This document shows positions 1 to 64,000 of a DNA stretch of 64,000 nucleotides, in pieces (position 1 is the first letter of the stretch; each line of letters begins with the position of its first letter). Source of the DNA: Chloroflexota bacterium (GTDB lineage Bacteria; Chloroflexota; Anaerolineae; Anaerolineales; Villigracilaceae); NCBI GenBank assembly GCA_024434165.1, contig QMIW01000003.1, forward strand, positions 1 through 64,000. Reading direction: 5' to 3'. The notes under the pieces are model-generated. The model saw nothing but the letters and a program-made list of their open reading frames with translations. It ran no database searches and was not told the DNA's origin. Position numbers and translations under genes: made by a program.

Positions 1-84
1 TAGAGGCTTGAGCCGGATGAGATCGAAAGACTCACGTCCGGTTCTTAGGGGGCTGGGAGACAGTAATGTCTCCTGGCTACCCGG
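1..84 (+). mobile_element. 3' end of a group II intron (domains V and VI)
   Basis: Positions 10-44 fold into the 34-35-nt hairpin of group II intron domain V: the 5' strand starts GAGCCGG (with the catalytic AGC), the loop region holds GAAA, and the 3' strand ends CGTCCGGTTC. After a short linker, about 48-82 form a second hairpin whose 3' strand carries an unpaired A in CTACCC, as expected for domain VI with its branch-point adenosine. The reverse transcriptase that normally lies in domain IV would be upstream of position 1. Only the 3' end is visible, so class and exact splice boundary are inferred. The domain V match is strong. Confidence 0.85.
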
Positions 85-157
85 CGCCTCCCGCCTCGGC
101 GACGACGGGTGGCTCGAAGCCGCGTTCGAAGACAGTATCAGCGGCTGGAGCGAATAG
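83..157 (+). pseudogene. 3' exon of a gene interrupted by the group II intron (partial)
   Basis: Directly after domain VI an open frame runs to a TAG at 155-157, coding roughly GASRLGDDGWLEAAF and a further nine residues. The acidic, amphipathic ending looks like a genuine protein C-terminus. A hairpin follows 12 nt after the stop. I infer that the intron inserted into this gene. Splicing would restore the message, so the gene need not be dead. The 5' exon is outside the window and the product is not recognisable. Confidence 0.4.
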
Positions 158-168
158 ATCAAAATCCC

Positions 169-202
169 ATTGGAGGGCGACCCAAGTCGCCCTCCAATCT
201 TT
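169..202 (+). terminator. 13-bp perfect hairpin just ahead of a ribosome binding site
   Basis: ATTGGAGGGCGAC (169-181) pairs perfectly with GTCGCCCTCCAAT (186-198) around a 4-nt loop, followed by CTTT. It could end the split gene upstream. But the AGGAG of the next gene begins only a few bases later and no promoter fits between, so read-through or attenuation must be involved. Confidence 0.6.
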
Positions 203-214
203 AGGAGACACACC

Positions 215-622
215 ATGACCACACTCTTTCAAGAAACCATTGAACATCTGTTGAAATCCCACCATCTGCTTGACGCCTTTCGGACCCAGGAAGAACTTCA
301 CGTCCGCTTCGACATGCCCCCATACCAACCCCTCGTGATCGAGCGGCATGGCAAACTGATCAGCGTCGCGCACTACTTCGAGCAGAACGGCGACCTGGTT
401 CCTGACCCCGATGTGGAATTGCATTACCCCTCCTGGGCGCCGACCGCCATCACGCAGGCATATTTGGGGTATCGCACGAAGTTCATCGAGCGCGACGGCC
501 AGACATTTGTGGACACGCATTTCCACAAGGAAGTCTCATCCTTCCTAACTATGTGGGCGAGGAATATCAAGGCGCAGGGCTGGGCGGAGAAAGGACAGGC
601 GCGCCATGACGAACGCGGCTGA
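215..622 (+). CDS. hypothetical protein of the element
   Basis: 135 residues, start chosen at the ATG preceded by AGGAG (TTAGGAGACACACC). The protein is soluble, rich in aromatic and charged residues, with no signal peptide or membrane segment and no motif I recognise. Its last 17 bases overlap the following gene, so the two are probably co-transcribed and translationally coupled. The position inside a run of small uncharacterised genes suggests an element-specific accessory role. Function unknown. Confidence 0.7.
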   Translation: MTTLFQETIEHLLKSHHLLDAFRTQEELHVRFDMPPYQPLVIERHGKLISVAHYFEQNGDLVPDPDVELHYPSWAPTAITQAYLGYRTKFIERDGQTFVDTHFHKEVSSFLTMWARNIKAQGWAEKGQARHDERG

Positions 623-1061
623 ACCCAACATCCGCTTTTGCTACCTGTACCGCGATGCCAGCAACTATAAACAACACGGCGAGGCGGTCTTCACCAATCA
701 CAGCCGCCTGTCTGTCGGGGAAATCGAGATGCAAATCCGCGCCTTTCTGAAGGACGGCGAATACTTCATCGCCCGGCAGGTGAAGGTCGAGGAACGATTC
801 TTCGACGCCTTGTATGAGGACGACCATCCCTGGCACGAGTTCAGCTGGGTGGAAGCCACGACAGAGCCCGCCTTCGATCCTGAATACTGGAATGAGCACA
901 AATGCAAACGCGATATTACGGAGTTCATCGCAGAATTGGGGAAGGCGCACCACGCAGGCTGGGATGAGAAGCAGGTGCGCGGGGATGTCGCCCGGCTGCT
1001 GGCACGGCAGAAGGATGAATTGAAGCGCGCCTTCGAGGCAGGGGAGGATGTACTGGAATGA
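606..1061 (+). CDS. hypothetical protein
   Basis: 151 residues, starting inside the end of the previous gene. The sequence alternates charged and aromatic residues (for example HPWHEFSW near residue 75). The C-terminal third is helical, with a Lys/Arg/Glu-rich tail typical of small element-encoded proteins. No catalytic motif, transmembrane segment or zinc site is visible. The overlap with the preceding gene argues for a two-gene unit. Function unknown. Confidence 0.65.
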   Translation: MTNAAEPNIRFCYLYRDASNYKQHGEAVFTNHSRLSVGEIEMQIRAFLKDGEYFIARQVKVEERFFDALYEDDHPWHEFSWVEATTEPAFDPEYWNEHKCKRDITEFIAELGKAHHAGWDEKQVRGDVARLLARQKDELKRAFEAGEDVLE

Positions 1062-1091
1062 ACGCCTCATGGCCGAACTGCTGTGACCGTC

Positions 1092-1130
1092 TTGACATCT
1101 GCGGATTATCCGCTATACTGATATGCGGAT
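1092..1130 (+). promoter_or_regulatory. promoter with palindromic operator for the AbrB/PIN pair
   Basis: TTGACA (1092-1097) and TATACT (1114-1119) are separated by 16 bp. The spacer contains the perfect palindrome GCGGATTATCCGC, and a third half-site GCGGAT follows at about 1125. This fits autorepression by the antitoxin of the downstream pair. It is one of the clearest sigma70-like promoters in the window. Confidence 0.7.
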
Positions 1131-1149
1131 TGACGGATCGGAGGAACCC

Positions 1150-1419
1150 ATGAACAACACTTTTCAAGTACAAGTCGTCCGGCGCGGGATCATCACCCTC
1201 CCCAAGGAAGTGAGGGAACACAACAACATCGAGGAGGGCGACATGCTGACCCTCATTGACCTGGGCGATGGCGTGGTCGTCTTGAGCCCGCGGCGCTCGC
1301 GCGTGGATGAAGTTGCGAACAAACTTGCCAGGGAATGGCAGGATTCAGGAGAGTCTCTTGAATCCATGCTGACCACACTGCGCGAGGTCCGGGCGGAATA
1401 TGACACCAAAAAATCCTAA
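1150..1419 (+). CDS. AbrB/SpoVT-family antitoxin (VapB-like)
   Basis: 89 residues, ATG preceded by GGAGGAACCC. The N-terminal half (residues about 3-47: VQVVRRGIITLPKEVRE, then EEGDMLTLIDLGDGVVVL) is the swapped-hairpin AbrB/MazE DNA-binding fold. The C-terminal half is a charged helix that would bind and inhibit the toxin. The gene overlaps the following PIN gene by 20 bp. As in VapBC pairs, it should autorepress through the palindrome between the -35 and -10 boxes. Likely role: addiction or stability of the element, or phage response. Confidence 0.85.
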   Translation: MNNTFQVQVVRRGIITLPKEVREHNNIEEGDMLTLIDLGDGVVVLSPRRSRVDEVANKLAREWQDSGESLESMLTTLREVRAEYDTKKS

Positions 1420-1852
1420 AGTCTTTCTTGACACAAGTGTGGTGTTTGCCGCTGTGCTCTCCCCGGGCGGCGGCGCGCGCAAATTATTTCTTCTGGCAGA
1501 GGCAGGCGTGCTCAATCTGGTGGTTGGTCCGACGGTTCTTGCGGAATGCGATGAAGTTGTCAGGCGGAAAGCGCCCCATTCCCTTCCGCGCTTGGCGCAG
1601 CTACTCGCGGCGGCGCAGGTGGAGACATCCGCTTCGCCGACCAGAAACCAGATCAAAATTGCGGAAGCGCTTGTCCGCTACGCGCCCGACGCGCGCGTAC
1701 TGGCCGAGGCGATCCATGCCAAGCCGGACTGGTTTGTGACGCACGACAAGGAGCACTTCCTGAAAAGCCGCGGCAAATTCAACCTGCCATTTGAAATTGG
1801 GACGCCTGGCGATCTCATCCAGAAATTCAAGGACGACCCCACGATACTCTAA
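1400..1852 (+). CDS. PIN-domain ribonuclease toxin (VapC-like)
   Basis: 150 residues. The N-terminus VFLDTSVVFAAVLSP supplies the first PIN aspartate. E53 in LAECDEV and the later acidic residues near 97 and 116 (VTHDKEHF) fit the metal-binding acidic cluster. Such toxins cleave RNA, often tRNA, and are held inactive by the cognate antitoxin, here the AbrB-type protein whose gene overlaps by 20 bp. Alternative: a PIN nuclease without toxin activity. The pairing and the private promoter make toxin-antitoxin the best reading. Confidence 0.83.
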   Translation: MTPKNPKVFLDTSVVFAAVLSPGGGARKLFLLAEAGVLNLVVGPTVLAECDEVVRRKAPHSLPRLAQLLAAAQVETSASPTRNQIKIAEALVRYAPDARVLAEAIHAKPDWFVTHDKEHFLKSRGKFNLPFEIGTPGDLIQKFKDDPTIL

Positions 1853-1881
1853 CTTCTGACAGTACTTCAAACCCCAACATA

Positions 1882-1920
1882 CTGCGGGACCGGTGACGAC
1901 CGGTCCCGCAGTTTTCATTT
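1882..1920 (+). terminator. strong hairpin plus T-rich tail, just ahead of the next gene
   Basis: CTGCGGGACCGGT pairs with ACCGGTCCCGCAG around a short loop and is followed by TTTTCATTT. It ends the toxin-antitoxin unit, yet the ribosome binding site AGGAG of the next gene starts at 1923. This is the second instance of the hairpin-then-SD layout. Confidence 0.75.
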
Positions 1921-1932
1921 CCCAGGAGCGAT

Positions 1933-2253
1933 ATGGACAAACCCAAACCCGATCTCGTGATCCTGCCGTTCACGGCTGTGATCCGCGGAACGTCCATCCA
2001 TCTCACTTTCGATCAAGCCATCAAGATGTTGAGAAATGGAACGCAGGTGCAGATCGAACGCAGTTACCCCGGCGCGCCAAACTCCATTGGTTGGACGATC
2101 TTCCGCCGCATGCCCACCAAATATCTGTATGAAAACGAGCCGCTCTTCCGCTTCGAGCGCGGCGCGAGGGCGTACATCCGCAAAGCCTATGCCATTCGCT
2201 ACTCGCTCGCGGGCGACGATGATGGCATGACCTATTCCCATTTTCACCTCTAA
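1933..2253 (+). CDS. hypothetical protein
   Basis: 106 residues with AGGAG upstream. It is basic, with many aromatic residues (WTIFRRMPTKYLYENEPLF in the middle) and no membrane segment. No family recognised. It lies 10 bp before the next gene in a tight run of small genes, and is preceded by a terminator-like hairpin. Confidence 0.65.
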   Translation: MDKPKPDLVILPFTAVIRGTSIHLTFDQAIKMLRNGTQVQIERSYPGAPNSIGWTIFRRMPTKYLYENEPLFRFERGARAYIRKAYAIRYSLAGDDDGMTYSHFHL

Positions 2254-2263
2254 AGGAGAGACC

Positions 2264-2863
2264 ATGTACGACTACATTCTGGAAGAAATGGCGGACGCCA
2301 TCGCGAAGGAGTTGCATGTTGACAGCAACGAAACGCTCAGCGTCCTCAGCCGCTACTGGCAGGACAAGATCGCACACGTGTGGCAGGTGGATGACATGCT
2401 GGAGGCGGCGCGCCGCGCAGGGAAACCGATCACGCGCACGGACGCGGCAGGACTCCTGTACAACGTCTTTGATCATCACGACTCCAGCCTAGGGATCAGC
2501 TGGACCAGCCTGGATGTTGCCCTCGAGGACTATCACTTCGATCTGAAGACCTGGCCCGAGGAAAAATACATCGAAGTACACGGCATCTTCAAGGTCTGGC
2601 GAAAAGGAAATCCCATCGCTCACCAATTCGGCACATATCCAAACAAGCTAGATGGAAACTTGCCCGATGCGCTGGGGCTGGCGAAGACCATGGCAAAGGA
2701 AATCCCGGGCGAGTCCGTTTTTATCGGGCTCGCGAATTATCCAGACGAAGATGCTGTGCCCTGGCTGACTATCAGCCTGCCCGATGGGAATACCGAACCG
2801 ATCATCGAAGAGAGCGAGGAACCATGCACGCTGTACAGCCAAGACAACGCATCCGCATCCTGA
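2264..2863 (+). CDS. hypothetical acidic protein
   Basis: 199 residues with AAGGAGAG upstream. It is strongly acidic, mainly helical at the N-terminus (residues 1-70) and more mixed afterwards, with an acidic C-terminal tail. No signal peptide or recognised motif. The low isoelectric point could suit a DNA-mimic or inhibitor, but that is only a thought from composition. Its 3' end overlaps the next gene by 40 bp. Confidence 0.65.
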   Translation: MYDYILEEMADAIAKELHVDSNETLSVLSRYWQDKIAHVWQVDDMLEAARRAGKPITRTDAAGLLYNVFDHHDSSLGISWTSLDVALEDYHFDLKTWPEEKYIEVHGIFKVWRKGNPIAHQFGTYPNKLDGNLPDALGLAKTMAKEIPGESVFIGLANYPDEDAVPWLTISLPDGNTEPIIEESEEPCTLYSQDNASAS

Positions 2864-3084
2864 CCCTTCAAATTGCAGTTGCGGACGACGCCGATCCCAA
2901 CTCGGTCGCCGACGAAATCTCCGAACTGCTGTCTGAAAACGGCATCTGTTCGGATGCCAGCCACATCCTGGACTGGCGTTATCTCACGGAATACCAGCCG
3001 GTCGTCACTGCAAGCGGCGATCCCGAAGAAGGCGAGGTCTTCGATCTCCTGGACTTCAACCTGACCATCCACGTAAAGGAGTGA
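2824..3084 (+). CDS. small hypothetical protein
   Basis: 86 residues, ATG preceded by GCGAGGAACC inside the end of the previous gene. The middle reads like a compact alpha/beta protein (ILTLQIAVADDADPNSVAD and later FDLLDFNLTIHV). Acidic, no cysteines of note. Translational coupling with the upstream acidic protein is likely. Function unknown. Confidence 0.6.
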   Translation: MHAVQPRQRIRILTLQIAVADDADPNSVADEISELLSENGICSDASHILDWRYLTEYQPVVTASGDPEEGEVFDLLDFNLTIHVKE

Positions 3085-3087
3085 AGG

Positions 3088-4167
3088 ATGTACGAATGGA
3101 CCCAACCCTACGAAGACGACTACATCAAGGAACGGATCGAGGAATTGAGACAGGCGCAGAAGAACGCCGCGCGAAACGGAAAAATCCTGGTCGCCCCCTA
3201 CGAGCAATTCTGGCTTCCGGTCCTGAACGACATGCCGGACGTTGAATACCTCGGCAGGCAAACGCACCGCGCGCCGTATGGGACCTTCGAGCCTGCGGCC
3301 GATATGCCTTTTCACGGCGCGTTGTGGTTCGCCCCCACACCCGGCGCTGAACTTCCTACTGCGTTGAAAAACATCAAAGAATGGATGCCCGCTGGCGCGG
3401 TGGTGGACATAAACGCCCGCACGGTGAAGATTCAGGTTGAGGAAATCGAGATCACCTTCACCGGCATCGACGTCAGCCTGAACGCGCACGAACTGCTGAG
3501 GGAGATCAACCGCGAACTGGTGGGCGCGGACGCGGGCGTGTATGTGTGGAGGATCGAGCCGCTGGATGAAGCATCCCCTGTGCGCCATCTGTATTCCGAT
3601 GGACGCATCCCTGCCCTAAGCAACGCGCACACGCGCGCTGACGTGACTGGTTTCGCCCTCCTGGCGGATCGTCCCTACCAGCGCACGCTCGTTTACGTTG
3701 GGATTGCGGCACACAAGACCAGCGTGGAGAGTCTATGGGCATCGTTGATCCGCGGGCGCGGCGGGTGTTCCCTGCGCGGCGCGTCTGTTCTGGCGGATGG
3801 CGAAGTGAAGATGGTGACCCAGCCTCTGGCGGAATTCAACGTCCTCCACGCGGGAATCATCTGCCGCAAGGCTTTGCCTGGAAAGTGGGAAGCAAAGGAC
3901 GACGCGGTCTACGCGCTGGTCTTTGAGCAAGGCAACGACGTTGAGTCAGAGTTGCAATTGCTGGCGCTGAAACGATTGCAGGAAGCGCTGGCGTTTCCCA
4001 TCCCGGACACGTGGGCGAAGACTCTCTGGGAACATGCGCTGGAGGCGGAATACATCCAGCGGCTGGAAACCGGCGGCGACTGTCGCGGCGGAGCACGAAT
4101 TGATTTGACCAAGCCCTGGCAGGAACTGGTGCAGAACCTGCTCGAGCAGGAAGCTCTGAAAGTATAG
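3088..4167 (+). CDS. hypothetical protein, 359 aa
   Basis: Starts 3 bp after the previous stop, with AAGGAGTGAAGG upstream. Soluble, mixed alpha/beta, no transmembrane segment and no nucleotide-binding motif seen. The second half contains regular beta-rich stretches (VYVWRIEPLDE, RTLVYVGIAAH) and a helical C-terminus. It belongs to the same run of small co-directional genes. I do not recognise the family. Confidence 0.7.
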   Translation: MYEWTQPYEDDYIKERIEELRQAQKNAARNGKILVAPYEQFWLPVLNDMPDVEYLGRQTHRAPYGTFEPAADMPFHGALWFAPTPGAELPTALKNIKEWMPAGAVVDINARTVKIQVEEIEITFTGIDVSLNAHELLREINRELVGADAGVYVWRIEPLDEASPVRHLYSDGRIPALSNAHTRADVTGFALLADRPYQRTLVYVGIAAHKTSVESLWASLIRGRGGCSLRGASVLADGEVKMVTQPLAEFNVLHAGIICRKALPGKWEAKDDAVYALVFEQGNDVESELQLLALKRLQEALAFPIPDTWAKTLWEHALEAEYIQRLETGGDCRGGARIDLTKPWQELVQNLLEQEALKV

Positions 4168-4176
4168 GAGGATGTC

Positions 4177-4566
4177 ATGTTTCAAATTGTGGAACCGAGG
4201 GAGCTCTTCGACCCGCGTTTTTGGCAGGTCTCCGAGGACAACCCCGCCTACTGGCTCGCCCAATTGCGCAAAGCCGACTGGCATCGCCTCTTGAATTTTG
4301 TGAACGTGAAGATGCCCATGAAAACGAAGAAACAGGCATTGGCAGAAGCCGCACTTCAGCACTTTGAGTTCATGCATTGCGATGGCCGCGGCGAGGTTTG
4401 GCAGTTGTGGACCGCGACGCGCAAGGAACATCGCGCACTGGTCATCCAGTTCCGGCATTCCGAGTCGGATTGGTCACGTGGTTTGCCGGAGTTCGTTGAC
4501 CTGGACAAAAATGAACCGCTCGGTTTTGTGAACATCGCCGGACGATTGTTCTGTAAGGTGAAGTAA
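4177..4566 (+). CDS. hypothetical protein, 129 aa
   Basis: Start preceded by AGGAGG. Contains a compact domain with alternating strands (GEVWQLWTATRKEHRALVIQ) and ends in a basic tail. No motif recognised. It is the last gene before a terminator-like hairpin and the methyltransferase-helicase gene, so it may close this transcription unit. Confidence 0.65.
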   Translation: MFQIVEPRELFDPRFWQVSEDNPAYWLAQLRKADWHRLLNFVNVKMPMKTKKQALAEAALQHFEFMHCDGRGEVWQLWTATRKEHRALVIQFRHSESDWSRGLPEFVDLDKNEPLGFVNIAGRLFCKVK

Positions 4567-4584
4567 GGAAACAATTCAAACTCG

Positions 4585-4620
4585 ATCCCCCATGCCATTC
4601 GGCGTGGGGGATTTTGTTTT
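4585..4620 (+). terminator. hairpin with T-tract just ahead of a ribosome binding site
   Basis: ATCCCCCA and TGGGGGAT enclose an inner GCC/GGC stem with loop ATTC, followed by TTTTGTTTT. A good intrinsic terminator shape. The SD AAGGAG of the methyltransferase-helicase gene follows within 10 bp. Confidence 0.8.
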
Positions 4621-4636
4621 CAAAAAGGAGATTGAT

Positions 4637-7600
4637 ATGCGTCCTCCCGCTTTGGAAAAATTAGGTTATTACCCAACATCAACTCTCGTCGCTGACTTAC
4701 TCAAAACCTATTTCAAACCTGCCGAGTCTGGCAGGTTGCTCGATCCCTGCGCCGGCGAAGGCACGGCGGCGTCCATCCTGGCGAAAGCCTTGAACTGCCA
4801 GAGTTGGGGCGCGGAGTTATCGCCCTCGCGCGCCGCGCTCGCTGCGGAGAAGATGGACCGCCTGTTCAACGCGCCCTGGCAGTCCTGTCATCTGACCAAC
4901 GAGTCCATCACCCTGTTATTCCTCAACCCGCCCTACAGTCATGATCGCCTCGGCGACCAAAAACGCCTGGAATTGGAGTTCCTAAAATCCGCAACGCCGA
5001 AATTGATGCGCGGCGGCGCGTTGATCTACATCGTGCCGCATCCGCTCCTGCGCGATTTGGACGTGGCTTCTCATCTGGCGGGTTACTACGAGAACATCAC
5101 GGTCTTTCGCTACCCTGAAACCGAATTCAACCAGGTGATCCTGCTGGCGGTGAAGCGATTGAAATTCAAGATGCCATCCAATGAGGATGTGCAACAGGTG
5201 CAGGTCTGGGCGGAGGTCGAGCCGCCTTTGTTGACAGAAGCCAAAGAACCGATGTATGGACTCCTACCGGCTCCCGACAAAAGCGCCAGCGGGCAACCGG
5301 TTCGCTTCTCCCGCCTGGACTGGCAGCCGGAGGAAATCGTGGACGCCACGCAAAGACGCGGCATTCACTTCTCCAAGGAATGGCTTGACTTGCTCAACCC
5401 CTCACGCGGGTTGGGGGAATTCAAACAGCCGGTCATGCCGTTGAAGAAGGGACACATCGCCATGCTGATGGCCTCCGGAATGATGGGGACTCTGCGCCTG
5501 AACGACGACGATGGCAAGCCCATGCTTGTTAAGGGGCGCGTGGTGAAGGTCACGGAGAAGATTGAAGAAACCACAGACAAAAAGGGCAACACAACATCGG
5601 AGGTCTATCGAGATCGCTTTGTCTCAACGGTTGCCATCCTGCGACAGAGCGGGATCGAGATCATTGACAAGGTCGAGCCGCTCTCGAAGTTCATGCACAA
5701 GTATGGAGACCAGATCGGCGCGCACATCCTGTCCACGTATCGCCCACTGTACAACTTCGATCCCACGCCGGAAGAGACAGCCATTCTGGACACGTTGGGC
5801 GCGAAGCGCAAGCCGTTACCCGGACAAGAAAAGCCAGGTCTGCTTCCAACACAACGTCACATCGCGGCTGGAGTTGCAAGAGCGATCAAGAAACATGGCG
5901 TTGGAAACTTGCAAGGGGAAATGGGAGCCGGGAAGTCAATTACGGGCGCGGCAGTCATGGAACTTTTGGATGCTTATCCCGCCATCGTCCTTTGCCCGCC
6001 CCATCTTGTTCCCAAATGGATTCGAGAGATCGAAGAAACCATTCCCGGCGCAAGAGCAATGGAACTCACGCGCATCGGGCGCAATGCAGATGACCCCGGC
6101 GACGTGAATGACGTGCGCAGATTCCTTCAACTGTGTGAGGAAGGGAAGTTGGGGCAGAAACCTGTGGCGGTCATCGCCCATACCTCCGCAAAATATGGCG
6201 CCGGTTGGGAACATGCCGTTGTGCGAAAGAAGTTCGTTGAGGAGGAGAATGGCCGCGTGTTTGAAGCCCTGGCTTGCTCCGAATGCGGATCACCCATTCA
6301 GATTGATCTGCCCGGCGGATTGGTAACCACAGCAGCCACAATGGAAGAATTGGGCGACAAGCGTCGTTTCTGCCGGGCTGAAATCACAGGTTGTGAACTG
6401 GATGAAAACCGGCGGCTGGCGCGCGATGAGCACGGCAACTCGGTTTGGGGAAAGAGGATTTGCGGCGCGCCGCTGTTCCAGTTCACCGGACGAAGATGGG
6501 CGATTGCAGATTACATCGCCAAACACGCCAGAGGCAAATTTCAATTGCTCATTGCCGATGAGTGCCACCAGTTTTCCGCGAAGGCATCGGATCGGGGCAT
6601 TGCATTTCACCAGCTTGTCGGCGCAACCAAATATGCGCTTACGCTGACGGGCACGTTCTTTGGCGGGCGCTCGACTTCCATCTTCTGGCTGCTCCACCGT
6701 CTGAACGCCGGCGTGCGCAGAGACTTCGCCTTCAACGATGAGAAACGCTGGGCGCGCTTGTATGGCGTGCTGGAGACGACTCGGAAAAGTAAACGCACTG
6801 ACGATGACGGCGACGAAGACGGTTTTACCGGCAATCGCCGCTATCAAAACCAGGCGAAGGAACAGCCGGGTATCTCGCCAGCCATCGTCAACCGCCTCCT
6901 CGATACGACCGTATTCCTGTCCTTGAAGGATTTGGGACTGGCTCTGCCTCATTACGCTGAGGAAGTCGTGACGCTAAACATGATGGACGAGCAGGGCAGA
7001 CAGTATCGCTCGATGGAGAAAAAACTGCGCGACCTGGCGCTCAACAACCGCCGCTATCTCTCGACCTGGCTGCAATGGACTCTCGCCCGTCCGAACTCCG
7101 CCTTCCGCGATGAAGTGGTGGAGATTGACGAAGTGGATCGCAAGGGTGAGATCGTTCGCAAGCGGCAACTGATGACGCTTCCCGCCGTGGTGGATGGAAA
7201 TACGATGCCCAAGGAAGGCTGGCTGGTGGATTTCTGCCGCTCCGAACGCCAGCAGGGACGCAAGGTGCTGATCTATCTGCGCCAGACGGGAACCCGTGAC
7301 ATTCAAGACCGTATCCTGAAGATTCTGCGGGATGGAGGCGTGCGTGCCGAGGTCTTACACAGCGGCGTCAACCCGCGCAAGCGCGAGGAGTGGATCGCGA
7401 AAAGAGTCGTGGGGCTGGATGCGCTGGTGGTCAATCCACGTCTGGTTGAGACTGGGTTGGATTTGATCGCCTTCTCTTCGGTGGTGTTCGGTGAGATCGA
7501 ATACTCGTTGTATACCCTGTGGCAAGCCGTGCGCAGGGTATGGAGATTGGGTCAGACCAAACCTGTGAAGGCAATCTTCTCGGTCTACAATGACGCGATG

Positions 7601-7957
7601 GAGGCGCGTGCCCTGGCGTTGATGGGACAGAAGATGAAAGCCGCGCAGTTGCTCTATGGGGATGAAGTCGGCGGCGCTATCGTCCCCGAAGAAGATGGCG
7701 ACATCCTGATGAAACTCGCACGGGAAGCGCTTGAATCTGCCGACCTGCCCGATCTCCAATCCCTATTCGCCGATGAAGTGGTTGTCTCTAACTCGCCGAT
7801 GGGATGCCCGACGGCTCCGAGCGCGCCGTTACCGGTTCCAGAGACGCCCCAAGTTGTTTCCTGGGCAGACTGGATGTCTCAAAGGTGTGTGGCGGTACGG
7901 TCAGGTGGTCGCGGACGGTCCAGACAGGCGGCGCAAAATCAAATCTCGCTGTTCTAA
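4637..7957 (+). CDS. DNA methyltransferase-helicase fusion
   Basis: 1106 residues from the ATG behind AAGGAG. The N-terminal domain has SAM-binding motif I DPCAGEG (36-42) and the amino-methyltransferase motif NPPY (97-100). A P-loop (GEMGAGKS, about 427-435), cysteine pairs of a zinc-binding insert, a Walker B DECH (about 641-644) and late helicase motifs follow, giving an SF2/SNF2-like motor. No nuclease domain is visible, so this is not a complete type I or ISP restriction enzyme. The last residues are QISLF, fitting the sliding-clamp binding consensus QL(S/D)LF. I infer a role in marking or opening the element's DNA during replication or transfer. Large proteins of this arrangement (I believe DUF6094) occur on mobile elements. 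Confidence 0.85.
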   Translation: MRPPALEKLGYYPTSTLVADLLKTYFKPAESGRLLDPCAGEGTAASILAKALNCQSWGAELSPSRAALAAEKMDRLFNAPWQSCHLTNESITLLFLNPPYSHDRLGDQKRLELEFLKSATPKLMRGGALIYIVPHPLLRDLDVASHLAGYYENITVFRYPETEFNQVILLAVKRLKFKMPSNEDVQQVQVWAEVEPPLLTEAKEPMYGLLPAPDKSASGQPVRFSRLDWQPEEIVDATQRRGIHFSKEWLDLLNPSRGLGEFKQPVMPLKKGHIAMLMASGMMGTLRLNDDDGKPMLVKGRVVKVTEKIEETTDKKGNTTSEVYRDRFVSTVAILRQSGIEIIDKVEPLSKFMHKYGDQIGAHILSTYRPLYNFDPTPEETAILDTLGAKRKPLPGQEKPGLLPTQRHIAAGVARAIKKHGVGNLQGEMGAGKSITGAAVMELLDAYPAIVLCPPHLVPKWIREIEETIPGARAMELTRIGRNADDPGDVNDVRRFLQLCEEGKLGQKPVAVIAHTSAKYGAGWEHAVVRKKFVEEENGRVFEALACSECGSPIQIDLPGGLVTTAATMEELGDKRRFCRAEITGCELDENRRLARDEHGNSVWGKRICGAPLFQFTGRRWAIADYIAKHARGKFQLLIADECHQFSAKASDRGIAFHQLVGATKYALTLTGTFFGGRSTSIFWLLHRLNAGVRRDFAFNDEKRWARLYGVLETTRKSKRTDDDGDEDGFTGNRRYQNQAKEQPGISPAIVNRLLDTTVFLSLKDLGLALPHYAEEVVTLNMMDEQGRQYRSMEKKLRDLALNNRRYLSTWLQWTLARPNSAFRDEVVEIDEVDRKGEIVRKRQLMTLPAVVDGNTMPKEGWLVDFCRSERQQGRKVLIYLRQTGTRDIQDRILKILRDGGVRAEVLHSGVNPRKREEWIAKRVVGLDALVVNPRLVETGLDLIAFSSVVFGEIEYSLYTLWQAVRRVWRLGQTKPVKAIFSVYNDAMEARALALMGQKMKAAQLLYGDEVGGAIVPEEDGDILMKLAREALESADLPDLQSLFADEVVVSNSPMGCPTAPSAPLPVPETPQVVSWADWMSQRCVAVRSGGRGRSRQAAQNQISLF

Positions 7958-7961
7958 AACG

Positions 7962-7999
7962 ACACCAGCCCGGCTGGGAAGCCCGGGCTGGTGTATTCT
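7962..7999 (+). terminator. 12-bp hairpin between helicase and DUF6011 genes
   Basis: ACACCAGCCCGG (7962-7973) pairs with CCGGGCTGGTGT (7983-7994), loop of 9 nt, followed by ATTCTATTC. The T-tract is weak. The AGGAGG of the next gene begins at about 8004. Fourth instance of hairpin-then-SD. Confidence 0.65.
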
Positions 8000-8015
8000 A
8001 TTCAGGAGGATCACA

Positions 8016-8444
8016 ATGGAAGGAAAACCGAAATGTAAAAAGTGTAGACGGGTTCTGAGGTCTCCTGCGAGTATTGCAAGGGGAATGGGGCCAAAATGCG
8101 CGGGAGTTTCTGGTGCGCGCGGCAAGAGTGTGCGTGTCAGTATGAAGCGGAGTTCGGGAAGGGTTTATCAAAGCATCGGCACAGGTGGACGGCAAGTGCC
8201 GCTTTTCTCTGGTGAAATGCCTGCGAAGCCTTTGACCAAGCGAGAGCAATTTCGCCGGCGGCGGGAGGAGCGCAGGCGCATGTTCGAAATGCGTGAGGCG
8301 TTCCAATGCGGCTTGCTGTTGCCGCAGCGCAAGCCCTTGGTGTACGTTCCGCTGAAGGATGGTAACTGGATGGAAAATCCGAGCGGAAGGATAATTTCAC
8401 ATGAGAGGTTGCAGGAGTATCTGAGGCGATACCGGTTCATCTAA
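8016..8444 (+). CDS. DUF6011-like zinc-ribbon protein
   Basis: 142 residues, ATG with AGGAGG upstream. The N-terminus KCKKCRRVLRSPAS followed by GMGPKC is the cysteine pattern of DUF6011-type zinc ribbons, common on mobile elements next to helicases and methylases. The centre has QVPLF (clamp-motif-like, but internal). The rest is very basic, with a run of arginines around residues 78-90, suggesting nucleic-acid binding. It directly follows the methyltransferase-helicase and is closed by a clear terminator. Function inferred only. Confidence 0.7.
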   Translation: MEGKPKCKKCRRVLRSPASIARGMGPKCAGVSGARGKSVRVSMKRSSGRVYQSIGTGGRQVPLFSGEMPAKPLTKREQFRRRREERRRMFEMREAFQCGLLLPQRKPLVYVPLKDGNWMENPSGRIISHERLQEYLRRYRFI

Positions 8445-8450
8445 ACAGCA

Positions 8451-8486
8451 AGCCCCTGATGGTGAAAATCAGGGGCTTTTTGTTTT
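8451..8486 (+). terminator. intrinsic terminator
   Basis: AGCCCCTGAT pairs with ATCAGGGGCT around a short loop and is followed by TTTTTGTTTT. It ends the left plus-strand block and lies 12 bp from the stop of the convergent Argonaute gene. Confidence 0.9.
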
Positions 8487-8497
8487 AATGACCTGAT

Positions 8498-10003
8498 CTA
8501 CATGTAAAACCTATATTTGGACTGAACCTTACCACCCTCTGGAATGTGCTTCATGATTTCTCCAACCATCTTCGAGAAAGACAGCGTTATTGGCCAGCTA
8601 TCAGCGAAGGAACAATTATTTACATTCATTTTGGTAAGAGCAAGGATTTCTCTGAATAAGTTTTCTTTTGGTGTATCGCCGACATGTTGCGTGATTTCCC
8701 AAGGCATGGGAACATAAGGCTTGGGATAAGTTTCGAGAAATGGAATGTACCCCATTGTGTAAAGGAAATACGCTTCAGCGATGTTGAAATATGTACCGCG
8801 TAATGGGGGATACATACCTTCTCTAAATAGTTTTATCGGGGATTGTGATAAAGCTACCAGATCCAAGTCGCAATATTTGAAAATGCTTTCAACACCTTCT
8901 TGGAATCCCTCAATTTCGTTGTAGCCTTTGTGTTCTTCGCCCCAGTACTCAGAAGTCTTGTGAATAACCACTCGTTGAGGAGCGGTTCCTCTCAACGCAA
9001 TATATTCTTTTAATGTTTCGCTTGCCAATTTGCTTGCTAGTTCCTTAGTGAGATGAGGCGTTCTGCCGTTCTTGATTTCGTCCCAATCAAATCTATCTCC
9101 TCGCAAGATAAGTCCTTGCCCCTCATAGTCAAAAGCCTGAGCAATACTTGAACGCATGGTCAGGGAATCTGTAATATCCCTGTCTACAAAGAAACTTACT
9201 CCAATAAAGCAAGTGTTTTCTCCAAGCGCCGTGATTCGCCAAGGTACGCCATTCGCCTTGTAATATTGTGCAGTACAGAAGTTCCATGCTCTAGTTGCAA
9301 CGTCTTGGACATCTCCCTCTCCAGTAGAAGTACTTCGGGTCATCAATTGCAGTGGAATATCCCATTGCATCGAGCGTGCTTTGATCGCGCGACGCAAATT
9401 CAGAAAATAATTTCCCGAGAGACGAACGCTGTGAGCCTCGCTCTCCACTTCAGGCGGAAGGGCAACAACAATGATGTTTGGAGTAGGGTCAGCCCCTGCA
9501 ATACTTCCAATTGCCTCATCAAACAAGTTGACTAGTTTCCAGATAATGTCAACCTTGTTGTCCAATGTTAGTATTGATTTTATATCTTGGGAACGAATCG
9601 TCCGTACCCAACGATCATTAGTCTGAAATTCCGACTTGAAATTTGTTTCTTGATTAAAGCCAACAAAATCTGGGGCTAATATCTTTTCGAGTCTTGCTAA
9701 AATTTGTGGGCTCTCATATGTCTGCAAATCAAACAATGTTTCTGCAGGCTCTTCTTTCTTGGCGGATCCTTTTAGGTTTTCACTCTCTATGTAACCACCA
9801 CAACGGCTGATCCACTCTTGCGCCCAGTTAAGCGTCTCTTTTGTTCCGACAAAACCAACTCGGATTTCACTCGGATGTAAGCCAGCAATATTTTTCCCAA
9901 ATGGTCCGAATTCTCTTAGACCCGTCTTTGAGTCTGGATGTTCAAAGTAACCGCCAAATTGCAAATTTGGTTCTTCTAGGTAGTTAATCTTCAATGTGGT
10001 CAT
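8498..10003 (-). CDS. short prokaryotic Argonaute (MID-PIWI), SPARDA type
   Basis: 501 residues, the size of a short pAgo. The N-terminal part holds a GPFG motif (33-36) typical of these proteins. The MID domain lies around 175-260 and PIWI after it. The PIWI core IGVSFF (267-272) has serine where active Argonautes have the first catalytic aspartate, and the third position lies in VVIHK, so slicing is predicted dead. In known short pAgo systems the complex uses a small guide to sense foreign nucleic acid and then activates a partner effector. The partner overlaps by 20 bp upstream. AT-rich relative to the backbone, hence probably acquired cargo. Confidence 0.88.
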   Translation of the reverse strand: MTTLKINYLEEPNLQFGGYFEHPDSKTGLREFGPFGKNIAGLHPSEIRVGFVGTKETLNWAQEWISRCGGYIESENLKGSAKKEEPAETLFDLQTYESPQILARLEKILAPDFVGFNQETNFKSEFQTNDRWVRTIRSQDIKSILTLDNKVDIIWKLVNLFDEAIGSIAGADPTPNIIVVALPPEVESEAHSVRLSGNYFLNLRRAIKARSMQWDIPLQLMTRSTSTGEGDVQDVATRAWNFCTAQYYKANGVPWRITALGENTCFIGVSFFVDRDITDSLTMRSSIAQAFDYEGQGLILRGDRFDWDEIKNGRTPHLTKELASKLASETLKEYIALRGTAPQRVVIHKTSEYWGEEHKGYNEIEGFQEGVESIFKYCDLDLVALSQSPIKLFREGMYPPLRGTYFNIAEAYFLYTMGYIPFLETYPKPYVPMPWEITQHVGDTPKENLFREILALTKMNVNNCSFADSWPITLSFSKMVGEIMKHIPEGGKVQSKYRFYM

Positions 10004-11381
10004 CTTCGTTCATCTCCGATTCAAATTCGTCTTCGCTAAAGAACTGAGATAAAAAGTCCATTTGTCTGATTTCTGGCGGTTCTTTATAAATTGCTGGGTC
10101 ATCAGTTATAGCGAAATTTGCCAATCCTGCAAAAGGCATTTTTTCGATTTTTAACACCACTTCACCGTCCAATCGAATCTGTATGTTGTGTTTGCCTTGA
10201 GATAAATATTGTGCCCAAAACAACACGTGATTAAGAACGTGGGGATTTCTTTCGCTTGATTTTTTACTTGTTGTATAAGGTCCAACTTTTTCTGAGTCCC
10301 AGGCGGTTTCGCCATCAGTGGTGAAAAAATATTTCGGATTAATTTCTAGGAACCAACTGGGGCCAAATAGCCTGAAATTAAGACCCGCTGCAAGATGTCT
10401 CCAAAAGTAGTCAACACCATAATGGTAATACTCAGCAACGGTTCTCTCATCTTTAAACTTGGTTCTTTGGCTTGTCCATTTTATCTTGACAGGCTCTAAC
10501 GAGTTTTCATTTTTAGGGAAGTAAAATCGCCTGAATTCTTTTGTATATCTCAAGTTGCAGTGATAAGCATAGGCTCGCAATAAACGATTGAGCATCGAAA
10601 CATATGACCTTCGATAATCCTTATTTATTCGCCAATTTGATTCGGGTTCGGAGGAAATCTTGGTGGTATTGCAGAATTCACGCAATACACAATCAAGATT
10701 CTCCAACTTGCTTAATGTGTAGATGTTCCCGCGTTCAACAGCAAAGGGAGGGACAAATACTTTTCGGCTTCTTAAAATCGCCTGAATCGATGCATGATCA
10801 AGGTTGGTGAGAGCAGGAGCTGCCCAAATAGTTTTAGGAACTCGCTGCACTAGAAAGAGATTGGAAAACAGTTTTTCTTGTTGATCAGTTCTTACGCGCG
10901 GAATGGAAACTTGTGCTACTTCATAAATGTGGCTAGGGTTTTGGGGCGGAAATAGGTCAGCTTTCTTATCGAACACAAATTTAATGGGCGGTCGAAATAC
11001 ATCGGGAACATTTTTGACATATCCCTTTATATCTTTCCAGTATAGCTGATCATCATCAGGATGATAAATGATGAAGATAATAGGGTAGTTTGATTTTGCC
11101 CAATATTCAAGATCATCCTTATCAACAGGCACCTGAAAGCCATCAGCCGTGTCATACTTGACATAGCTTTTTCCCGACTTGGCTTGAACTTTGATAATTT
11201 TATTGGTTGGAATTGCTCCCTTGCCATCGGGCTTGGGTTGAAGAATTTCAATTTCGCCATCGATTCCGATATCGTCCTTATTAAGCTCTCGCCAGAGACA
11301 TTTCATCTCATGCACTGCGAATTGTATACGGTCCAGCCCTTTCAATTCTTGAAACTTCGAGTTCCGAACGATTTTAGGCAT
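9984..11381 (-). CDS. DREN (DUF4365)-APAZ effector of the SPARDA pair
   Basis: 465 residues, start ATG behind AAGGTGG. The N-terminal domain matches DUF4365: GIDGE (39-43, with D41) and the core VQAKSG (65-70, Q66-A-K68) form a PD-(D/E)XK-type active site. The remaining approximately 300 residues would be the APAZ region that replaces the N/PAZ lobes of long Argonautes and clamps the partner. The C-terminus is very acidic. In characterised SPARDA systems the DREN domain becomes a collateral DNA/RNA nuclease when the pAgo binds target, killing or arresting the host. The gene order effector then pAgo, with overlap, is as expected. Confidence 0.85.
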   Translation of the reverse strand: MPKIVRNSKFQELKGLDRIQFAVHEMKCLWRELNKDDIGIDGEIEILQPKPDGKGAIPTNKIIKVQAKSGKSYVKYDTADGFQVPVDKDDLEYWAKSNYPIIFIIYHPDDDQLYWKDIKGYVKNVPDVFRPPIKFVFDKKADLFPPQNPSHIYEVAQVSIPRVRTDQQEKLFSNLFLVQRVPKTIWAAPALTNLDHASIQAILRSRKVFVPPFAVERGNIYTLSKLENLDCVLREFCNTTKISSEPESNWRINKDYRRSYVSMLNRLLRAYAYHCNLRYTKEFRRFYFPKNENSLEPVKIKWTSQRTKFKDERTVAEYYHYGVDYFWRHLAAGLNFRLFGPSWFLEINPKYFFTTDGETAWDSEKVGPYTTSKKSSERNPHVLNHVLFWAQYLSQGKHNIQIRLDGEVVLKIEKMPFAGLANFAITDDPAIYKEPPEIRQMDFLSQFFSEDEFESEMNEDDHIED

Positions 11382-11392
11382 ACGATTCCACC

Positions 11393-11458
11393 TTACCCCA
11401 ACTCCCCTCGAAACGGCTGCGCGAGAACGAACTTATCCATTTGTTTAGTGTCATTCAT
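11393..11458 (-). other. 21-codon ORF, possible remnant between DUF499 and SPARDA genes
   Basis: ATG AAT GAC ACT reading on the minus strand, with GTAGGA about 8 nt upstream, encodes MNDTKQMDKFVLAQPFRGEL plus G, then stops. It lies in the 98-bp gap after the DUF499 gene. It could be a leader peptide, or the start of a gene lost when the SPARDA pair joined. Chance is quite possible. Confidence 0.2.
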
Positions 11459-11479
11459 CGTGGATTCCTACTTTCCACT

Positions 11480-14400
11480 CTACCCCTCCTCGAACCCATG
11501 ACCCTTGAACTTCAAAGTGTTGCAATTCTCGGACACAATCCGGACGCGGTCTTCGGGGATGCCATTGGGGACTTCGACGCTGATTTCGAGTGTGATTTTG
11601 GCTTTCGCGCCTACCAGACTGGTGAGATGGGCAATCACTTCGTCGGCAATGCGCCCGGCGTCCCGCCCCATGCGGGTTGGATCGAGTTCGACCGAGCCGT
11701 GAAAACGACGCAATACACGAGGCGCGGATTCGCCCGTCAACTCAGGTGAAATTACGCCGGTCACAGCCTCGCCAACCGTCCCAGCAGGTTGATGCGAGTC
11801 GGGTTGTAGAGTTGATTGTGATGCGGCTTCTTCGTCAATCTGTCGTTGAGCGGTTTCAGGTTTGACCAGTACGCTCGCGCCATCCAAAGTTACAGCAGGG
11901 TTGGCGCCTGCGATCAGACCAACATATCTGCCGTCGTCGCGAACAGCCGAGGCGTAAGCAAAGAAATCTTTCCAAGTCAAGGAACCCACACCCGCGCGGA
12001 CAGCCTCAATCAACACCTGTTCATCTTTCAGGCGGGAAAGGTACAGATATTGGGTGAGATATTCCCAAATCTGCCTTATGCTCAGGTGCTCCTGCTCTTT
12101 CCACAGCCACTTATCCAACTCCATGCGGAGGAGAGCAGGCGACCAGCTAACGATCATTTGCTGATCGCTGATCAGTTTCCTGGAGGCGCGCCCAACCAGA
12201 TTCTCTCCCTGAAGGCGATGACTCTGCCAAACGACAGCCTCTGTCCCTTCTTGAGTGGGAACGAGCAAGTAGCAGTACGTCTCACGGAGGCGTTCGGTAA
12301 TCGTCTCCTCGAGATTCGTGAGTTGGTTCTTGACCTGGCGTTGCGTAGCAGGGTCAAGGTTAAGTTGTTCCTTTTCATCGTCAATCGAAGTCCATGCCAG
12401 CCATGAGCGAATTGCCTGCTGTAATTCAGGCAATCGGTCTACGTCCGCAGATAAGAACAACAGCATATTGCGGTACAAGCGCGGGCTGTTTCCTCTCCGA
12501 TCAAGGATTTCCTGCGCTGTCTGCAACGCTACACTCTCACCTGTCCGCGCGCGATGCGGATATTTCGGCGAGAGAATGACCAAACGGCAGGATTTCTCAT
12601 CGGGCACGTCATTGCTTTCAGATGGCGCAGTATGGACCGCGGAAAACTCTCCACGGTCTCGCGCAACAATCTGACGCAGACGGCGGATGATTTCATCTTC
12701 CACTATATCGGGTTTGCGTTCGTAAGTGGCGGCGCGGTCAGCGGCGATGCGGGTGATGGTCGGACGGGTATCGAACCAGTAGCGTGATCCATCCGAATAG
12801 AGGTAGGTCAATTGCTCGGAGAGGCGGCGAAGCGCGTCGCCAAAGGTTGCAACTGTTTCGCCCGGTTGGGCACATCCGATCTTGACACGCACTTCTTCCA
12901 AGCCGCGCACTTTTTGAGATGCAGAGGTTGGTGCGCTGCCGATGAATACGGTCCGAGCCACGCGGCGGGAGGCGGAATAGCGGGCGAGATTGGGATTATC
13001 CCGATCCAGCCTGAAAGGATGGCTCGCCGTGCCGTCAATATCCTTGTCAATCACAGCCGACCAGCCGTCAGGCAGGTGACGGGTAAACTCGGTGCGAACT
13101 GCTTGACTATCCAGAGGCAGATTGCCGGGGAGAATGAGCAGGGATTGGTCGCCGCGCACCCAAAGTTCATAAATGACCGAAGCCATTAATCGCAGGACAC
13201 CGCGGGTAAGTTGGAAGCGTTCGAGCGTGGACCAATCCTGATAGAGACGGTCGAACAGTTCCGGGTGAATCGGATACGCTTTTTGCATCCGCTCTTCGTA
13301 AGCGGCTTCGCGCGATTCGGGCGGGAAGTCGCCGCGATTGTCTCGGTACATCTCAGCGAAGGCGCGGCAGACTGCATCCCGATCTTTCACAGCCTGACTC
13401 GACAAGGGTTCGAAGAGGCGTCGGCGGACAATTTCAAAAGCCTCTTCGGCGCTGGCGGGTTTCCAGATCGCTTCGACGCGCCCGAAAACGTTGCGGATGC
13501 GTTCGAGCGCGATGCGCCCATTCTCGCCGCCGACTTCGGCATCGGAGGCAGGGATGGCGGCAACGAGCAATGTATTTCCCGCGGCTTTGGCGGCTTCGGT
13601 GAGCGCCTGCACAAAAGACATACTGACATCGAAACTGCCCGCGGGCAAATTGTCTTTCCCGATCAACTGGCGCGCGTACACGACCCATTCATCAATCAGG
13701 ATCAACGCGGGTCCAAATCGTTCGAAGAGTTGCGTAAGTATTTCACCGCCCGGGCTGACGGAGTTCTTATCAGACTCTGCAACCAGTTTGTACCCTTCCT
13801 TTCCTCCCAATTGCCATGCCAATTCGCCCCACAAGGTACGGATGGTCGTGCCATCGGGCTTTTTCCACGGAGTGTCCACCGACAGATAATTACAGGCAAG
13901 GACTGCACGGTTGGCGCTGGGTAATTTCTCCGGGAGATTTTTAGAATGCAGGTTGAGATTTTCGATGCCCGCGACATCCTCCTTTTGGATTTTGCCACCA
14001 AAGAGGTGATACAACGCCAGGAGGGAGTGCGTCTTTCCGCCGCCGAAGTTGGTCTGCAATTCGACGACGGGATCGCCGCCCGCGCCGCCTAGTCGCAGCC
14101 AGGCGCGCGAGAGCAATTGAGAGAGTCCCTCAGTGAAGTAGGTGCGTTGGAAAAATTCCTTTGGATTCGCATATTCCGACGAAGCGCGCCCTGTGATGAC
14201 CTGATACAAATCCGCCGCAAACTCCGCTTGTTGGTACCGCCCGCCGGAGACATCCGGATGCGGCGTGGCAATCTCGCGCCACGGCTTGAGTGTGGAGAGC
14301 GCGCCGCTGGCAGTCTGCATCAAGGCAGGCTGGGACGCCTTGCTTTGTTCGTTGATCTCCATCATGATCTGGCGCATGATTTCGGCGGTTTCCACCCGTT

Positions 14401-14806
14401 CGGGAGCGGCGACCATTTCGAGCAGGCGCGTCATCGTGTCGAAGGCGCGGTGCGTATCTTCGAGCGAGAAGGGAGTCTGATGCGCCCATTTATTGCGAAC
14501 ATCCCGAAGTTCATTGACGTAACTTCTGCCCGCATTCCCGAGGTCGGCTTGAAAGGCTTCATTCCATGAATTGTTCAAGACGGTCAGCAAGGCTGCAATA
14601 TCCAGCGCTTCGAAGCGGGAGTCGTCATCCTTTGCCTTTGCAAGTTTGGTTTTGAGTTCGGGCAGGCGGCTTACATGCGGCTCGACGCCAACGCTCCACC
14701 ATTTGTCTTTGTAAACGGCTTTGAGTTGTCGCTTGATATAAGGCGACAGCGCCTTGCGCAAGAGTTCCAGTCCTGAGCCAATGAGTTCGTTGTGTTTCTT
14801 TGCCAT
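11480..14806 (-). CDS. DUF499 ATPase with Swt1/HEPN-like N-terminus (Hma-type ATPase)
   Basis: 1108 residues. Residues 1-130 look like the Swt1-type HEPN domain and contain RNKWAH (104-109), an R-x4-H motif. The DUF499 ATPase region follows, with Walker A NFGGGKTHS (253-261) and Walker B LILIDEWVVY. DUF499 proteins pair with DUF1156 methylases and SNF2 helicases in the Hma defence type. Here the methylase lies just upstream and the helicase further up on the same strand. In this model the ATPase couples target recognition to the effector step. The gene is GC-rich like the methylase flanks and the SNF2 helicase, consistent with a shared origin. Confidence 0.83.
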   Translation of the reverse strand: MAKKHNELIGSGLELLRKALSPYIKRQLKAVYKDKWWSVGVEPHVSRLPELKTKLAKAKDDDSRFEALDIAALLTVLNNSWNEAFQADLGNAGRSYVNELRDVRNKWAHQTPFSLEDTHRAFDTMTRLLEMVAAPERVETAEIMRQIMMEINEQSKASQPALMQTASGALSTLKPWREIATPHPDVSGGRYQQAEFAADLYQVITGRASSEYANPKEFFQRTYFTEGLSQLLSRAWLRLGGAGGDPVVELQTNFGGGKTHSLLALYHLFGGKIQKEDVAGIENLNLHSKNLPEKLPSANRAVLACNYLSVDTPWKKPDGTTIRTLWGELAWQLGGKEGYKLVAESDKNSVSPGGEILTQLFERFGPALILIDEWVVYARQLIGKDNLPAGSFDVSMSFVQALTEAAKAAGNTLLVAAIPASDAEVGGENGRIALERIRNVFGRVEAIWKPASAEEAFEIVRRRLFEPLSSQAVKDRDAVCRAFAEMYRDNRGDFPPESREAAYEERMQKAYPIHPELFDRLYQDWSTLERFQLTRGVLRLMASVIYELWVRGDQSLLILPGNLPLDSQAVRTEFTRHLPDGWSAVIDKDIDGTASHPFRLDRDNPNLARYSASRRVARTVFIGSAPTSASQKVRGLEEVRVKIGCAQPGETVATFGDALRRLSEQLTYLYSDGSRYWFDTRPTITRIAADRAATYERKPDIVEDEIIRRLRQIVARDRGEFSAVHTAPSESNDVPDEKSCRLVILSPKYPHRARTGESVALQTAQEILDRRGNSPRLYRNMLLFLSADVDRLPELQQAIRSWLAWTSIDDEKEQLNLDPATQRQVKNQLTNLEETITERLRETYCYLLVPTQEGTEAVVWQSHRLQGENLVGRASRKLISDQQMIVSWSPALLRMELDKWLWKEQEHLSIRQIWEYLTQYLYLSRLKDEQVLIEAVRAGVGSLTWKDFFAYASAVRDDGRYVGLIAGANPAVTLDGASVLVKPETAQRQIDEEAASQSTLQPDSHQPAGTVGEAVTGVISPELTGESAPRVLRRFHGSVELDPTRMGRDAGRIADEVIAHLTSLVGAKAKITLEISVEVPNGIPEDRVRIVSENCNTLKFKGHGFEEG

Positions 14807-14842
14807 GATACGCCTTCCGTTTTGGTGAGCGCTTTTGATTTC

Positions 14843-14875
14843 AGACCCTAAAGGTCTTACAGACCTTTAGGGTCT
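14843..14875. repeat. perfect 15-bp palindromic repeat between methylase and ATPase genes
   Basis: AGACCCTAAAGGTCT (14843-14857), spacer TAC, then its exact reverse complement (14861-14875). No T-tract of terminator type follows. It looks like a dispersed palindromic element that settled in the operon and may tune expression of the ATPase gene. Confidence 0.7.
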
Positions 14876-14884
14876 ATTCTAATC

Positions 14885-17788
14885 CTACAACAATTTTCCC
14901 TGTTCGGTCTTTTGCCGCGACGCCAGTTCCTTCAAGCGGGACCAGGCGACCACCAGCATATTGTACCCAAGCGCATCCTGCGCCCAGCCCTTGCGTTCGC
15001 AAACCGTGTAAAGACGATATGCCAGGTCGCGCGCCGGGTCGGTAATTGCGCCGAGTTTCGTCAATAGTTCCGCGGCAGACGCCTCCCCTTGACTTTCGAG
15101 CGCGCGAATCAAGTGCTGGACAGCCTCCCATGCCGTGGGTCGTTTGTCCTGCGCTGGATCCCAATCCGGGTTCAGTTCATCGCGCCTCAGCAGGCGGACC
15201 TTTCCTCCGCGCGCTTCGAGAAACCCTGCTTCCACCAACCCATTTACGGATGTGTTTTTAGCTTTGCTCAAAGTCTCCGCCACGCCAAAAGGCGCTTCAT
15301 TGTGACCGAATTGCTCGAACCATGCCAATGCCCAACGGGTATCGGCATCGTATTCGCCCTCCTGCTCGGCAAGATATTCATCGAGCGCCTGATTGATAAG
15401 CGCCAGCGCGGTTCTTACAGACATGGGCTTGCCATCGGCTTCGAGCACGGCGCTGTAACGCGAGTAGACCGCCATGCCGGGACCAATGGCGGCTTGCGCC
15501 AAATCTACGGGGGCGATACTGCCTTGCTGTAATTCGCGCAGGGCGGGGGCAAGTTCTTTTTTGAGCGCGGAGAGAAATTCGCGGCGGGAACATGACCTTG
15601 CATTTTCAAGGCGTGGGCGGCAGACAAGCACAATGGATGAGGCAAGCGCATTAGCACCTAATCCTACGCTGCGCCCTTGTCTTTCTGTGCGCATTGGCCA
15701 AGTTCCAACAATTTCAAGACTGCTCTGAATTACACCCTCCAGCATGGTCTCCCATCCAGTCGACGCCCTGATGTTTTCGGGAGTGTTATTTCGATCGTCT
15801 TCTTGCTCAGACTCAGATTGTCTGAAGGCATAATAAATAGTAATCGGAAAATCTGGATCAGCCGCTGAGCGTATATTCTTGAAAACGTCTCTTAATCCAT
15901 TTTCAAAAAACTCTTCAGCGTTATCTTTATTGCCATTAAAGCGCCAAGGTGATGCAACGAGCTCTGCGTTTTTTGGGGTTAATAGTGTGGAAAACAAGTC
16001 TGGATAGATTTGATTTAATGAATATCTTAACCAAACGTAAAAATAGTCTGACAGATCAGCGTACTCAATATTGTCGTAGTAAGGAGGGTCTGTGGAGATA
16101 AGTATGTTTTCTAATCCTGACATTCCCTTCGCTGCATCCGAGTTTTTGACCGTGCCTTCATAAGCCTGTTTAGGCAATTCCTTTAGAGCGCGCTCAATCC
16201 AGTCTACTCCATTGCTCCAATTACCGCTGGTTGTACTGAATGGATTTGCCTCGGCGTAGTCCCAAACCATTGCAACTGCTTGACGAACAAATGTGCCCCG
16301 AATGAATCCTTCGCCGAGAGTAGCCATTGTGGACCAATAATTTGCGCCATAATCTATTGCAAACGCAAGATATGTAATAACTGAATTGGCATACACTACG
16401 GGATTAAATACTCCTGCTGTTTTTGCGTGACTAACAATTATTTCGCGCATTGAAGATATCATTTCACAAAAAGCGTTCAGTGCAACTAACTGACGGTCAG
16501 TAAAAAGATCACCAAAAGTGTTCATTCCGTAGAGAGGAACACTGACCGTGGTTTTTCCTTGAAGCTCTTGATCAGGCCTCCAGTTTGGCTTTGCATTACC
16601 CGCCGCAGAGATATGTTCGGGTAACGGATTAATGAAAACCCTTCCGCTTGGTCCCTCTGCAATTATCGCCGTCATTTGCTGTTTCATATTTCCTGCTTTT
16701 CCTTGGTCGCGCACATAATCGAGCGATACGGGAGTATCACAGCAAATGCAACGTGCGCCATTTCTATTTACTGTACCCTCAGGAATGTCCCCTCTACCTG
16801 ATTTCACGATAAAGTTAATTTGTGGAGATTTCCGATTTTTCTCAAAGATAGGTTCAAACCATGCTGCTTTGTCTTTCTTAGTCGAGAGCACAAACGATCG
16901 CGCCAACGGCATTTGTGCCCTACAAGCAGGATTGGGACATTTAATGGTGCGCGCCCATAGCCACGCGAGAACAGTCAATTGCTCGCCAGGTTTGAGACCC
17001 TGTTTTTTCAGGTCGGGGTGTTCGGCGAGCATTTCTTTTGTAATCGTCACGGGCGGGTAGAGATGCCCGATGCGCTTGAAGGCTTCATCGCGCATCCATT
17101 TGCCGTAGTAACGCACGTCTTCGGCGAGTCCCTGCGCGCCTTTCCATTCGCGCTGCCAGAGTTCTGGCTGTGTGGTTTTTTTCTTTTTGGACCTCACCCC
17201 TGACCCCTCTCCTAAAGGAGAGGGGGATTCTTCGGGCGGATGCACGGGAGGCATATTGGCAAACTTGGGAGGAATTTCAATCAACGCCTTGTTGATCAGC
17301 ACTGCCACGGGATTGAGGTCACTGGCGTAGGCGCGCAGTCCCAGCCGCTGGGCTTCCAGCGGGATGGAACCACCACCAGCGAATGGGTCCAGCACAGGCG
17401 GGGCTTTGGTGGCGAGGAATTCGCGGACAGCCTCCTTGCCGATGGGCGGGTCCACGTTCAATGTCCGCGCGACCGAGCGGGCGATTTCCAAACGGGCTTT
17501 GTCCAGCACTTCTTCGTTGTTACTGTTCTCCCATTTGACCAATTCTTCGATAATGTCAAAAAGCCGCTCGCGCTCGATACGGGCAGATTCTTCATCCGGC
17601 ATGTATTCGGAAGGGTCATCCACTAAAGAGGCAAACAAAACAGCGCGGCAGGCGGCAAGCGGTCGGCGCGCCCACCACAAATGCAGCGTGGAAGGATGTC
17701 CGTGGCGGATGGACTTCTCACGCGCGGCTTCGCGGTTTATCGCTTCGAGGGGGAGGGAGACTTCGATGAGTTTTTTGCGGTAAGTCAT
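14885..17788 (-). CDS. DUF1156 adenine-specific DNA methylase (Hma-type)
   Basis: 967 residues from the ATG behind GAGGA. An upstream TTG at 17803 is possible but weaker. The DUF1156 signature (HPSTLHLWWARRPLAACRAV, about 32-51) is followed by SAM motif I DPFAGGGS (134-141), zinc-ribbon cysteines (CPNPAC, then CICC) and motif IV DPPYYDN (about 566-572). It should methylate host DNA so that the partner helicase and ATPase spare it. Base composition is mosaic: the middle (about 15700-16960) is AT-rich while both ends are GC-rich. A stretch SPLGEGSGVR near residues 185-205 is encoded by a palindromic repeat. Operon with the DUF499 gene. Confidence 0.88.
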   Translation of the reverse strand: MTYRKKLIEVSLPLEAINREAAREKSIRHGHPSTLHLWWARRPLAACRAVLFASLVDDPSEYMPDEESARIERERLFDIIEELVKWENSNNEEVLDKARLEIARSVARTLNVDPPIGKEAVREFLATKAPPVLDPFAGGGSIPLEAQRLGLRAYASDLNPVAVLINKALIEIPPKFANMPPVHPPEESPSPLGEGSGVRSKKKKTTQPELWQREWKGAQGLAEDVRYYGKWMRDEAFKRIGHLYPPVTITKEMLAEHPDLKKQGLKPGEQLTVLAWLWARTIKCPNPACRAQMPLARSFVLSTKKDKAAWFEPIFEKNRKSPQINFIVKSGRGDIPEGTVNRNGARCICCDTPVSLDYVRDQGKAGNMKQQMTAIIAEGPSGRVFINPLPEHISAAGNAKPNWRPDQELQGKTTVSVPLYGMNTFGDLFTDRQLVALNAFCEMISSMREIIVSHAKTAGVFNPVVYANSVITYLAFAIDYGANYWSTMATLGEGFIRGTFVRQAVAMVWDYAEANPFSTTSGNWSNGVDWIERALKELPKQAYEGTVKNSDAAKGMSGLENILISTDPPYYDNIEYADLSDYFYVWLRYSLNQIYPDLFSTLLTPKNAELVASPWRFNGNKDNAEEFFENGLRDVFKNIRSAADPDFPITIYYAFRQSESEQEDDRNNTPENIRASTGWETMLEGVIQSSLEIVGTWPMRTERQGRSVGLGANALASSIVLVCRPRLENARSCSRREFLSALKKELAPALRELQQGSIAPVDLAQAAIGPGMAVYSRYSAVLEADGKPMSVRTALALINQALDEYLAEQEGEYDADTRWALAWFEQFGHNEAPFGVAETLSKAKNTSVNGLVEAGFLEARGGKVRLLRRDELNPDWDPAQDKRPTAWEAVQHLIRALESQGEASAAELLTKLGAITDPARDLAYRLYTVCERKGWAQDALGYNMLVVAWSRLKELASRQKTEQGKLL
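17191..17228. repeat. palindromic repeat inserted in frame in the methylase gene
   Basis: CCCCTCTCCT (17204-17213) and AGGAGAGGGG (17216-17225) make a tight hairpin inside the coding sequence. It adds a proline/glycine-rich loop between conserved parts of the DUF1156 protein. The form matches interspersed repeats known for invading coding regions. Confidence 0.6.
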
Positions 17789-17809
17789 GAAATCCTCATT
17801 CAAAATTTA

Positions 17810-20323
17810 TTACTCGAAGTCCTGTAAGTAATTCTTCGCAAGATGAGCAGGAGTTAGCTCGTATTTTGTTAGTAGTTGTTCACATAAGTGAATCAATTGA
17901 TCATCGGATTCGACAGAATTACACAATTCCACTAGCAAACTTCTCAGCGAATGAAGCATGGAATTAAGTTTATCCAGTGTCAGGGCTTTTGTTTCTTCTG
18001 CAACCGTTCTTTGGGTCTTAAGTCGATTAGGACAAACGATCAGCCTTGTAGGGTTCATCGCAGGATATTCTTTCCGAAACCATTGCTCTGCATTAAGTAA
18101 TTGACCATGTTCTGCTTTGGTAAGCGGACTATCTATTTCTTTCCTACTCTTAACTTCAATGACCCAAGCCAGTTTACTGTCCAAGAGCCATAAAACGTCA
18201 GGGCCGACTCCACATAACTTTTCTGGGCGTTCCGCCGCAAAGCCCAAGAAATGTCCCAGATCAGCCAATGCCTGCTCGAATTGATTGGATGAAGATTCGG
18301 GGACGAGGTGGGACGTCATCTCATCGAATTTAGCCAAATGCCCTCTTCGAGTCCTATAATACGTTAATTGAGAAGCAATCTCCTGAGCTTGTTGCCCTGG
18401 ATTGCTCAACTTTGTATATTCAATGATTTTTGGCCGAAAAAGATTTCTACTGAGCGAAAAGGCTTGTTTCTGCAAATCAATACTCAAATCACGGTTATTC
18501 CAAGAATAGGCAATGCGAGCTGCAAATTGCAACATCCAGCCTTTTGTCTCCTTATCCATATCTTTCTGATGTTCACAGTGCTTAATAAGTTTGGCGATTG
18601 CTTTCTCGTGATTGCCGTCTCGCCACAACCTAAACGCTTCACGTTCTACTGCCGCGTGGTTCAATTGATCTATTGCAATCGGATCTGTTTCTGTCAAATC
18701 TGCTAAAGTCTCAGCATGAAACCGTATCCAATCTTGCTTCCTGTCCAAACATGTCAGCAAGGTCTGAAGAAACTCATTTTTGTCGTGAATGTTCTCGCTT
18801 ATCGTTTTGCCAATTTCTATCTGGGCTCGCGTGATTCGAGTCAGGAATCTCGAATTTGATCTGTTCGCAATCCAGGAAAGCACATCCTTGCCAAAGATCA
18901 GGACTACACAATAATCTCTAGAGCCTCGCGCCCCTCTTCCAATGCCTTGTTCTATTTTCTGAGCAAGTGTATTGTTAAGGCTTAAGCCTTCAAATAAATT
19001 GGCCAAATAGCTTTCGTAATCATTGGCACCTCTCGGCATATTTGCAAAAATCAACAACCTACAAGCATCTCCGGGCAAATCAATTCCATCATATCTGTTT
19101 GCAAAAATATACGGACCTTTATTTCTGCCTGTCTGCAAATTCAAAATGAATTCTGAAACGCGATCACGAGGCTCGGCCACCTCTCCAATTTCAGACCAGC
19201 TTGCTGCTGTGTTGTACGATGGGGTGAGTATTACTGTGCCAAAATCTTTTTTCTTCGCGGACCAATTGGCTAAATCCATCAATAATTGCTTATGGTCATC
19301 ATCAATTCCAGTCCATTCGGGCATAAGTATCATTCGCTCACTGACGCCTGCCAGTGATGTTGAAGTTAGTGGCTTCCCAGCAGAATCTGGGTTAATATCA
19401 AACGCTCGAATAATCGAGCTGTCATCAGCTATTGTCGCCGACATGAAAACCTTGCGCGGACAATTTGAGTATGTAGGGCTCAAATCAACAGTCGGAAAAT
19501 AAGCCGTAATTACAAAAGCCTCTCTGCTTATTAAGGCATGAGAGTACTGAAAATTATCTCTCAAATAGGGCCAAGCGAAGGGGAATTTTTCATCAGCATC
19601 TCTCCGGATATACTCTCTAACTTCGTTAATATGGTCGAGCCAACTCCAATACGGGACTTCCAAAACACTGAATTGCTCCCTGCCACTGATGGTATCTTCA
19701 AACTGTCCTAATCTTCCAATATCATCAAAATCCTTCCTAAAGATGTTGGTGATATGAGAAAAGCCATCCTCTGAATCGTCTCGTCTAATTTTTATAGTAA
19801 ATGCGTCTCTAACGCGCGAATGTGCAACATGAGCATCATCAAATATGATCACTCCTGCTTTCACGGGCGGCTTACCTGATCCAGCGATGCCAAACTTACT
19901 TTTGCCATTGAATAGTGCTTCATAAGTACAAATCATGATTTTGTTAGCACCCAAAAAATCATCTGCCAAAGGAATACCTCCGCCCGCTTCATAAGTTACA
20001 GTAGGGATCCCGTATTCCTGAGATTTCAAATATGTCTGTTCAACCAATTGCCGCGTGGAACATAAATACAATGCCGGAAGATGGGTTTCATTGATAGTCG
20101 ACTGGGCAATCAATAGGCCAACGAGAGTTTTGCCGCCGCCTGTGTGCAACTTAATCACCAAGCTTTCTTCGTTTCGCCTTTCAAACCAGTTTTTCAATAT
20201 TTCTGCCTGCGAAACATAAAGATCATTGATAGGTTCAGGTTTAGGTAATCTCCTGAATATTTCAATAGGGTCAATTGGGATTGGGTGGGCTTTCTGTTTT
20301 CGTAACTTGTTAAAGTCAACCAT
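17810..20323 (-). CDS. XPD/DinG-like helicase with C-terminal PD-(D/E)XK-like nuclease
   Basis: 837 residues, start behind GAGGAG. The helicase part has P-loop HTGGGKT (60-66), DDAH as Walker B (162-165), MSAT as motif III, and the late block DLPGDACRL with QGIGRGARG as motif VI, closest in style to Rad3/XPD-like SF2 helicases. No obvious iron-sulfur cysteine set is visible. The C-terminal domain holds D709 in GPDVLW and E723-V-K725 in VIEVKS, the PD-(D/E)XK pattern, so this looks like a motor and a nuclease in one chain. The gene is AT-rich, sits between the GC-rich SNF2 helicase and methylase, and is followed 22 bp downstream of its stop by the methylase start. It may be a replaceable effector module of the Hma-like operon. 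Confidence 0.75.
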   Translation of the reverse strand: MVDFNKLRKQKAHPIPIDPIEIFRRLPKPEPINDLYVSQAEILKNWFERRNEESLVIKLHTGGGKTLVGLLIAQSTINETHLPALYLCSTRQLVEQTYLKSQEYGIPTVTYEAGGGIPLADDFLGANKIMICTYEALFNGKSKFGIAGSGKPPVKAGVIIFDDAHVAHSRVRDAFTIKIRRDDSEDGFSHITNIFRKDFDDIGRLGQFEDTISGREQFSVLEVPYWSWLDHINEVREYIRRDADEKFPFAWPYLRDNFQYSHALISREAFVITAYFPTVDLSPTYSNCPRKVFMSATIADDSSIIRAFDINPDSAGKPLTSTSLAGVSERMILMPEWTGIDDDHKQLLMDLANWSAKKKDFGTVILTPSYNTAASWSEIGEVAEPRDRVSEFILNLQTGRNKGPYIFANRYDGIDLPGDACRLLIFANMPRGANDYESYLANLFEGLSLNNTLAQKIEQGIGRGARGSRDYCVVLIFGKDVLSWIANRSNSRFLTRITRAQIEIGKTISENIHDKNEFLQTLLTCLDRKQDWIRFHAETLADLTETDPIAIDQLNHAAVEREAFRLWRDGNHEKAIAKLIKHCEHQKDMDKETKGWMLQFAARIAYSWNNRDLSIDLQKQAFSLSRNLFRPKIIEYTKLSNPGQQAQEIASQLTYYRTRRGHLAKFDEMTSHLVPESSSNQFEQALADLGHFLGFAAERPEKLCGVGPDVLWLLDSKLAWVIEVKSRKEIDSPLTKAEHGQLLNAEQWFRKEYPAMNPTRLIVCPNRLKTQRTVAEETKALTLDKLNSMLHSLRSLLVELCNSVESDDQLIHLCEQLLTKYELTPAHLAKNYLQDFE

Positions 20324-20362
20324 TCGTCGCTCCTCAACGCTTTTGACCTGTACAGTGGCCAG

Positions 20363-21157
20363 TTAATATATTTGATTCTTCAAGTATGCAACAAAGTTTA
20401 CCAGCGATTGAAGCGTATGAAGAACACTGAGGGGATTAGCCTCAAAAGGGCCACAACTTTTGTATAACGTCGCAGAGGGGAGGCGTTTAACAACCCGCAA
20501 CTGCGGCTTCATCTCGATCTGAATTGCTTGCACATTCATGTCCGAATTAATGGATTTATGCTTAGATGCGAATGTAGTGATTGTACCTGGGTTGGATGCT
20601 GAAAATCTGTTTCGTCGAACAACAAAATCGGATGATTTGCATCCCGGTTCCATTGTGCTAAACAGGAGTTCAAGTTGCTCAACGTGTTCTAATCCAATTG
20701 ACGATGTGTCTGCCGGGCTTTTCTGGCGGATACCCAAATCAATAGTCTGGTCAGCATCCAGCGTAGGGCTATACATTGCTGCACCATGAAGATCTATAAC
20801 AAAACGGATGCCACGCTCTTCAATTAATCTTTGAATTTCTCTTTTGTATGGAATGTCCTCCCTTTCTGTATAATTGGGGTCATATTCTCCACATTTCGCC
20901 TTCATAACGATCGCAGGGGTGTTACAAATCTCCGACAACAACAATGCCATTCCCGCAGTGTACTCGTCCTCTTCGTGCCAGATCTGTTTACCATCGTTTC
21001 TGAAAGTGATAGCGCCATGCGGCGCTGAGAGTAAAACTGGCGAGTCGTAGTTAATAACCTCAAAGGGTAATTGTCCAACAGGCGGAAAATCATCATAGCG
21101 AACTTGCTTTTCAAGTTCAACGAGTTTTTCAATATGAGCGAGAGTCAGTTTTTCCAT
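20363..21157 (-). CDS. N-formylglutamate amidohydrolase-like hydrolase in the defence operon
   Basis: 264 residues. VLLSAPHGAI (about 41-50), HEEDEYT (61-67), DPNY and FVIDLHGA (about 119-126) follow the pattern of the zinc-dependent N-formylglutamate amidohydrolase/poly-gamma-glutamate hydrolase group, with conserved His, Glu and DLHG metal or acid residues. The classical role is amide hydrolysis in histidine breakdown, but no histidine genes are near. It lies 40 bp from the helicase-nuclease gene and 25 bp from the SNF2 gene on the same strand and shares the AT-rich composition of the former. I infer a modification or effector enzyme of the defence operon. Substrate unknown. Confidence 0.6.
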   Translation of the reverse strand: MEKLTLAHIEKLVELEKQVRYDDFPPVGQLPFEVINYDSPVLLSAPHGAITFRNDGKQIWHEEDEYTAGMALLLSEICNTPAIVMKAKCGEYDPNYTEREDIPYKREIQRLIEERGIRFVIDLHGAAMYSPTLDADQTIDLGIRQKSPADTSSIGLEHVEQLELLFSTMEPGCKSSDFVVRRNRFSASNPGTITTFASKHKSINSDMNVQAIQIEMKPQLRVVKRLPSATLYKSCGPFEANPLSVLHTLQSLVNFVAYLKNQIY

Positions 21158-21181
21158 AGCTTGTGGATGATAGAACAGTGA

Positions 21182-24100
21182 TTATGTCCGTTTGATTAAC
21201 TCACGCCACTCATAGTTGACGCTTGTTGCCGCAAAATCAGGTTCGCGCTGAAATGGTTTTCGGATGTAATGAACTTCTTTCGCTACTGCCTGATCCTGCT
21301 CAAAGGCAACTTCAACCACTGCCAGAATAAAGTCATCGGGCTTGTTCAATGCCGCCAGAATTTCATTCTTTGTAATGGTCACAGTTGTCGCGCTCTGGAC
21401 GCGACCTTTGACTTCAATGAATCGGAGTCTGCCTTTCTCATTCGGCAGGCGCGATTCGATATCCCAGCCAAGATTCTGCTTGCTGACGTCCACAGGGTCG
21501 TTTCCCAATTCCCGCTCTTTCGCCATAACAGCCGCCATTGCCGCGTCCTCCACTGCTTTCCGTTGATGGGCAAACAAGGCAACCTCTGGCTGTATGGCTT
21601 GTCCCTGAAGTTTGGCAATCAAACCTGCGGGGATCACCAATGCTCCGCCGATGATGATGGGCGGCTGGGCGGCAAGGTGACGTTCCTGTTCCAATTCTTC
21701 CATGCGTCTTTGCAACCGCACCTGCAATTCGTCAGCCCGCCGACGAGCCAGCTCGGAATTCAGACGGGCATTCCTGCGCCCAGCCTGCTCCTGCGCTTTG
21801 AGTTCTTCCGCGCGGTGATCCCAATAGGCAATCTCTTTGGTCAGCCGATCCTGGACAGCGGCGCGGGTTCGTTCGATCATTTCCTCGCGTCGCTGTTTGA
21901 CTTCCCGCAGATGTTCGGGAACAAGATGCTGGGCAGCATACCCGCGAACGCTGGACTCCAGATCGCCGCGCAGCCATTCGGCTTCCAAAACAGGTTCGAT
22001 CAATGGGCGCAGTTCTTCAGGGAGCGGCTGATAATCCAGGAAGGGAGCAGGACCGGCATCCTCCGTTTCCCCCTGCTCATTGATTTTTACAAATTGCATC
22101 TGGCGCGAAACGACGCGGCGACTCCCTCCCCCTACGCCTGACAGAGGAGGGGATGCGGGTGAGGTGCGCGCATCCTGAATGGAATGTTCGAGATAAAACA
22201 ATACATGGATTTCTTCGCCCAAATCATTCGGATCGAGCAGGATCGCCCCTTGACGAAGCAAACTGCGGTATCTTTCCAGGATCAGGTCGGTCACCGCGTC
22301 CATGAGCGGATTGCCCGGGCAAACGAATTCGGCTGTCATCTTGCCTGGAAGGTTGATTGCCTCTTTGTGGAATGTAATCCTCTCATAACGAGGCAGTACG
22401 GGTCCGCCCAACATTCGTCCGCGGCTGCGAACGATTGCCGGCACATGGGTAATTTCAAATCGCAGCGGTTCGCGAGGGTGAAGGGTCCCGCCTAGTTGTT
22501 CGAACGCGGCTTTGAAGAATGACTCGATAAAGTGAGGCTGTAAACGTCGAGCCTGAGCGCGTTCGAAATCCTCCCGTATGCGCTGAACCTGACTGATGTC
22601 CATGCTGTCACGCGCCAGCGAACGTTCTTCCAAAAGTTCCTGCACCCGTTTTCGGTCCGCAAGATTGTCAACCGCTTGGAAAAGTCGCGCGCGAACTTCG
22701 GGTTGGTCGCCATAGCGTACGGCTTCCAGAAGCAATTGGCGCAGACTCGTTTCGCGGAACAATTGTCCAAGAACATCGAATACTCCGTCCCCTAGTGCGT
22801 CGCGTTGCCTCTCGATTTTCCTCAACAAGTGAACATAGACATCGCCTTCCCGCGTCTCTTCTGCCACGAGATTCCACAGATGGCATACTTCCGTCTGACC
22901 AATGCGATGAATGCGCCCAAAACGCTGTTCCAAGCGACTTGGATTCCACGGCAGATCGTAATTGACCATCAGGTGAGCGCGCTGCAAATTGATGCCCTCG
23001 CCAGCTGCATCGGTGGCCACCAAAACGAGCACATCTTTCTCCTGCACAAACGACTTTTGAGTTTCCCGCCGCACATCGCGGCTCAATCCACCGTGAATCG
23101 TCACAACCGCTTCTGGGCGGCCCAGGAGAGTGCTGATCTTATCCGCCAGGTAGTTCAAGGTGTCGCGATGCTCGGTGAAGATTACCAACTTCCTGCGCCG
23201 GCCATCCGCATCGAACATTTCGGCTTGATCCTGCAACAGACGGGCTAGCTCGGTCCATTTGCGATCCTGCCCGCTATGGCGAACCCGATCAGCCAGTTTT
23301 TCCAATTCCTTGAGCCGGGCGATTTCAAGTTCCAGTTCGGCGATGGTCCGCGCGGCGGTGGCAGAATCCAGAACCTCCTCAGTGGTTTTTTCCAATTCGG
23401 CGTCAGGTGAGTCTTCGAGATCCTCAAGCCCTTCTTCATCGAGGCGAGGAAGTTCAGCCAACATTGTTTCCGCAAGGGGAATTTCACTGCCTCGCTTTAA
23501 AAGTCGTTCTTCCCGCAATCTGCTTTCCAGCCGTTCGCGCCTGCGCTTCAACGATTGATAGATTGCTTCCGGGCTGGAAGCCAGCCTTCGCTGCAATACC
23601 GTCAAAGCAAAACCGACTGTCCCGCGCCGATCACTATCCAGGTTATCTGCCCGATTGAACTCCTCGCGCACATAACTTGTGACTTGTTCGTAAAGCGCGG
23701 CTTCCAGGTCAGAGAGTTGATATGTGACAGTGTAGGCGCGGCGCTCAGGGAACAGGGGCGTACCGTCAAATTTGAGCAGTTGCTCCTTGACCAGCCTCCT
23801 CATCAAATCAGATGCATCCGGGTTGTGGACACCTTCTCTATAACGACCCTCGAAACGATCCGCGTCGATCAGCGCCATGAATAGCTCGAAATCTTCCTCC
23901 TTCCCATTGTGTGGCGTTGCTGTGAGCATCAACAAATGGCGTGTTCGTTGTGAGAGCAATTCGCCAAGGTGATAACGTTTTGTGTATTTGATCTCTCCCC
24001 CGAAAACCGAAGCAGACATCTTATGCGCTTCGTCCACGACCACCAAATCCCAATCTGTTTGGCGCAATTTCGCCTGCAATTCCTCGTCACGACTCATTTT

Positions 24101-24721
24101 ATCCAGCCGGGCAATCACCAGCGACATTTCGTCCAAAGCGTTGCCAGTTCGAGCAGATGAAATACGATCATTGGTCAGAATGTCAAAGGGCAAATGAAAA
24201 CGCTGGTTGAGTTCATCCTGCCATTGTTCGACCAGGTTGCCAGGCACGACGATCAAACAACGCTGGAGATCGCCCCGAAGCATCAATTCCTTGATGAACA
24301 AGCCGGTCATGATTGTCTTCCCCGCCCCCGGATCGTCCGCCAATAGAAAGCGCAGTGGCTGACGGGGGATCATTTCCGCATAGACAGCCGTGATTTGATG
24401 TGGCAACGGCTCGACCAAAGAGAGGTGAACAGCCATCCACGGGTCAAACAAATAAGCCATCCGAATGCGATAAGCCTCTGAAACCAATCGGAACAGTTCT
24501 CCGTGACCATCGAATGCCCAGGGTGTGCCGGCTTCGACAATCTCCAGCCCATTTTCGCGATCGCGGAAAATCAGCTCGCTATGGTCCTTTCCGGAGACGT
24601 CGCGATACGTCAACTCCACCACATCCGAACCGTGCCACTGGACGTTCAGGATGACGACTGGACCAGAAGGGGTGAGTCCTTTTACTTGTGCGTTTCGTTT
24701 CAAGTCTTCGAGCTTAGCCAT
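21182..24721 (-). CDS. SNF2-family helicase with DUF3883 C-terminus (Hma-type helicase)
   Basis: 1179 residues from ATG at 24721. The N-terminus MAKLEDLKRNAQVKG is the usual start for this family, so upstream TTG and GTG codons were not chosen. Walker A DDPGAGKT (129-136), DEAH (230-233), and the late motifs EHRDTL, ATDAAGEGINLQ and RFGRIHRIGQ make a complete SNF2 motor. A long charged helical region precedes a C-terminal DUF3883 domain (about 1085-1165: NPVDVSKQNLGWDIE-type start, then FIEVKGR). Such helicases translocate on double-stranded DNA and are the recognition motor in Hma and DISARM-like systems. A proline/glycine-rich segment around 22121-22166 is encoded by a repeat. First gene of the operon. 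Confidence 0.87.
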   Translation of the reverse strand: MAKLEDLKRNAQVKGLTPSGPVVILNVQWHGSDVVELTYRDVSGKDHSELIFRDRENGLEIVEAGTPWAFDGHGELFRLVSEAYRIRMAYLFDPWMAVHLSLVEPLPHQITAVYAEMIPRQPLRFLLADDPGAGKTIMTGLFIKELMLRGDLQRCLIVVPGNLVEQWQDELNQRFHLPFDILTNDRISSARTGNALDEMSLVIARLDKMSRDEELQAKLRQTDWDLVVVDEAHKMSASVFGGEIKYTKRYHLGELLSQRTRHLLMLTATPHNGKEEDFELFMALIDADRFEGRYREGVHNPDASDLMRRLVKEQLLKFDGTPLFPERRAYTVTYQLSDLEAALYEQVTSYVREEFNRADNLDSDRRGTVGFALTVLQRRLASSPEAIYQSLKRRRERLESRLREERLLKRGSEIPLAETMLAELPRLDEEGLEDLEDSPDAELEKTTEEVLDSATAARTIAELELEIARLKELEKLADRVRHSGQDRKWTELARLLQDQAEMFDADGRRRKLVIFTEHRDTLNYLADKISTLLGRPEAVVTIHGGLSRDVRRETQKSFVQEKDVLVLVATDAAGEGINLQRAHLMVNYDLPWNPSRLEQRFGRIHRIGQTEVCHLWNLVAEETREGDVYVHLLRKIERQRDALGDGVFDVLGQLFRETSLRQLLLEAVRYGDQPEVRARLFQAVDNLADRKRVQELLEERSLARDSMDISQVQRIREDFERAQARRLQPHFIESFFKAAFEQLGGTLHPREPLRFEITHVPAIVRSRGRMLGGPVLPRYERITFHKEAINLPGKMTAEFVCPGNPLMDAVTDLILERYRSLLRQGAILLDPNDLGEEIHVLFYLEHSIQDARTSPASPPLSGVGGGSRRVVSRQMQFVKINEQGETEDAGPAPFLDYQPLPEELRPLIEPVLEAEWLRGDLESSVRGYAAQHLVPEHLREVKQRREEMIERTRAAVQDRLTKEIAYWDHRAEELKAQEQAGRRNARLNSELARRRADELQVRLQRRMEELEQERHLAAQPPIIIGGALVIPAGLIAKLQGQAIQPEVALFAHQRKAVEDAAMAAVMAKERELGNDPVDVSKQNLGWDIESRLPNEKGRLRFIEVKGRVQSATTVTITKNEILAALNKPDDFILAVVEVAFEQDQAVAKEVHYIRKPFQREPDFAATSVNYEWRELIKRT
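22121..22166. repeat. GC-rich interspersed repeat inside the SNF2 helicase gene
   Basis: CTCCCTCCCC and GGAGGGG flank a spacer. The translated stretch (SPASPPLSGVGGGSR) is low-complexity and interrupts an otherwise conserved helical region. Same class of in-frame repeat insertion as in the methylase and polymerase genes. Confidence 0.5.
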
Positions 24722-24886
24722 ATGTATCGCCAGTTTCACTCCAGTGTTTTCAACAAGAGCGACCAATCACATAAATCATGTGTTGCAAATCCTCCCAGCG
24801 GGTTAGAAGCGTGCGGGGACTGCAAATTCCTTGCGAGGGTTTTCTCGGAGTCAAGCAATTGGAACCCTTGGGATGATGACATTAGT

Positions 24887-24916
24887 ATTATACCTTTGGT
24901 AAAATTATTACTGCAA
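24887..24916 (-). promoter_or_regulatory. candidate promoter of the Hma-like operon
   Basis: On the minus strand TTGCAG (24916-24911) and TATAAT (24892-24887) are 18 bp apart. It would give a leader of about 160 nt before the SNF2 helicase ATG. Confidence 0.45.
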
Positions 24917-25119
24917 TTTGAAATAAGGTGGTAATCTATAGACTGTTTATAGGTGCTGGCACCGTCAGTTATTGGGAAAATTGGCGCACGTGTCAAAGAT
25001 TTCTGAGCAAGAGGAACGAATACCCAAACTTCAAGCCCGGTTTGCTGAACATGTATCTTGGCTGAATGCCAAACGTAGCTATTGCGAAGAGTGTAGTACA
25101 CCTTACTATTTTAATAATA

Positions 25120-25148
25120 TTGACGCTACCAAAATCCCTGAGTACAAG
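25120..25148 (+). promoter_or_regulatory. candidate promoter of the Gabija-like operon
   Basis: TTGACG (25120-25125), 17-bp spacer, TACAAG (25143-25148). The -10 box matches only four of six positions. The downstream leader carries AGGAAGGA before the ATG at 25215. Confidence 0.3.
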
Positions 25149-25214
25149 TGGCCCGAATCTTAGTAGCATGCCACTGGGTATCAATCGGGAGAGCAGTCTT
25201 AGGAAGGACGAGTC

Positions 25215-27002
25215 ATGCACATTAATCGGATTGAAATAATCAACTTCAGGAATTTCCAGCATCTTGAACTACATTTGAGTGAAAATGCTGTCATAGTTGG
25301 GGAAAACAAGATTGGTAAATCCAGTCTAATCTATGCGCTGAGATTAGTATTGGATCCAAGATTACCAGATAGCGAACGACAATTGCGATTGGAAGATTTT
25401 TGGGATGGATTGCCACGTCCATTGACAAAGGATGACTGTATTCAAATATCAGTCGATATTACAGATTATGAGAATGATGAAGGATTGATGGCCATTCTTG
25501 CGGAGCACTTGGTGCAAGCCGAACCGATGATTTCAAGGCTAACATATCTATATCGTCCGAAACCTAGTTTGGAGGGAGACCCCAAAAAAGAAGCAGACTA
25601 TGAGTTTCTGGTTTATGGAGGTGACCGACCTGAAAATCATATAGGATATGAAACGAGAAAGTGGATGCCGCTCTCAGTTCTCCCGGCACTCCGAAACGCA
25701 GAAGATGATCTTGCAAGTTGGAGCCATTCCCCATTGGCCCCACTCTTGAGGGCTGTAACTGCCAACATCAAGCGAGAAACGCTTGAACAGGCAGCTGTAG
25801 AAGTTACTAGCGCTACAAAAAAGGTGGCTGAGATTGATGAGATTAAAGCACTTTCAGATCAAATACAAAGCAGCTTGCAAGAAACAGTAGGAGAAAAACA
25901 CGCGATCATTACAAACCTCGGGTTTTCTCCTGCTGACCCAGACAGACTTTTGCGATCCCTCAGACTATTTATTGATGGTGGGCGGCGCGGGGTAGGTGAT
26001 GCAAGTCTGGGTTCCGCCAATCTATTGTATTTAACCCTCCTAACGTTGGATTTGGAGAGGCAGGTCCAAGTTGGAGAACGGAACCACACATTCCTAGCGA
26101 TCGAAGAACCAGAAGCACATTTGCATCCACATATTCAAAGACTTGTTTTTCGAGACTTCTTGACTCCTCGAAATGTGGTTGTAGCCGAACCAACAAAAAA
26201 ACCACAAACAGTATTATTGACAACTCATTCCCCACATATAGTAAGTGTTGCTCCGCTAAACTCCATAGCTGTGCTACGAAAATCTGAGGATGGTAAGAGC
26301 ACAGTAGGGATGTCTACGGCAAAACTTAGATTGGATAACAAAACAATCAAAGATTTGGAACGGTATTTAGATACCAATCGAGGAGAGATTGTGTTCGCTA
26401 AAGGAATCCTACTTGTAGAAGGCCCGGCAGAAGAGTTTGTTCTACCGAGGCTTGGAAAACTTCTTGATGTAGATTTCGATGAAATGGGAATCTCAGTTTG
26501 CTCGGTTGACGGAACCAACTTCGCTCCTTATGTACAATTCCTCGGCAAGAACGGATTGAAACTTCCTTTTGCCGTATTGACAGACTTGGATCCGACACAA
26601 GATGGGAAATTCCTTGGAGTTACACGGGCAAGGACATTGATAAATCTTCTGGATGAAAACATTAAATTAGAGGAGGTGCCGGACAAAGATATCCCTGCTG
26701 TTGCTATGGATTATGGAATATTTCTGAATCATCAAACTTTTGAAATTGAATTGTTCTCTGCCGGTGTTCATGAAAAAATGTGTGATACATTGGTTGAACT
26801 AACAACGAATGGCGCAGCTAGAGAAAGGGCAACGGCATGGAAGAAAAACCCGGAAACTGTTGATCGGGAACAGTTTCTGAAAGACATCGAGGATATTGGG
26901 AAAGGACGATTTTCACAAAGATTAGCGTCCGTTATAGATCAAAAAGTCTGTCCCGAATATATCGCTAATGCTATCAACTATGTCAGATTACATATCCGCT
27001 AA
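25215..27002 (+). CDS. gajA: OLD-family ATPase/TOPRIM nuclease (GajA-like)
   Basis: 595 residues, close to GajA length. P-loop GENKIGKS (29-36), ABC-type Walker B region EEPEAHLHPH in the middle, then a TOPRIM domain: LLVEGPAEEF (glutamate of the motif) and VLTDLDP (aspartates). In Gabija the ATPase regulates a DNA nickase active when nucleotide levels fall during phage replication. The immediate downstream overlap with a UvrD-like helicase is the diagnostic arrangement. AT-rich, thus likely imported. Alternative: a class 2 OLD nuclease-helicase pair outside the tested Gabija group. Confidence 0.83.
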   Translation: MHINRIEIINFRNFQHLELHLSENAVIVGENKIGKSSLIYALRLVLDPRLPDSERQLRLEDFWDGLPRPLTKDDCIQISVDITDYENDEGLMAILAEHLVQAEPMISRLTYLYRPKPSLEGDPKKEADYEFLVYGGDRPENHIGYETRKWMPLSVLPALRNAEDDLASWSHSPLAPLLRAVTANIKRETLEQAAVEVTSATKKVAEIDEIKALSDQIQSSLQETVGEKHAIITNLGFSPADPDRLLRSLRLFIDGGRRGVGDASLGSANLLYLTLLTLDLERQVQVGERNHTFLAIEEPEAHLHPHIQRLVFRDFLTPRNVVVAEPTKKPQTVLLTTHSPHIVSVAPLNSIAVLRKSEDGKSTVGMSTAKLRLDNKTIKDLERYLDTNRGEIVFAKGILLVEGPAEEFVLPRLGKLLDVDFDEMGISVCSVDGTNFAPYVQFLGKNGLKLPFAVLTDLDPTQDGKFLGVTRARTLINLLDENIKLEEVPDKDIPAVAMDYGIFLNHQTFEIELFSAGVHEKMCDTLVELTTNGAARERATAWKKNPETVDREQFLKDIEDIGKGRFSQRLASVIDQKVCPEYIANAINYVRLHIR

Positions 27003-28818
27003 TTTGCATCCTGCATATCTAAAAGCCGCTGAGGAGTTAAAAGATAATCCGGGACAGTGGAGAGCATACGAGTCAACCGGCAATTGTGTTGTTTTGGCCG
27101 GGCCTGGTAGCGGGAAAACCAAACTCCTGACAATCAAAATGGCGCGGATTATACATGAAAATATTCGCGCCCCGCAGGGAATTGCATGTATTACATATAG
27201 CACCGAATGCGCCCGTGATTTAAAGAAAAGACTGGATACTCTGGGAATTGAAGAAACGCGCAATACCTTTATCGGGACAATTCACGGATTTTGCCTTAAG
27301 CACATCATCCGTCCCTATGCCAAACTGGCAGGATATCCTTTGCCTAGTCCAATTAGAGTGGCCGATACAGAGACATGGAATGACTTGTTCAGTGAAGCTG
27401 CACATGAAGTTGGTATTGTTGACATGACTTATCTAAAGTCTACATTCGATAGATATCGCCGAACGTACCTGGATCGGAAAAGTTCAGAATTTCGGGATTC
27501 CTCAGCTGAAATCCCCCCTTTAATTGAGTGCTTTGAAAACAAACTCCATCGTGCAGGCTTTGTGGATTTCGACGATATGATGCTCATTGGGCTATGGCTG
27601 GTCGAACAAAATAAATGGATACGTCAAGCGCTACGATCTCGATTTCCCGTTCTTGTAATCGATGAATACCAAGATTTGGGTGTCCCTCTCCATTACCTTG
27701 TCCTGCAATTAGCCTTTAATGCAGGCATTCGAATATTTGCAGTGGGTGATCCCGATCAATCGATTTATGGGTTTAATGGTGCTCAACCTCACCTCCTCCG
27801 TAAACTTTCTGAGCACGACGCCATAGAAAGAGTAGAGCTAAACTTTAATTATCGATGCGCAAAGAAAATTGTTGCCAACTCAGTCGTTGCCCTCGGCGAA
27901 CACCGAGATTATCAATCGGTAAGGGCTGAGGAAGGAGAGATATATTTTTGGGAATGCCCTGATGGTCCAAACCAACAAGTAGAGACTATTTGTACAGAAA
28001 TCATCCCATCGGCCCTTGAGCGGGATAGAAATCGAACGCTTGGAGATATTGCCGTGCTTTATCTCGATAAATATGATGCTGCGCGAATTACTGCGGCTGC
28101 GAAGCGGCACAATATTAAATATATTGGAGGCGACCGAGAAGTAAGCTATAGACAAACACCTGTTACCCGTTGGCTTGAAGACTGTGCTGCTTGGTGCGCC
28201 GTCGGATGGCGTGAAGGGAAACCTCGGCTTTCTGCTATTCTAAAATTCTGGCTCAGCCTCCACGAGAATGTTGAGTCTAAATTGGAAGAAAAAACTCTAC
28301 GGCAACAACTGGTTGGTTACCTGTGGCGTCATAGGAATCCTCAAGAAAACCTGAAAGATTGGTTAGATGGGATGGTTTCTTTGGGATTGTCCACTGCTTT
28401 GGGTCAAGCACGGACTAGAACCGATGAAGTAGAATCACTTACACAATTAATAAACGTCGCCGCTGACCCGAATAAATTGGGAACATTCAATATCCAAGCA
28501 TTTGGTAATCTGCGCGGATCGCCTGATCACTTAAACTTGGTTACACTTCACAGCAGCAAAGGATTAGAGTTTGATGTTGTTATCATTATGGGTTTAGAGC
28601 AAGGTCGTATCCCTGGATTTAGAGTGGAAAGCGAAGACGAGTTCCGCGAGGAACGACGCAAGTTTTATGTCGGTTTAACGAGGGCAAAACGAGAGGTGCA
28701 CCTTTTATACTCTGGCTGGTATGAGAATAATAGGGGGACGAGGTTTAATTACGGCCCATCAGAATTTGTGATTGAACAGGGCGCGAAGTATGGGAGTGAA
28801 TTTTTCGATGAGCTATGA
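26968..28818 (+). CDS. gajB: UvrD/Rep-type helicase (GajB-like)
   Basis: 616 residues. Helicase motifs in order: GPGSGKT (45-51), IDEYQD, GDPDQSIYGFNGA, NYRC, TLHSSKGLEFD and YVGLTRAKREV, a complete SF1A set. The start overlaps the nuclease gene by 35 bp (or 23 bp if the next ATG at 26980 is used) and has no own ribosome binding site, so coupling is expected. It is somewhat longer than the characterised GajB (about 490 aa), with extra sequence between the motor halves. Role: DNA unwinding that activates or feeds the partner nuclease. Confidence 0.83.
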   Translation: MLSTMSDYISANLHPAYLKAAEELKDNPGQWRAYESTGNCVVLAGPGSGKTKLLTIKMARIIHENIRAPQGIACITYSTECARDLKKRLDTLGIEETRNTFIGTIHGFCLKHIIRPYAKLAGYPLPSPIRVADTETWNDLFSEAAHEVGIVDMTYLKSTFDRYRRTYLDRKSSEFRDSSAEIPPLIECFENKLHRAGFVDFDDMMLIGLWLVEQNKWIRQALRSRFPVLVIDEYQDLGVPLHYLVLQLAFNAGIRIFAVGDPDQSIYGFNGAQPHLLRKLSEHDAIERVELNFNYRCAKKIVANSVVALGEHRDYQSVRAEEGEIYFWECPDGPNQQVETICTEIIPSALERDRNRTLGDIAVLYLDKYDAARITAAAKRHNIKYIGGDREVSYRQTPVTRWLEDCAAWCAVGWREGKPRLSAILKFWLSLHENVESKLEEKTLRQQLVGYLWRHRNPQENLKDWLDGMVSLGLSTALGQARTRTDEVESLTQLINVAADPNKLGTFNIQAFGNLRGSPDHLNLVTLHSSKGLEFDVVIIMGLEQGRIPGFRVESEDEFREERRKFYVGLTRAKREVHLLYSGWYENNRGTRFNYGPSEFVIEQGAKYGSEFFDEL

Positions 28819-28838
28819 GATATGTAATCCGTGCTACT

Positions 28839-29975
28839 TCATACTCGTTTATGCTGAGAACGAGCAGTATATTCAATCATAGCTTTACCCCATTCCAATA
28901 TCGGCAGTCCTCCAAATGATTGCCATTCTCCCATCACCACTGCCACCTCATCCGGCAAATCCACACACGCCCAGCGCGCAGACTCATGCACCCAGTTCCT
29001 GCTCAACTGGGCATAGACCAGCCGTACTCCGGTCTGTTCACATAACTTCCGCGCCTGAGCCAGTCTCTTCGTTGTAACCTCTTTGATTCGATCCCTATCC
29101 TTATGGTCGTCCCCCACTTCCAGCCAAAACAAGGTCTCATATCCCTGAATTCTTCCCCAAGCCAGTCCATCCGGGATCACGGATAGATTAGGAATGCGGA
29201 CTTCGCTCCATCCCGTCCAAATCTCTGCCTGAGGCCAGGCGGACTTCAGCCACGCAGACCAAACGCGGGAGATATGACGGTGCTCATATCCGATCTGCTG
29301 GAGATTCTCCTCTTTTCGAAAGGTAAACTCTATCCCTTTCGGAATCTCCCAACTTCGCAGTGCCAAGGACAATCCCTTTGACCGGAGATGCCAAAGGGGG
29401 AACAAATCCATTTGAGCAGGCTTGGATTTCCCGCGCCGTATTTTCGGGCTGGTCTTGTACACGACAAGTTCCCTCTCCTCAAGATGGGCAAGCAGGTTTT
29501 TGGTCACGTCAGCCGGTAAACCGGCGAGAGAGGCGATCTCAGCTTCATTCCCCTTCTCCATCCTGCCCAACGCCTGCAAACACCGCAATTCCTCCAACGA
29601 GAGAGGAGCATGATTCTCATCCACAGCCGGCGGGTGCGGAAGCGGCGAATGAAACAAACGCGGCGGGCGGGAAAAATCCAACCAGTGCGGAGTTTTCCCT
29701 GCCAGAGTCACGGCGTAAGGCAGTGCCAACCCTTTCAGCGAACGCCTGACCTCCAGCATAAACCACTCGCCGGGCGCGTCCACCTGCACCCAGAGAGAAG
29801 CGCCCGGACGTTTTCGGTTCGTGTGCGAAGCCATTCGTCTCAAGGGTTCTTCATAGCAGAACGGCGGGATACAGGCACAGGCGTCAATGCGGAAGATAAA
29901 TGTGTCCGTCCAGCCATTCTCAAAAGGCAGGCTGACCCAATCCGAAAAAGTCACTTTTCCAACGCGGACGGTCAT
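28839..29975 (-). CDS. winged-helix protein, possible replication-relaxation family
   Basis: 378 residues. The middle (about 125-185: LEELRCLQALGRM, then DVTKNLLAHLEEREL) reads as a winged helix-turn-helix. The C-terminal half has PDGLAW and FWLEVGDDHKDRDRI with conserved acidic and basic residues, resembling the Replic_Relax fold that couples replication and mobilisation functions. It ends 20 bp from the convergent GajB-like gene, marking the edge of the defence cargo. Assignment tentative. Confidence 0.45.
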   Translation of the reverse strand: MTVRVGKVTFSDWVSLPFENGWTDTFIFRIDACACIPPFCYEEPLRRMASHTNRKRPGASLWVQVDAPGEWFMLEVRRSLKGLALPYAVTLAGKTPHWLDFSRPPRLFHSPLPHPPAVDENHAPLSLEELRCLQALGRMEKGNEAEIASLAGLPADVTKNLLAHLEERELVVYKTSPKIRRGKSKPAQMDLFPLWHLRSKGLSLALRSWEIPKGIEFTFRKEENLQQIGYEHRHISRVWSAWLKSAWPQAEIWTGWSEVRIPNLSVIPDGLAWGRIQGYETLFWLEVGDDHKDRDRIKEVTTKRLAQARKLCEQTGVRLVYAQLSRNWVHESARWACVDLPDEVAVVMGEWQSFGGLPILEWGKAMIEYTARSQHKRV

Positions 29976-29978
29976 CGT

Positions 29979-30683
29979 TCAATCCGAACACCCGATGTTG
30001 ATGTATTCATCCTCGGTAAAGAACGACTGCGGGTTGAGCCAGACGTAACTCTTCTCCCCTGTCTTGTGCTTGATGCCATAGTGCAGATGTGCGCCAGTGC
30101 TGTTGCCGGTGTTTCCGCTCAAACCAACAACATCGCCGTAATGCAAAATGTCACCTGCAGATACCTGGATATTGCTCAGATGCGCCAGCCAGACCTGGTA
30201 ACCATTGTTCTCCACAACCACCAGGTTCCCCCACGGACCATTCTCGCCAGCCCATACCACCTTCCCGCCCATCGTTGTGTGGATCGGTGTTCCTTCGTTC
30301 ACAGGAAAATCATTGCCTGTATGAGAGCCATAATGTGGATCATGAAATACACAACCCAATAAGGGCTTGTCATACCATGTGCTCCAATGCTGGATGGGTC
30401 CAACCAGAGGCAATCCATAAATATCCGATTCGGGACCGGCATATCCATCCCACAAAACGGCGCTCAGGCCGGCAGGAGCCGAGTCATCCGTATAAGAACC
30501 ATTGTCGCTGGTCTCGCTGTATTGCGGCACATCGAACAGCCACTGTTCGACGCCCGGCTGCGCCCAGGCTGGTAACTGAGGAATCGTCAAAGCAACAATC
30601 ATCACATATCCAACAACCAAAGCCGCCCCGCATAAAATGGGGGCGGCCATCGCCATAATCATAAACCGGGAGAAAGTTCTCAT
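29979..30683 (-). CDS. M23-family peptidase (cell-wall hydrolase)
   Basis: 234 residues. One N-terminal membrane or signal segment (about 9-32), then an LytM/M23 domain with HTGND (His and Asp zinc ligands) and HLHYG near the C-terminus (third ligand). Such enzymes open peptidoglycan locally and are standard in transfer operons, where they let the secretion channel through. The start overlaps the stop of the TadB-like gene (TAATG), indicating one operon. Confidence 0.85.
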   Translation of the reverse strand: MRTFSRFMIMAMAAPILCGAALVVGYVMIVALTIPQLPAWAQPGVEQWLFDVPQYSETSDNGSYTDDSAPAGLSAVLWDGYAGPESDIYGLPLVGPIQHWSTWYDKPLLGCVFHDPHYGSHTGNDFPVNEGTPIHTTMGGKVVWAGENGPWGNLVVVENNGYQVWLAHLSNIQVSAGDILHYGDVVGLSGNTGNSTGAHLHYGIKHKTGEKSYVWLNPQSFFTEDEYINIGCSD

Positions 30684-31615
30684 TACAGAACGCGGCCCAG
30701 GCGGTCCAAACGAATCTCACCCTGCCCTCCAGCCTGCAAGCCCATCGAGGCTTCGATGGATAAGCCGTTGCGGATCATCCGCATCGAGAGCCAGTATGAA
30801 ACGCCTGAACCGATGATGACAGGAGAAAGAAACAAAGGATTGCCGGAATACAACTTTCCCACTTCGGGGGTGGTTATAGCAATCAAGACAAGCACTGCGG
30901 GTGGAAAGAGCGCGAGAAAGCGCGCCTGCCATTCCACACCTTTTGCCGCGGCGCGGGCGCGGGACAAGACTTCCACCACGGTTCCCAATGTCTTTCGGAG
31001 CGAAGCAACCAGAGGTCCGATCTCGATGCGGCCCTCGATGGAAGCAAGCAGGGACGTGGCAACAATATCCACCGCGGGATTGTCCCAGGCGGTTGTCCAT
31101 TCCCGCACCGCGAGTGCGGCTTCATCGGCGGGAGCAGTCCGCAGGCGAACAACCAGATCACCCAAGACCATGCGCCCATCGGGACCCACCGCCTGCGCCG
31201 CGTCATCCAGCGCGTCGCCCAACGGCTTGCCCTGCGATAACAAAGTCTCCACCACACCCAAACCGCGCAAGATGTCTTTCGCTTGCTTCAAACGGAATTC
31301 CTGTCGCTTATCGGACAGCGTGCCGGCGTACAACAAGCCGCCTGCAATTGCAAACAGGATTGCGGGAAAGAACCCCAGGAACATGCCGCTTGCCAAACCG
31401 CCGCCGACCCACGCCAGAAATCCATAGGCGATCTGGTTGAACGCAAGACCTGTCCCGGTTTGACGCGCGAACTTCTCGGGGTCGAATTTCTTCTTCGGCT
31501 GGGCGATGCCCATCGCGCGCGCCATGCCTGCTTCATCCACCGTGCGCCGCCAGCCGAGGGTGATGGGGATGGCGGCCAAGGCGAGCGCGGCAATCAGGGA
31601 AATCAAAGTGATCAT
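30683..31615 (-). CDS. TadB/GspF-like inner-membrane protein
   Basis: 310 residues, start at the ATG behind AGGAG; an earlier in-frame ATG at 31681 lacks support. Hydrophobic segments near the N-terminus, at about 65-95 and at about 240-295 bracket a cytoplasmic helical T2SSF domain. Proteins of this kind form the membrane platform for Tad/type II-like pilus assembly. It is embedded with T4SS-like genes rather than with a Tad ATPase, which is not in the window. Confidence 0.7.
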   Translation of the reverse strand: MITLISLIAALALAAIPITLGWRRTVDEAGMARAMGIAQPKKKFDPEKFARQTGTGLAFNQIAYGFLAWVGGGLASGMFLGFFPAILFAIAGGLLYAGTLSDKRQEFRLKQAKDILRGLGVVETLLSQGKPLGDALDDAAQAVGPDGRMVLGDLVVRLRTAPADEAALAVREWTTAWDNPAVDIVATSLLASIEGRIEIGPLVASLRKTLGTVVEVLSRARAAAKGVEWQARFLALFPPAVLVLIAITTPEVGKLYSGNPLFLSPVIIGSGVSYWLSMRMIRNGLSIEASMGLQAGGQGEIRLDRLGRVL

Positions 31616-31625
31616 TTTTTTACTC

Positions 31626-32093
31626 CTACCTGAACCAAATCGAAAGTTCTTCCGCCCCGCCGTTCGCAAGCCATACGACAAAGTACACCCCCACGACTCC
31701 CAGCAGGGCAGTTAAAAGGGGATAAACTCCAACCTCATTCCAAGCCAGGCCAATGGGGTGAATCACTGTTTGTGCGGCAAAGGATGGCGCATTGCGTTCG
31801 AAGGCTGGGCGCGCGGATTTTTGTCGCTGAGTATTTGCCGGTTCTGCTCTGCGAGTCGCCGTCTGCTGGTTGACGTATTGCCGCGTTTGCATGGCATATC
31901 GAAAACGGCGGGTCATCCAAACTTCAGGCGGGACACGGTCGGGCCCCAGCCTGAGCAGCGCCAAAGCCATAAATCCAACCAGCACGAGAAAACCGACCAC
32001 CACCTTGCCCACGAACGAGAAAGGGAGGAATAAACACAGCACTGCCAGCAATGCGCCAGCGCCGAGGATGCCAATGTCACGATTGTTGAACAT
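31626..32093 (-). CDS. PrgI/VirB3-like transfer membrane protein
   Basis: 155 residues. Two closely spaced hydrophobic helices at 8-48, then RLGPDRVPPEVW and a basic stretch, resembling PrgI-family conjugation proteins, and a third hydrophobic segment near 130-148. Lies between TadB-like and pilin-like genes on the same strand with gaps of 10 and 5 bp. In other elements a VirB4-type ATPase follows PrgI, but none is present here. Confidence 0.55.
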   Translation of the reverse strand: MFNNRDIGILGAGALLAVLCLFLPFSFVGKVVVGFLVLVGFMALALLRLGPDRVPPEVWMTRRFRYAMQTRQYVNQQTATRRAEPANTQRQKSARPAFERNAPSFAAQTVIHPIGLAWNEVGVYPLLTALLGVVGVYFVVWLANGGAEELSIWFR

Positions 32094-32098
32094 GGGAC

Positions 32099-32365
32099 TT
32101 AGAATGGCGCTTTGGGTTGGAACTTATGAAGCAACTCACCGATTTGCGGCAGAAACAGAAAAGCAAACAAAACGATGATGACCAGCCCGACCACGCCGAT
32201 GATCGCCATCGAAGTCATGCGGCTGGCGCCAAAGGCCGCGCCCGCCGTGCCCTGCAGAACGTAATACAGACCGCCGAGTAGCGCCACGACGATCAACAGC
32301 CCGGCCATGAACGCCCAGGCGTCGCGGGCGATGGCAAGAATTTGTTCCATAATGGGATCGAACAT
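32099..32365 (-). CDS. small two-TM, VirB2/TrbC-like pilin candidate
   Basis: 88 residues, start at the ATG behind AAGGAG. Two hydrophobic helices (about 17-38 and 52-74) separated by a short glycine/alanine loop, as in VirB2/TrbC-type conjugative pilins. No classic signal peptide cleavage site is obvious. Followed by PrgI-like and preceded by a larger relative, supporting a structural transfer role. Confidence 0.55.
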   Translation of the reverse strand: MFDPIMEQILAIARDAWAFMAGLLIVVALLGGLYYVLQGTAGAAFGASRMTSMAIIGVVGLVIIVLFAFLFLPQIGELLHKFQPKAPF

Positions 32366-32388
32366 GAAAATGCGTCTCCTTTCGAGAT

Positions 32389-32871
32389 TCAACAGGTTCC
32401 AAGAAACCAGGCAGCAAGGGGCAGCGCCGCGCCGGCCAGGATCATTCCGAAGATGGACTCTCCGCATTCGATCAATGCGTTGGCAAACGTGGACGCGCCG
32501 CCAATCGAGGCGGAGAGCATGGAGGTGAATGCGGCTTTGAGCATGCGTAATGCCGCCAAGCCACCAATCAACCCGGAGGCAAGAGTGCCGAGTTCGCTGA
32601 TCGGTCCGCACCCGCCTCCGCCCGGCAGGGAGGATTGCAAGGCATTCACAATTTGCGGAATGCCCAAAAAGGCGAACAAGCCCAACACGACGATGGACAA
32701 CAACGCGGATACGGATTCCCACACCCACAGGTTTGCGCCCAGCACGCTCGCGGAACTCACGCGCAGCATCTGAGCAATTCCAGCCAGCAAAGCAAAAGCA
32801 AGGAGAGCGCCTGCGAGCGCCATCCACGCTTCGCGCAAAAAAGTGAGCAACAGGGATGAAGCGTCGGTCAT
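32389..32871 (-). CDS. membrane protein, VirB2-like or pore subunit of the transfer system
   Basis: 160 residues from ATG at 32871, which overlaps the stop of the ATPase gene by 4 bp. N-terminal helices resemble the neighbouring 88-aa protein (hydrophobic, then SVLGANLWVWESV). A glycine-rich linker (GGGGCG) and a second hydrophobic half follow, so it looks like a duplicated or extended pilin-type protein. Role inferred from neighbours. Confidence 0.5.
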   Translation of the reverse strand: MTDASSLLLTFLREAWMALAGALLAFALLAGIAQMLRVSSASVLGANLWVWESVSALLSIVVLGLFAFLGIPQIVNALQSSLPGGGGCGPISELGTLASGLIGGLAALRMLKAAFTSMLSASIGGASTFANALIECGESIFGMILAGAALPLAAWFLGTC

Positions 32872-33773
32872 GAAAGTACGATTACCTCGTGCTTGTGGAA
32901 TTCTTCTTCGAGCGCAGGATAAAAACACTCGCCCCAGAATTGGATGGGAAAGCGGCGTGTCGGCCCGGTGCGGTCTTTGAGCGTAATCACTTCGAGCGGG
33001 ACACAGCCGCACTCGCGCACGCTCCCTTTTCGCTGAACGACCAGCACGCGATCCGCCTCATAGGGGACCCGTTCATCGCCCAGCAGGGCGGATAGGTCAT
33101 CTCCATCCTTGAAATGCTCCGATTTCAATGCCGCGGCGGCGATCACCGCCCAGCCGTGATGCCGCGCCATCGCGCGGAGCGCGGCGGCTGCTTCGCCGCT
33201 GCGACCCTCCTCGTTGTTTACCATGCCAGTCAGTCCAACAACTGGAACGCGGTTGAGATAATCCACGGCAATCAGGGCAGGTCCCTGGACGGGAAAGGCG
33301 TAATCGTGAATGAGCATGTCTTCCAACGCACGCACCGTATCCTCCTGATAATTCAAGGACAGCAAGACCGCTTCGCTTGCGCGCGCCAACTCTGCTTCGA
33401 CCTTTTCCCGCACAGACTCCGAATGCGGACCAACGATCATGGCTTCCGTTTGCAGGAACAGGCGGTAGCGCAATTCTTCGGGCGTATGCTCGTAACATCC
33501 AATCGCAGACGGAATGCGGCTGGCGGCGGACTCGAACAACATCCGCAGCAGCCAGGAAGTCTTGCCGATTCCTGGCGCTGCGGCAAGGAGAGTCATGCCA
33601 CCGCCCCAGAAAGGCAGGCCAGCGAAGACACCAAAGGGGGTGTATGGTTGGGGATTGCCCAGGGTTCCAGAGCGCGGCATGGGGGCATGATATTCAATTG
33701 AAGGAGGGGGATGGGAACAACTGTCGCTATGGAGTTGTGTAATGTTGGCAATCAACGCTTTGGAGGGCAACAT
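32868..33773 (-). CDS. DnaB/RecA-like P-loop ATPase
   Basis: 301 residues with start at 33773 (AGAGGGGA upstream); longer or shorter starts are possible. Walker A APGIGKTS (66-73) and Walker B ALIAVDYLN, plus a C-terminal arginine-containing strand order, match the DnaB-type C-terminal/RecA fold. The primase-binding N-domain of a full replicative helicase is missing. It may load or drive helicase at the element's origin or act in transfer. First gene of the operon running down to 28.8 kb; it now sits next to the inserted STAND gene. Confidence 0.65.
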   Translation of the reverse strand: MLPSKALIANITQLHSDSCSHPPPSIEYHAPMPRSGTLGNPQPYTPFGVFAGLPFWGGGMTLLAAAPGIGKTSWLLRMLFESAASRIPSAIGCYEHTPEELRYRLFLQTEAMIVGPHSESVREKVEAELARASEAVLLSLNYQEDTVRALEDMLIHDYAFPVQGPALIAVDYLNRVPVVGLTGMVNNEEGRSGEAAAALRAMARHHGWAVIAAAALKSEHFKDGDDLSALLGDERVPYEADRVLVVQRKGSVRECGCVPLEVITLKDRTGPTRRFPIQFWGECFYPALEEEFHKHEVIVLS

Positions 33774-33843
33774 GAAATCCCCTCTGTTTACAATCGTTTT
33801 TGCTATTGTTTTTCTATCCGCTTGTGCGCCGCCCATCCGTTGA
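33772..33843 (+). pseudogene. lipoprotein signal peptide fragment
   Basis: ATG behind GGAGGGCAAC encodes MKSPLFTIVFAIVFLSACAPP, a textbook lipoprotein signal with lipobox LSAC, but stops after 23 codons. The next 120 bp stay open in another frame and then run into the 3' end of the STAND gene. Probably a frameshifted and truncated lipoprotein gene left at an insertion border. It starts head-to-head, overlapping the ATPase start. Confidence 0.4.
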
Positions 33844-33966
33844 CCATTCACACCCTGTCGCACAGACAGCGATCTCCATCTCGAAGAACGAAGGGGCAGA
33901 CGATGACATTGTTGATGAGGTGTCGGGAAATCAGTTTGTGAATTACTCCAATATCTTGTATGTCTG

Positions 33967-36900
33967 TTATGGATTGTCTAATGTCGATGAAGTTTGCTCT
34001 CGTAGAATTGAACCTATCCATCCTAAACTGCGTCTGATGACACCTCCACGAGATATCACCCCATAACTTCGTCGAATTTCTTGATAGCCTTCTTCAGTTA
34101 TCAGTAGAAGCCAACCATATCCTACTTCTACATGATCATAGCGATTGGCAGACTCTGGATTTCCATCTTGCCAGAAAATACTTTCAGCTACTAATTGCCC
34201 GGTTTTATTTTTCCAAGCAAAAATACCGCTATCGGAATATTGCCATCCCAAATCAAAGCCAACGCGAGGATTCAAGGCAATCCAATTTGCTTTTCCCATC
34301 TGAAATTCAAATCCATTATGGGCAATAACTAGTTCTCGCTCAGGAAATTGTGCAACTTCCAAATAATCTGAAATGTGTAGCCCAACTTTGCTTGGGAACG
34401 GCAAGCTGTTTCGGTTTAAATTTAGGCCATCCCAGATTGCGTAACTGGCAACTGCTCGAGAAACTGACATTCGCTCCTCAGAAGGCCATTCATCTTGAAG
34501 TCGCTTCAAATGTGTCCACTCACCCAAAATAATTTTTCCATCACTTGATCGGTTTTGTAATAACGGCAAAGAAGTTTCAAGTGTATTGCCCCAATCTTGC
34601 GGAAGCCTTAAGTACGAATCGAGATTGTCAGCAATTCCGCCGATTCTGTTAATATAGTTTGGTCGAGGATATGGCTCAAGTAAAAACAGATTGGGATCAT
34701 AGTCTTTAAAGATAAATTCTATCAACCGCAAATCGGAATCTGTCAGCCTACCCGCATCGTATAATTCTGCTATAACTCTTGCTAAGGAATTTTTGCTTGG
34801 AAGAATTTGTGGTTTGTTGTGTGAATACATTAGATTTGTTTTTTCGAGAAAAACTGACAGATCCCGAGGTTTCAATGCCGCGCCATTAAATAGCCATGTT
34901 CTACCGCTTTCCAATTCTTTGAGTATCTCGACGGCTCGATACAGCAAGTTGTTATCCGCAACATTGGCAATTTCAGCAATTTTCCGAGCTTCAGTGTCCA
35001 ATGGGCGTAGTGTTAATGCTGGGTCATTCAGCAAAATCGGCTCGTCACCATCTACAAGAGTATCTTCTGTGTGGTGAATAGCGATATCTGGCAAATGAAT
35101 GGAATATATTGCAGGGAGGTCGCGTTCCAACCTTGGCAGAGACAGTAATTTCCCGTCAAGGCTCGATAATAATCTTGTAGCAATTATTCGGATAAAAATG
35201 TTCGGTGATTTTTGTAATTCAAGGATCTCATCTTTGTAATAGGTGATTTCGCTTGGCTTTTGCAGAACTGCTACTTCTAAAACCATTAGTCCATGTAATG
35301 CCAATTGATCGTGTCCTTGTAAGGCTCGGTGTAGTGCGCTTATTACTATTTGATTGCCTGCCAATACCAGCTTAGAGCAGACCTTTATTGCTGCATTAAA
35401 AATAGGATATGCGGGAAAATCCAAATAAAGTATCAGCAAGTCTGAAAGTGCATTAATATCTTCGTTTGGCTCTGGTTCTATCGATAATTCTAATATTTCT
35501 TCTAAATCGGGTTGTGCATCTACAACTATTCCTGAAAACAACTCATCCAAGTATTCATCTAGATCAGGCCACATTTTTAAATAAGGAACATCTTCAAATA
35601 ATACTTGCGTAATTTCATCCAAACTATTGATCAATTGTTCTGGATAGCGGTAGCGTTCACTTATGTCTTGAGCAAAAAGCTTAATGGCTTCATGTCTTCC
35701 ATTGGGACCCATTACCCTAATCATTTGTTGCAGAGCCTTATGTTTAACACCTCCATCCCAGTAGGTCAACCAGCCAGACGGGTTTGTTAATTTGATGGCT
35801 TTTTGAATATATTGCCTTGAATAATCAAAGTGACCTAACTGCTGAAGTCTTTCGCTTGCACCCGTATACACGCTTACTAAATGAGTCTCCTCATAAAATC
35901 TCTCATTTCTGCCTTCCATCAGATTGCATATTTCTATTACTTCTTCGATCTCTGACACTTTCCCAAATAAGTTAATTGCTAACTTATGCCATTCAAAGTA
36001 ATTACTCTGGCGTTTTTCTTCATTTTCAAGTAGTGAGCGCAAATCACTAATTGTAGCCACCCTTGAAATAGCATTGCTCAAAGTGAGTTGCTCACCAGTC
36101 ACTAAATGTAATATTTTATCTAGACTGCTCTCGCCTGATGTCTTTTCAACGTCGAAGTTGGGCCATGGAACATCTAAAGTATCAGGTTCAATGCCAATTC
36201 CGATAAGAGCAGTATGAACATCATCAAGCCAACCGATTCTTTGGTTTCTAACTACCTCCGTTTGTATTCTTTCAACCACATGTTTCGATAGGGCACGTGT
36301 ATCTTTCTCGCCGAGAATTGCATTTGCACAGGTAAAAAACTTCTTTGCTAATTCTGCTGAGGTGGTCCTCGCAAACGGGAATAATAGATCATCCATTATC
36401 AGATACACGGCCAATACTGGTGGATTTTTCCCTTCCAGTGCAGAAATGAGCAAATGAACTATCCCCTCATCGTGTGTTATAGCCTCTCGCTCCAGAAAGT
36501 TTTTGTAAACTTTTATTGCCTTAACAGGACTAAAGTCAAATACGGATTGAATAGCAATCAACAGGGCATCGTCCACGCCTGAAGCAGTATCCTCAACGCT
36601 AAAGACCTGCCCAAGGAATTTTTTGATTCTCTGAACCGAGGTTGCCGGCTCTTGAAAATTTGTTTTTCGAATCCAATTCGCCCAACGGACTAATTGGTAA
36701 TCCTTTTCAGAATAAACTCCTCTGGCGCAAACAACTAAGCTATAAAGAGTCGAAATAGCTTTTGCTTTTTCTCCCATTTGTAACCATGCAGTGGCTTGTT
36801 CTTCATATTCTTTGACCCGGCCATATACATCCAATCCTTGAAACATGAATCCTTCAATTCGTTCCATCTGTTTGCTTGCCCAGTCGTAATCTTTGTCGCG

Positions 36901-39843
36901 TTTTGCAACCGTCATTGTGACTGTGCGCTGAATTCTCGCCCGCCACACTTTTGTGGATTTCTCCCAACGGAGAGTAAATTCATTTTTGATCGCTTGTACG
37001 GTGTCTTTTCCATGCTTCAATGCACAAGCCACAATAATTTCTGAAATATCTTCTTTTGCACCTTCGGTATGGAGATGAAAAGTTGCCGAAGTAGTGTTCC
37101 AGCCGGTTTCCATTAAATCCAATATCCATTTTGTCCTATTCAAAAACACGTCAGGCTCATCCTTTGCTTTTGTATGTCCCTCCAACCAAATTTTTGCCAA
37201 AGTATAAGCTATCAGCGCAACTTGGCGTCTGGCTAATCTTGTTTCACCATCTTCGTATTCTTCAAAAGTTGTTTCTTGTTCCGCTTCCTTGATTAGTTGA
37301 TCAGGACTAATATTTGGATCAAGCGCAAACTTCATTCTAGCATACCGAAAGTGTAAATTAAGTAGCTTTGGAGATTTATCCAAGGACGACGATTCTCTGT
37401 CGCTCAATGGAACAATGCTAATCTTTTTGAACCAAGCGACTGCTAGGTTTTTGAAATTCTCAACCTCAAGAAAGTATATTGCTTCAGCGATAGATAATAG
37501 ATTGGATATCTTGTTGCGACCCGAACCATGTGAAGGGGGCTCTTCCGACTCCAATAAATCCAATAACAATTGCGTCGCTCGTTCATTTTTCCCGTTTTGA
37601 CGCAGGTATCCTATACAATGGAGCAGGGTGAAATATCGACTTTGGCTGTCCCTTTTTTTGTCAAAAGCATCAAAATATAAATTCCAATCATCCCAATCGT
37701 CACGTTCGCAGCAACTTAGTGCGCCAATGTGTAAAAGCCAGTTCTGAAATTCAAGGCTTGCTTGCGCGACACTCTTATCTTTGTCATTCCATGATGGTTC
37801 TATCTGTATTCGCCTAATAAGTTGAATAGTTTCGAGGGGCGATCTAAGCAGACTCGCACTCTCCACCCACTCCGAAAGCAATTCGTGAAAATCCTGATGA
37901 AGAGCGTTGCGCTCCGAAATCACTCGACCAGAAAGATATTCCAGCGGTTCAGCGAGCTCAAAAATGCGGAGGGCTTCTTTCCTATTTATTGAATAGAGAT
38001 TCCTGGCAAGTGATATTGCGGATTTGTCCTTTAGCCGCAGTCTTGCTCCATCTCTTGCATAATCAATAGCGAGGTTGCTCTTGCCCGCTTCAATCAATAA
38101 GTGAGGGAGGTTGGTATCCACCAACACATTCGAGCGTTGTTGTAAGGAGGCGCCGATTAGTGTGTAACGAACCAAGGCAACTGCATCCAGTAATTGTCCC
38201 GCTGATTTAATGGCCAATCTTACATCAGTTTCTATGGCATCGATTGGACGAAGTGTTTCAACTTGCGATCTAAACCAGGCATATTGCGCAATTTCTATAA
38301 CACGTTTATGGTCGCCAGATTTGTAATAGTGATAAAGTGTTTCCCAATTGTAAGGAGCATCAGATTTTTCATAAAATTGGGCAAGCTGGAGATGAAAGTT
38401 TCGGTTAATTTGTTCTGAAGTTATACCAGGTAGATCGCTCGCTGTTCTTGTCTCTAAGAAAATGCGAAAGCTGTTATGGAAAAATTCCCACCGCCCTAGG
38501 CTATCTTTTGAAAAATATTGTCCGAAGGTTTGTTGTAGTTTTTTTAGCAACCTTTCATCTGCCCACTGCGCTACCCATTCCATCGGCATTGGACCACGAA
38601 TCCTTGCAAGTAACCCCAAGAACTTTTCAAATTCCAAGTCATTTTCAATTATTTTCCAGTGTGAATAGTAATGTTCCTCAATGTCACCTTGATATGGGAT
38701 AGTCTTTTCAAGAATCTTCTCATAATCATCTGACGATTCAGCTTGGAAAAGCGAACTTAGAAGATAAATTAGCGATAATGGGTGACCATCTACGATTTGA
38801 TAAATTTTCTCATCAGATTTGTTGTCAAGGTCTGGCAAAGTTTGGTGAATGATCTCAAAAACATTTTGTGGGGTTAATTTTCCCATCAAAATTGTTCTCT
38901 CGTTTTGAGAAAAGGTCTGATGAATGCTAACAGGTAAATTCGGTAACTCTTTAGTCTGACTCCCTATAACAATGAATACGCCTTCGGGGATGGCATTTGG
39001 CAAAGGGAGATCGGTTATTAGCGAACGCTCGGGATGTTGCTCTCGCGCTATATGATCAAGGCCATCAATTAAAATAATAGATCTGGTTTTGGTTGCTTCA
39101 TAATCCTTCCCCAGTAATAATAGTTGCTTGCTAAAAAGTTCCATTAATGCTGGTCTGTCTGTTGGATCAGGTTGCTCCTTTTCGCCGATGCCCAATAGTT
39201 GTATGCTAAACGTTACGTCATGATAAAAATTAACTGATTCCCCTCGTAACACAGAGGGATCTTGAGCGTCAGGCACATAAGCGTAGTACCGAATCAACCT
39301 TACTGGTAATGTTCGCAAGGTCTGAGTCAAGAATGTGGATTTACCCGAACCTGGTGGACCAAAAACTCCAATATACCCACCCTTTAACCTTTCTAGTTTC
39401 TCTTGAAACTCCACAACGGTATCTTGAATCGGTTTGTATAAGTATCTGGGTGCTTCGAATTCGTGTTTGTTCCTCAGTTCATATTTGCGTTTGTTTCTTT
39501 CTATTTCATCTTTAGATGGCTGATTTAGATTTATTTCGACCTTCTCAGCATTTTCGATATAAGTTCCGGTTATCTGAACATTACGAGCATATTCCCCTGG
39601 CGCAATTTGCGGATTTCCACCTGTCACATTAATACTTGTTAACTTTGAGTTATCATTTCTCTTAACAAGGTAAGCGCTAATCCATGTAAGTAAGTCTATA
39701 AGGACAGCTGCCCAATCCCGTATTTGTTGCCCTAGTCCCACAGGTTCAGCCGATGTTAGTGTATCAAACCAAAACGTAATGGAGGCAAGCAGTAATGCAC
39801 TTCCAATAATCATCAACAAGACATACATCGTTTTTCGGAACAT
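33967..39843 (-). CDS. giant membrane-anchored STAND/NACHT-type NTPase
   Basis: 1958 residues from ATG at 39843 behind GGAG. Two membrane helices (about 6-25 and 43-60) precede a short beta-rich segment (about 70-110). Then comes the NTPase: P-loop GPPGSGKST (162-170), Walker B SIILIDGLDHI (about 255), and a winged-helix-like end. The remaining approximately 1500 residues are helical with TPR-like repeats, the usual STAND sensor. A C-terminal beta-rich part (after about 1750) may be another sensor. Layout resembles prokaryotic NLR-like antiphage ATPases, with a membrane-acting effector at the N-terminus. AT-rich gene inserted in a GC-richer transfer operon. No known family could be named. Confidence 0.7.
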   Translation of the reverse strand: MFRKTMYVLLMIIGSALLLASITFWFDTLTSAEPVGLGQQIRDWAAVLIDLLTWISAYLVKRNDNSKLTSINVTGGNPQIAPGEYARNVQITGTYIENAEKVEINLNQPSKDEIERNKRKYELRNKHEFEAPRYLYKPIQDTVVEFQEKLERLKGGYIGVFGPPGSGKSTFLTQTLRTLPVRLIRYYAYVPDAQDPSVLRGESVNFYHDVTFSIQLLGIGEKEQPDPTDRPALMELFSKQLLLLGKDYEATKTRSIILIDGLDHIAREQHPERSLITDLPLPNAIPEGVFIVIGSQTKELPNLPVSIHQTFSQNERTILMGKLTPQNVFEIIHQTLPDLDNKSDEKIYQIVDGHPLSLIYLLSSLFQAESSDDYEKILEKTIPYQGDIEEHYYSHWKIIENDLEFEKFLGLLARIRGPMPMEWVAQWADERLLKKLQQTFGQYFSKDSLGRWEFFHNSFRIFLETRTASDLPGITSEQINRNFHLQLAQFYEKSDAPYNWETLYHYYKSGDHKRVIEIAQYAWFRSQVETLRPIDAIETDVRLAIKSAGQLLDAVALVRYTLIGASLQQRSNVLVDTNLPHLLIEAGKSNLAIDYARDGARLRLKDKSAISLARNLYSINRKEALRIFELAEPLEYLSGRVISERNALHQDFHELLSEWVESASLLRSPLETIQLIRRIQIEPSWNDKDKSVAQASLEFQNWLLHIGALSCCERDDWDDWNLYFDAFDKKRDSQSRYFTLLHCIGYLRQNGKNERATQLLLDLLESEEPPSHGSGRNKISNLLSIAEAIYFLEVENFKNLAVAWFKKISIVPLSDRESSSLDKSPKLLNLHFRYARMKFALDPNISPDQLIKEAEQETTFEEYEDGETRLARRQVALIAYTLAKIWLEGHTKAKDEPDVFLNRTKWILDLMETGWNTTSATFHLHTEGAKEDISEIIVACALKHGKDTVQAIKNEFTLRWEKSTKVWRARIQRTVTMTVAKRDKDYDWASKQMERIEGFMFQGLDVYGRVKEYEEQATAWLQMGEKAKAISTLYSLVVCARGVYSEKDYQLVRWANWIRKTNFQEPATSVQRIKKFLGQVFSVEDTASGVDDALLIAIQSVFDFSPVKAIKVYKNFLEREAITHDEGIVHLLISALEGKNPPVLAVYLIMDDLLFPFARTTSAELAKKFFTCANAILGEKDTRALSKHVVERIQTEVVRNQRIGWLDDVHTALIGIGIEPDTLDVPWPNFDVEKTSGESSLDKILHLVTGEQLTLSNAISRVATISDLRSLLENEEKRQSNYFEWHKLAINLFGKVSEIEEVIEICNLMEGRNERFYEETHLVSVYTGASERLQQLGHFDYSRQYIQKAIKLTNPSGWLTYWDGGVKHKALQQMIRVMGPNGRHEAIKLFAQDISERYRYPEQLINSLDEITQVLFEDVPYLKMWPDLDEYLDELFSGIVVDAQPDLEEILELSIEPEPNEDINALSDLLILYLDFPAYPIFNAAIKVCSKLVLAGNQIVISALHRALQGHDQLALHGLMVLEVAVLQKPSEITYYKDEILELQKSPNIFIRIIATRLLSSLDGKLLSLPRLERDLPAIYSIHLPDIAIHHTEDTLVDGDEPILLNDPALTLRPLDTEARKIAEIANVADNNLLYRAVEILKELESGRTWLFNGAALKPRDLSVFLEKTNLMYSHNKPQILPSKNSLARVIAELYDAGRLTDSDLRLIEFIFKDYDPNLFLLEPYPRPNYINRIGGIADNLDSYLRLPQDWGNTLETSLPLLQNRSSDGKIILGEWTHLKRLQDEWPSEERMSVSRAVASYAIWDGLNLNRNSLPFPSKVGLHISDYLEVAQFPERELVIAHNGFEFQMGKANWIALNPRVGFDLGWQYSDSGIFAWKNKTGQLVAESIFWQDGNPESANRYDHVEVGYGWLLLITEEGYQEIRRSYGVISRGGVIRRSLGWIGSILREQTSSTLDNP

Positions 39844-39947
39844 CGATATTGTCTCCACTACGGCTTCTATTTGAGACAGATAATCTGATTTTACAACACT
39901 TTCTTTCTCCTAATACCCCTCCGCTCTTACTCCTCTACCCTCTCCCC

Positions 39948-40151
39948 TCACTCCCCCGTCAGCACCCAGATATTCTTCATCGGCATGGCCTCGTGCAAAA
40001 ACTCATGACTTTTGACCTGCTCGCGATCCATCCAATCGCGCGGCAGGTCGAAGCGGACCCACGTCCGCTTCATGTTGGCGGCGGACTCGTACTCCACCCA
40101 GTAACTGCTTTCCATCCCCTCATCCGTTTTTTGAGATTGTCCAGAATCCAT
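39948..40151 (-). CDS. small hypothetical protein
   Basis: 67 residues, charged and aromatic (WVEYESAANMKRTWVRFDLP), ending just before a long polypurine tract on the minus strand. It is in line with the transfer operon and lies between the prepilin peptidase and the STAND gene. No motif recognised; it may be the last backbone gene before the insertion. Confidence 0.4.
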   Translation of the reverse strand: MDSGQSQKTDEGMESSYWVEYESAANMKRTWVRFDLPRDWMDREQVKSHEFLHEAMPMKNIWVLTGE

Positions 40152-40193
40152 AGAATCGAGAAGTCTCGCTACTGAGAGTATCTCTCGTTTTGG

Positions 40194-40655
40194 TTACTGG
40201 GTTATTCGAAACAGCAAGAAGAGGAGCAATCCCAACAACATCCCGGGCAACGCCGGGATCGAACCGGTCTGTCTGCGAATCCAAATTCTGCGCCAGACTT
40301 CCAAACCAAGTAAAGAAAGAATGACAGCAGGCAAAGGGAAAAGACATGCAAGTCCGCTGATGGCTAACAAATCTGCCCTACCGATGAGGCCCTTTCTATA
40401 CCCATATCCGGTAAGCAGTACAGGCCACGTAGGTGGAAAAAACAAAAGCGGCAAAGCAAACCAGCCAGAAATATTTCGGAACAATCCCCAACCGCAGGCG
40501 AGTAGGACGATCCCTGTTTGTATTGGAGTTGCAGGTAGAGTAAGCAGGATCGTTCCAAGAAAAAACAGTTCGATGCCCGGTACAAGGCGGTAACGCAGAT
40601 CAGCCAGGCTGAACAGGGTGAAGGATGCCAACGCAAAGGATTCGGTCAGAGTCAT
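40194..40655 (-). CDS. A24 prepilin peptidase (short, CpaA-like)
   Basis: 153 residues, almost entirely hydrophobic. The two catalytic aspartates are in LADLRYRLVP (residue about 19) and GLIGRADLL (about 93), matching the A24 aspartyl peptidase pattern with GRAD in place of GxGD. Cleaves leader peptides of Flp/TadE-type prepilins. The start overlaps the VirB6-like gene stop by 4 bp. A second A24 enzyme is encoded at 43.2 kb, so the two may process different pilins. Confidence 0.7.
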   Translation of the reverse strand: MTLTESFALASFTLFSLADLRYRLVPGIELFFLGTILLTLPATPIQTGIVLLACGWGLFRNISGWFALPLLFFPPTWPVLLTGYGYRKGLIGRADLLAISGLACLFPLPAVILSLLGLEVWRRIWIRRQTGSIPALPGMLLGLLLFLLFRITQ

Positions 40656-42334
40656 GATTTCTTATCTTCATCCTTGTCCTTGACCGGCATGAAAGTGATC
40701 ATGCCCTGCACCTGGCTGGCATTGCCGAGTTCCGAAGCGCGGTACAGCGGGTCGCGCGCCTGGCTGATTTCCTCCGGATGATCCAGAACGGCGCGCACCA
40801 TGCGGGCGGTGTCTTCGGGGTATTGCGCGGCAAGCGCATTCGGATCGAGACCGTGCTGGGAGATGTGAGGCGATAGGGCTTGAAAGCCGCGCTGGAAATC
40901 TTCAGTCGAGCCGTTGAAGTTGGATTGAATGGTGGAATTCACCGAAGGAGAAAATCCAAAGTCCTGCGCCTCAGTCCGAGCACCATTAAAGCGCTGCATC
41001 CGTTCGCCGAGTTCTGCCTGTCTTGCGGCCAGTTCATGCCCATGAGCAAGCGAACGGTTGTATGACGCGGGCGCGTGAAGCCCCAAGGCTTCGAATGTCG
41101 CCGCGCGCTGGGTGAGTTGCTGCGCCGCGTTCAGGTGACTCATGGCGGCTTCCCCGCCGCTTACTCCGCTCGCGGTTGTTGCAGATTCTGTTGCTGCCAC
41201 ACCCGTTCCGGCAACGCCCGCGACTCCGGCGCCTGCGCCGCTGGCAGCCAGCGCGCCAATCGAAACGATTTGTTGTGCCGCCTTGACCAGCTGACCAAAC
41301 GCGTCCGCCGTGGTGGAGATGGTCATCTTTCCGAGAATGCCTGCCAGAGAAAGAAGCAATCCCGTCGCGCCCCACAGCCAGATCACGCGAAGGATGGCCG
41401 ATAACAAGCCCTGCTGTCCGAACCAGGCGCTGGCGGCCATGCCAGCCTTGAAAATCCCTCCGGCAACGACGGGCAACAGAGCAATCAGGATAACTGCCTT
41501 CAGCCATAGCGAGCGCAGCCAGGTCGCCTGCGGGAGAACGCTGGCGATGGCAAGCGGAGGAGCGAGAACGGCCAGGATGAATAAGACGGCATTCGCAGAG
41601 GCAAAGGCAAGCAGCATTCCGCCAATCGCAAGCAGGGAGCCGACGGAAAGACCAATGGAGAGCAAACTGCCGAGGAAGGTCAGGTTGGCAAGGCCGAGCA
41701 GGACAGAGGTCGCTGCGGTGGACTCGACAAAGCTCACCGCCAGGACAGCTGTCTCGCCGATCACTTTTCCCACCATCCACCATCCGAGGCGGACGATCAG
41801 GTCGAGGAAAGGACCGGATACCACTGCCAGCACGCCCGCCGTGACCCAATCCCCGACCACCCGCAGACCGCTGTCATCATCGCCGAGCAATCGTCCCCAA
41901 TGATAGAGCGCCAATCGTAATAGAAATAAAGCAGGAGCCAGCGCCGCGGCGACCGGCAGACTGGATTGAGCCACCTTGCTGTAATCGCCCTGGCTCGGAG
42001 CCTGAACGATCTCGCCGATCACCTGCGTCCAGCGCGCCACCTCCTCGCTCATAGCGCGCACTTCCTTGTCGGCGGCTTTGTCGAAGATGCCAGCGAGGGC
42101 TTCAGAAATCGTCTCGGCGGGAAACACCAGATGATGGAAGATTTGCGAAATACTGGTGATGGTCGAACCGCCGCCACCCTCCGGAGGGGGCGGGGTCGGA
42201 GTGGGAGGCGGGGTTGGCGTGATGTCATAAGCCGGGCTTGAGGCGTGAACAGGCGCGGCTGCCATCGCCAGACTGCTGAGGGACATCAGGGCGAGCAATA
42301 GGGCAAGGATGATGAAGGGACGGGCGCGTTTCAT
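40652..42334 (-). CDS. VirB6/TrbL-like polytopic transfer protein
   Basis: 560 residues. Signal peptide (1-26, ending AMAAAPVHA), a proline/threonine linker (PTPPPTPTPPPP), then at least six hydrophobic helices at about 125-345 and a long Ala/Gly/Gln-rich cytoplasmic tail. This is typical of VirB6/TrbL channel components of Gram-positive-type transfer systems. Tight operon with both prepilin peptidases and the Cas4-like gene. Confidence 0.75.
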   Translation of the reverse strand: MKRARPFIILALLLALMSLSSLAMAAAPVHASSPAYDITPTPPPTPTPPPPEGGGGSTITSISQIFHHLVFPAETISEALAGIFDKAADKEVRAMSEEVARWTQVIGEIVQAPSQGDYSKVAQSSLPVAAALAPALFLLRLALYHWGRLLGDDDSGLRVVGDWVTAGVLAVVSGPFLDLIVRLGWWMVGKVIGETAVLAVSFVESTAATSVLLGLANLTFLGSLLSIGLSVGSLLAIGGMLLAFASANAVLFILAVLAPPLAIASVLPQATWLRSLWLKAVILIALLPVVAGGIFKAGMAASAWFGQQGLLSAILRVIWLWGATGLLLSLAGILGKMTISTTADAFGQLVKAAQQIVSIGALAASGAGAGVAGVAGTGVAATESATTASGVSGGEAAMSHLNAAQQLTQRAATFEALGLHAPASYNRSLAHGHELAARQAELGERMQRFNGARTEAQDFGFSPSVNSTIQSNFNGSTEDFQRGFQALSPHISQHGLDPNALAAQYPEDTARMVRAVLDHPEEISQARDPLYRASELGNASQVQGMITFMPVKDKDEDKKS

Positions 42335-43233
42335 AAATTGGACAGGGCGTGAGGGGAAAGGAGGTTTTTCTCAAAACACAGGTTTTGGTATCCGCAGCTC
42401 TTGCAGATCGAAGGCTGGCGCAGGGCGTTCAAAGGTGGATGCGGTCCGTTCTTCGCCAGATCGGACAGGGATTGAACCATGCGTTCCAAATCCCTGTCCG
42501 CGAGGGTCTGGTCGTAATGCTGGACTTCGCCGGTTTCGCGATCCAGGGCAAAGACCGTCGGGGTGTTCGGCCAGGGTTGTTTGCTGGAGGAATTACAGCG
42601 CCGCATGAGCGCGAACCGCAGTTGGTCCTGTTCCATCCGCGAAACAAGCAACCCGATCCTGGTTTCCGTCACGTGACCGACTGGAACTTTCCACACCAAG
42701 ACATCGAACTGCACAGGCAGTCGGGCGAAGGGCAGGACGAGCAGAACCTTTTCGCTGGAGAGGATGTACTCCGAGTCTCGCTCGATCTTCATCCCGATCC
42801 GCCAGTCCTGGGAAAGAAATGCCCATGTCCGCACGTAGATGAAAAGATTGCGCCAGTCTCCTCCGAGATTATTAATCGCATGTTGCGAACCAAAGCGACG
42901 CGCCATGTCAATTTTCCCACCGCGAAACAAGGGCAGGAGTTCGGGCGCTCGAACAGGGTTCTGGTTGCGATATTCCTCGACTTTGCGGACATATTCCCGG
43001 ACATCGTCGATCAGATTTTCGAATCCATAGCGTGTGAGATGGTCCAGCAGAGTCCCGCCGCTGGTCAGGTCCTGCAGGGATTGCCAGACCGGATCGAACG
43101 GCGGTGTTGGGTCCGCGCCGGCCAACCACCAGCGCGCGGCAGCCGGACAGAATACGTACAGCATCGCCGAAAGGATCGGATGACCGCGCGCGTTATTGCG
43201 GTTGAGCAGGGCAAGGAAGAGGTCAGTGTACAT
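42331..43233 (-). CDS. Cas4/PD-(D/E)XK-like protein of the transfer operon
   Basis: 300 residues. C29 (YVFCPAAARW) at the N-terminus and C277-x2-C280-x5-C286 (CKSCGYQNLC) at the C-terminus give the four cysteines of an iron-sulfur Cas4/AddB-like nuclease. Between them QFDVLVW would carry the active-site aspartate. No CRISPR array or cas genes occur in the window. Could process DNA ends during transfer or replication. Overlaps neighbours at both ends (11 bp and 4 bp). Confidence 0.5.
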   Translation of the reverse strand: MYTDLFLALLNRNNARGHPILSAMLYVFCPAAARWWLAGADPTPPFDPVWQSLQDLTSGGTLLDHLTRYGFENLIDDVREYVRKVEEYRNQNPVRAPELLPLFRGGKIDMARRFGSQHAINNLGGDWRNLFIYVRTWAFLSQDWRIGMKIERDSEYILSSEKVLLVLPFARLPVQFDVLVWKVPVGHVTETRIGLLVSRMEQDQLRFALMRRCNSSSKQPWPNTPTVFALDRETGEVQHYDQTLADRDLERMVQSLSDLAKNGPHPPLNALRQPSICKSCGYQNLCFEKNLLSPHALSNL

Positions 43234-43618
43234 ACCAAGATAACAGAAGGAAGGGGAGGGTCCGCCATGCGGCGGGGGATTTCACGTCCGTCATCGGTTG
43301 TTTTCTGATGACTCGCCAGATGATCTGTGCAAAACCAGTCATGAAGAATGAAATAAACATGAAGAGAAGAGCGTGAGGAAATCCCTCGACCGGCAATGTC
43401 CACAGCAACGCCATCCAGAGTTTGACATCCCCCGCGCCCATCCAGCCTCCCGCCCAGGCCCACAACAATCCAAAACTGGCAAGCCATATTTCAAGGCGAC
43501 CGGGAAAATGTGCGATCACTCCCGCCGCGAGCAGGGGTAGCGTGCACCAGTTCGGGATTCGTCGGGCGCGGAGGTCGTACAGGCTTATCGCCAGGGCGTA
43601 TATGAGCAACCAGATCAT
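43223..43618 (-). CDS. A24 prepilin peptidase (CpaA/TadV-like)
   Basis: 131 residues, hydrophobic. Catalytic aspartates in LYDLRARRIPN (about 15) and MGAGDVK (about 64), exactly the A24 pattern. First gene of the operon 40.2-43.6 kb. Likely processes the Flp and TadE-like proteins encoded at 49.7-51.1 kb, each of which has a suitable GQ-x3-E site. Confidence 0.83.
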   Translation of the reverse strand: MIWLLIYALAISLYDLRARRIPNWCTLPLLAAGVIAHFPGRLEIWLASFGLLWAWAGGWMGAGDVKLWMALLWTLPVEGFPHALLFMFISFFMTGFAQIIWRVIRKQPMTDVKSPAAWRTLPFLLLSWYVH

Positions 43619-43805
43619 TGGTTGCTCATCATATTTGGAATGGGGTAGAGGTATGGGGAATGTGTCGGTTTGAATTAGCGACAGTCAGCCTTGACGGGCG
43701 GGCATTCATGACTATAATACTTGTTGCGACCTGCCCCCCTCAGGCCGCAGCAGCCGCCGCAAGGCGGCTGTCTTTGTTGTGCGACCGCTGCAAAAAAGCG
43801 GGTTC

Positions 43806-43842
43806 TTGACGGAAGAACATTTGTTCTACTATAATCCCGGGC
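43806..43842 (+). promoter_or_regulatory. nearly leaderless promoter with GAAC-N4-GTTC palindrome
   Basis: TTGACG (43806-43811), 18-bp spacer, perfect TATAAT (43830-43835), and ATG at 43843, so the start site falls on or next to the start codon. The spacer holds AGAACATTTGTTCT (43814-43827), a perfect palindrome fitting the GAAC-N4-GTTC LexA box known from Gram-positive bacteria. Damage control of the regulator and of the polymerase cassette downstream is inferred. Confidence 0.6.
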
Positions 43843-44256
43843 ATGTCTATCTGGGATCGCTTGTTGTACCTGATAGGCTTGCGTCCAACGCCCGGCCCCC
43901 GAACCTATCGTTTCGATGCGAGTGACAGCCTGCAAGTCACCCTTTCGACAATTGCCCAAGACGAGGGTCGCCCTGAACACGAATTGATCCCTGAACTCCT
44001 GAACGCCGGCCTGACACAATACACTTCTCACGAAAGGTTATGGAAGAGGTGGGAGACTCTCTCCTCACGCGAGAAGGATGTGGTTGCCCTAGTTTGCCTG
44101 GAATACACTAACAGCCAGATCGCGGCCCGTCTGAACATCTCCCCTGATACGGTCAAGGCTCGGCTGGCAAATGTATTCCGAAAATTCGGCATACATAAGC
44201 GCTCGGACCTGCGCCTCCTGCTGGCGCATTGGGATTTCAGCGCGTGGGAGAGGTAG
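43843..44256 (+). CDS. LuxR-type HTH transcription regulator
   Basis: 137 residues. The C-terminal half (about 70-130) is the LuxR/GerE helix-turn-helix: LSSREKDVVALV, NSQIAARLNISPDTVK and ANVFRKFGIHKRSDL. The N-terminal half has no receiver or ligand domain that I recognise; it contains a short DNA-binding-like or dimer segment. Nearly leaderless transcript. Divergent from the prepilin peptidase operon and upstream of the polymerase cassette, so it may control either. Confidence 0.85.
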   Translation: MSIWDRLLYLIGLRPTPGPRTYRFDASDSLQVTLSTIAQDEGRPEHELIPELLNAGLTQYTSHERLWKRWETLSSREKDVVALVCLEYTNSQIAARLNISPDTVKARLANVFRKFGIHKRSDLRLLLAHWDFSAWER

Positions 44257-44340
44257 GTATTTTTTGGTTCCTCCCCTCCAGGTGAGGCTGCGAACGATCT
44301 CCATCCCCATATCTGGCGCACCCGTTTCTTACCCGAAATA

Positions 44341-44365
44341 TCCCCGTCAGGGGACTTTTTGTTTT
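44341..44365 (+). terminator. short terminator after the LuxR gene
   Basis: TCCCC-GTCA-GGGGA stem followed by CTTTTTGTTTT. The stem is only 5 bp, so termination may be partial. The next gene starts 26 bp downstream, and a weak TATTCT box lies 6 bp before its ATG. Confidence 0.6.
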
Positions 44366-44390
44366 CCGTGTATGCCTGTATTCTGACGGC

Positions 44391-44921
44391 ATGAATATTC
44401 TTCCCGTTCTCAAAACCGGCCGTCTGATTGCCCTCTTTACGCCTCACGCGGGGCGCGAGGAAAGCATGGCGCTGATTGCCGAACTTGCCCTGCGCGGCGC
44501 GGTCACTGTGCTGGACGGCGGCAATCGTTTCATGCCTTATCGGGTGGCGCAGCTGCTGCGGCGCAACACCGTGGACCTCGCCTCCGTCTCGAAGCGCGTG
44601 TTTCTCCGCCGGGCGTTCACCTGCTACGAAATGAATTCCCTGCTGGCGGACACGCCCGCATTCCCCCAGCCCTATATCGTCCTGGATTTGCTGCACACCT
44701 TCTACGACGATCACGTCCCCATCGGTGAAAGCAACCGTCTCTTGATATCCTGCCTCGGGCAAATCCACCGGCTGGGATTGTCTGCCCCAGTGGTCGTCAC
44801 CCTCGCGCCGCCGCTGGCGGAAGAGCGCGCCTTTCTCATCGAACAAGTCTGCGCCGGCGCAGATCAGTTATTCACACCTGGGGCGGATGTACCGCGTTCA
44901 TCTCAACTGAGCTTGTTCTAA
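44391..44921 (+). CDS. inactive RecA-like (ImuA-like) protein ending in a clamp-binding motif
   Basis: 176 residues with RecA-fold strand pattern: LIALFTPHAGREES where a P-loop would be (no GK-S/T, so ATP binding is doubtful), and PYIVLDLLHTF as a degraded Walker B. The last five residues are QLSLF, the exact bacterial beta-clamp consensus. ImuA-like proteins assist error-prone polymerases through this kind of contact. Immediately upstream of a helical small protein and a B-family polymerase, it probably recruits that polymerase to the clamp. Confidence 0.65.
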   Translation: MNILPVLKTGRLIALFTPHAGREESMALIAELALRGAVTVLDGGNRFMPYRVAQLLRRNTVDLASVSKRVFLRRAFTCYEMNSLLADTPAFPQPYIVLDLLHTFYDDHVPIGESNRLLISCLGQIHRLGLSAPVVVTLAPPLAEERAFLIEQVCAGADQLFTPGADVPRSSQLSLF

Positions 44922-44952
44922 CTTGATACTTGACACCTGAAACTTGGCACTC

Positions 44953-45219
44953 ATGGGCCGCACCGTCATCACCATCACTCAGCAGTTGAACGAAACCGAG
45001 AGCATGTTGTCTCGCTTCCGCAGGACCCTGCGGCGGAGCGACCAGTATATCTTCGACGGTCTCTTTGCCGCCGCGCGTCGGCACATCGCCGCGATCGGGC
45101 AGGCGGAGTCGCTTCTGCCATTCGAGTCGGCATTGCTCGCCATGTTGCTGGAACAGGCAAAGGAAATTGCGGTTCTCCAACAGGAACTCGATGAACTGAA
45201 AAAGAAGCGCACGTGTTGA
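44953..45219 (+). CDS. small helical protein of the polymerase cassette
   Basis: 88 residues from ATG at 44953; a TTG 9 bp earlier is less likely. Almost fully helical: residues 10-60 carry alternating charged and hydrophobic residues and the end is a coiled coil (EQAKEIAVLQQELDELKKK). No enzymatic motif. It lies between the RecA-like gene and the polymerase and may be an oligomerising adaptor in the same complex. Confidence 0.6.
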   Translation: MGRTVITITQQLNETESMLSRFRRTLRRSDQYIFDGLFAAARRHIAAIGQAESLLPFESALLAMLLEQAKEIAVLQQELDELKKKRTC

Positions 45220-45274
45220 TTGACATAGCCGTGTCGAAACATTTGTGTTGACTAGCATAGCTGTGTCGAAACAT
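45214..45274 (+). repeat. two tandem 29-nt direct repeats in front of the polymerase gene
   Basis: TGTTGATTGACATAGCCGTG plus TCGAAACAT (45214-45242) recurs as TGTTGACTAGCATAGCTGTG plus TCGAAACAT (45246-45274), four mismatches, period 32. The second copy runs into the ATG of the polymerase. Could be an operator pair or repeat-derived duplication. Confidence 0.7.
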
Positions 45275-47438
45275 GGATGAGGCAACTGGCTGGCTGTTGG
45301 ATGTGTACGCGGACACGGAAGGCGGGATCGTGCTGTGGCTGCTGGCGGACGACGACAAACGCCTGCGCCTGCGCATGGACTTCGACGTTATGTTTTACGC
45401 CGCGGGGGATTTCGCTCTCTTGCGCCAGGCATGGATGTACTTGAAAGAAAAAAATGTAAAACTGGAGCGCGCAACCCGCCGCGATCTCTTTCTCGGCAAG
45501 CGCGATGTATTGGCAATTACCACATCCAACCCTACGGAACTCCCCAAAATCTTTGCAGACCTTTCGCGACGATTTCCATCGTTGGATTACTACGATGCCG
45601 ACATCCCCCTCAGCCTGCGATTTATCGCGCAGACGGATACCCATTTATTGGGACGCTGCCGCGTCGAACTGGATGGTGAACGGGTTTGGTCCATTGAGCC
45701 TTTGGACTCACCCTGGGAGATTGACCCGGCTCCCATCCCTCTGCGAATCCTGACTCTCAGCCCGGATGAGAATCCTGTGGTTCGCAAACCCAGGAACCTT
45801 CGCGTTGGAAATAAAGAGAAAGAATACAGCCTGTCGCTCGAACCAACTCGGGCTTTTCTGATCAGCCTGAAGTCCGACCTGAAACGCTTTGATCCCGACC
45901 TGATCCTGACCGACTACGGCGACACGTGGTTGTTCCCGCAGTTGAAAATCTGGTCGCAGGAGAGCGGGCTTGATTTGAATCCCAATCGCGATGAGGATAA
46001 ACAAGTCCTGACGCGCCGCGCCGATAGTTATTTTGCATACGGACAGTTGATCTATCGCGGCGCGCAGGCGCATTTGTTTGGCCGCTGGCACATTGACCGC
46101 AGGAACGCCATGTCGTTTGGGGAATATGGTCTGGAAGGCGCGATGGAGCAGGCGCGCGTCACAGGTCTTGGCGTGCAGGAGATGGCGCGCAAATCCCCCG
46201 GCGCAGGGATCACTGCCATGCAGATGCTGACCGCATTGAGAAGCGGCGTCATGATCCCCGTACAAAAACAGCAGGTCGAAGGGAGGAAGACGCTGGCTGA
46301 CTTGATCCGCGCCGATCATGGCGGGCTGATCTATCAGCCCATTATCGGTGTGCATGGCAATGTGGCGCAGATTGATTTCTCCTCCATGTATCCGGCGATC
46401 ATGGTCAAGCACAATATATCTCCGGAAACTGTCGGCAAAGAAAATGCGCCGGAAGGATTGGTCCCCAAAACCTTGCGACCTCTTTTGGAAAAACGCCTGG
46501 CGCTCAAGAACATTCTTTCGGACCTCCATCCGCGCGATTGCCGTATCGAAATCCTCAAGGCGCGCGCCGCGGCGCTCAAGTGGCTGCTGGTGGTTTGCTT
46601 TGGGTATCTGGGCTATAAGAATGCCCGCTTTGGAAAGATCGAATCGCACGAAGCCGTGACTGCCATGAGCCGCGAGTTGATGCTGCAGGCAAAGGAAATC
46701 GCGGAGGATATGGGATATGTTGTTTTGCACATGTATATTGACTGCCTGTTTGTCCAGCAGGAGGGTTTTCATAGGTCATTGGATTTTGCACCGCTGATGA
46801 ATGCCATTGAAGAGAAAACGGGCATCCCCATTGCATTGGAAGGAGTCTTCAAGTGGGTGGCTTTCCCGGCTTCCAAGCGGGATGCGCGTGTACCCGTGCC
46901 TAATCAATACTTCGGCGCTTTTCAGGCTTGCACTGAGCCATGTCGAAGTGATGGGACGATCAAATATCGCGGCATTGAATTGAGAAGACGGGACACAACC
47001 ATGTGGGTGCGAAAGATTCAGTTGGCGGCGCTCGAAATTCTCGCACAGGCGGACACGCCGGAGGAACTGGCGGGCTATATCCCCGACGTGTTCGCGCTGG
47101 TCGAACGCGCCAGACGCGACTTGAAAGCCGGCCGCGTTCCTCTCGAAGAGTTGATCGTCAGGCAGAAATTGAGCCGCGTTCTGGATGGATACAAATCCCC
47201 CTCGCCCGCCGCACGCGCGGCAATGCAGTTGAAAGCGATGGGCAGGGAGATCGCGCCCGGTCAATCGGTTGCGTTCCTGTTTACGCGCGGCGGTTCCGAG
47301 GTCCACGCCTGGGAGCTTGGAGAGGCGCTGAACCCCGGAAGATTGGATACGAAAAGGTACTTCAAACTGCTGGATCGGGCGATACAAACTGTGCTCGATC
47401 CGCACAGACGATCATGTGTTTCGGAACGATTGTTGTGA
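45273..47438 (+). CDS. B-family DNA polymerase, exonuclease-inactive type
   Basis: 721 residues. Polymerase motif A IDFSSMYPAI (D368), motif B region KWLLVVCFGYLGYKNARFG, and motif C YIDCLF (D490) keep both metal-binding aspartates, although the first D of the usual D-x-D is Y488. In the N-terminal exonuclease region the expected DxE block (RILTLSPDEN) and the later N-x-D block are not intact, so proofreading is probably lost. A repeat-derived segment CTEPCRSDG interrupts residues around 555. Its neighbours (clamp-motif RecA-like protein, coiled-coil protein, palindrome in the promoter) suggest a damage-tolerance polymerase carried by the element. No RBS is evident; the start is fixed by the repeat and alignment. 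Confidence 0.85.
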   Translation: MDEATGWLLDVYADTEGGIVLWLLADDDKRLRLRMDFDVMFYAAGDFALLRQAWMYLKEKNVKLERATRRDLFLGKRDVLAITTSNPTELPKIFADLSRRFPSLDYYDADIPLSLRFIAQTDTHLLGRCRVELDGERVWSIEPLDSPWEIDPAPIPLRILTLSPDENPVVRKPRNLRVGNKEKEYSLSLEPTRAFLISLKSDLKRFDPDLILTDYGDTWLFPQLKIWSQESGLDLNPNRDEDKQVLTRRADSYFAYGQLIYRGAQAHLFGRWHIDRRNAMSFGEYGLEGAMEQARVTGLGVQEMARKSPGAGITAMQMLTALRSGVMIPVQKQQVEGRKTLADLIRADHGGLIYQPIIGVHGNVAQIDFSSMYPAIMVKHNISPETVGKENAPEGLVPKTLRPLLEKRLALKNILSDLHPRDCRIEILKARAAALKWLLVVCFGYLGYKNARFGKIESHEAVTAMSRELMLQAKEIAEDMGYVVLHMYIDCLFVQQEGFHRSLDFAPLMNAIEEKTGIPIALEGVFKWVAFPASKRDARVPVPNQYFGAFQACTEPCRSDGTIKYRGIELRRRDTTMWVRKIQLAALEILAQADTPEELAGYIPDVFALVERARRDLKAGRVPLEELIVRQKLSRVLDGYKSPSPAARAAMQLKAMGREIAPGQSVAFLFTRGGSEVHAWELGEALNPGRLDTKRYFKLLDRAIQTVLDPHRRSCVSERLL
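46931..46950. repeat. interspersed repeat element inside the polymerase gene
   Basis: CACTGAGCCATGTCGAAGTG, with CACT/AGTG ends, is translated in frame as a short polar insert. It has the form of dispersed repeats that I associate with Chloroflexota and some other genomes. Confidence 0.55.
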
Positions 47439-47443
47439 AAGGA

Positions 47444-48643
47444 TCATTGCCCCGGCCACCCGATCTGGCCCTGTCCTTCACGCACGGCCCAGTAGATGAT
47501 CCCGCCCCAGTTCCACGAGCGTTGATATTGCGGATTGTTCACGCTGCCCGCTTCATCCATGCGCCGCAGGGTTAAGTTGTTATCCCAATAGGCGTCGGGC
47601 GTGCCATCGTTATTCACGTCTGCCATTAATGCCGCAGGCAGGTTCGCCACGGCAGACGGCGGGATCTCGCCGCCGCTGGAATGCCGTTTCCATTCATAGC
47701 CAACGACTTCCTTGTGACCTGTTCCACCTCCACAGTTGTACTTGCCGTTGCCATTCGGGCCGGCAACGCAACCCTCGACCGCCTCATACTCGTAATAGCG
47801 CAATTCCCAAAACAGTTTGTAGGGCGCGCGGCCGTTACCAACAAACAGAGGCATGTCACCTGGTAATTCCTCGAGACCGCCGATGCTTCCAGCCAGGGGA
47901 CCGGCGCCCACTGCGGGATGCGACGGCACTTCCCATTGAATGGATTGGCTGGCGCCGTTGGGCAACACCAAATCTCCGATGTGGGGCAAGGTTACGAACA
48001 TCGGACCGGCTGGTCGCAGTGTGAGGATCAAACGCAAATCCTGCCAGTCGCCTACTTGCGGATTGTTCGGCGAGCCACCGCCATTGGAGATGTAAGCGAC
48101 GCTTCCTGAGCCGTTGGACTCTGGCAGTCCCCCGTTTCGGACCGCTGTCGGCCAGCGAACCAGAGTCGCGGGATACGGACGCACGTCGAGATAGATTTCA
48201 GGAAAGGTGACGCGCGCGCTGACATTCCAGCCGCTGTTGGTGCATGTGATTCCGCCAGAGTTCACAGAGAACGTAGTGCAGGGATGCTGAGGAGGCGAGG
48301 TATCTGGCACATCGCAACTGATGGTGCCGATCTGTTCGGAGATGCCAATGACCTCGCCCGTGCAATTGTCCACCCGGATGGGGTGAACTTTGCACGTGCT
48401 GGTGCTGGCGTCATACTCAAGCACTCTGAATGCCATGTGATTGCCAGGCGTGCAGGCGCCTCCATTGCCATTATTGTTTCCTCCACCATCATCCCCCCCG
48501 CCTCCATCGTTCCCGCCTCCGGTGGTGCAGATGATGCTGCCGTCCGGCTGGAAGGAACACGAAGGAGCGGACTGCGCCCGAACCGAGGAAGGCTGGACGG
48601 ATAACAGCGCGATCAAAAGAAGGAACAAAGTGATGCGCTTCAT
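47444..48643 (-). CDS. secreted hypothetical protein
   Basis: 399 residues with signal peptide (1-23, ending VRAQSA). A Gly/Asp/Asn-rich low-complexity stretch (about 40-65), paired cysteines and beta-rich sequence follow, so probably an extracellular or surface protein. The stop faces the polymerase stop 5 bp away. The start overlaps the next upstream gene by 4 bp. Likely part of the pilus or mating-surface operon. Function unknown. Confidence 0.65.
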   Translation of the reverse strand: MKRITLFLLLIALLSVQPSSVRAQSAPSCSFQPDGSIICTTGGGNDGGGGDDGGGNNNGNGGACTPGNHMAFRVLEYDASTSTCKVHPIRVDNCTGEVIGISEQIGTISCDVPDTSPPQHPCTTFSVNSGGITCTNSGWNVSARVTFPEIYLDVRPYPATLVRWPTAVRNGGLPESNGSGSVAYISNGGGSPNNPQVGDWQDLRLILTLRPAGPMFVTLPHIGDLVLPNGASQSIQWEVPSHPAVGAGPLAGSIGGLEELPGDMPLFVGNGRAPYKLFWELRYYEYEAVEGCVAGPNGNGKYNCGGGTGHKEVVGYEWKRHSSGGEIPPSAVANLPAALMADVNNDGTPDAYWDNNLTLRRMDEAGSVNNPQYQRSWNWGGIIYWAVREGQGQIGWPGQ

Positions 48644-49659
48644 GGCATCCCTCCTTCCTGTCCAGCGGATAGCGTGTTGAGAATGAATTGCTTTTCGTTC
48701 TCATCCGTCAGGCTCTGCCAATTCTCGGGCAGAGGATGCATCGGCAGGCGGTGAAAGGTCATCAGCCATTTCGCGTCCCAGGGTTGTGAGTCGTACAGGG
48801 TTGCTATGGTCAGGCGGTCGCTGGCGTTCGCCCGCGGATCGGTAATCTCCAGTTTCGGTTCGGTCTGTGTTCCCAGCCAAACCCAGTACCCGTCGGATAC
48901 ATAACCGAACAACAGGAACGAACGCATGGGCGTCGCGGGCGAGGTATAGGTATGACCGTTCAGTGAATAAACAATGTGCGTGTTTTCGGCATCCTCCACC
49001 ACGATGCAGACCACCGGATAATCGCCGCCCCAGATTTCCACGCGATTGCCGGTGATGGTGGAGGTTCGGAAACAGCCGCGCAAGGCGTAGGTCACGGCGG
49101 GTTCGCCGTGGTTATTCAACCGCCATTCCGTGAAGTCGGGATTCGGCGGGATGAAACTGACCGGCACGTCCACGAGTTCATCCGCATCATTGGGAATGGT
49201 GACCGCCTCCAACTGTCTCATCGGCATTTCGGTGAAGCCGAGCTGTTGGGTGGCATCCGCGCGGCTGTACCCTTCGCGGACTGCCAGCGTCCAGGCAATC
49301 GTTCGTTCCAGTCCCTGATACACACAGGCGGGCTGGATAACCTGGTGATTCTCGCTGATCAAGGTTGGCGTGAGAGACCACTCTGCTGGATCGGTGGGAC
49401 AGCCGGATGACACATTTCCCTGCGGTTGTGAATCTGTCGGTTCATCCGTTTCAATGACTGGCGTGGTTATCGAAACAGAGACCGGAGTTGCCTGCACCTT
49501 ACTCATCAACAAATACCGGTTAAGACCTGCCATGCCTCCTGCCGTGAGCAGCAAGAGCAGAATCAGCCCGGTGATGACCGTGTAGATGCGAGGCTGCCTC
49601 TTCCCGGCAAGGTCCTGGTACGTCAATCCATCCAGGATCGTTTTCCAAAGTGAATTCAT
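48640..49659 (-). CDS. membrane-anchored extracytoplasmic protein
   Basis: 339 residues from the ATG behind AGGAGAAG. One transmembrane helix (about 27-48), then a Thr/Pro linker and an extracellular domain with few cysteines. The C-terminus has a helical region. Co-operonic with the secreted protein downstream and TadG-like protein upstream. No family recognised. Confidence 0.65.
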   Translation of the reverse strand: MNSLWKTILDGLTYQDLAGKRQPRIYTVITGLILLLLLTAGGMAGLNRYLLMSKVQATPVSVSITTPVIETDEPTDSQPQGNVSSGCPTDPAEWSLTPTLISENHQVIQPACVYQGLERTIAWTLAVREGYSRADATQQLGFTEMPMRQLEAVTIPNDADELVDVPVSFIPPNPDFTEWRLNNHGEPAVTYALRGCFRTSTITGNRVEIWGGDYPVVCIVVEDAENTHIVYSLNGHTYTSPATPMRSFLLFGYVSDGYWVWLGTQTEPKLEITDPRANASDRLTIATLYDSQPWDAKWLMTFHRLPMHPLPENWQSLTDENEKQFILNTLSAGQEGGMP

Positions 49660-49673
49660 TCTTCTCCTAAAAA

Positions 49674-50090
49674 TCATTGATCGCCGCGCGTGACGCCGTG
49701 CGCCAGATACCCAATGGCGCGCACGGTCACCCAGCGGGTTGGCAGTAAATACCCTGCAGAACGGACCCGCGCAGTGACAAAGCAGGCGGGCCGTCCCTGG
49801 TGTCTTCCGCAAGAGACTGAGTTGAGTTGTGCGTAACCCGGTCGTTGGGCATTGAAGTAGGTGGCGGCGATGCCATTACCGGCGGTCGTGGCTGTGATCG
49901 TGCCATCCGGCAATACGGTGATCTCTTGAGCGCCGGCATGGGCGGCGAGGTCGGCAACAGCCACGGTCTCCATCACGCGCGCGTTCGTCAGCATGTAGTC
50001 CAGGATGCCCAGCAAAAAGAGGGACATGATGGGCATCAGGATGGCAAACAGCAAAATGGACTGGCCTCGTTCACTTCGTTTCAGTCTCAT
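49674..50090 (-). CDS. TadE/TadG-like pseudopilin
   Basis: 138 residues; start at 50090 overlaps the previous stop (ATGA). N-terminal RSERGQSILLFAILMPIM is the TadE/G signature: short basic leader, G|Q cleavage site and hydrophobic helix (about 12-32). Minor pseudopilins of this kind initiate or tip Flp pili. One of three in a row. Confidence 0.75.
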   Translation of the reverse strand: MRLKRSERGQSILLFAILMPIMSLFLLGILDYMLTNARVMETVAVADLAAHAGAQEITVLPDGTITATTAGNGIAATYFNAQRPGYAQLNSVSCGRHQGRPACFVTARVRSAGYLLPTRWVTVRAIGYLAHGVTRGDQ

Positions 50091-50515
50091 CGCCACCTAG
50101 CCTTCCACGTCTCGGAACGCGAGATGAACCACTCGCTGTTCCATCCGCCTTGACTCAATCCAAGCAGTCCATCAAACAGGGTCGGCACTTGAAAGGAAAC
50201 CAGGCAGCGGCCCGGCAAACCCGGACCGCTCGGGGGTGTGACTTGCACCCGGTATTGCACGCCCGCCGTGGCGGACCAGTCTGCATTCAAGGTCTTCCAG
50301 GCGACATTCACCGCGTTGCGTTGTGCGCGTGATGGATCAGGGGACTGCGAGAGGAATTGCGAACAGGCATACGCCGCGGCGGTCGCGGCAGTGCGGGCGC
50401 GATGAGTCGGAATCCAGGCGAGCAGACCGAAAGCCATCAGGACAGCCAGCATTGCAAACAACGCGGTTTCTGCCAGCGCCTGGCCGCGTTCACCATTTCG
50501 ATGACGAACCCTCAT
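50087..50515 (-). CDS. TadE-like pseudopilin
   Basis: 142 residues from ATG at 50515, overlapping the upstream stop by 4 bp. Leader then GERGQALAETALFAMLAV: cleavage after G and glutamate at +5 as required by A24 peptidase, followed by a hydrophobic helix. The remaining domain is soluble beta-rich. In operon with two more TadE/G proteins and an Flp pilin. Confidence 0.78.
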   Translation of the reverse strand: MRVRHRNGERGQALAETALFAMLAVLMAFGLLAWIPTHRARTAATAAAYACSQFLSQSPDPSRAQRNAVNVAWKTLNADWSATAGVQYRVQVTPPSGPGLPGRCLVSFQVPTLFDGLLGLSQGGWNSEWFISRSETWKARWR

Positions 50516-50904
50516 TCGATGCCTCCAGCGGGGGGTGGTCCGGGATAGAACCGCCATAAGCGAAAATGGGTCGCGGCGCGTTGGGCTTCGATCAGGCGGA
50601 TGCCAAAGATCCAAGCGCGTGAGTCTTCCACGCTGATTAGCGAGCGCACCTGGCGCGGACCGTTCTGACCGGCGTGGATGTGATTCGCGAGGTCAGGCCA
50701 CAATACGTTATCCCTGGCATGTTCCGTCGCCGGCGTGTTGTACGAACCGGAAGCGACGCCCGTGATAAACACACCCCAATCCGTAGAGGCGGAACGAAAG
50801 GCGTAGAACGCCGCAAAGGTCATGCCGAACAGGAGCAGGATCAGGATCGGCATGACCAGCGCAAACTCTGCCATCGCTTGCCCCTTTTCCTTCCCGCGAA
50901 CCAT
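50512..50904 (-). CDS. TadE-like pseudopilin
   Basis: 130 residues. MVRGKEKGQAMAEFALVMPI: basic leader, G|Q-A-M-A-E with glutamate at +5, then hydrophobic helix (about 12-35). The start codon lies immediately downstream of the Flp pilin stop (TAA then ATG). Pilin-like subunit for a Tad-type surface filament. Confidence 0.8.
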   Translation of the reverse strand: MVRGKEKGQAMAEFALVMPILILLLFGMTFAAFYAFRSASTDWGVFITGVASGSYNTPATEHARDNVLWPDLANHIHAGQNGPRQVRSLISVEDSRAWIFGIRLIEAQRAATHFRLWRFYPGPPPAGGIE

Positions 50905-51084
50905 TTATCCGCCTCGCGCCATGCGCAGGGCTTCGATGCCGGCTTCGAAGGCGGCGATCAGTTCATTGCGGTAGCGGGCGATCACGGCAATCGCGACCAC
51001 CCCGACCGCGCCCAGGATCAGGGCGTATTCGGCGAAGTCCTGACCATCCTCTTCGCGAAGGAAGCGTTGCAACAACTTGAACAT
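50905..51084 (-). CDS. flp: Flp-type major pilin
   Basis: 59 residues, first gene of the pilin cluster, ATG with AAAGGAGATTCCC upstream. Sequence MFKLLQRFLREEDG|QDFAEYALIL: the Flp motif G-x4-E-Y (G14, E19, Y20), cleavage after G14, then the hydrophobic helix of the mature pilin (about 20-38) and a short charged tail. This is the structural subunit of Tad pili, processed by the A24 peptidase. A terminator separates it from comM upstream. Confidence 0.85.
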   Translation of the reverse strand: MFKLLQRFLREEDGQDFAEYALILGAVGVVAIAVIARYRNELIAAFEAGIEALRMARGG

Positions 51085-51099
51085 GGGAATCTCCTTTTG

Positions 51100-51135
51100 A
51101 AAATAAAAATCGGCTGGCAGTCAACCTGCCAGCCG
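51100..51135 (-). terminator. intrinsic terminator between comM and the pilin cluster
   Basis: CGGCTGGCAG (51111-51120) and CTGCCAGCCG (51126-51135) form a perfect 10-bp stem with a 5-nt loop. On the minus strand it is followed by ATTTTTATTTT. Confidence 0.85.
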
Positions 51136-51204
51136 AGATAATAAAGATTCATGTCAAGGGGATGTCGCTTCGTGTCGCTTGTACCCGCCCCAAGATCAAA
51201 TAAT

Positions 51205-52755
51205 TTATCCTGAAATCAAAATCCTAGGGCGATATTGCAGGGCCTCCGCCAGATGCGACGGCTGGATGTTCTCACTCCCCGCCAGATCCGCAATCGTGCG
51301 CGCCAGTTTCAATACACGGTGATAGGCGCGCGCGGATAGATTCATCTGAGTCATAGCCGAACGCATCAGTCTTTCGCTTGTTTCATCCAATTTGCAGAAT
51401 TTACGAATTTCTGTAATGCGCATGTCGGCATTACAGGTAATGGAATACGCCGTTGAGTTGCCTGAATGATCGAGACCGGCAAAACGTTCCCGCTGACGTT
51501 GTCGCGCAGTTTCCACTCTTTGGCGAATGACCGCCGACGGTTCACCAAGCCGGTCGCTGGAAAGTTTCTCGTAATCCACGCGGGGCACTTCGATGTGAAT
51601 ATCAATCCGATCAAGCAGGGGACCCGAAAGCCGCTTCTGATACTTTGTCACCACGGAGGGCGCGCAGGTGCAGGGTTTCACAGGATCGCCATACCAGCCG
51701 CAAGGGCATGGGTTGGTCGCGCTAATCAGTTGAAAGTTGGCATTGAAGGTGAGCGAGCCCTGCGCGCGGCTGATAGTGACCACCTTGTCCTCCATCGGCT
51801 GGCGCATGACTTCCAGAACGCGGGTGCCGAATTCGAGAAATTCATCAAGAAACAGAACGCCGCGGTGCGCCAGGGAAATCTCACCGGGCTGGGGGATGTT
51901 CCCGCCCCCCACCAAGCCCGCGTGACTGATCGTGTGGTGCGGGGCGCGGAACGGGCGGTGACGGATCAGCGGCGTGCCAGGCGGTAGTTGATCTGCAATA
52001 GAGTAAATTCTGGTGACCTCCAATGATTCTTCCAGTGTCATTTCCGGCAGGATGCCGGGCATGGCGCGTGCCAATAAGGTCTTCCCAGATCCGGGCGAGC
52101 CGATAAGAAGACAATTGTGGCCTCCTGCCGCGGCAACTTCCAGGGCGCGCTTGACGTGTTCCTGCCCTTTGATTTCCGCAAAGTCCGTAGGAACAAACGC
52201 AGGCACCACTTCCTCTCCAGAAGGTACATAGGGTTGGATTGGATGGCGACCGGATAAATGCTCAAAGAGGGATGCGAGCGTTTTTACCGGGATGACTTCC
52301 AGATCGGGGATCAAAGCTGCCTCCGCCGCGTCCGCCTCCGGGACGACGATCCTTTTGTACCCCTGTGCTCGCGCGGTGGCAGCCATCGGCAGTATACCCC
52401 GTGTGTGACGTACCAGCCCGTCGAGGGAGAGTTCGCCAACCACCAACGTGCTTTCCACTGCCTGATGAGGAAGATAACCCGAAAGAACAATCACCCCCAG
52501 CGCGATGGGCAAATCATACGCGGGACCTTCCTTGCGGACCGAGGCTGGCGCAAGATTGACCACCACTCGTTTGCGGGGAAATTCCAGACCGGCGTTGCGA
52601 ATGGCCGTCTGGACACGCTCGCGGCTTTCCTGCACCGCGGCGTCCGGCAGGCCGACGATGGTCATGCCGGGCATGCCGCTGGTGTAATCCACCTCAACCT
52701 CGACGATCACGCCGTCGAGTCCGACAACTGCGCATGAAAAAATCCTGGCAAGCAT
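51205..52755 (-). CDS. comM: ComM/YifB family Mg-chelatase-like AAA+ ATPase
   Basis: 516 residues, standard length. The N-terminal ComM domain (MLARIFSCAVVGLDG, then GMPGMTIVGLPDAAV) precedes the AAA+ module with GSPGSGKT Walker A (about 218-225) and VLFLDEF Walker B, and the Mg_chelatase_C end (AYHRVLKLARTIADLAG). ComM acts as a branch-migration helicase during natural transformation. It is an unusual passenger in a transfer element, and could help integrate incoming DNA or be a chromosomal gene. Confidence 0.92.
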   Translation of the reverse strand: MLARIFSCAVVGLDGVIVEVEVDYTSGMPGMTIVGLPDAAVQESRERVQTAIRNAGLEFPRKRVVVNLAPASVRKEGPAYDLPIALGVIVLSGYLPHQAVESTLVVGELSLDGLVRHTRGILPMAATARAQGYKRIVVPEADAAEAALIPDLEVIPVKTLASLFEHLSGRHPIQPYVPSGEEVVPAFVPTDFAEIKGQEHVKRALEVAAAGGHNCLLIGSPGSGKTLLARAMPGILPEMTLEESLEVTRIYSIADQLPPGTPLIRHRPFRAPHHTISHAGLVGGGNIPQPGEISLAHRGVLFLDEFLEFGTRVLEVMRQPMEDKVVTISRAQGSLTFNANFQLISATNPCPCGWYGDPVKPCTCAPSVVTKYQKRLSGPLLDRIDIHIEVPRVDYEKLSSDRLGEPSAVIRQRVETARQRQRERFAGLDHSGNSTAYSITCNADMRITEIRKFCKLDETSERLMRSAMTQMNLSARAYHRVLKLARTIADLAGSENIQPSHLAEALQYRPRILISG

Positions 52756-53013
52756 GGGGATATTTTACATGATGTGGACGGATATAACGCGGGCGTATCA
52801 AATCTGGAAGTTTATCAGGTCATGCAGCTGGCTGTATATCGTTCGATCTTATAAAAACCCTGAATTTAATCACGGGCAAAAAGCCCACCGCCTGATCAGG
52901 ATCGGAATTCCGGCAGTCTTTCTTTGGTAAAGTCATTATGGCAGATGCCGCTATATGGGGATTCCCGCCTTCATTCTCAGGTCTTCCCCTGGCAACGACC
53001 ATTGCGGGGGGAT

Positions 53014-54468
53014 TTAATATCCTTCCGGAAGTCTACTGATCCAATCCTCTCCAAGGCGAATTTCAATGTCCACAGTTGAGGTTGGATCGGTCTGGATAAT
53101 GATCTGCGAACTTCCTGCTCCGAATAGCTCTGCCAAATATCGCAGGGCATATAACTTCGGGGAATAGGTGATCAATACTGTGCGACTGGATGCGCCGGTA
53201 GGAATTCCGTATTCCACCACCTGCATACCCTGAGCCGTCAGGAACCTGGCGGTGCGCTCCTCCAGGCCGGCGCTGTAGGTGTTGTTGATGATCCTGACCT
53301 TCGCCTCATCCGCCTGCATCAATGATTGCACATCCCCCTGCGCCAAGGGGCTCACCGGACCTCCGGGGACGAAGATCTCATCCCGCAGGATGCGAATCAA
53401 ATCAGGAACGGGACGCAGGACGCTGGCAGGGATTCCGTTGAGGGTCGTGTCCGCCGGGATCGCCATGTTGGAATCGATCACACCCTGCTGGATGCTTTCC
53501 ATCGGAATGTCTTTTACAAGCATCGCCAGTTTCAAAGCGTCTTCAAAGGACATGTTGGTGTGAATGCCGGACGAAAACTCCGCATAGATCTGCGGAGCCT
53601 GCGCGATCAGTTCGGGAAAATAGGCGGGATCGAGCGCCTTATCCCGGATCGCCAGGATGACCTCCTGTTGGCGTTTGGCGCGCCCGAAATCGCCGCCGCT
53701 GCATCCTTTGGACTCATCGCGGCAACGCGCGTATGCCAGTGCGCGCTTGCCTGTGAGATGGCGATAGTCGCCAGGTTTCAGCACGAAATGATCCTGTCCA
53801 GGACCTGCGGGATCGAGCACCATGCGTTCTTCGACGTACACATCAATCCCGCCAATCATATTGATAAACGAAACGAACGTCCCAAAATCCACCTGGACAT
53901 AGTAATGGACCGGAACACCGATGAATTGAGAGACGGTTTCCATCGCCAGCCCCGGTCCGCCTCCCGGCAGTTTGGCGGACTCCCCGATGGTCCAGGCGGT
54001 GTTGATGCGGCTATAGCCGAACCCTGGAATGTTGACCCACATATCGCGCGGGATGGACAACATGCCGGCTGTTTTCGTAACCGGGTCCACCGTCAACAAG
54101 ATGATGGTATCCGTGCAAGCCGGGCAGTCTTCGCCGCCCGCGTCGCCGCCCCGCAATCCAAAGAAGGCGATGTTGATGCGGCTGCCGCCATCCCATTGCG
54201 GAATCTCTATCGCGGGCGCTGAAACTTCAGGGAGCATCGGTTCGGCCGGCAGATTGACATTGTAAGGATCAGGCAAGCCGGATGGATTGGAAGGCTCTGC
54301 GGAACAGTAAGAGGGGGGAATGCCGGGGAGCGCGGTCAGCTGCCAGCAGGCTGTCAGGCGGCGCACAAAGAAAAAAGTCGCTATGGCTGCAATCAAGGCG
54401 AAGGACCAATACACGATGGCTCGCCAGGAGGGATGATAGAAGGCAGGCTCTTTGAATGATTGTGACAT
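53014..54468 (-). CDS. LytR-CpsA-Psr (LCP) family protein
   Basis: 484 residues. One N-terminal membrane helix (about 18-36) and an extracellular LCP domain: TDTIILLTVDP (about 119), SIPRDMWVNIPG, and ALAYARCRDESKGCSGGDFGRAKRQQ, the conserved arginines and aspartates that bind the polyprenyl-pyrophosphate and metal. A C-terminal LytR_C domain follows (about 390-460). LCP enzymes link glycopolymers to the cell wall. Downstream of TadC-like gene by 3 bp. Confidence 0.88.
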   Translation of the reverse strand: MSQSFKEPAFYHPSWRAIVYWSFALIAAIATFFFVRRLTACWQLTALPGIPPSYCSAEPSNPSGLPDPYNVNLPAEPMLPEVSAPAIEIPQWDGGSRINIAFFGLRGGDAGGEDCPACTDTIILLTVDPVTKTAGMLSIPRDMWVNIPGFGYSRINTAWTIGESAKLPGGGPGLAMETVSQFIGVPVHYYVQVDFGTFVSFINMIGGIDVYVEERMVLDPAGPGQDHFVLKPGDYRHLTGKRALAYARCRDESKGCSGGDFGRAKRQQEVILAIRDKALDPAYFPELIAQAPQIYAEFSSGIHTNMSFEDALKLAMLVKDIPMESIQQGVIDSNMAIPADTTLNGIPASVLRPVPDLIRILRDEIFVPGGPVSPLAQGDVQSLMQADEAKVRIINNTYSAGLEERTARFLTAQGMQVVEYGIPTGASSRTVLITYSPKLYALRYLAELFGAGSSQIIIQTDPTSTVDIEIRLGEDWISRLPEGY

Positions 54469-54471
54469 GGG

Positions 54472-55353
54472 CTACAACAACCCTGCCCCCATGAATGGTG
54501 CAAGGATCGCCAGCACCAATCCCAGCACCGCCATCACGCCAAATAGGCCTGCGCGCTGGCGAACGAGGGCTGCGCGGGCTTCGGTCGCTTCCACTACCGA
54601 GCGATGGACGGACTCCTGCAAGCCCTGCACGCTGGATAACACCGGACGGTTGTTGGCAAAGAAGTCGTAGATGTCCCGGAGGAAAAGATTTGCTTCCACA
54701 TCCGCAGGGTCGGGAAGATGCGCGCGCGTGACCTCGATTGCTTTCGTAAAATCCTCCACTTCCATGCGCGCCACCAATAAGCCCAGCAGATTGCAGAACG
54801 GCCCACCCACTGTCGACGCGCGCCGCAATGCTTCCTGCACGCCGACACCCGAAGATAGCAATGAACTCAATACAGATAGTCCGATCAGCATGTTGTTCCG
54901 CAACCCCTCTGCGCGCTTCTTTGCCAGAGTCTTCAGGCGCACGTAAGGCCGGCGCAATCCGAGGAAGATAAAGATCAAGGCAATCACTGGTGCAGCCACG
55001 ATGATGCTCATGGCGGCCAGCGCGCCGGCGAGCAACCCTCCTACCGTCAGGAAAATAGAAAAGTCGCGGATTGCAACCGCGTAGAACTCGCCAGGCGTGT
55101 CATAAGGATAGCCGGCGCGCCGCAGGAGGCTGATCACATCCGCTGTGTTCTTCGCCTGGCTCGGATCGAAACGCCCGGGTAAAATCGCAACCAATAGCGC
55201 CTCCCAGGTTGAACGTCGTTTCGCTGAATTGAGTGTATGGGTATTCATCAGGCGGTTACTGCCGAAAGTACCGAATGCAGCTTGGAACACAGACAGCACT
55301 TCAAAAGCCAGCACGCTCAAACTAAGCGCTCCAAGAAATGCAAAGAAAGTCAT
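54472..55353 (-). CDS. TadC/GspF-like inner-membrane protein
   Basis: 293 residues. Hydrophobic segments near 1-25, at about 100-135 and about 265-290 surround a helical T2SSF domain (LRNNMLIGLSVLSSLLSSGV). Complements the TadB-like protein at 30.7 kb; both are needed for the Tad platform. Start overlaps the zinc-ribbon gene stop by 4 bp. The TadA/CpaF motor is not in the window. Confidence 0.7.
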   Translation of the reverse strand: MTFFAFLGALSLSVLAFEVLSVFQAAFGTFGSNRLMNTHTLNSAKRRSTWEALLVAILPGRFDPSQAKNTADVISLLRRAGYPYDTPGEFYAVAIRDFSIFLTVGGLLAGALAAMSIIVAAPVIALIFIFLGLRRPYVRLKTLAKKRAEGLRNNMLIGLSVLSSLLSSGVGVQEALRRASTVGGPFCNLLGLLVARMEVEDFTKAIEVTRAHLPDPADVEANLFLRDIYDFFANNRPVLSSVQGLQESVHRSVVEATEARAALVRQRAGLFGVMAVLGLVLAILAPFMGAGLL

Positions 55354-56477
55354 GAAGTTTCTCCTTCGGGAATGTCAAGCCGGAAGTTTAGTACTTTCTG
55401 CAAAGGGGCTTCGCCCGGCTGTCGCCCGCGAAACTTCTTGCTGAATAGCGCGCGGCGCAAGGCATCCATGTGTTGCTCATTGCGTGCAACGCCGTGCGGC
55501 GGGCGCGGCTCGGCGTCTTTCAAAGCGCCGCTGCCTGATTCCCAAGTTTCCCCGCCAAATTCGCGCGGCCAGAGCGGGAAGGCATATTGGTCCCATTCGG
55601 GCAGGCGGTTGTTTTTCACCGCCCGGTGCCACTGCCAAAGGGCTTCGAACCGCGGACCCCACAGTCCCCACGCCAGGTTAATCTGTATGGCTTCGTTGCG
55701 TAATAGACCGAGCGTTTCTGTGCAATGATGGCAGATCGGAACGGCATTCTCCGGCCTCTGGTAACGCCAGGCAATTTCAACAGGGGCGTCCGGGGCTGGA
55801 TTCAGGATCGGGCGCCACGAACCGGGCTTGCCGCAGCGCATACAGTGATTCGGGAATTCGTGCCGCCAGGGAACGCCGGCGACCGAGGCGGCCACCAATT
55901 CGTCGAGATAAGGCTCCTCCGCTTGCAGGACGGAATAGGAAAGTTTCACCGCCCCCAGAGGCAGGTTCCAGGCGCGTGAGAAATCCAGCAGAAAGCCGGC
56001 CGAACTCACGATCTGCCCGCGCTCCCACGCCTCGAACTTTTTTCTTTGGACCTCAGGTTGGACCCCGCTCGGATGCGCCTCACGGATGCGGCGGATGTCG
56101 GCCACGGCTTCCGCCAGCAAAGCGAATAACAAACTGTCAATTCGTGAGCCGGCATCCATCGCTCCCAGTTGAGGCAGATTGGGAGCGACGGAAAGAATGG
56201 TATTCACATAGGGCCGGTAATCCACTTTCGGCCCGGTTTCGATCACATAACGACAGGCGGGCAATTTGAGGAACCTCCATTTGGAAATGACTTCGTCGAA
56301 CAGCACTCGTCCCTCTGCGCTCAGAGCAACGATCCGCATCGGCGGGCAGAAGAAGGTGTGAAAGGTGCGCGCTTCGTCCGTGGGGTAGATGAAAGCCAGG
56401 ACGTCGCGGGTCAGGTTTTGCATGAACATCGCGCCGAAGGCGCGTTGATCCGAGGTAACCATGAATTGAAGTTGCAT
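55350..56477 (-). CDS. zinc-ribbon hypothetical protein
   Basis: 375 residues. Near 220-260, two CxxC pairs (CMRC and CHHC, about 30 residues apart) form a zinc ribbon. Otherwise soluble and helical. Follows the replication gene by a few bases and precedes TadC-like protein, so it belongs to the same operon. No family recognised; a DNA-binding or replication accessory role is conceivable. Confidence 0.6.
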   Translation of the reverse strand: MQLQFMVTSDQRAFGAMFMQNLTRDVLAFIYPTDEARTFHTFFCPPMRIVALSAEGRVLFDEVISKWRFLKLPACRYVIETGPKVDYRPYVNTILSVAPNLPQLGAMDAGSRIDSLLFALLAEAVADIRRIREAHPSGVQPEVQRKKFEAWERGQIVSSAGFLLDFSRAWNLPLGAVKLSYSVLQAEEPYLDELVAASVAGVPWRHEFPNHCMRCGKPGSWRPILNPAPDAPVEIAWRYQRPENAVPICHHCTETLGLLRNEAIQINLAWGLWGPRFEALWQWHRAVKNNRLPEWDQYAFPLWPREFGGETWESGSGALKDAEPRPPHGVARNEQHMDALRRALFSKKFRGRQPGEAPLQKVLNFRLDIPEGETS

Positions 56478-56478
56478 T

Positions 56479-58410
56479 TTATGAGTTGTCTCCTTCGCCG
56501 AAGAGGATCGTGCGCACAGCTGTCAGGCGAGGGTTATTGGAGCCCATTGTCTTTCTCCAGGCGTGCGCGAGCGGGTGATTGATTTGTTTGGGGAGTTCGT
56601 AGGTTCGTGTGGAGGTTGAGTCGATCAACATCAGGAGTTCACGAGGCGGCAGATCAGCAAATTGCCGGAAGACCCCGCGCGCTTCGCGAAATGGATGTTC
56701 TCGCAGACGGCTGATGGCGTAACCCAAGGGGTCGGATAGATTCCCGCTTTGCGGGCTGGCGACGTACAGCACCCACGAGACAAAGGCGTGCACGGAGGCC
56801 TGGACTTCCAGCAGTTCGCGCTGCACTTTGGGATGCACGTCGTTTTGTTGAAGGAGGGTTTCCAGCTCCCAAAAATCAGGGATCGCCGTCACCGCCGCCG
56901 TTTTATTTTCGTGTTGGGTGGTGGAAGTGTTCTCTTGATGAGTGTTTATGGGGTGTTTAAAAGAGTTTAAATCAGTGCCATTTGCGTCTACCATATTGTT
57001 GCCATTTGCGTCCACTAATCCTTCCATCTGCGTCCGGCTATTGCTACCATCTGCGTCCACCCTATTCCTGCCATTTGCGCCTGCCTTATTCGTTCCATTT
57101 GCGTCCAGCGGTTCATCCAACAGAACACGATAGGTACGCGGCATCGTATCCACGCGCAAGTCCAAATATGCGCTGCCTCCAGTTGATTCGATCTCAACCA
57201 GAAAACGAGTCAGATCCCCGCCGCGCTGCTCTGTAACCCACCCCATGTTCAACCATGCCTGCACAGTCTTATAACGCCTCGATCCAATGAGTTCTGCCAT
57301 CTCCTGATAGCCCCGCTTGAACGTCACCACTTCCCGCCGCTCGCCCGTGCGTGAATTTAAGTACGCCATGTCGCGCGCGACTGTCACCAGCCAGGCTTGC
57401 GCCGGCGTCAGGTTGAACTGCCTGATTGTCTCTGTGATGAAATAATGCGTGATGTGAATGTCTCCCAGGCAGTTGATGATCCGGCGATGCAGTTGCTGCG
57501 CGAGACGATCTATTTCGGGAGAATAGGTTTCGCCGGCTTCACATCGCGCCATGTCCATGACGGTGTTGAATTGGATATTGGATTGCTGCAACTCCACCGG
57601 TGAAAGCAACTCCATCACAACTTCCGCGTCGAGCAATTCCTGCAAAGCATCGGGCAGCGATGCTCCGCTGTTCAGCAGTTCCTTCAATCGCGCGTACACG
57701 GCCGCGGCATCGGCGCGTGTCAATCTGGGAGCCATACAAACCTGGTAACGGACCGGCCGGCGATGCGGGCGTCCATCCCGCCCGCGGCGGTAGTGGCGCT
57801 CGCCCTGCGGGTCCACGCGCTGCACCAATCCGTGTAATTCAGATTGAATCTCCTTATGCCGCAAGGACCTCCAGAAGGCGCCAAAGCTCAACCCGCTGAA
57901 ACGCATGACCTCGCGGCTGTGAAGCGCCAGACCCGTTTCTTTTCTTTCCGAATGCACCTTCCACGCCGCCTGGTGAAAGCCGATGTACAGCCAGACGGCT
58001 TTGGGACTAATCTCCGTCCCCAGCCGGCGGAGATACCCCTTCACCACCACCTGTTTGTGCGGCTGGACGATCTTGTCGTAGTCCAGCCACTGTACTGGCT
58101 CGATGGCAATTTCCGGTTCATCGTTCTCTTCGTCAATAGATTCCATTTCCTCTTGGGGGTGATCCCCAACCACGAACCGAACGGAAACAGATTGATTGAG
58201 GATACCGATCAATAATCGCTGCACTGTGCTCGCGAGGCGTGACTCCAGCCAGTCGCGCGCGTAAACATTGCGCGTGGAAACTATCATCACGCCATCTTCA
58301 AGCGACAGCGGTTCCGTATCGCGCACCCAGGTATCGAAGGAGGCGCGCGGCATGTCCAGTTGGAGTTGATTCAGTATGGATTGCCAGACCTGCTCTGGAT
58401 TCATCGGCAT
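56479..58410 (-). CDS. replication protein with DnaA N-terminal domain
   Basis: 643 residues from ATG at 58410 (AGGGAG upstream). Residues about 1-85 (NPEQVWQSILNQLQLDMPRA then VRFVVGDHP) match DnaA domain I/II; no AAA+ domain follows. Instead a long DNA-binding region with helix-turn-helix character and a C-terminal helical part are present, as in element Rep proteins. In the middle a repeated DANG-type segment (about 435-480) is encoded by the iteron-like repeats. I infer that it binds these iterons and recruits host DnaB. Partner genes parA and the ParB-like protein lie immediately upstream. Confidence 0.72.
   Translation of the reverse strand: MPMNPEQVWQSILNQLQLDMPRASFDTWVRDTEPLSLEDGVMIVSTRNVYARDWLESRLASTVQRLLIGILNQSVSVRFVVGDHPQEEMESIDEENDEPEIAIEPVQWLDYDKIVQPHKQVVVKGYLRRLGTEISPKAVWLYIGFHQAAWKVHSERKETGLALHSREVMRFSGLSFGAFWRSLRHKEIQSELHGLVQRVDPQGERHYRRGRDGRPHRRPVRYQVCMAPRLTRADAAAVYARLKELLNSGASLPDALQELLDAEVVMELLSPVELQQSNIQFNTVMDMARCEAGETYSPEIDRLAQQLHRRIINCLGDIHITHYFITETIRQFNLTPAQAWLVTVARDMAYLNSRTGERREVVTFKRGYQEMAELIGSRRYKTVQAWLNMGWVTEQRGGDLTRFLVEIESTGGSAYLDLRVDTMPRTYRVLLDEPLDANGTNKAGANGRNRVDADGSNSRTQMEGLVDANGNNMVDANGTDLNSFKHPINTHQENTSTTQHENKTAAVTAIPDFWELETLLQQNDVHPKVQRELLEVQASVHAFVSWVLYVASPQSGNLSDPLGYAISRLREHPFREARGVFRQFADLPPRELLMLIDSTSTRTYELPKQINHPLAHAWRKTMGSNNPRLTAVRTILFGEGDNS
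56978..57106. repeat. six iteron-like direct repeats inside the replication gene
   Basis: CCATTTGCGTC or CCATCTGCGTC starts at 56978, 57002, 57024, 57047, 57071 and 57095, spacing 24, 22, 23, 24 and 24 bp. Two of these intervals are not multiples of three, so the same DNA word is read in different frames. The conserved element is therefore DNA, not protein. An AT-rich tract lies next to them at about 56940-56975. Origin candidate. Confidence 0.7.
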
Positions 58411-58507
58411 CGCTCCCTGTGGCAAATAGAGCCGTTTTTGATTCCCCATCCTGCAAGACCTGCTTGCCGAGAAGCGCGTCTCCTGAGCCTTCCTGTGCGT
58501 TCGACGC

Positions 58508-58562
58508 GGGCGGCAGGGTAGGCGGAGAGGTGGGCGGAACGTAGGCGAGGCGCAGGCGGCGC
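58508..58562. repeat. helically phased GGCG repeat array, candidate centromere
   Basis: GGCG motifs start at 58509, 58521, 58533, 58544 and 58555, intervals of 12, 12, 11 and 11 bp, one DNA turn each. The array lies in the 214-bp gap between the ParB-like gene and the replication gene, where a partition or repressor protein could bind on one face of the helix. Confidence 0.5.
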
Positions 58563-58624
58563 GTCCACGTTGCCGCCCACGTTCTTTCGATTCGAGAAAT
58601 GAACAAATGAGTTTCTGGCGGAAT

Positions 58625-59227
58625 TCATTCCTCGCCTCCCTGCAGCAATGTCATGACGGTGACTTTTTCAACCGGCTCGAGTCTCAGCAGGCCGGCTTCG
58701 TGCGCCCGCAGTCCATATCGAAGGAGGGCAGATACCAGTTCCCCCACTGGCACGTTCAATCCTTCTTCAGAGGCTAATGCTGAAATCGTCCGTTTGAGAT
58801 CGGGAGTGAAATTGCGCCAGGAGGTGATCACTCGCCAGGATGGTCCTGATGATTTACGTGCTTTGGGTTTTCCTTTCATTGGATAAACTCCTGAAATTTG
58901 AGATGAGGGATATAACGTCATGCGCATGCGGTATGGATTCGGGCGTGGGCGAAGATCCAGATCGCCTTCCTCGTATGCGCGCATTGCGTGTTCCAGAATG
59001 CGACTAGCGACCTCGCCTTGAGGCACGCACAATTCCGCCGCGATGGATTTCACCTTCATTACCAGTTTGGACTCCACGCCGCGATACACCACCTTGCAGT
59101 CCAGGTTTTCTTTTTCCCATTGCCGGCTGCGTTTGCGCGGCGACGCTACGCGTAAAGAGTCGTATATGCTGGGCGGATGAACCGCAGTTGTATTTGAGGT
59201 ATCGAATGGATTCCGCCTCTTCGACAT
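58625..59227 (-). CDS. ParB-like centromere-binding protein
   Basis: 200 residues. The sequence seems to contain two similar halves (about 50-95, LVMKVKSIAAELCVPQGEVA, and about 145-190, LKRTISALASEEGLNVPVGE), each ending in a helix pair with ALLRYGLRAHEAG or RILEHAMRAYEEGD. This may be a duplicated ribbon-helix-helix-type domain. It follows ParA by 9 bp. It should bind a centromere and contact ParA for segregation. Candidate binding site: the phased GGCG array 60 bp away. Confidence 0.6.
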   Translation of the reverse strand: MSKRRNPFDTSNTTAVHPPSIYDSLRVASPRKRSRQWEKENLDCKVVYRGVESKLVMKVKSIAAELCVPQGEVASRILEHAMRAYEEGDLDLRPRPNPYRMRMTLYPSSQISGVYPMKGKPKARKSSGPSWRVITSWRNFTPDLKRTISALASEEGLNVPVGELVSALLRYGLRAHEAGLLRLEPVEKVTVMTLLQGGEE

Positions 59228-59236
59228 CCCGCCTCC

Positions 59237-60007
59237 CTAGAACTTCATCACCAGTTGGGTCAGCGCCTGGTATTCCTTGGCGGCGCGGCACAAGGGGTCC
59301 ATTTCGAAGATGGTCTGTCCCTGCGCGGCACATTCCCGCAGAAGCGTCGCGCGATGGATGGGAGGCAAAACGCTGGTGTCGAAACGCTCGCGCAAATCCT
59401 CCATTGTTGCTTTGCTCTCGCGGGTTTGTTCGTCATAGAAGGTTGGCAGGATGCCCAGGAGATTCCCGCGCCAGTTTTTCTTCTCCTGCAAGATGCTCAT
59501 CATGAGCAGAACTTTTGCAAGCCCATCCGCGGAAAGAAATTCGGTGGCTGTGGGAACGATCACGAGATCGGAAGCCCACACCGCTCGTTCTTGGATTCCG
59601 CCAACGCTGGGAGCAGTGTCAAAGATGATGTAATGCAATCCTCCCTTGAAGAAACGGCTAATCGAATTTCGGATGGCGGAGATGGGTTGGTCCTGCGCGT
59701 TAAGCACGGTTTGGGCTGCCATTATTTGCTGGTCGCCGGGCAAGAGATACAGCCCTTCCCGACCTGAGAAGCGCACCCACGACTGAACGAACGTCGTCTC
59801 CTGTGGGGTTGCGCCCATTGTGAGCAGATAGAAAGCGCCCGGTTCGGGGCTGCGTCCAAGCGCCGTGGCGCACTGACCTTGAGGGTCGAGATCGATTAGC
59901 AAGACACGTCTCCCTTTTTGTGAAAGGCCATGCGCAAGGGATACAGCGGTAGTGGTCTTTCCGACCCCGCCTTTTTGATTGGCAATACAAATTGTCTTTG
60001 TAGGCAT
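59237..60007 (-). CDS. parA: ParA partition ATPase
   Basis: 256 residues, complete. Deviant Walker A KGGVGKT (12-18), Walker A' LLIDLDPQGQ (about 36-45) and Walker B YIIFDTAPS (about 115-123). Small, without an N-terminal HTH, thus type Ib-like. Drives segregation of the element when it exists as a replicating circle. Operon with the ParB-like gene. Confidence 0.92.
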   Translation of the reverse strand: MPTKTICIANQKGGVGKTTTAVSLAHGLSQKGRRVLLIDLDPQGQCATALGRSPEPGAFYLLTMGATPQETTFVQSWVRFSGREGLYLLPGDQQIMAAQTVLNAQDQPISAIRNSISRFFKGGLHYIIFDTAPSVGGIQERAVWASDLVIVPTATEFLSADGLAKVLLMMSILQEKKNWRGNLLGILPTFYDEQTRESKATMEDLRERFDTSVLPPIHRATLLRECAAQGQTIFEMDPLCRAAKEYQALTQLVMKF

Positions 60008-60058
60008 GGATTACTCTTTCAATACGATCGAATTCAATACGACTATTTCTGTCATGGT

Positions 60059-60142
60059 TCAGAACAACAGAAAGAAACAGATCACGCCAATCAGGATGCT
60101 TCCGATGAAGATCGCGACGCCAATAGCCATTCCTGCAACCAT
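60059..60142 (-). CDS. 27-residue transmembrane microprotein
   Basis: ATG preceded by GGAGGGAG on the minus strand encodes MVAGMAIGVAIFIGSILIGV plus ICFFLLF, a single hydrophobic helix with a GxxxG-like pattern. It lies between parA and a small gene that ends 1 bp upstream. Too short to be sure, but the hydrophobic design and RBS are not random-looking. Confidence 0.35.
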   Translation of the reverse strand: MVAGMAIGVAIFIGSILIGVICFFLLF

Positions 60143-60143
60143 G

Positions 60144-60347
60144 TCAAGACACTCCCTCCGCCGGGCTTGTTGGGCCGGAATCACATTGAGTGGAAGAATC
60201 TTTATCCTCGGTGGATTTGGGTTGGACCGGTTTTCCACCGCGGCTCAGGCGTTCCCGGCGCCAGCTCAAGATCAACTGGTACACCTGTCCAAGAATGCGC
60301 CGTTGTTCGGGCGTAAACACGACTTCGTTACGATCCTGCGCGGTCAT
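60144..60347 (-). CDS. small hypothetical protein
   Basis: 67 residues, ATG behind CGGGAGGT. First 35 residues helical (FTPEQRRILGQVYQLILSWR), C-terminal part disordered and polar. Overlaps the next gene by 20 bp. Probably a regulator or accessory gene in the partition operon. No family recognised. Confidence 0.55.
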   Translation of the reverse strand: MTAQDRNEVVFTPEQRRILGQVYQLILSWRRERLSRGGKPVQPKSTEDKDSSTQCDSGPTSPAEGVS

Positions 60348-60549
60348 GTGTACCTCCCGAATTAAGTTTTGATAGTTTTTTTGGGTCTGGTACATTGCCA
60401 GCCGGCTGATCCACAATCATCCCGAGGCGTTTGAGTTCGTTTCGGATGATCAATGCCGCTTGAGCCTTCACAGCGCGGTATTCCTGCTGGGCTAATCGCT
60501 GGAGCGCGTTCATTTCCGGCTCCAGCAGATAGATGACAACTCTTGCCAT
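60328..60549 (-). CDS. small basic protein, ribbon-helix-helix-like
   Basis: 73 residues, ATG at 60549 behind AGAGG. VVIYLLEPEMNALQRLAQQE and AALIIRNELKRLG fit an RHH/Arc-like strand-helix-helix, so a DNA-binding regulator of the partition or replication operon is plausible. A hairpin with T-tract lies just upstream. First gene of the partition block. Confidence 0.55.
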   Translation of the reverse strand: MARVVIYLLEPEMNALQRLAQQEYRAVKAQAALIIRNELKRLGMIVDQPAGNVPDPKKLSKLNSGGTHDRAGS

Positions 60550-60573
60550 GTTCAACCTCTCTTGGGTTAAGAT

Positions 60574-60600
60574 AAAAGAGCCACGCTCGGCGGCTCTTTT
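60574..60600. terminator. bidirectional hairpin upstream of the partition block
   Basis: AAAAGAGCC (60574-60582) pairs with GGCTCTTTT (60592-60600). The A- and T-ends give a U-tract on either strand. It insulates the operon start, again close to the first ribosome binding site. Confidence 0.65.
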
Positions 60601-61268
60601 ACATGGCGGGAGTCAAGAAATTCTCCGATTTGAAGTACGGGAATTCTACGGAAATTCCCATACACAAAATCTGGACGGAGTGAATCTCACAATTGAAAAT
60701 TAACAGGTGGGATTTCCAGCCCAAATCAATAATGACCCCATATTTTGGATTCCTGACGGAGTCCCTCGACAATGATGTTGAGGAGCTTAATAGATTCTAT
60801 GAGGAATCGTTTTCTTTATCTTTTCTAGGAAGACCGGTCCTTAGTTTTTTGACCAGGAAGAAGAATGCTACGATTCCGATCAAGAGTGGGAAAAACACCA
60901 AAGTGATGCCGACAAGAATGCCAATAAGGATTTCGATCAACATAACCTGACTGGTTGGCCTTAAGAACAGGATGGCAATTAATTTGAAGAAGGCTGTGTC
61001 GTCGTTTTTCTTTAGTAGGCCTTTTGAACGAGTAGGGTAAGACGGTTCTCAACGAGACGCCTTGAGGCAATTCGCCATTTGTCTGGCTTCGGTGCTGCCT
61101 CCCTCGTTGTTTTTTTGCTGGTGTTCGTCAAAATATAACCCAGGTTGCATTTCGCGTGTTTGGGATAAAGGTAAACGTTGTAATCTCCCCCGGCTAATTT
61201 GAATATCGCCTCCTGTACACAATCTTGATACTGTCGGCGATCCTCCTGACCTCTGTTTTATTCAGCAT
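60601..61268. other. mostly non-coding region upstream of the partition block
   Basis: About 670 bp. An inverted repeat GGGAATT(60639-60645)...AATTCCC(60653-60659) may be an operator. A small membrane protein gene (below) is the only plausible CDS. From 60944 to 61268 I see no gene, RNA fold or repeat that I can defend. Confidence 0.45.
60797..60943 (-). CDS. 48-residue single-TM protein
   Basis: ATG at 60943 encodes MLIEILIGILVGITLVFFPL, then LIGIVAFFFL and a basic, polar tail KKLRTG...DSS. A hydrophobic helix of about 30 residues followed by lysines would place the tail in the cytoplasm. No good ribosome binding site. Similar in style to the 27-residue protein at 60.1 kb. Confidence 0.4.
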   Translation of the reverse strand: MLIEILIGILVGITLVFFPLLIGIVAFFFLVKKLRTGLPRKDKENDSS

Positions 61269-61293
61269 AAAAAAAGCCGCAGGATGTGCGGCT
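61269..61293 (-). terminator. intrinsic terminator after the two-TM protein gene
   Basis: On the minus strand AGCCGC pairs with GCGGCT across a 7-nt loop and is followed by TTTTTTT. It lies 34 bp after the stop of the 211-aa protein gene. Confidence 0.75.
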
Positions 61294-61326
61294 GTCAGAA
61301 CAAGACTCTCCTCTTTGTCGCAATTT

Positions 61327-61962
61327 CTATCGAGGAGCCTTCTTTTGATCCATTTTTTTCCGGAGATCCTTCAGTATGATTTTTCGAATTTCATAAAACC
61401 TGCTATCGGAGATGCGCGGTGAGCCATCCGCATAGGTTCCGAATTCCTCAGCCAGAAATTCTGATAGTGTTATGGGATTACGCCACGTATCGCGCCCCTC
61501 CCATGCCAAAACCACCTTGGTCCAACGATCCAGCGAGTATGTCGGTGTCCTGCCTCGACGCATGGGTCTGTCAATAAGCGCCAGGACTTCCTCGGGGGAT
61601 TGATTTTCCACTCCTATCACTGCCTGATGTTCGGATTGAAGGTCCTCATACCCCAGCCACGAAAGAAAATATCGCACCTGACGGAAAGTCTGATAGATCC
61701 TGCATGCCTCATACCTTCTCCGTCGAAGGAAGCGGTCCATGCTCAGACCAGTGCGCAAGCCCACCAGGATCAATATCAGGATAAAGATGGAAATGATGGC
61801 AACCGTGACTTCAGCCAGTTCCATCCCCAGGCTGTAATGAACTTTATGAAAAATCCAATTGATTGAAGCCACTAACATACCCCCGCAAAGTATCAATAGG
61901 AAAACCAGCACGACCCGAAAAAAGGGATGAATATGACTGCGTTTGGTTACATTTTCAGCCAT
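61327..61962 (-). CDS. two-TM hypothetical protein
   Basis: 211 residues. Two hydrophobic helices (about 14-33 and 46-68), a basic stretch (FLRRRRYEACR) and a cytoplasmic helical domain that could bind DNA or protein. No homologue recognised. Alone between a terminator and a divergent promoter region, so it is its own transcription unit, perhaps a surface-exclusion or regulator protein. Confidence 0.6.
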   Translation of the reverse strand: MAENVTKRSHIHPFFRVVLVFLLILCGGMLVASINWIFHKVHYSLGMELAEVTVAIISIFILILILVGLRTGLSMDRFLRRRRYEACRIYQTFRQVRYFLSWLGYEDLQSEHQAVIGVENQSPEEVLALIDRPMRRGRTPTYSLDRWTKVVLAWEGRDTWRNPITLSEFLAEEFGTYADGSPRISDSRFYEIRKIILKDLRKKMDQKKAPR

Positions 61963-62071
61963 AGAGCGGCAATTGTAAAAGAAAAAAACAAACTTTTTAT
62001 GTGAAAATGCTTACAATTTCCTAACGATAATCATTAAAGTTATAATTGCCAATTGGAGAATTGATCAGATT

Positions 62072-62287
62072 ATGGAAGATTGGTTGACGACCTATGAAGC
62101 GGCTCGCGTAAGCGGTTACAATCCGGATTACATTCGGCAGTTAATTCGCTCTCAGAAAGTGCGTGGCAGGAAATGGGGATTGTCCTGGCAGGTCAGCCGG
62201 CGTTCCCTTGAAGAATACGTGAAAAAAGTTGAGAAGCTGGGGGAACGGCGCGGGGCAAAACCCAAACCCGATTCCAAAAGACGATAG
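62072..62287 (+). CDS. excisionase/MerR-like HTH protein
   Basis: 71 residues. WLTTYEAARVSGYNPDYIRQ is a helix-turn-helix of the excisionase (DUF/MerR-type) family, followed by LIRSQKVRGRKWGLSWQVS, the wing, and a basic tail. Such proteins bend DNA at att sites or repress. A TATAAT box lies at 62041. It is in the integration/excision region, two genes ahead of the recombinase. Confidence 0.8.
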   Translation: MEDWLTTYEAARVSGYNPDYIRQLIRSQKVRGRKWGLSWQVSRRSLEEYVKKVEKLGERRGAKPKPDSKRR

Positions 62288-62314
62288 ATTGATTACGGGG
62301 TAGCAGGAAACCAA

Positions 62315-62367
62315 TTGACAACTCATTTTTGCATGGTATAATTATCGTATTAGTACGATAATTATAC
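62315..62367 (+). promoter_or_regulatory. strong promoter overlapped by a perfect 14-bp inverted repeat
   Basis: TTGACA (62315-62320), 16 bp, TATAAT (62337-62342). GTATAATTATCGTA (62336-62349) is repeated as its exact reverse complement (62354-62367) with a TTAG loop. A dimeric repressor bound here would block the promoter completely. Leader RNA of about 200 nt to the next start codon. Confidence 0.8.
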
Positions 62368-62557
62368 AGTTTGTAATGGGCCGTGAATGTGCGCGAACAC
62401 ATGCACGACCCTAACCCAACCCACCGGTATAGGCAGAGGGAAGGGCTGGTTTCATTATATCAGCCCATTATCGTCGCCCTTGGTGGGATTCCACTGGGGC
62501 GATTTCGTTTCTCATGCCGGGAGAGGATGGAACGCCCTCGATTCAATAGGAGTAGTC

Positions 62558-62797
62558 ATGCTGCAAAGAACAATGGATCAAACCGACTCGCACACAAGGA
62601 TCATTTCTACGTTGACGCGCTTGCGGCTGGAATGGCAGGAAGCGACAAATGGAGCAAGCCTGCTTGAAACTGATGGGAAGATTGGGCTTGTTCTGGCTGA
62701 CCTGATCAACGGCTTTGGTTTGGATGTGAACGACCAGTGCCAGATTCTGGGAAATGATCTCTTCCTCGAATTGAAAGATTTTCTGTACGCGCCATAA
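62558..62797 (+). CDS. small protein upstream of the recombinase
   Basis: 79 residues, ATG behind AGGAG. Helical with a central hydrophobic part (IGLVLADLINGFGLDV) and acidic residues. Not recognised. Shares the repressed promoter with the recombinase gene, 80 bp downstream, and might be a directionality factor or regulator. Confidence 0.6.
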   Translation: MLQRTMDQTDSHTRIISTLTRLRLEWQEATNGASLLETDGKIGLVLADLINGFGLDVNDQCQILGNDLFLELKDFLYAP

Positions 62798-62811
62798 CAA
62801 AACGATTCAAA

Positions 62812-62836
62812 TGTCAGCCGACCCGGCCGGCTGACA
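62812..62836 (+). other. hairpin ahead of the recombinase gene
   Basis: TGTCAGCCG (62812-62820) pairs perfectly with CGGCTGACA (62828-62836). No U-tract follows, so it is more likely a regulatory or mRNA-stabilising fold than a terminator. Confidence 0.5.
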
Positions 62837-62876
62837 CCCGCCGATCAGAATCGATCCATCATTAAGGAGAACTACA

Positions 62877-64000
62877 ATGAGCCGACGAGCCGCCATATAC
62901 GCCCGCGTATCCACGGATATGCAACGCGACAATTTTTCCATTCCATCCCAGATTGCTGAGTGTCTGAAGTATGCCAGGAAAAAGAATTATGCTTTGGTCG
63001 GTAATCAGTATATTGATCCGGAGACCGGCAAGGATGTTTCACCCGATTATCCTGAAGCCATTCCTGCCTATGTGGATGACTACACATCGCGCGAACTATC
63101 CCGCCCTAGTTTGGATGCCACGCTGTATTACCTCGAAACATATGGTTTCGATGTTTTGATCGTACACGCCTTGGACCGGTTGGCCAGGGATCCCTATATT
63201 CGACAGACATTGGAACGTGAATTCAGTAAGCGTGGCGCGCGCGTTGAGTTTGTCTTGGGCGCCTATGAAGAAACTCCAGAAGGGGAAGTACGCAAAGACT
63301 TGGATGCCACTTTTGCCAAGTGGGAAAACGCAAAGAGAGTCGAACGTTGTATGCGTGGCAAGAGAGCCAAAGCTGAAAGTGGAAGATGGGTAGCCGGGAT
63401 TGTACCTCTGGGATATCAATCAGATCCTGATGCCAAAGGTGGACTGGCGATTATTCCTGAACAGGCAGAAATTGTACAAAGCATATTCCATATGTACACT
63501 GAGGAAAATCGCTCCATACGGGACATTGTCCGCATCCTTAATGAAGGGGAGTTTCGACCATACCGGGCTGGGCAGGAATGGGCCAAGTCAAGCATCCGGC
63601 GTATATTGACGAATACAGCATATATCGGACATTACTATTTCAACAAGCATAAACGCATGGGCACCAGACTAGAAAATAGGGATCGCGAAGATTGGATTCG
63701 CATTGAATGTGATCCCATAATTGATTTTGCAACGTTTGAAAAAGTGAAAAAACGCATGAAACACAACAAGGCTTATATGAGAAAACACCCATCTCGTACC
63801 TATCTGTTGAGCGGAATGGTGTTTTGTTCAAAATGCGATAAACCCTATCTTTCCCAAACCCAAAAGCCAAGCAAAAAACATCGCAGACCAAATGAAGCCC
63901 AATCCTATCGTCACCGTAAAATTGCCGGACATTGCATGAACAAGCAAATTTCAGCGCGTGTTCTCGAACCAGTGGTCTGGGAGAAAGTTCTTGGGATTCT
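62877..64000 (+). CDS. large serine recombinase (partial, runs off the window)
   Basis: ATG behind AAGGAG; 374 codons are visible and the frame is open at the window end. RRAAIYARVSTDMQ contains the nucleophile serine. Then the resolvase core (ALDRLARD), the recombinase domain (SIRDIVRILNEG, then NTAYIGHYYF) and a zinc ribbon starting CSKC. The coiled coil and C-terminal part are missing from view. Catalyses att recombination to integrate or excise the element. Directly downstream of the repressed promoter, which would set the timing of excision. Confidence 0.93.
   Translation, partial: MSRRAAIYARVSTDMQRDNFSIPSQIAECLKYARKKNYALVGNQYIDPETGKDVSPDYPEAIPAYVDDYTSRELSRPSLDATLYYLETYGFDVLIVHALDRLARDPYIRQTLEREFSKRGARVEFVLGAYEETPEGEVRKDLDATFAKWENAKRVERCMRGKRAKAESGRWVAGIVPLGYQSDPDAKGGLAIIPEQAEIVQSIFHMYTEENRSIRDIVRILNEGEFRPYRAGQEWAKSSIRRILTNTAYIGHYYFNKHKRMGTRLENRDREDWIRIECDPIIDFATFEKVKKRMKHNKAYMRKHPSRTYLLSGMVFCSKCDKPYLSQTQKPSKKHRRPNEAQSYRHRKIAGHCMNKQISARVLEPVVWEKVLGI

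Follow-up and report, generated by a model that had tools for sequence, protein, structure and literature searches.

A candidate replication origin inside a Rep-like initiator gene of a Chloroflexota mobile element

The O initiator of phage lambda is a 300-aa protein without a DnaA domain I, which acts with four 18-bp iterons and a separate helicase loader, P. The annotated iterons lie 20, 24 and 23 bp apart within gene O, occupy three reading frames and are followed by an AT-rich tract. Iterons of the Rep_3 type are usually found outside the rep gene. The iterons of pSK639 also lie outside its rep gene; in the RepA_N group, the origin-encoded part of Rep is a dispensable linker and the C-terminal domain is host-specific (PMC5703833).

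Here, we describe a repeat array inside a Rep-like gene in a 64,000-nucleotide stretch from a Chloroflexota bacterium (contig QMIW01000003.1, positions 1 to 64,000; hereafter the window). Such a layout is already known from phage lambda and from some staphylococcal plasmids; what appears to be new, judging from sequence comparison, is the initiator family, in which only the DnaA domain I was recognised.

The repeat array and selection on its DNA

The features of the locus are collected in Table 1. The first ATG of the Rep-like gene gives a protein of 656 aa, and the ATG at 58404 (MNPEQ..., 641 aa) is the likelier start. An earlier note, made from the letters of the window, had described six copies of a repeat 22-24 bp apart inside the coding region, two intervals that are not multiples of three, and an AT-rich tract bordering the array. 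All three observations were borne out: the six copies are spaced as listed in Table 1, copy 4 is read in frame 2, and the most AT-rich 40-mer of the gene (56933-56972, 70% vs. a gene mean of 44%) directly borders the array. Three of the six copies are exact matches to GACGCAAATGG and the other three are one base off; five are read in frame 0 (Asp-Ala-Asn/Asp-Gly type), and the two frame offsets, at the successive spacings of 23 and 22 bp, cancel.

Table 1. Features of the Rep-like locus and its neighbourhood, in window positions
Feature	Position	Strand	Description
Rep-like gene	56479..58449	-	open frame; DnaA_N (Pfam); homologues across Chloroflexota
Array of six direct repeats GACGCARATGG (putative iterons)	56978..57105	-	spacing 24/24/23/22/24 bp
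Iteron 1	57095..57105	-	GACGCAAATGG, frame 0
Iteron 2	57071..57081	-	GGCGCAAATGG, frame 0
Iteron 3	57047..57057	-	GACGCAGATGG, frame 0
Iteron 4	57024..57034	-	GACGCAGATGG, frame 2 (Thr-Gln-Met); slip common to all close relatives
Iteron 5	57002..57012	-	GACGCAAATGG, frame 0
Iteron 6	56978..56988	-	GACGCAAATGG, frame 0
AT-rich tract with TTTAAAC/TAAAC repeats, putative DNA-unwinding element	56933..56974	-	synonymous sites conserved
Conserved box AACACTTCCACCACC, 3′ of the AT-rich tract	56917..56931	-	codon-level conservation
DnaA domain I module, residues 20-79	58213..58392	-	PF11638, E=4.7e-10
Two winged-helix domains, predicted DNA-binding	57097..58083	-	AlphaFold pLDDT 85, pTM 0.85
C-terminal helical domain of Rep	56482..56892	-	AlphaFold; conserved in homologues
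200-aa protein, two tandem RHH-like motifs by eye	58625..59227	-	conserved neighbour between rep and parA
ParA-type ATPase	59237..60007	-	PF13614, E=1.6e-34
Large serine integrase	62877..64000 (to 64520, past the window)	+	PF00239, PF07508

The array was also reported by Tandem Repeats Finder. When codons were shuffled so that the protein was kept (n = 300), the best 11-mer, with at most one mismatch, reached four copies at most, and when the order of codons was shuffled (n = 150), it reached three at most; among 2-kb tiles of the window, the score was 2 or lower everywhere except in the two tiles holding the array. In the bacterium's own 4.4-Mb genome, the paired word was found at the array locus only. 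Downstream of the AT-rich tract, the AACACTTCCACCACC box (codons 507-511) is identical in all 17 sequences covering these codons. Runs of ACCACC recur at the place of the box in several distant homologues. Near the array, nothing resembling the DnaA box TTATCCACA to within one mismatch was found.

The same genus and GTDB contigs supplied close relatives of the gene, with 63-84% protein identity. All of them retain the six copies at unchanged spacing, with copy 4 in the shifted frame, and the additional weaker array matches seen in some lie between the repeats and carry three mismatches. Synonymous identity was then calculated on a codon alignment of 18 sequences, in which pairs sharing an amino acid were scored for sharing the codon. 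It amounts to 0.87 for codons of the array and 0.85 for those of the AT-rich tract (codons 492-514), compared to 0.61 in the rest of the gene, which argues that the DNA is under selection; moreover, the twelve highest 20-column windows of synonymous identity all fall within codons 456-511. The choice of Asp codon depends on its place in the DNA word, since every Asp at position 1 (83/83) is encoded by GAC and every Asp at position 3 (24/24) by GAT, in a gene whose remaining Asp codons are divided between GAT and GAC (279 : 216). Only selection at the DNA level explains this pattern simply. Likewise, Ala within the word is encoded by GCA in 86 of 90 cases, as against 152 of 815 elsewhere in the gene. 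The earlier note had proposed that the conserved unit is the DNA, and had suggested comparing relatives for DNA spacing and looking for loss of the repeat from a retained protein segment; synonymous sites are indeed far more conserved there than elsewhere in the gene, the spacings are the same in all close relatives, and each of these relatives retains all six copies, so the loss that would have spoken against the proposal was not seen.

The Rep protein and its homologues

In the search of the window Rep against Pfam, DnaA_N was the only match, with neither the AAA+ domain (domain III) nor the DnaA-box-binding domain IV detected. The domain I model superimposes on DnaA domain I of structure 4tps with Z 15.1 and rmsd 1.3 over 80 residues, and its sequence is about 60% identical to the N-terminus of DnaA from the same host genome. 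Rep and the host DnaA alike have Tyr at the position aligned to Phe46 of E. coli DnaA, a residue important for the contact with DnaB (PMC4980987).

AlphaFold modelling of the 641 residues, with an alignment of 37 sequences, gave confident domains joined by a linker (residues 437-506, pLDDT <50). These residues correspond to codons 452-521 in the 656-aa numbering and comprise nearly the whole array, the AT-rich tract and the box; the repeat-encoded segment is predicted by the model to be a disordered linker between the winged-helix part and the C-terminal domain. A protein stretch that is a mere disordered linker would imply that selection acts on the origin DNA and not on the peptide. Residues 108-436, which form the winged-helix part, reached pTM 0.85 when folded alone. 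The VIA-align list of structures similar to this part is headed by three kinds of repeat-binding initiator, at Z scores below 8, which can reflect a common arrangement: RepE54 of F (Z up to 6.8, 179 residues, rmsd 4.4), structures 4pql and 4pt7 (both Z 6.1) and 5kbj (Z 5.6), which match the second winged helix over about 85 residues, and pi of R6K in complex with iteron DNA (Z 5.7). The titles of 4pql, 4pt7 and 5kbj contain "initiator" and "Rep-DNA complex", and we take these structures to be the pSK41-type RepA_N domain. For the winged-helix part, Foldseek alone returned nothing at E values below 0.001, and the sequence-based search of the C-terminal domain against solved structures gave no convincing match.

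None of the 37 family members matches the RepA_N profile (PF06970) at E 0.01 or the Rep_3 profile (PF01051), and the window protein has no match among O-like profiles. One homologue matches phrog_391 and another phrog_345; distant homologues match PHROGs described as replication initiation protein, O-like and DnaD-like helicase loader. The search with the Rep part following domain I gave no match in plasmid and phage records, and the scan of IMG/VR gave no confirmed relative. With matches to RepA_N and Rep_3 profiles, to plasmids and phages and confirmed ones in IMG/VR all lacking, the initiator family appears to be distinct in sequence from those described. No published description of it was found in a literature search whose coverage mostly stopped short of subscription journals.

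A search with a profile of the Rep part after domain I covered 396 genomes of the class, 29 of which have homologues, and 400 drawn from the phylum, 25 of which do (the samples overlap, and the weakest phylum matches are remote). Among homologues whose gene is complete, most have an array in this linker too, built of other words. For example, L058 has GGACAAAATGAGCACC at spacings of 22, 22, 22 and 22 bp, running through all three frames, and L103 has nine copies of GTGGCGCAAATG at alternating spacings of 23 and 22 bp; spacings of 23/31 bp are found with a CACTGGTGAACTGC-type word in L081 and with CCAAAAGGCGACACGG in L083, and spacings of 31-33 and 42 bp with GAAAAGGGAACCGG in L088. The array is weak or short in L085 and L060, and none was seen in the remote phylum matches L091-L101. 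In 13 of 17 subfamilies (one representative each), the copies occupy more than one reading frame; all copies share one frame in L075, L077 and L079. Two successive spacings can add up to a multiple of three (23 + 22 = 45 bp, 23 + 31 = 54 bp); we infer that duplicating such a pair can lengthen an array without disturbing the reading frame, while the sites within the pair ignore it.

Spacings across subfamilies cluster at 21-24, 30-33 and 42-47 bp, near multiples of 11 bp. A period of 10.9 bp fits them best (R=0.75, as against 0.20 with random spacings), a strong signal to which no clean probability can be attached, because spacings within families are not fully independent. In 20 of 21 representatives, with one tie, AT content is higher in the 60 bp on the 3′ side of the array than in the 60 bp on its 5′ side, and the 3′ flank often holds short repeats of TTTAAAC or CTCTTAAAACC.

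DnaA domain I is a movable module of Rep. It is N-terminal in the group of the window, and in several of the homologues searched for it, it was not detected. We also observed it at the C-terminus in L075, L076 (two copies), L081, L082, L083, L085, L086 and L089. The domain I tree, drawn from a short sequence and having many long branches, bears no claim on the source of the module or the number of its acquisitions.

Gene neighbourhood and the carrying element

The gene order rep, 200-aa RHH-like gene, parA recurs in relatives. The 200-aa protein, a possible partition partner, has no match in Pfam or NCBIfam. All Rep copies seen are located in genome contigs, two of which look like complete chromosomes, and chromosomal contigs of G026 and G032 contain more than one related copy per genome.

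Beside the serine integrase lies the cut-off 5′ half of a comM gene (64468-65127 of the window's contig, C1), the 3′ half of which was found on another contig (C61:103599-104492). Given this split gene beside the integrase, the element was probably inserted into comM by its serine integrase. Since the 3′ half is accounted for on C61, the comM (yifB) gene at 51208-52755, which is 76-79% identical to the comM halves, is a complete extra copy; carried by the element, it apparently replaces the gene that the element breaks. The location of the 3′ half on another contig also led us to drop an element of 12.4 kb bounded by comM at 51208-52755 and the fragment at 64468. On C61, an N-terminal fragment of a serine recombinase adjoins the comM 3′ half (L130 6745-7146).

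Further genes were noted within the element. A family-B DNA polymerase gene (45273-47435) is 75% conserved in G032 (L113), and a DnaB-like ATPase gene is located at 32871-33863; together, they suggest that some of the replication machinery is supplied by the element itself. A 32-bp repeat, possibly regulatory, occurs twice just upstream of the polymerase gene (45213-45274). Defence cargo recognised by PADLOC comprises a class I prokaryotic Argonaute with an REase-type partner (8501-11381), HmaC/HmaB/HmaA with a PDC-S28 helicase (11483-24766) and Gabija GajA/GajB (25215-28815).

A candidate origin, its alternatives and its known counterparts

We consider it very probable that the array provides the iterons of a theta-type origin located inside the gene of its own initiator. 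The product of this gene has the make-up of a replication initiator (domain I, winged-helix matches, PHROG matches of distant homologues), and the suggestion of a plausible origin within Rep, already made from the letters of the window, gains support from the recurrence of the array and its AT-rich flank in distant relatives. In the mechanism that we propose, the tandem winged helices of Rep would bind the six repeats, which, being about two helical turns apart, would let a nucleoprotein array form along roughly the same side of the helix; the AT-rich tract beside it would melt, and DnaA domain I, possibly together with the C-terminal domain, would bring the replicative helicase. Once excised, the element may use this origin. 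All of these steps, from Rep binding through melting and helicase recruitment to origin activity and its use by the excised element, are ones that we infer. We count it against a role as origin that all copies seen reside in genome contigs and none was found in plasmid or phage records.

The most serious rival, although an improbable one, is that the repeat serves as a partition centromere (parS/parC) to which the 200-aa RHH-like protein would bind and on which the neighbouring ParA would act. In the window, as in most close relatives, both genes are found immediately upstream of rep, and centromeres of such partition systems can be iteron-like. However, the array goes with rep, invariably within the one linker, and persists where neither partner was found (L133/G261, searched over more than 8 kb upstream and nearly 8 kb downstream; L136/G366; L059/G041); a centromere, moreover, needs no AT-rich tract, yet one follows the array in nearly all homologues. 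That tract, the most AT-rich of the gene and itself constrained at synonymous sites, also speaks against the array being a Rep-binding regulatory site (for autorepression, copy-number handcuffing or incompatibility) rather than a start site. Regulatory roles are common for iterons, and sequence cannot separate binding from initiation, but the array lies more than 1.3 kb inside the gene, away from the promoter, and we judge a purely regulatory site to be as improbable as the centromere.

The least probable explanation is that the repeat is a feature of the protein, i.e., a low-complexity Asp-Ala-Asn-Gly linker spread by in-frame duplication, the likeness of the DNA being a by-product. It would account for the frame shared by five of the six copies and for the single frame kept throughout L075, L077 and L079. 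The conservation of synonymous sites nevertheless makes it very unlikely: codon shuffles that preserve the protein never produce six copies, the frame slip is common to all close relatives, and in other subfamilies the word is read in two or three frames.

Extending the origin interpretation to the homologues, we lean, with moderate confidence, towards the view that the Rep proteins of Chloroflexota mobile elements form an undescribed family, characterised by tandem winged helices, an origin in the linker region made up of frame-independent words that differ between subfamilies and lie two, three or four helical turns apart, and an N- or C-terminal DnaA domain I that would recruit the host's helicase without DnaA. 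If so, they would provide a defined candidate origin and initiator for the mobile elements of a group with few genetic tools, and hence a ready vector module to try. The dozens of homologues would be a natural experiment in keeping one DNA word inside a coding sequence, from which the requirement for helical phasing could be read and in which the co-variation of Rep and word could be studied. Possibly, as the movable domain I suggests, such elements borrow the helicase-recruiting module of their host.

Comparison with known systems places the locus beside several of them. As in lambda O, the putative iterons lie midway through the initiator gene, with the presumed DNA-binding portion on one side, the presumed helicase-recruiting portion on the other and an AT-rich tract 3′ of them (PMC7466680), but the lambda iteron sequence is unrelated to the words of the window. 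RepA_N plasmids likewise have Rep boxes in the middle of rep, and their N-terminal winged helix (pSK41 Rep; PMC5703833) may have a counterpart in the window Rep, which is twice as long and contains DnaA domain I and two predicted winged helices. With the Rep_3 initiators (RepE of F, pi of R6K), it may share, on modest scores, the tandem winged helices that bind direct repeats in those proteins. It resembles bacterial DnaA in its N-terminal domain I, including an aromatic residue at the position aligned to Phe46, but matches DnaA_N only. By analogy, the candidate origin of the window would be organised like the origins of lambda O and the RepA_N plasmids, with an initiator, the window Rep, that matches the profiles of neither.
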